DNA of 15,643 nucleotides from Anaerolineae bacterium (GTDB taxonomy: Bacteria; Chloroflexota; Anaerolineae; Aggregatilineales; Phototrophicaceae): assembly GCA_025454715.1 (NCBI GenBank), contig JALONY010000031.1, positions 1 to 15,643 on the forward strand, written 5' to 3'. The notes beneath the pieces were generated by a model, which was not told where the DNA came from, searched no databases, and saw nothing but the letters and a program-made list of their open reading frames with translations. Position 1 is the stretch's first letter. Every line of letters starts with the position of its first letter. This document shows, in pieces, positions 1-15,643 of the stretch. Made by a program: the position numbers and the translations under genes.

Positions 1-186
1 CACACCGACGCCCAATCCGACACGCTCAACCGCAGTGTCGGGGCGAAGGCCTTCACGCAGGGGTCGGACATCTTCTTCAAGTCGGGCGCGTTCCAGCCCG
101 AGTCCAGCGATGGCCAGCACTTGCTGGCGCACGAGCTGACCCACACCATCCAACAGGGTGCGGTGCAGCAAAAGCGCGAGGAATAA
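1..186 (+). CDS. DUF4157 (eCIS core domain) protein, 3' end only
   Basis: Frame 1 is open from the first base to TAA at 184-186 and gives the last 61 residues of a protein whose start lies outside the window. It matches the conserved end of the DUF4157 domain: a HTDA start, an [10 protein letters not shown] segment, then [12 protein letters not shown] with an HExxH zinc-binding motif (HELTH). In known proteins the domain occurs in effectors or accessory proteins of extracellular contractile injection systems and in other large surface proteins. The protein stops about 13 residues after the motif, so any toxin or payload region must be upstream or absent. In many relatives the domain is near the N-terminus, so a C-terminal position would be less usual. 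It is followed by 146 bases of leader before the kinase gene. The domain call is firm; the function is not known. Confidence 0.85.
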
Positions 187-208
187 GCGGCGGGGGCAAG
201 CCCTGCAC

Positions 209-240
209 TTACGGTAAAATAGTACCAAATAGGGTATGCT
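209..240 (+). promoter_or_regulatory. weak promoter candidate for the kinase operon
   Basis: This is the only A/T-rich stretch in the gap after the DUF4157 gene. A TATGCT hexamer at 235-240 could serve as a -10 box and TTACGG at 209-214 as a poor -35, but the 20-base spacing is longer than ideal. TAAAAT at 215-220 is an alternative -10. If used, transcription would start near 247 and the hairpin at 275-304 would lie in the 5' leader. Nothing beyond base composition and position supports it. Confidence 0.25.
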
Positions 241-274
241 CTGCGGCGGGTTGACCGACCGCAACGGCAAACAC

Positions 275-304
275 GTGTGGGCTGGCGGCGCGTCAGCCCA
301 TTTT
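275..304 (+). terminator. intrinsic terminator-like hairpin before the kinase gene
   Basis: TGGGCTGGCG (278-287) pairs with CGTCAGCCCA (291-300) around a GCG loop: ten pairs with a single G-T wobble, followed directly by TTTT at 301-304. This fits a short Rho-independent terminator for the DUF4157 gene, about 90 bases after its stop. It sits only 28 bases before the preferred kinase start, so it could also be a leader structure controlling that gene. The T-run is short, so termination strength is uncertain. An 8-base palindrome (ACACGTGT, 271-278) abuts the left arm. Confidence 0.5.
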
Positions 305-320
305 GGGGGACGAGGATGAC

Positions 321-326
321 GAAAGG
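321..326 (+). promoter_or_regulatory. ribosome binding site that favours ATG 333
   Basis: GAAAGG lies six bases before ATG 333. The longest open frame begins further up at TTG 303, inside the terminator-like T-run and without a purine-rich site in front, so ATG 333 is the better start. ATG 345 in the same frame is a third option. Confidence 0.5.
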
Positions 327-332
327 CCGACG

Positions 333-3300
333 ATGCCCGACGGGATGATTGGCAAGACCATCGAGCATTACCGCATCGACTTCATGCTGGGGCAAGGGGG
401 GATGGCGGCGGTCTACCGCGCCACCGACCTGCGCTTGCAGCGGCAGGTCGCCATCAAGCTGATGCACCCGCACCTCGCGGTACAGCCCAGCTTTCAGCGC
501 CGCTTCTTGCAAGAGGCGCGGGCGGCGGCCAAGCTCGACCACCCCAACATCATCCGCGTGCTGACCTTCAACAACCTGAACAACGACTTGTTCATCGTGA
601 TGGAGCTGGTGACGGGCGGCAACCTGCGCCAGCACATCAAGAAGCTGTACGAAGAAGGCCGCATCATCGATTACCCCGAGGCCATCGAGCTGGCCTCGCA
701 AATGGCCGACGCGCTGAGCTACGCGCACCGCCAGAGCATGATCCACCGCGACATCAAGCCCGACAACGTGCTGCTCAAGCCCGATAACGGCGGGGCGCGC
801 CTGAATTACCGCCCGATTTTGACCGATTTCGGGCTGGCCAAGCTGACCGCCAGCACCGACTCGGCGGTCACCGACCAACAGCCGATTGGGACTTACCCCT
901 ACATGTCGCCCGAGCAGTGCTTGGCCGAGGACATCGACCAGCGCAGCGACCTGTACTCGCTGGGGGTGATGCTGTACGAGCTGTCGGTCGGGCGCTTGCC
1001 GTTCAACCCCAAATCGATTGCCGAGGCGGCGCGGATGCACGGCAAAGAGGCCGTGCCAGCCCCGTCGGCGGTGCGCCCGAACTTCCCGCCCGACCTCGAG
1101 CGGGTGATTTTGCGCGCCCTGCAAAAAGACCCCAATCAGCGCTACGCCAGCGCCCAAGACATGGTGGCCGACCTGCAAGCCTTGCTCAGGCCGGTCTCGC
1201 CCGCCACCCAAACCCTGAGCGTGCCGGTGGTGGCAGCCCGCCCGCCCGCCGCCAGCAAGACCGATACCGGCTTCTCGACCGACATCACCACCGCGCTGAT
1301 GGGGCAACCGCTGCCCAAGAAAATCCCGCCCGACCTGCCGGTGCCGCTCACCGACGCCGACATCCGTGCGCGAGACCGCTTGGTATTGACCAGCCCGAGC
1401 CACCCGCCGGTGATTGCCACCTTCAGCGACTCGCGCCCGATTTTGCGCTTGGGGCGCGGCCCAGAGGCCAACATAACCTTGCAAGGCGAGCTGGTCTCGC
1501 GCTTGCACGCCGCCATCGAGCTGAAGCCTAACGGCAAATTCACCATCACCGACCTCAAATCGACCAACGGCACCTACCTCGACGACGTGCGCCTGACGCC
1601 CAACGAGCCGATGCTGTTGCGGGCGGGCATGACCGTGCGCCTCGGCGATTATTGGGCGCAACTGGAGCAAAAGACCGTCTTGGACGACGTGGGTGCCCTG
1701 CCCGCCGCGGTCTCGTCGCCCATCGAGGTCGATGCGGACGCCTTCGACCCGCTCAGCCCAGCCCGTCACGAGCCAATCCTGACCGACACGATGACGACCG
1801 ACGCGCCGCCGCCCCCGTCGATGCCCGCGCCGCCGGTCGCACCCGCACCGCCGGTCAGCGCCCCCCTGCCCGAGGTCTTCGATACCGAGCGGCCAGCCCC
1901 GCCGGTCGTGCCCGCCCCGCCCAAGCCACCGGTCGCACCCGCGCCGCCGCCGGTCGTGCCCGATACCGAGCCGCCGCCCGCGCCCGCTGCACCGCCCGCA
2001 CCCCAGCCCAGCACAGGGCGTACCCAGATGTTCGCGGTGCCCACCTTGCCGCCCGACGACAACCCGACCGCGCCGTTGCCGCCGCGCCTGCCCGACCAGC
2101 CGCCGCACTACACCCCGCCGCAGGTCAGCCCAGAGCAGCTCAACACCGAGCGCCTGACCTTCATCAGCGAGACCCGCCCGACCGTGACCGTGCGGATGAG
2201 CGCCGACGGGATGCGGATTGGGCGCGGCGAGGACGCCGACATCCGCCTCGACGACCCGACCCTGTCGCGCTTGCACGCCCGCGTGCAGCGCAACCCCGAC
2301 GGCACCATGGCGATTTATGACCTCAACTCGCGCCACGGCGTGCGCGTCAACGGGGTGCGAATCCCGCCCCAGACCCGCACGGCCATCGGCCAGACCGACG
2401 ACATCGCCCTCGGCCAATATTGGCTCAAGGTCGAGCCGCGGGCGGTCGTGCCGGTCAATTTCGCCTCGATGATCCCGACCCTCGACCTCGGCGATGAGCC
2501 GGACATCGACCCCGAAGACACCGTCCAGATGATTAAGGCGCTGGACGAGCAGGTGCCGCACTACTCGCCGCCGCCGATGACCTTGGACATGCAGGCCGCC
2601 GACCGCCTGCTGTTCTACAGCGAAGACCACCCGCCGCTGGTGGTCAAGTTGTCGCAAGAAATCATGACCATCGGGCGTGACGCGCAACAAGACATCCGCC
2701 TCGAGGGGCGGCGCGTCTCGCGTCAGCACGCCTTGCTGGAGCTCAAGGCCGACGGCCAGATGTACCTGACCGACCTCGACTCCGAAAACAAGACGTGGGT
2801 GGGCGATACCGAACTCGTCCCCCACACCCAAGTCCAATGGGCGCGGGACGAGGTGGCGCGCATCGGCAATTATTGGGTGACCTTCCAGCGCGGGAGCGAG
2901 GTGTTCGAGGCCGGCGACCTCGCGGCAGCGCGTGACCCGCGCAACTTGGTCGGCTCGCGCATCAAAAACTTCCGCATCGACCGCTTCGTCGGGCAAAACA
3001 GCCTGACCGGCGTCTATAAGGCCACCGAACTCCCGCTCGACCGCGTGGTCGCGCTCAAAATCATGCACCCCAACCTCGCCTCGGAGGAGCCGCGCAAGCA
3101 ACGCTTCTTGCAAGAGGCGCGGATGCTCAGCCGCCTAGAACACCCCAACATCGTGCGCGTCTTGTCGTATGACAACGTGAACAACGAGCTGTTCATGGTG
3201 ATGGAGTTCATCGCGGGGGTCAGCATCCGCAAATACCTGCGCGACCTCGGCCAGCAAGGGCGCTTGCCCGCCCTCGACGAGGCGCTGTCCATCGTGGTGC

Positions 3301-6300
3301 AGATTGCCGACGGGCTGCACTACGCCCACCAACAAGGCATGATTCACCGCAGCCTCAAGCCCGAAAACGTGGTGATGCGCACCAGCACGGTGATTGGCCC
3401 GATCGTCAAATACCAGCCGGTGATGACCGATTTCAGCATCGCCCGCGCCGCCGACAGCGGGGCGATTTTCGTCACCGACAAGCCGAGCTTGGAATACCCG
3501 TACCTGTCGCCGGAGCAATGTCAGGGCGAGCGCGTCGATATCCGCAGCGACATCTACGAGATGGGCATCTTGCTCTACGAGATGCTGGCCGGACAGCCCC
3601 CGTTCAGGCCGCGCTCGCTGTCCGAGGCCATTCGGATGCACGTTCACGAGCCCGTCCCGTCCATCGACGAAATCCGCTCCGACGTGCCGGAAGACCTGCA
3701 AATCATCCTGCGCAAGATGCTGGCCAAAGAGCCGAACAACCGCTATCAGACCGCCATCGAGGTCGGGCGGGCGCTGCAACGCCTGAACGTCGGCAGCGCG
3801 CAAGGCGACCAGCGCGACACCGCAGGGGCGGCGGCGGGCGTGGCGCTCGAGGACATGCTGACCTCGTACATGGCCAAGCCCCTGCCCGACTCGATGCCCC
3901 ACCCGACCCGCGTGCCGTCGGTCTTGCCGGTCGGGGCGCAACCGGTCGAGCAATTGGTGTTTTACAGCGACGACTCGCCCACGCGGGTCATCCCGTTCGA
4001 CAAGCCGGTATTGACGCTGGGGCGCGCCGACGACCAAGACGTGGTGCTGCGCGGCGACAAGGTCAGCCGCCGCCACGTGCGTATCGAGCGCGGCTTGGGC
4101 GACATCGTGCGCGTCATCGACCTCGGCAGCAAAAACGGCACCTACATCGGCAAATACAAGCTGATTGCGGGCGTGGCCGAGACGTGGGACAAGGCCGAGA
4201 CCTTGCGCGTCGGCAGTTATTGGGTGCGCGTCGAGCAACCGCTGAACAAAATCGATACGCCGGTGCCCGCCCAGCGCACCAACGTCCCGACCGCGCCCGC
4301 CCCCGCGCCGGTGGTCTTGCCCCCGCTGATGCCCGAACGGATTGGCGTATCGTGCAACACCACCCGCCTGACGGTCATCCCCGGGCAGACGACCACGCTG
4401 GCGGTCGAAATCGTCAACCGCAGTGAGGTGGTCGATCACTTCAAGGTCGAAATCATCGGCCTCGAAAGCGCGTGGTACACCCCGCCGGTCGATGCCGTCT
4501 ACCTGTTGCCCAACACCCGCGATACCGTGTCGGTCACCTTCCACCCGCCGATGAACAGCACCAGCGCGGCGGGCGGGCACGCCTTCTCGTTGCGGGTGAG
4601 CTGCCGCGCCCAAGACATGCAATCGCCCGCCACCCAGCTCACGCTGGACATCAAAGACTTCTACAGCTACACCATCGACCTCGAGCCGGTGCGCCTGAAG
4701 GGGCGCGGGCGCTCCGAGCTGACCATCCACAACACCGGCAACACCTTCGCCAAATACACCATCCAGCCCAAAGACCGCGAGGAAGCCCTGCGCTTCGATT
4801 ACGTCGGCAAGCAGTTCACGTTGGCGCCCGGCCAGCGCGAGGTGTTGGGCATCAAAGTGTTGCCGCGCCGCCGCCACTGGCTGGGCGGGGCGCAAACCTT
4901 CCCGTTCGGCATCGAGGTCGTCCCGACCCCGACCGCCGAGTCGGGCGGCATCCAATCACAACAGGGCGAGCTGGTGGTGCGGGCGCGCATCCCCGCCTTC
5001 TTGCTGGCGTTGGCCTTGCTGGGGCTGGTGCTGTGCGGCGTGGTCGGGGCATTGGCCTATACGCAGGTGGTGGCGTTTCAGGTGCAGCAACAGACCATCA
5101 CCGCGCAGGCGCAAATCGTGCTGGCCGACCAGACCGCCACGGCGGTGGCCGGTGCCGACTCCGACGGGGACGGGCTGGCCAACCTGCGCGAGGCCGAGCT
5201 GAAGACCGACCCCGCCAACCCCGATACCGACGGGGACGGCCTGACCGACGGCGAGGAGGTGCAGCGCTACGCCACCAACCCGCTCAACATCGACACCGAC
5301 GGCGACGGGGTGAACGACGGCGACGAAATCACCGGCGGCACCAACCCGAACAACCCCGACACCGACGGCGATGAGCTGACCGACGGCGAAGAGAAGCTGA
5401 TTGGCACCAACCCGTTGCTGCGCGACACCGACCAAGACGCGCTCAACGACAAAGAAGACCCGCAACCGCTCATCGCCAACCTGCCGACCGTGACCCCCTT
5501 CCCGACCATCCCGGGCACGCAAGGCGACATCTGCCCGGGGTCGCCGTCACCGGCGCGGGTGGCGGTCGGGATGCAGGCGGTGGTCGAGCCGGGCGGCGTG
5601 GCCAACCGCGTGCGCTCCGAGCCGAACGTCGAGGCCGAGGTGCTCACCCAGATGCCGCCGGGCGCGGTGTTCGTCATCGTCGGCGGCCCCGAGTGCGGCA
5701 CCGATGACCTGTTGCGCTGGTGGCAGGTCAATTATCAGGGCGTGGTCGGCTGGACTGCCGAGGGCGAGGAAGAGGAATATTACATCGCGCCCCCGGGTGA
5801 GGAAGGCGACGGCGACGCGCCCGCCTCGGACGAGGAATTGTCCATCGCGCCCGAGCCGGTGGCCGCGCTCAGCCCCAACCGGATGGGCGTGCAGGTGCAA
5901 TGGTACGTCTCGGACGGGCAATGGCAACGGGCGATGGACTTGGCCGCACCGCTGGGCGTCGGCTGGGTCAAATTGCAAGCCGACTGGGGGATGTTGGAGC
6001 CGCAACGCGGGGTGCTGGGCGAAAATTTCGCGGTGTTCGCCAACGCGGTGCGCGACGCCGACGCCCGCGGCTACCGCGTGCTGATTAGCGTGGCCAAAGC
6101 GCCCTCATGGGCGCGCAGCACCAGCGGCGAGGCCGCCCCGCCCGACGACCCGCAAGACCTCGCCGAGTTCTTGACAGCTGGGCGGTGCCATCGACGCCGT
6201 GGAGGTGTGGAACGAGCCGAACCTGCGCCGCGAGTGGAACACCGATGCCCTGCCGTTCAGCGGCGAGGGTTATATGCGCCTGTTCGCGCCCGCCTATCGC

Positions 6301-6584
6301 GCCATCCGCGCCGCCGCGCCCCAAATGCGGATTGTGACGGCTGGCCTCGCCCCGACCATCAACGGCACCGAGGGGCAACGCCCCAGAAGCGCGCTGTTGC
6401 GCCCCCGACGGGCAAGCGGGCTGGGACGACCGCCGCCAGTTCTTCTTCCTCGACACCCTCGAGTCTTACCGCATCATCATGGGCGAGAGCGGCCACGACG
6501 TGCGCCTGTGGGCGACCGAGTTCGGCTGGCCGACCTATGACGACCTGCCCGGCCAAGCCAGCGAGGCGTGGATGGTCTCGCTGA
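333..6584 (+). CDS. giant membrane Ser/Thr kinase with pseudokinase, four FHA domains, TSP3, SH3b and a disrupted glycoside hydrolase-like end
   Basis: The frame encodes 2,083 residues. Residues 15-285 are a Hanks-type Ser/Thr kinase with all key parts: GQGGMAAVY loop from G20, VAIK Lys42, HRDIKPDN with Asp140, DFG Asp165, and MSPE. FHA domains lie near 350-445, 608-702, 760-853 and 1208-1300; a Pro-rich linker fills about 490-563. A second kinase fold at 873-1153 keeps VALK Lys909 but has HRS (Ser1007) for HRD and DFS (Ser1035) for DFG, so it is probably a pseudokinase. Two Ig-like beta domains follow (1333-1547), then one membrane helix at 1553-1580 with Arg on the N-terminal side, which puts the kinases in the cytosol. 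Outside are TSP3 repeats (1609-1710), SH3b (1742-1820) and the start of a clan-A-like TIM barrel (from about 1847). From about residue 1949 the frame is shifted, and the last 135 Arg-rich residues are not family sequence. It is the first gene of a kinase, vWA-FHA and PP2C operon. The trigger and substrates are unknown. Confidence 0.9.
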   Translation: MPDGMIGKTIEHYRIDFMLGQGGMAAVYRATDLRLQRQVAIKLMHPHLAVQPSFQRRFLQEARAAAKLDHPNIIRVLTFNNLNNDLFIVMELVTGGNLRQHIKKLYEEGRIIDYPEAIELASQMADALSYAHRQSMIHRDIKPDNVLLKPDNGGARLNYRPILTDFGLAKLTASTDSAVTDQQPIGTYPYMSPEQCLAEDIDQRSDLYSLGVMLYELSVGRLPFNPKSIAEAARMHGKEAVPAPSAVRPNFPPDLERVILRALQKDPNQRYASAQDMVADLQALLRPVSPATQTLSVPVVAARPPAASKTDTGFSTDITTALMGQPLPKKIPPDLPVPLTDADIRARDRLVLTSPSHPPVIATFSDSRPILRLGRGPEANITLQGELVSRLHAAIELKPNGKFTITDLKSTNGTYLDDVRLTPNEPMLLRAGMTVRLGDYWAQLEQKTVLDDVGALPAAVSSPIEVDADAFDPLSPARHEPILTDTMTTDAPPPPSMPAPPVAPAPPVSAPLPEVFDTERPAPPVVPAPPKPPVAPAPPPVVPDTEPPPAPAAPPAPQPSTGRTQMFAVPTLPPDDNPTAPLPPRLPDQPPHYTPPQVSPEQLNTERLTFISETRPTVTVRMSADGMRIGRGEDADIRLDDPTLSRLHARVQRNPDGTMAIYDLNSRHGVRVNGVRIPPQTRTAIGQTDDIALGQYWLKVEPRAVVPVNFASMIPTLDLGDEPDIDPEDTVQMIKALDEQVPHYSPPPMTLDMQAADRLLFYSEDHPPLVVKLSQEIMTIGRDAQQDIRLEGRRVSRQHALLELKADGQMYLTDLDSENKTWVGDTELVPHTQVQWARDEVARIGNYWVTFQRGSEVFEAGDLAAARDPRNLVGSRIKNFRIDRFVGQNSLTGVYKATELPLDRVVALKIMHPNLASEEPRKQRFLQEARMLSRLEHPNIVRVLSYDNVNNELFMVMEFIAGVSIRKYLRDLGQQGRLPALDEALSIVVQIADGLHYAHQQGMIHRSLKPENVVMRTSTVIGPIVKYQPVMTDFSIARAADSGAIFVTDKPSLEYPYLSPEQCQGERVDIRSDIYEMGILLYEMLAGQPPFRPRSLSEAIRMHVHEPVPSIDEIRSDVPEDLQIILRKMLAKEPNNRYQTAIEVGRALQRLNVGSAQGDQRDTAGAAAGVALEDMLTSYMAKPLPDSMPHPTRVPSVLPVGAQPVEQLVFYSDDSPTRVIPFDKPVLTLGRADDQDVVLRGDKVSRRHVRIERGLGDIVRVIDLGSKNGTYIGKYKLIAGVAETWDKAETLRVGSYWVRVEQPLNKIDTPVPAQRTNVPTAPAPAPVVLPPLMPERIGVSCNTTRLTVIPGQTTTLAVEIVNRSEVVDHFKVEIIGLESAWYTPPVDAVYLLPNTRDTVSVTFHPPMNSTSAAGGHAFSLRVSCRAQDMQSPATQLTLDIKDFYSYTIDLEPVRLKGRGRSELTIHNTGNTFAKYTIQPKDREEALRFDYVGKQFTLAPGQREVLGIKVLPRRRHWLGGAQTFPFGIEVVPTPTAESGGIQSQQGELVVRARIPAFLLALALLGLVLCGVVGALAYTQVVAFQVQQQTITAQAQIVLADQTATAVAGADSDGDGLANLREAELKTDPANPDTDGDGLTDGEEVQRYATNPLNIDTDGDGVNDGDEITGGTNPNNPDTDGDELTDGEEKLIGTNPLLRDTDQDALNDKEDPQPLIANLPTVTPFPTIPGTQGDICPGSPSPARVAVGMQAVVEPGGVANRVRSEPNVEAEVLTQMPPGAVFVIVGGPECGTDDLLRWWQVNYQGVVGWTAEGEEEEYYIAPPGEEGDGDAPASDEELSIAPEPVAALSPNRMGVQVQWYVSDGQWQRAMDLAAPLGVGWVKLQADWGMLEPQRGVLGENFAVFANAVRDADARGYRVLISVAKAPSWARSTSGEAAPPDDPQDLAEFLTAGRCHRRRGGVERAEPAPRVEHRCPAVQRRGLYAPVRARLSRHPRRRAPNADCDGWPRPDHQRHRGATPQKRAVAPPTGKRAGTTAASSSSSTPSSLTASSWARAATTCACGRPSSAGRPMTTCPAKPARRGWSR
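1801..2020 (+). repeat. proline-rich linker between FHA1 and FHA2
   Basis: Within the kinase gene, about 70 codons alternate Pro-Pro with Ala/Val (APPVAPAPP and PAPPKPPVAPAPP type units). This is a low-complexity flexible cytoplasmic spacer separating the kinase-FHA1 block from FHA2. The DNA is a run of CCG/CCC/GCC codons and could be prone to length change. Confidence 0.7.
5157..5466 (+). repeat. thrombospondin type 3 calcium-binding repeats
   Basis: Inside the kinase gene, five consecutive units follow the pattern D-x-D-x-D-G with (L/V)xDGEE-type spacers and TNP turns (for example NPDTDGDGLTDGEE). They sit just outside the predicted membrane helix. The acidic side chains are the calcium ligands of TSP3 repeats. 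The last unit has degraded to DTDQDALND. The repeats probably form a rigid calcium-dependent stalk carrying SH3b and the hydrolase-like domain. Confidence 0.85.
6181..6400 (+). pseudogene. glycoside hydrolase-like domain, middle part displaced into frame 1
   Basis: After about 6180 the family sequence continues in frame 1, not in the kinase frame: IDAVEVWNEPNLRREW, then GYMRLFAPAYRAIRAAAPQMRIVTAGLAPT. The Glu of WNEPN (codon 6214-6216) is the acid/base position expected in clan A-type hydrolases. Before it, about five or six residues usual in such domains (a short Ala/Arg/Tyr stretch after FLTA) are missing, which suits a loss of 3n+2 bases at about 6174-6190. There is no ribosome site of its own, so it is the displaced interior of the kinase gene's last domain, not a separate gene. 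Family sequence fades near 6375. Confidence 0.7.
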
Positions 6585-6826
6585 CGACCGAGCAAAAGGC
6601 CGACTACGTGGCCGACGCCTTCGCCATCGCGCAGGGCTTCGACTTCATGGGGCCGATGTTCTTGTGGAACCTGAACTTCGCCAACGCCCAAACCGTGGCC
6701 GAGGACAGCGAAATGGCCGCCTTCAGCCTGCTGTATACGCCCGATGAGCAAATCGTGGTCGAGCGCCCCGCCTACCAAGCACTGGTGACGCGGCTGAGCG
6801 CCCCCGCCCCAGAAGGGGGTGAATGA
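6401..6826 (+). pseudogene. glycoside hydrolase-like domain, C-terminal part displaced into frame 2
   Basis: Frame 2 gives APDGQAGWDDRRQFFFLDTLE, then RIIMGESGHDVRLWATEFGW and onward to TGA at 6824-6826. The Glu of ATEFGW (codon 6518-6520) is where clan A-type hydrolases have their nucleophile. Compared with related domains, a segment of some tens of residues between GLAPT and DDRRQFFF seems absent, so a larger deletion of 3n+2 bases near 6376-6402 is likely. An ATG at 6479 opens a 115-residue frame, but no good ribosome site precedes it and it starts inside the domain. The ATGA overlap of its stop with the vWA-FHA start suggests 6826 was the original end of the kinase gene. Confidence 0.75.
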
Positions 6827-9030
6827 TGCTGCACCGTGCCGTGATGACCGTTGGCCGCCGCACGCTGGGCGCGCTGGTGCTGATGGTGCTGTTGGGCGCG
6901 CTGGCGGGCGGGGGCGCGGCGCAAGGCCGCACCGTCGGGCAGATGCGCGTGGTAGACCCGCCGACCGTGACCGGCAACCGCGTCTCGGTCGGGGTGCGCA
7001 TCGAGGGCGTCAACCCGCAGGCGCTCATCCCGCTCTCGGCGGTCAATTTCAGCGTCAGCGAGCCCGCCGCCGAGCTGAGCGTGACGCGTGAGGCGCGCAC
7101 CCCGCACGCGGTCGCTTTGCTGGCGGTGGCCGGCTTCGGCAGCGACCTCGATTTGATTCAGGCCAGCTTGCGCGCCTACACCGACCAGTACGTGCAGGAC
7201 GGTGACCGCGTGCTGTTGATTACGTTGGACGGGCGCGGCCTGACCGAGACCGAGACCGACGACCCCAGCGCCTTGTTGGCGGCCATCGGCGCGATGCAGA
7301 TTTCGCGCAATTACCCCATCCTGAGCGAGGCGGTGCGCCCCGCGCTGGCGTGGCTGGCCGAGCAACCGGAGGGCGAAACGGTGCGGTTCGGGGTGTTGTT
7401 CGCCTCGTATCTCAACGTCAACGAAGACCTGACCGAGTCGGCGGCGTTTGCCGGTGCGGGCGTGCCGTTGCACGTCGTGCAGCCGCACACCTTCCGCGAC
7501 TCGTTCACCACGCGGATGCGCCAGATGGCCGAGAACACCGGCGGCCTGTTCATCGACAACAAGAACGGCCTGTTTTCGCAAGGCCTCCCGCCGCAGGCCA
7601 GCGCCAGCCTCAAGGTGCTGTACGACGCGCTGGCCGCCACCCGTGACGTGTTCACCGTCAGCTATCGGGCGGTGGGCAGCAGCCTCGAGACCCAGCCCGA
7701 CATCCTTCTGACGGCGCGCCTGACCCTTACCCAGTCGGTCAGCACCCGCTTCCAATACGCCCGCGCCTTCGCGCCGCCCACCGTCAGCTTCTCGCAACAG
7801 ACCATCGCCCCGATTCGTCGCCCGACCGTCGGCCCCAGCGGCCTGCTGTACGACCTCGACGAGCAACCGGTGGCGGTGCGCGTGGCGTTCGAGGACAACG
7901 TGCCGCGGGGGGTCGAGTCGATCCAATTGGACGTGTTGGACGCCGTGACCGGCCTCGTCTTGGGGTCATCGGTGGTGGTGGAGCCTCAGACCGACCCGAG
8001 CGGTAGCTACCGCGTGCCGTGGTCACTGGTCGATTTTCTGGAGCCCGGGCGCTTGTATACCGTGACCTTGCGCGCCACCGTGACCGATGAACTCGGTTTG
8101 AGCGGCAGCGCCGAGCAACAGGCCGCCGTGACCGTGGCCGCGTTGCCCGCCACCGCCACCCCGACGGCCACCCTGACCCCGACCCCGACCGCCACCCCCA
8201 GCATCACCCCGACGCCGGAGGCCAGCCCAACCCCCGACGTGACGCCCAGCGCGGTCGCCCTCGTCGCTGGGGGTGGGGGAGAGCAAGGCACCGCTCAACC
8301 CCTGCCGCCCCCGACCCCCGCACCGTCCGCCCCGCCCGCGCCCAGCGGCGCGCCCGACCCGTTGGTCTGGCTGTTGGGTGGCATGGCCGCCGTGTTTGGC
8401 GTGCTGACGCTGGGGTTGGCCTTGGCGTTGTGGCGCGCCCGCCGCGCCCCTGCCCGCGCCACCACCGAGGGCGACGCGGCCATCGCGGGGATGTCGTTGA
8501 TGGACATCCCGACCCCACTGCCCGACGCGCCCAACAACGACCCCGCCACCATCCAAAACCGGTCGCAGTTGTACGGGCGCTTGCTGGTCAAGCGCGGCCT
8601 GCCCGCCGGTGAAATCTTGATTATGGCCGAGGAGTTCGTGGTCGGGCGCAAGCAGGACAGCGACGTGCAATACACCATCGATAAGCCGTTCGTCTCGCCC
8701 CGCCACTGCCTGATTACCCACAAGCGCGGGCGCTTCACCATCCGCGACCTGAACTCGAAAAACGGGACTTACGTCAACGGCGAGCGCCTGCACCCCGACC
8801 GCGATACCATCGTGCCGGTCGGCAGCGAGGTGGCCGTGACGCAAAACATCGTGTTCGAGCTGTGGGATCCCAACACGGTGGTCAAGGTCGATTATCAAGG
8901 CGACGCCATCCGCAGCAACCGCGTGACCGAAGACAACAACACCCGCACCAACCCGCCTACCCGCGCCAACTCGTCCACCGTCAGCAGCATCGACGGCGAG
9001 CCGGTCGGCGACGACTACAGCCCAGTCTGA
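6823..9030 (+). CDS. membrane protein with secreted vWA-like domain and cytoplasmic FHA domain
   Basis: This 735-residue protein starts with a likely signal peptide (RR at 12-13, hydrophobic 15-28, AA-Q near 33). A von Willebrand A-like fold spans about residues 95-280 (AVALLAVAGFGSDLD, GDRVLLITLDGRG, GVLFASYL, then MAENTGGLFIDN), but the usual DxSxS metal site is not visible. A beta-rich region and a Thr-Pro linker (about 442-505) lead to a membrane helix at 512-540 followed by RARRA, so the C-terminus is inside. Residues 583-680 are an FHA domain with phosphothreonine-contact positions intact: Arg609 (GRK), Ser625 (SPRH), Asn647 (NGTY). ATG 6823 overlaps a TGA at 6824-6826 and is preceded by AGAAGGGGG, which suggests translational coupling. 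It is probably the phospho-dependent partner of the upstream kinase, linking an outside ligand to inside phosphorylation; the ligand is unknown. Confidence 0.85.
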   Translation: MMLHRAVMTVGRRTLGALVLMVLLGALAGGGAAQGRTVGQMRVVDPPTVTGNRVSVGVRIEGVNPQALIPLSAVNFSVSEPAAELSVTREARTPHAVALLAVAGFGSDLDLIQASLRAYTDQYVQDGDRVLLITLDGRGLTETETDDPSALLAAIGAMQISRNYPILSEAVRPALAWLAEQPEGETVRFGVLFASYLNVNEDLTESAAFAGAGVPLHVVQPHTFRDSFTTRMRQMAENTGGLFIDNKNGLFSQGLPPQASASLKVLYDALAATRDVFTVSYRAVGSSLETQPDILLTARLTLTQSVSTRFQYARAFAPPTVSFSQQTIAPIRRPTVGPSGLLYDLDEQPVAVRVAFEDNVPRGVESIQLDVLDAVTGLVLGSSVVVEPQTDPSGSYRVPWSLVDFLEPGRLYTVTLRATVTDELGLSGSAEQQAAVTVAALPATATPTATLTPTPTATPSITPTPEASPTPDVTPSAVALVAGGGGEQGTAQPLPPPTPAPSAPPAPSGAPDPLVWLLGGMAAVFGVLTLGLALALWRARRAPARATTEGDAAIAGMSLMDIPTPLPDAPNNDPATIQNRSQLYGRLLVKRGLPAGEILIMAEEFVVGRKQDSDVQYTIDKPFVSPRHCLITHKRGRFTIRDLNSKNGTYVNGERLHPDRDTIVPVGSEVAVTQNIVFELWDPNTVVKVDYQGDAIRSNRVTEDNNTRTNPPTRANSSTVSSIDGEPVGDDYSPV
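8146..8330 (+). repeat. Thr-Pro low-complexity linker
   Basis: Codons read as [22 protein letters not shown] sequence, then a Pro/Ala-rich run, between the extracellular vWA region and the membrane helix. The same style of linker ends the PP2C protein, and 29 bases at 8185-8213 are identical to 11335-11363. Confidence 0.75.
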
Positions 9031-9060
9031 TGATGACGGCGGCAGGAGAGAACCCCAACG

Positions 9061-11511
9061 ATGGCTGACCAATCCGCAATCACCACCCACTCCCTGCGCG
9101 AAATCATGGGGCGCGAGCGCCTCGAAGACTATGCCGTCGATGCGGTCGTCGAGACGGCGGGCGGCTTGCGCCTGCATGTCGCGCTGGTGTGCGACGGGGC
9201 GGGTGGCGAGTCGGGCGAAATCGCGGCGCGCACCGCCGCCCGCACCATCCTCGATTATTTACAGGTCAGCCCAGCGACCCAAATCCCCAAATTGCTGGTC
9301 AAGGCGGTCGAGAAGGCCAATCAGGTCGTGTTCAGCGAGCTGCGCGGGCGCGGCACCACCACCGTGGCCTTGCTGTGCGCCGACCTGAACGACAACCCGC
9401 CCAACGGGCGCTTGTACCTCGCCAGCGTGGGCAACAGCCCGATTTTGCTGATGCGCGACGGGCGTTTGGTGCGCCTCAACATCGATCACACCTTGGCCAA
9501 CGAATACGTCTACGCCGGTCAGATGTCGCCGGAAGAGGCGGCGCGCCTGCAAAACGCCACCTACATCACGCGGGCGCTGGGCGTCGGTGCCGAGGTGCAG
9601 GTCGATATCGGGTTTTATGCCGAGCGCGGGCGCGAGTTCGTCTCGTCGCGGCGGGCGGCCTCCATCGGCCAAAAAGGCATGGCGCTCAAGCCCGGCGACA
9701 CGCTGATTGCCCTGAGCGACGGCCTGCGCGAGACCGCCAGCGACGGCCAACCCTACCTGCGCGATGACGACCTGTTGCGCCACGCGCTGGACGATGACGC
9801 CGAGCGCGCCGCCCAAGCCCTGATGCGCTACGCGGTCGCCCGCGCCCCGCAAGACAACCTCAGCCTGTCGCTGATGATGGTCGATTCGCCGCAGCGCCGC
9901 GCCGTGCGCGCCAGCACGCTCACCCGTGGCCAGCGCGCCGGAATCGGGCTGGGGTTGTTGGGGGTGCTGTTGCTGGTCGGGTTCGTCATCGTGCAATTGC
10001 TGGCCACCCAATCCCGCGAGGTGGTCATCCGCGCCACCCAGACCGCCATCGCCGAGACCGCCATCGTGCTGGCTTATACCGCCACCCCCAGCCCGACCCC
10101 CTCGCCGACCATCACCCCGACCATCCCGCCCACCCGCGCCGCGCCCAACCAAGCCGGTGTGCAGTTCCAACGTGACGGCAGCAGTAATCCGGTCTTCACC
10201 AACCGCGTGATTTTCTCGCCCGACATCAACTTTTTGGTGCTGGACGGCCCGACCCTCAACGACGACTTGCCGCGCCCCGCCCAGCCCGCCAACGTGTTCT
10301 TGCAATCGCAACAAACCCTGATTGAGCTGTTCGCGGTCAACAACGTGCCCGACCAAGAGGGCATCTTGCTCCAGTTGTTCCCCGCGGGCGATGTGTTTTA
10401 CAACATGGGCACCTTCCAGAACCGCGGCGCGTCGGTCAATTTTCTGCAAAACGCCAGCCTGCTGTACGTGGCCGAGACGGCGTGCCTCTCGACCAAGCAA
10501 CTGCCGGGCGACCCGACCGACCCGAACGCCCGCGACACGGTCGCCCTGACCTGCTACACCGGCCAGCGCGGCGATTGTTGGATGCAGACGGTCGGGGAGC
10601 CGGAGGTCGAGGTCATCCCGATTGGGCAACGCGCCGTGTTCGACCTCGTGAGCGGCGAATTGGTCAGCCAGAGCGCGCCATTGTTCGATGAGGTCAAGAC
10701 CTATTACGATACCGCCGTCATCCTGACGGGCAGTGACGAGCAGGTGCAATGTCTGGGGGCGTACCTCGACCTCGACGGCGACACCGTGCCGTACCCCGCC
10801 GACGTGTGCCCAGAACAACCCGGGTCGGTGGCCGCGCAAGGTTGCCCCGACGCCGACGATGACGGCGTGACCGACGACATCGACCAGTGCCCCGCCGAGG
10901 GCGGCTTCGTCGATGCCACCGGTTGCCCGTTGCCCACGCCGACGGTCAACCCGCTGGTCAGCCCGACCCCGACCCAGACCGCCACCCCGACCCCGACCCT
11001 GCGCCAGACCCGCACGCCCACCCGCACCCCCAGCCCGACCCTCGACACGACCGAGACCAACACCCCGACCCCGCGCCCACCCGCCAGCCCATCCCCGACC
11101 TCGACCCCGACCCGCGGGGAGCCGACCGACACGCCCAACCCGACCAACACCCCGCGCCCGACCAATACCAACACCCTGCCCGCTCCGCCGTCCAATACGC
11201 CGGTGGTCTTGCCCCCCACCAACACCCTGACCCCGACGCCGGTCAGCAGCAACACCCCCTTGCCCAATACGCCGGTGCCGCCCCCGACCCTGACGCCCAC
11301 CCCGACCATCACCCGCACCCCGACGCCCGTGACGCCGACCGCCACCCCCAGCATCACCCCGACCTTTACCGAGACGCCCACGCCCACCATCACGCCCAGC
11401 CCGACCCCGACCGCCACCCCGACCCTCACGCCGTCCAACACCCCGACCATCACCCCGACCGCCACCCCCATCATCCTGACGGTGGTCGCCAGCAACACCC
11501 CGCCGCCCTGA
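9061..11511 (+). CDS. membrane-anchored PP2C-type Ser/Thr phosphatase with extracellular domain and TP-rich tail
   Basis: This 816-residue protein has an N-terminal PP2C (PPM) domain, residues 1-275. Metal-binding motifs are present: LED with Asp23, CDGAGG with Asp45, SDG Asp220 and PQDN Asp265, plus GTTTVALL and [12 protein letters not shown], so it is predicted to remove phosphate from Ser/Thr, most likely on the co-encoded kinase and FHA proteins. One membrane helix lies at about 294-316. Outside follow a short TP linker, a domain of about 200 residues with several Cys (365-570; perhaps FecR-like, weakly), a TSP3-like segment with [17 protein letters not shown], and a Thr/Pro tail from 623 to the end. 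AGGAG at 9044-9048 precedes ATG 9061, 30 bases after the vWA-FHA stop, so one operon is likely. Phosphatases with this much extracellular sequence are unusual; the tail may be a glycosylated or wall-spanning stalk. Confidence 0.9.
10927..11508 (+). repeat. Thr-Pro-rich repeat tail of the PP2C protein
   Basis: About 190 codons are dominated by Pro and Thr (TPTP, NTP and SPTP units) and run to the stop codon. At DNA level this is a degenerate array of accccgac/acgcccac-like units. Such tails are common in surface proteins of Chloroflexota and probably form an extended stalk. There is no folded domain after it and no sorting signal that I recognise. Confidence 0.85.
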
Positions 11512-11537
11512 CGCCCGCATTTTTGGCGCGGCGGGTG
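11496..11537 (+). other. imperfect inverted repeat around the PP2C stop codon
   Basis: CACCC-GCCGC at 11496-11506 can pair with the stretch ending GGCGGGTG at 11537, giving two five-pair stems separated by a bulge and a loop that contains the TGA and a five-T run. The T-run is in the loop rather than after the stem, so this is not a standard terminator. It may still slow or end the operon transcript, or it may be chance in GC-rich DNA. Confidence 0.3.
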
Positions 11538-11543
11538 TATACT
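11536..11543 (+). promoter_or_regulatory. possible -10 element for coaX
   Basis: TGTATACT contains the near-consensus -10 hexamer TATACT (11538-11543) in otherwise GC-rich DNA. It lies 49 bases before the coaX start, which suits a transcription start near 11550. No convincing -35 is seen 16-18 bases upstream. The leading TG is one base too close for a classical extended -10. Confidence 0.4.
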
Positions 11544-11592
11544 GTGCGCCGAAACGAACGCGGGTCATCGCACACGGGAAAAGGGGGCGACG

Positions 11593-12393
11593 ATGCTATT
11601 GGCCGTCGATGTGGGGAATACCAACATTCACCTCGGCTTGTGGAACGGGGAACGCTGGGCGCTGAGCTGGCGCGCCCGCACCGTCCACGACAAAATGCCG
11701 GATGAATATGGGGTGCTGGTGCGCAATTTCTTGACCAGCGCCGATGTCGGGTTTGCGGCGGTGCATGGGGTGGTCATCGGCAGTGTGGTGCCGCCGCTCA
11801 CGCTGGCGTTTACCGAGCTGGTGCAGCGCTACTTTCGGCTAGAGCCGTTGGTGGTCAACCACACCATCAAGCTGGGGGTGACCTTGGCGCTCGACCAGCC
11901 GGAGCAGGCCGGTGCCGACCGCGTGGTCAACGCGGCGGCGGTGGTGGCCTTGCACGGTGGCGGCCCCGCCATCGTCATCGACTTCGGCACCGCCACCACC
12001 TTCGATGTGGTGTCGGCCAAGGGCGAGTACCGCGGCGGCGCGATTTGCGCGGGCATCAACGTGGCGCACGACGCGCTGGTCAGCCGTGCGGCCAAGCTGC
12101 ACAAGGTCGATTTGACCCCGCCGCCCTCGCCGATTGGTTCCAACACCATCCATGCCATGCAATCGGGCATCTTCTATGGCTACGTCGCCATGATTGAGGG
12201 CTTGACGGCGCGCATCAAGGCGCAATTGGCCATCGACGACCCCGCCCACCCCAACGTCCGCGTGATTGCGACCGGCGGCCTCGCCCCGCTTTTGTACAAG
12301 CACACCCACGCCATCGACCAAATCGAGCCGGAGCTGACGCTCGACGGCCTGCGCGTGGTCTATGACCTCAACGCCCCCCACGGGCGCAGTTAA
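11593..12393 (+). CDS. coaX: type III pantothenate kinase
   Basis: This enzyme phosphorylates pantothenate with ATP, the first committed step of coenzyme A synthesis, in the cytoplasm. The 266-residue product is near the usual CoaX length of about 255-260. It shows the ASKHA-fold signatures of the family: DVGNTN at 5-10 (phosphate loop), GADR at 107-110 (pantothenate contact) and DFGTATTFD at 130-138 (catalytic and monovalent-cation region), then GGAICAGI and a C-terminal ATGGLA nucleotide motif. AAGGGGG at 11581-11587 lies five bases before the ATG. An 81-base gap with a possible -10 separates it from the signalling operon, so it probably starts a new transcript with the YitT-family gene 22 bases downstream. 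It has no evident functional link to the kinase cluster. Confidence 0.95.
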   Translation: MLLAVDVGNTNIHLGLWNGERWALSWRARTVHDKMPDEYGVLVRNFLTSADVGFAAVHGVVIGSVVPPLTLAFTELVQRYFRLEPLVVNHTIKLGVTLALDQPEQAGADRVVNAAAVVALHGGGPAIVIDFGTATTFDVVSAKGEYRGGAICAGINVAHDALVSRAAKLHKVDLTPPPSPIGSNTIHAMQSGIFYGYVAMIEGLTARIKAQLAIDDPAHPNVRVIATGGLAPLLYKHTHAIDQIEPELTLDGLRVVYDLNAPHGRS

Positions 12394-12399
12394 CGCACC

Positions 12400-12404
12400 G
12401 GAGG
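12400..12404 (+). promoter_or_regulatory. ribosome binding site that sets the YitT-family start
   Basis: GGAGG lies 11 bases before ATG 12416. The frame is also open to ATG 12362 inside coaX, but that start lacks a comparable site and would add 18 residues unlike the family, so 12416 is preferred. Confidence 0.65.
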
Positions 12405-12415
12405 CCGACCGCATC

Positions 12416-13333
12416 ATGCTGCCCAACCTCAAGCCCGTCAACGGGCGCACCGTCCAGCAATTCTTCATCCGCTTTTCTTTCCTCACCGCAGGCACGCTGA
12501 TTTGGATCGTGTCGGTCGGGGTGTTCCTCGCCCCGTTCGACATCGCACCGGCGGGCGTGTCGGGCGCGGCGGTCATCCTCAACGACCTGATTGGCACCCC
12601 CATCGGCCTCGTCACCCTGCTGGGCAACATCCCCATCCAGCTCTGGGCGTGGCGGCGCTTCGGCTGGGGCACGGTCGCCAGCACGGTCTATTGCGTGGTG
12701 CTGTTCTCGGTCTTGGCCGATGTCATCACGCCGCTCTTCCCCCAACAAGGCATCAGCAATGACCCGTTGCTCAACGCCATCTTCGGCGGGGTCATCGGCG
12801 GGCTGGGCGCTGGCCTGATTTACAAGGTCGGGGGCACGTCGGGCGGCACGTCCACGCTGGCGCGCATCTTGCAAGACCACTACGGCGCGCCGCTGAGCAC
12901 CACCTATCTGTACGCCAACCTGATCGTGGTCGCGTTTGCGGGGTTGGTGTTCGGTTGGGAGGGGGCGCTGTACGCCATCGTGGCGCTGGCCGCCGAGGGT
13001 GCCGCCTCCGATTACATCCTCGAAGGGCCCAGCGTGGTGCGTAACGGCATCATCGTCACCAACCACCCCAAAGAGGTGTCCGAGGCCATCATGACGGTGA
13101 TGCAGCGCGGCGTGACGAGCTGGCAGGCGGTCGGGATGTACACCGGCCAAGAGCGCACCATCCTGCTGGTGACGGTGGCGCGCTTCCAGATTGACCAATT
13201 GCGCCAACTGGTGGCCTCGGTCGATCCGCAGGCGTTCTTGGTGATTGGGCAGGCGCACGTGGCCTATGGGCAAGGGTTCCTCAAGCCGTCGGGCTTGCTG
13301 GACGACCCGAACCGCGCCCAGACCCCGCACTGA
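12416..13333 (+). CDS. YitT family membrane protein (DUF161 and DUF2179)
   Basis: This 305-residue integral membrane protein begins with about five hydrophobic segments: FLTAGTLIWIVSVGVFLAPF, then ones around VTLLGNIPIQL, VASTVYCVVLFSVLADV, IFGGVIGGLGAGLIYKVGG and LIVVAFAGLVFG. The PAGVSGAAVIL and GGTSGGTSTLARIL glycine/serine-rich motifs are typical of the YitT (YebE/YitU) family. The C-terminal soluble part is a DUF2179 domain (RGVTSWQAVGMYTGQERTILL to VASVDPQAFLVIGQAHVAYGQGF), which in structures has a ferredoxin-like fold. The biochemical role of the family is not settled; transport has been suggested. It lies 22 bases after coaX and is probably cotranscribed with it. It converges with the minus-strand FAH-family gene. 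Confidence 0.9.
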   Translation: MLPNLKPVNGRTVQQFFIRFSFLTAGTLIWIVSVGVFLAPFDIAPAGVSGAAVILNDLIGTPIGLVTLLGNIPIQLWAWRRFGWGTVASTVYCVVLFSVLADVITPLFPQQGISNDPLLNAIFGGVIGGLGAGLIYKVGGTSGGTSTLARILQDHYGAPLSTTYLYANLIVVAFAGLVFGWEGALYAIVALAAEGAASDYILEGPSVVRNGIIVTNHPKEVSEAIMTVMQRGVTSWQAVGMYTGQERTILLVTVARFQIDQLRQLVASVDPQAFLVIGQAHVAYGQGFLKPSGLLDDPNRAQTPH

Positions 13334-13334
13334 G

Positions 13335-13352
13335 GGCAGGGCACACCCTGCC
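13335..13352. terminator. hairpin between convergent genes
   Basis: GGCAGGG (13335-13341) pairs perfectly with CCCTGCC (13346-13352) around a CACA loop, exactly in the 18-base gap between the YitT-family stop (13331-13333) and the FAH-family stop (13352-13354, minus). Position and symmetry suggest a bidirectional transcription end. Neither strand has a T-run after the stem, so it may need Rho or act only as a 3' stabiliser. Confidence 0.5.
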
Positions 13353-14293
13353 TAGCCCACGACCGTCCGCAGCACGCCCAAGACCCCGCCGTCCAGCTCG
13401 ACCACATCGCCGCGCTGGAGCCACGGGCCTTGGGCGCGGGTGGTCTCCAGCAGGCACCCCGTCCCGACCGTGCCACTCCCAATCACGTCACCGGCCAACA
13501 GGGTCACGTCGGCGCTGGCACGCGCCAGCATCTCGCCGAAGCCGTAGTGCAAATCGCGCCAGTTGCCCGCCCCGCGCACCTCGCCATTGACGCGCACCGT
13601 CAGCGGGATGTCGTAGACGCCGACGCGGTCGGTCTTGTAGGGTTCCAGCTCATCGGGCGTGACCACCCACGGGCCGAGGCTGCTGGCAAAATCCTTGCCT
13701 TTGGCCGGCCCCAGCCCAACCGCCACCTCTTGGCGCTGCAAATCACGTGCCGACCAATCATTAAACAAGGTATAGCCGAGGATGTGCGCCTCGGCCTCGC
13801 CAGCCGCGAGGTCACGCCCCGCCCGCCCGATGATGCACGCCACCTCCAGCTCATAATCGAGGGCGTTGGAGCGCTTGGGGGCGGTCACCGGCTCATCGTG
13901 CCCCAGCATCACGGTCGGGTTGGAGAAGTAAAAGACCGGTATCTCGTACCACTCCTTGGGCACCTCGCGCCCGCGGTTGTTCATCGCGGTTTTGACGTGT
14001 TGCTCGAAGGCGTAAAAATCGCGCAGGGTGGCTGGGCGTTGGATGGGCGCGGCCAACCGCACCCCCGCGAGGTCGAACGTCCGGCGGGCGTGCCCGTTGA
14101 GGGTGGTATCGTCGCTCCCGCCCTTCAGGCGCACGTCGAGGGCGCGCAGGTCGTCGAGGAACGGCATCCCGCGCTCCAGCCAGCCGTGCAAGCTGCCCTT
14201 CTCGCTTTCGCCGACCTCGACCACGGTCTGCTTAACCAACAGGCCGAGGCGTGCCCCGGACTCATCGGGCGGGATGAATTGGACGAGGCGCAT
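13352..14293 (-). CDS. fumarylacetoacetate hydrolase (FAH) family protein
   Basis: This 313-residue member of the FAH superfamily uses a divalent metal to cleave C-C bonds or decarboxylate/hydrolyse acylpyruvate-like compounds, often in aromatic catabolism. An N-terminal regulatory-like half (1-85) precedes the catalytic fold: RDFYAFEQHV near 90-100, then the metal ligands Glu148 and Glu150 in DYELE and Asp179 in FNDWSARD, followed by KGKDFASSLGPWVV and GSGTVGTGCLLE. The motifs and length favour the larger two-part FAH proteins, but the substrate cannot be assigned and no pathway genes flank it. The start is fixed by AGGAG eight bases upstream. It is the last gene of a minus-strand group with the unknown membrane protein (5-base gap) and tyrS. 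Confidence 0.92.
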   Translation of the reverse strand: MRLVQFIPPDESGARLGLLVKQTVVEVGESEKGSLHGWLERGMPFLDDLRALDVRLKGGSDDTTLNGHARRTFDLAGVRLAAPIQRPATLRDFYAFEQHVKTAMNNRGREVPKEWYEIPVFYFSNPTVMLGHDEPVTAPKRSNALDYELEVACIIGRAGRDLAAGEAEAHILGYTLFNDWSARDLQRQEVAVGLGPAKGKDFASSLGPWVVTPDELEPYKTDRVGVYDIPLTVRVNGEVRGAGNWRDLHYGFGEMLARASADVTLLAGDVIGSGTVGTGCLLETTRAQGPWLQRGDVVELDGGVLGVLRTVVG

Positions 14294-14298
14294 GGCGG

Positions 14299-15030
14299 TT
14301 ACTCCTGTAGGGGCGGGTGGCGGGTGATGAGATAGCCGTCGGCGGTCAGGGTCAGGTCGGGCGGGCGGTGCGCCAATTGGGCGAGGGCGGCGCGCTGGTT
14401 GGGCGTGTCGTCGCCAATCAACCAGACCGGCGCGGCGGGGTCGAGGCGGCTGAGCACCACCTGCAAGCGCTCGGGGTCAAAGGCGCGCCAGCCGAGGTCG
14501 ATGGCCGTGCCTGCGCGCAGGTCATACCGGCGTTGGACGGCACCACCGGCGCTGGCCTCATCGAAAAAGGTCAACATCGGCTCGGTCGGGTGGCGCTCGG
14601 CGCGAAGTTGCGCGATGACCGACGGCCACGGGTCGGGCGGGGTGAGGAGCGCACCGACCAGCGCCACGGCACACCCCGCGCCCAATACCCCGACCGTCAG
14701 GCGTGGCGGCAGACGCCGCATCAGGCGCACCATCACGGCCACGCTCAGCATCCCCGCCAGCAACAATCCCCAGCGCCCGCCCTCGACCGAGTCGCCCGAG
14801 AGCCACGTCCACAGCTCGCCCAGCGCGGCGGGCAAGCCACCGCGTTCGATCGATTCCTCGAGGTTTTGGCGGGCGTAGCGGGCGGCGGCGCGCACATCAT
14901 CGGCGGGCACGTCGGCCACGTCACGGGTCGCCCAACCCCACCACCCATCGCTATCGGATGGGGCGGGCTTCATCAGCCACACCCCTATCAACAGCACCAG
15001 CACGACGAACAGGCCGACGCGCATCGCCAT
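14299..15030 (-). CDS. unrecognised membrane protein
   Basis: I do not recognise this 243-residue protein. A hydrophobic N-terminus (residues 5-20, VGLFVVLVLLIGVWLM) looks like a membrane anchor or uncleaved signal. A Trp/Asp-rich soluble segment follows, then two more likely helices around 87-105 and 110-130, and a soluble C-terminal domain of about 110 residues with short beta-like strands (PVWLIGDDTPNQRAALAQLA and YLITRHPP). The helices plus terminal soluble part recall the C-terminal end of membrane glycosyltransferases, but no catalytic N-terminal region is present, so this is only a resemblance. Its ATG shares one base with the tyrS TGA (TGATG), which suggests coupled translation, and its stop lies 5 bases before the FAH-family start. 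Composition matches the neighbours. Confidence 0.75.
   Translation of the reverse strand: MAMRVGLFVVLVLLIGVWLMKPAPSDSDGWWGWATRDVADVPADDVRAAARYARQNLEESIERGGLPAALGELWTWLSGDSVEGGRWGLLLAGMLSVAVMVRLMRRLPPRLTVGVLGAGCAVALVGALLTPPDPWPSVIAQLRAERHPTEPMLTFFDEASAGGAVQRRYDLRAGTAIDLGWRAFDPERLQVVLSRLDPAAPVWLIGDDTPNQRAALAQLAHRPPDLTLTADGYLITRHPPLQE
14302..14306 (-). promoter_or_regulatory. ribosome binding site of the FAH-family gene
   Basis: On the minus strand AGGAG lies eight bases before ATG 14293-14291 and falls within the final codons of the upstream membrane-protein gene (the last sense codon is GAG, then TAA). This fixes the start and supports cotranscription. Confidence 0.7.
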
Positions 15031-15643
15031 CAGCCCAATTTGACGAGGTGATAGGCTTTGGCGCCCTTGCGGAGCACGATGACCTGACCGGCGAAGCTGT
15101 CGGCGTGGGTCAGGCGGCGGTTGGCGTCGCTGATGCGGGCGTTGTTGACGTACACGCCGCCGCTGGTCATCAGGTCACGCGCCTCGCGCTTGCTCTTGAG
15201 CAGGCCGCTCTCGACCAACACATCGGCCAGCGCCACGCCCTCGCCGTCGAAGCGCGCCTTGTCGAATTGGCTGGACGGCGCATCACCGAAGATGTCGAGC
15301 AGGTCTTCCAGCGGCACATCCGACAAGCTGCCGCCGAACAAGACTTGTGAGGCGCGCATGGCGCGCTCTAGCGCGGTCTCGCCGTGCACCAAGCGCGTGA
15401 CCTCGGCGGCGAGGCGCTTTTGGGCGGCTTTTTGCTCTGGCGCGGCTTGGTTGGCGTGCGCCAGTTCCTTGACCTCGGCCTGAGTCAGGAAGGTGAAATA
15501 GCGCAGATAATTCAATACGTCGGCATCCAGCGCATTGACCCAAAATTGGTAGAACCGGAACGGCGAGGTGCGTTGCGGGTCGAGCCAGATATTTTGCCCG
15601 CCCTCGCTCTTGCCGAACTTGGTGCCGTCGGCTTTGGTCACCA
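15030..15643 (-). CDS. tyrS: tyrosyl-tRNA synthetase, C-terminal half (5' end outside window)
   Basis: The product attaches tyrosine to tRNA-Tyr. About 203 C-terminal residues are visible; the full enzyme is normally about 400-430, so the Rossmann catalytic core with the HIGH motif lies beyond the right edge. Visible parts are ADGTKFGKSEGG (the KMSKS-loop equivalent, KFGKS), LDPQRTSPFRFYQFWVNALDADV and YLRYFTFL of the anticodon-side helical region, and a C-terminal S4 RNA-binding domain (LADVLVESGLLKSKREARDLM, GGVYVNNARI, VIVLRKGAKAYHLVKLG). This is the bacterial TyrRS form with S4. Its TGA overlaps the next gene's ATG by one base. No T-box or other leader can be assessed because the 5' end is not included. 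Confidence 0.95.
   Translation of the reverse strand, partial: VTKADGTKFGKSEGGQNIWLDPQRTSPFRFYQFWVNALDADVLNYLRYFTFLTQAEVKELAHANQAAPEQKAAQKRLAAEVTRLVHGETALERAMRASQVLFGGSLSDVPLEDLLDIFGDAPSSQFDKARFDGEGVALADVLVESGLLKSKREARDLMTSGGVYVNNARISDANRRLTHADSFAGQVIVLRKGAKAYHLVKLG

Follow-up and report, generated by a model that had tools for sequence, protein, structure and literature searches.

A receptor kinase, vWA-FHA protein and PP2C phosphatase gene set beside a contractile injection system with an FHA-bearing baseplate wedge in Anaerolineae

How injection machines that stay inside the cell and lack CisA reach the membrane and time their firing is a question stated in the text of PMC12998442. The window (the whole stretch of DNA analysed, 15,643 nucleotides of contig JALONY010000031.1 from an Anaerolineae bacterium) carries, on the plus strand, three genes in a row (333-6826, 6823-9030 and 9061-11511) in which a preliminary description saw a writer, a reader and an eraser of protein phosphorylation, each with an outer half. 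That reading of the genes is borne out by their domains, by their motifs and by a gene order kept in 8 of 14 genomes where this could be looked at, but the main point is missing from its interpretation, as it lies beyond the three genes that were described: the module is linked to a contractile injection system (CIS) with an FHA domain in its baseplate wedge.

Gene order and the injection-system setting

The details given earlier for the three genes hold. The start of gene 2 and the stop of gene 1 (6824-6826) overlap in an ATGA, gene 3 begins 30 bases past gene 2, and in a hydropathy scan each of the three proteins shows a single internal membrane helix. The order kinase, vWA-FHA protein, PP2C is found in 8 of the 14 genomes, window included, where gene 1 is of GH type and there is enough sequence downstream, and is beyond chance. 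All eight are from two genera, and in 5 of the 14 the GH-type receptor is without both gene 2 and PP2C behind it.

The window opens (1-186, plus strand, stop at 184-186) with the last 61 codons of an eCIS-core (DUF4157) protein, a CIS gene directly upstream of the kinase, which matches the eCIS_core gene of genome G002 (Pfam PF13699 in G002). In relatives the kinase gene comes after a CIS operon, and the gene preceding eCIS-core encodes a baseplate wedge protein that has an FHA domain at its N-terminus. In G002 a single run holds the CIS genes, FHA-wedge, eCIS-core, kinase and genes 2 and 3, and G001 has the same order as far as the kinase. The G002 sheath gene is cut by the contig start. In the window's own genome the sheath and tubes are on contig C272, and the spike, gp25, baseplate J and FHA-wedge are on C379, the window starting in the gene next after that wedge. 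The set by which we recognise a CIS (sheath, tube, spike, gp25, baseplate J and wedge) is thus present in both genomes, on C272 and C379 together in one and in a single run in the other. The baseplate gene is of the TIGR02243 type.

The wedge is in the Tail_P2_I family, as is Cis12 of Streptomyces, with 72 bits against a cut-off of 51.85 for TIGR02242 in the own genome and a PF09684 match in G002. With CIS12_fam, a model of 715 positions, the own-genome wedge gives a partial match only (71 vs 860 bits). A 190-residue chain in the S. coelicolor baseplate structure 9GTP is a homologue of the wedge (E 1e-13), and the structure model of the wedge shows an FHA joined to a Cis12-like domain. The phosphothreonine-binding motif GR/SxxH/NG, as defined in the text of PMC1262709, is intact in the wedge FHA at 65 of 76 loci, own genome included. 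A phage origin was considered and rejected, as a search of 50,697 phage records at 1e-5 gave no match to the FHA-wedge. The link of the module to the CIS is strong.

Gene 1, a receptor kinase

Gene 1 encodes a membrane receptor kinase with its N-terminus presumably inside and its frame broken twice near the 3' end. VAIK, HRD and DFG are the motifs of Hanks-type Ser/Thr kinases, and kinase domain 1 (381-1157; Pfam PF00069, residues 17-275) has the VAIK Lys, HRD Asp and DFG Asp all present. In a second kinase domain (3045-3812, limits approximate) HRS and DFS replace HRD and DFG, both here and in G002, and it is therefore predicted to be a pseudokinase. The GR/SxxH/NG motif is complete in FHA1 (1446-1646) and FHA4 (3996-4202, limits approximate) only, as NG is changed to HG in FHA2 (2187-2438) and to NK in FHA3 (2655-2927, limits approximate). 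The protein had been described as a kinase with four FHA domains, and Pfam does find Pkinase and four FHA stretches, but there are two kinase domains, and two of the FHA domains are altered.

Next is a conserved Ig-like juxtamembrane region (4413-5114) that contains the membrane helix (4998-5054); relatives give a weak hint of a FixG_C-type Ig domain there. On the outer side Pfam finds the TSP3 repeats (5216-5414) and SH3 domain (SH3_3, 5607-5753) expected from the earlier reading. The part then called hydrolase-like (5890-6826) does resemble GH39/PslG, but is broken in this contig by frame jumps at about 6165-6200 and 6365-6400, and comparison by eye shows relatives to carry extra residues at both sites. 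In 10 aligned relatives, chosen at >300 bits and one of them ending at a contig end, the domain is unbroken. The domain of relatives matches PslG at E 5.9e-21, and the NEP and TEFG Glu, which we take to be the GH39/PslG catalytic pair, are invariant in all 10, the window copy being broken. Gene 1 and its relatives have in common a kinase-FHA-Ig-membrane-ectodomain architecture.

A role in anti-phage defence was also considered and rejected: among 25 of 34 PADLOC matches listed, gene 1 gives kinase models, chiefly PD-T4-6, and the PADLOC search gave none for gene 2, gene 3 or the wedge.

Genes 2 and 3

Gene 2 has a signal-like N-terminal segment besides its internal helix (8371-8427) in the hydropathy scan, with a vWA-fold domain and beta domains outside and a cytoplasmic FHA (8638-8832), the one that Pfam finds, in which GR/SxxH/NG is complete. 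For the outer part there was no Pfam vWA match and no PDB sequence match worth naming, so it was only the structure model that settled the fold: at a mean pLDDT of 88 the model is a vWA fold, with the CMG2 vWA domain (1sht) at TM 0.77 by target. The MIDAS signature of vWA domains is DxSxS, and it is absent from the window gene 2 and not conserved across 15 aligned sequences. The name vWA-like given earlier is therefore right for the modelled fold but does not extend to a Pfam match or to MIDAS.

Gene 3 is for a PP2C phosphatase (residues 1-290) followed by a helix (9949-10005), an outer domain and a Thr/Pro-rich stalk. As had been proposed, Pfam places it in SpoIIE/PP2C (PF00481 at 23.8 against a cut-off of 20.3 bits, SpoIIE at 37 against 25), and RERLEDY, CDGAGGE, LSDGL and DNLSL, which we read as the PP2C metal Asp motifs, are present. 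It is below the cut-off of the NCBIfam Stp1 model (97.7 vs 230). Relatives of gene 2 and of the PP2C also occur outside CIS loci.

Association of FHA-wedge and kinase

The order search gave a wedge match in 34 of 154 genomes, and 33 wedges were used, the weak match in G004 being dropped. Outside the order we took 40 of the 71 genomes with a match, and 20 more chosen among the better wedge matches. The scan of genome contigs yielded five loci only. From 93 loci we dropped 8 with no kinase seen and <3 kb readable downstream, which leaves 85. Where the wedge has an FHA there is a kinase within 12 kb at 58 of 69 loci; the nearest kinase lies at a median distance of 144 bp, and shares the strand of the wedge in 58/58. 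For a wedge without FHA the figure is 1 of 16, and that locus is cut by a contig end. Two of the 11 FHA-wedge loci with no kinase within 12 kb hold long N runs.

Within the order, 29 of the 33 genomes that have an FHA-wedge, against 4 of 121 others, give a strong match to the receptor Ig region (hand count; Fisher p 8e-23), at a limit of 1e-44 that was picked after the list was seen. At E <= 1e-10 the region matches 134 of 154 genomes, as it is shared by a widespread protein about 700 aa long, and so we rejected the Ig region alone as a marker for the receptor. Taken by themselves, the order-level loci give no contrast between FHA and kinase, as almost every wedge there has an FHA: 20 loci have both, 7 an FHA alone and 1 a kinase alone. 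On the tree the FHA label changes only three times. The loci are thus far from independent and the p values overstate the case, and we do not use the contingency tests as independent evidence. The pairing reflects few independent events.

As judged by motifs, wedge FHA and kinase tend to be intact or lost together, with 45 loci having both intact, 8 both lost and 4 + 4 discordant. These 61 were counted from 79 wedge FHAs and 63 kinase loci, leaving out rows with a motif gap or no kinase (L189 and L263 among them).

The pair is found in Anaerolineae, Thermogemmatispora, probable Roseiflexus and Deinococcus. The R. castenholzii wedge carries FHA, and the pair is on five Deinococcus plasmids. According to PMC12998442 D. 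grandis makes CIS, but in the available record its wedge gene is divided between two frames; D. aquaticus and D. taeanensis have unbroken wedge genes. Kinases are predicted inactive at 8 of 59 loci, one of the 8 being due to an alignment gap, and at 4 of the 5 Deinococcus loci. Since this extends over several related lineages, phosphorylation cannot be essential everywhere.

A proposed receptor and phospho-switch for the injection system

We suggest that the module is a membrane receptor and phospho-switch that docks or triggers a cytoplasmic CIS through the wedge FHA, with PP2C as the reset, and would put the probability of this at about 55%. The receptor ectodomain would sense the outside, and kinase domain 1 would phosphorylate the receptor tails, the pseudokinase region, gene 2 or the wedge. 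The FHA of the wedge, of which each baseplate would have six copies on the Streptomyces pattern, and that of gene 2 would bind the resulting phosphothreonines. Binding would bring the loaded CIS to the membrane and prime it for firing, and PP2C would strip the marks, so that the CIS is released or reset. The binding partner of an FHA is not predictable from sequence. A surface-sensing complex of the three proteins, as put forward in the preliminary description, is plausible, and gating from outside is what we would infer from the outer halves.

The best of the other explanations, which we think unlikely but would give perhaps one chance in five, is direct binding between the FHA-wedge and the FHA-Ig membrane protein, with the kinase fold serving mostly as a scaffold or to relay a signal. 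The catalytic Asp is gone from the receptors of genus g31 (4 loci) and at 4 of 5 Deinococcus loci, the SxxH Ser is gone from the wedge FHA at 5 of 5 Deinococcus loci, and 10 of the 15 loci with an FHA-less wedge and no kinase hold a kinase-less Ig-region protein, with FHA detected in some. Against this, neither the kinase residues nor the wedge FHA motif are lost at the 45 of 61 loci noted above, those of the window's genus included, and PP2C genes accompany the receptor in that genus. Dependence on phosphorylation has probably been lost in some lineages, and where kinases are inactive the same proteins may dock without it.

It is less likely still that the kinase phosphorylates baseplate parts and FHA binding alters assembly, with no receptor role in docking. 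PpkA and Fha do govern T6SS assembly and secretion according to the parts of PMC3953482 and PMC12607579 that deal with them, and the three activities of that pathway are also here, but an FHA within the wedge itself and the large outer half of the kinase suggest an outside signal. Least probable is a module for general signalling at the cell surface that only happens to be next to CIS genes, for although G004, G005 and G008 have gene 2, a small kinase and PP2C grouped and show no CIS gene in the vicinity, and receptor and wedge are far apart or on separate contigs in genomes such as G007, G016 and G125, the pairing of FHA-wedge and kinase spans Chloroflexota classes and Deinococcota, and receptor and FHA-wedge co-occur as counted above.

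The receptor and phospho-switch reading can be extended, at somewhat less than even odds, to CIS of Chloroflexota and Deinococcota in general: the FHA in every baseplate wedge would bind a phosphorylated membrane kinase, the outer half of which reads envelope glycans or contact, with the phosphatase as reset. Cytoplasmic CIS without CisA would then have their missing membrane trigger, invented in parallel with the T6SS phosphorylation pathway. If so, contractile machines gained Ser/Thr phospho-control more than once. The FHA-wedge and adjacent receptor give named genes for the study of such systems, including those of cultured Deinococcus and Thermogemmatispora.

Comparison with known systems

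Parts of the module have parallels elsewhere. ArnA and ArnB of Sulfolobus are an FHA and vWA pair under kinase control, with ArnB cytoplasmic, and the ArnAB complex is the top match by E-value of the gene 2 outer part, with a loose superposition; here vWA and FHA are in contrast on opposite sides of one membrane protein. The TerY-P triad is made up of vWA, PP2C and kinase, the TerY vWA being cytoplasmic and with ter genes. In the mycobacterial FhaA/MviN (Rv3910) pair, which acts in cell-wall synthesis and not with a CIS, an FHA is bound to the intracellular domain, presumably a pseudokinase, of a membrane protein (3oun, matched by fold), but FHA and pseudokinase are there on separate chains.

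The cytoplasmic CIS of Streptomyces has a homologous wedge, and CisA is a bitopic membrane protein proposed in the main text of PMC12237407 to recruit the CIS; the words kinase and FHA do not occur in that main text. The wedge chain of Streptomyces does not have the length to hold an FHA as well. PMC12998442 deals with the same organism groups as we do, Roseiflexus (with its FHA-bearing wedge in R. castenholzii) and Deinococcus (with receptor loci), and its main text has neither FHA nor kinase. It places the Roseiflexus CIS in subtype IId, with a cytoplasmic mode and no close CisA homologue, and the particles described there were unanchored, which counts against docking at the membrane.

The literature searched gave no description of a kinase-FHA receptor with FHA built into a CIS baseplate, and the closest system is PpkA/Fha/PppA of T6SS, which likewise has a membrane Hanks kinase, an FHA reader and a PP2C beside a contractile machine, and in which binding of FHA to phosphothreonine promotes secretion (text of PMC3953482). 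The differences are that the machine here is a CIS with an eCIS-type baseplate and the FHA is fused to the wedge, that the PP2C is membrane-bound with an outer half, and that the vWA, which the text of PMC1262709 places in the C-terminal part of PpkA itself, is in a separate FHA protein, the kinase ectodomain having TSP3, SH3 and GH-like domains instead. By analogy the module may well work like PpkA/Fha/PppA, with the FHA built into the baseplate.

The three genes and their products

The three plus-strand genes lie as the preliminary description had them, with gene 1 at 333-6826, gene 2 at 6823-9030, starting in an ATGA overlap with the end of gene 1, and gene 3 at 9061-11511, beginning 30 bases past gene 2; the observation as a whole is real. 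The single membrane helix claimed for each protein is also found, as a hydropathy scan gives one internal helix in each of the three, together with a signal-like start for gene 2. Pfam places one FHA in gene 2 and SpoIIE/PP2C in gene 3. Gene 1 has TSP3 repeats, SH3_3 and the four FHA stretches that had been described, but there are two kinase stretches, the second of which had been overlooked. Domain 1 has the kinase motifs HRD and DFG, and domain 2 is predicted to be a pseudokinase because HRS and DFS replace them. The first domain is intact in all seven proteins shown with both domains, and the second ranges from intact to degenerate across the other two-kinase relatives. The FHA motif residues (GR, SxxH and NG, taken from PMC1262709) are complete in FHA1 and FHA4 of gene 1 and in the FHA of gene 2, and a sequence check of FHA2 and FHA3 of gene 1 did not find the full set.

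Gene 1 ends in a GH39/PslG-like domain. The Pfam GH39 match is weak and below cut-off, and a profile of the GH part of gene 1 relatives matches PslG (5bx9) at E 5.9e-21. Two glutamates, presumably catalytic, are invariant in all 10 aligned relatives, which were picked at over 300 bits and have the GH part unbroken. In the window contig the domain is broken by two frame jumps (within 6165-6400), with extra residues in the relatives at both sites, and this may be either decay or an assembly fault. Gene 1 of Chloroflexi bacterium OLB13 (G002) has a frame break at another site, between FHA1 and FHA2.

The outer part of gene 2 had been called vWA-like. No vWA match was found in Pfam or by PDB sequence search, and the description stands at the level of predicted fold: the model (mean pLDDT 88) matches vWA domains such as that of CMG2 (1sht, TM 0.77 by target). 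The MIDAS motif is missing from the window gene and is not conserved among 15 aligned sequences.

The genes downstream of the module (11593-15641) are ordinary in appearance: type III pantothenate kinase, YitT family and FAA hydrolase family genes, a protein without Pfam match and a partial minus-strand protein.

Attachment to a contractile injection system

The meaning of the module is larger than first stated, as it is attached to a contractile injection system (CIS) with an FHA-bearing baseplate wedge (FHA-wedge). The window begins within an eCIS-core gene. G002 has on one strand a sheath gene end, two PF06841 tube genes, CIS_tube (PF19266), spike (PF04717), gp25 (PF04965), Baseplate_J (PF04865), a protein combining FHA and Tail_P2_I, eCIS_core (PF13699), the kinase gene, interrupted by its frame break, gene 2 and PP2C. 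A second genome, G001, has baseplate J, FHA-wedge, eCIS-core and kinase in that order on a single contig. The window's own genome assembly is in 444 contigs and 71% complete; contig C272 carries sheath and tubes, and C379 carries spike, gp25, baseplate J and FHA-wedge, stopping where the eCIS-core gene is expected. The order in G001 and G002 suggests that C379 and the window contig are neighbours. In G016 (locus L101) there is a PP2C-like gene at 9840-11687 behind wedge and eCIS-core, and a two-kinase receptor (a relative of gene 1) on another contig.

The N-terminal half of the wedge is an FHA in which the phosphothreonine motif is complete. The C-terminal half is homologous (E 1e-13) to the 190-residue chain of the S. 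coelicolor CIS baseplate 9GTP, deposited by PMC12237407, a chain that we infer to be Cis12 because there are six in the entry. The wedge also matches TIGR02242 above cut-off. The wedge model has a mean pLDDT of 77, with a linker (114-151) below 50, and a pTM of 0.50, at which the placing of the two domains relative to each other is unreliable. Its best fold matches are FHA domains, with 9gtp_A at rank 21 and poorly superposed. A protein search gave 567 wedge relatives.

Generality of the pairing

The wedge profile matched 34 of 154 genomes of the order at E <= 1e-20, 84 of 396 in the class sample at 1e-15, and 153 of 400 in the phylum sample at 1e-10, many of the last FHA-only. We used 93 wedge loci: 33 from the order (the 34 less the weak G004), 40 from the class, out of 71 matching genomes outside the order, and 20 from the phylum, picked among the better wedge matches. 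For 85 there was at least 3 kb readable downstream or a kinase already seen, and these comprise 58 FHA-wedges with kinase, 11 FHA-wedges without, one FHA-less wedge with kinase, which is cut by the contig start, and 15 FHA-less without (Fisher p 6e-9 for loci that are related by descent). A tree of 81 wedges shows three changes of the FHA label, and the pairing thus reflects a few evolutionary events, not 85. The nearest kinase is at a median of 144 bp, within 1.5 kb in 48 of the 58 and on the same strand in all. Two of the 11 kinase-less loci (L097 and L112) have long runs of N, and for the seven order-level exceptions the receptor is on another contig in five genomes (G007, G016, G125, G064 and G065).

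The conserved juxtamembrane Ig region of the receptor was found at E <= 1e-44, a limit chosen after viewing the results, in 29 of the 33 genomes that have a strong FHA-wedge and in 4 of the 121 others (hand count; Fisher p 8e-23, again for genomes related by descent). At E <= 1e-10 it matches in 134 of 154 genomes, since the region is also part of a common protein of about 700 aa. This protein (about 600-750 aa, sometimes with FHA) is in most genomes of the order (e.g. G082:C84, G063:C38) and seems not to be tied to CIS. Receptor kinases may also be in tandem behind one FHA-wedge (L104, L255, L257, L258), with up to four in G012 (L104).

The pattern extends beyond Anaerolineae. Three Thermogemmatispora genomes of the phylum sample (G643, G565, G608) have FHA-wedge and then directly kinase-FHA-Ig. 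The closed 5.8 Mb genome G659, which we infer to be Roseiflexus, encodes an FHA-wedge with 82% identity to the R. castenholzii wedge; behind it are four Ig proteins, three of the kinase-FHA-Ig type and one of the FHA-Ig type. The R. castenholzii wedge (P0128), seen as a protein alone, also carries FHA. A plasmid search matched 42 records, and among six examined five Deinococcus plasmids have FHA-wedge and receptor. The gene directly after the wedge is annotated FHA domain-containing serine/threonine-protein kinase in D. taeanensis and D. psychrotolerans, protein kinase in D. aquaticus and hypothetical in D. actinosclerus and D. grandis, where profiles identify the same kinase-type protein. In D. 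grandis the wedge FHA and Tail_I parts are in different frames, and D. psychrotolerans also has a gene for a vWA protein in divergent orientation to the wedge. In the cyanobacterial plasmid record (Brasilonema) the wedge lacks FHA, and there is no kinase close to it. On D. grandis pDEGR-1 two features stand out at 6181-8014 and 11583-12615 of L268: sheath-like fragments in several frames between sheath and baseplate genes, which look like a decaying second sheath copy, and the wedge gene split over two frames.

Conservation of gene order

The three-gene order, sought in related genomes, is kept in part. Relatives matching the outer part of gene 2 are in G001, G002, G023, G056, G008, G004 and G005 (101 genomes searched). 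Fourteen genomes, window included, have a GH-type gene 1 followed by sufficient sequence for this comparison; G022 was left out as its sequence ends too early. Gene 2 and PP2C follow in eight (window, G002, G113, G116, G117, G118, G001 and G056, with G001 and G056 visible from the GH end onward), all in two genera; G023 has gene 2 alone at this place, and five genomes (G007, G016, G027, G032 and G125) have neither. There is 1.8 kb between gene 1 and gene 2 in G118, and G121 has gene 2 and PP2C, but its kinase position reads N. In G004, G005 and G008 (L026, L027, L025) gene 2 and PP2C are grouped with a small kinase of 315-330 aa, and no CIS gene was seen close by; WXG100 proteins near the group in G004 and a 1677-aa FtsK/SpoIIIE-type ATPase in G005 suggest a link to type VII secretion.

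Phospho-switch or plain docking

Against a simple phospho-switch, 8 of 59 loci with kinase have lost kinase residues (one of the eight is an alignment gap), as have four of the five Deinococcus loci. When 79 wedge FHAs and 63 kinase loci are combined, leaving out motif-gap or kinase-less rows such as L189 and L263, 61 loci remain: both intact in 45, both lost in eight, kinase alone lost in four and FHA alone in four (p 6e-5, but clade-bound). The kinase-only losses are all in genus g31 (L117-L120), where the wedge-adjacent receptor no longer has the HRD Asp, the FHA of the wedge remains intact, and a further protein sharing the receptor's Ig region is on another contig. The joint loss fits, without proving, a working kinase-FHA pair that turned into plain docking in some lineages.

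Ten of the 15 loci with neither wedge FHA nor kinase hold an Ig-region protein without kinase, in some with detectable FHA, a hint that the membrane partner may predate the kinase. In a clade of FHA-less wedges (among L193 and L199-L215) most loci have such a protein, of 1000-1100 aa and sometimes with a weak FHA, and no kinase.

Proposed mechanism and known systems

The receptor spans the membrane with an outer half that would face wall, matrix or neighbours, and kinase domain 1, judging by its residues, should be active. The FHAs of wedge, receptor and gene 2 would be many phosphothreonine readers, through which phosphorylation might bring baseplates together at the membrane, with a possible reset by PP2C.

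A literature search for a CIS-FHA-kinase pairing gave a T6SS review alone, and the matches listed by further searches, with subscription papers, preprints and supplements outside their scope, include none on it; mention elsewhere in print is possible, and plasmid records already name some Deinococcus receptor proteins as kinases. Word searches show no mention of FHA in the main text of PMC8213781, PMC12923769, PMC12998442, PMC12237407 and PMC8894136, the first of which reports a histidine kinase gene beside some eCIS regulators. In Streptomyces the bitopic CisA is required for firing (PMC12237407), and according to the Discussion of PMC12998442 Roseiflexus has no close CisA homologue. FHA-wedge and receptor are candidates for the part missing where CisA is absent.

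The proposed gathering at the membrane parallels the T6SS, in which PpkA phosphorylates TssL and Fha binds the phosphorylated TssL (PMC3953482), or Fha is itself phosphorylated by PpkA and parts are gathered at the membrane (PMC12607579). A contractile machine under Ser/Thr phospho-control is of a known kind; the variation here is that the reader is built into the baseplate.
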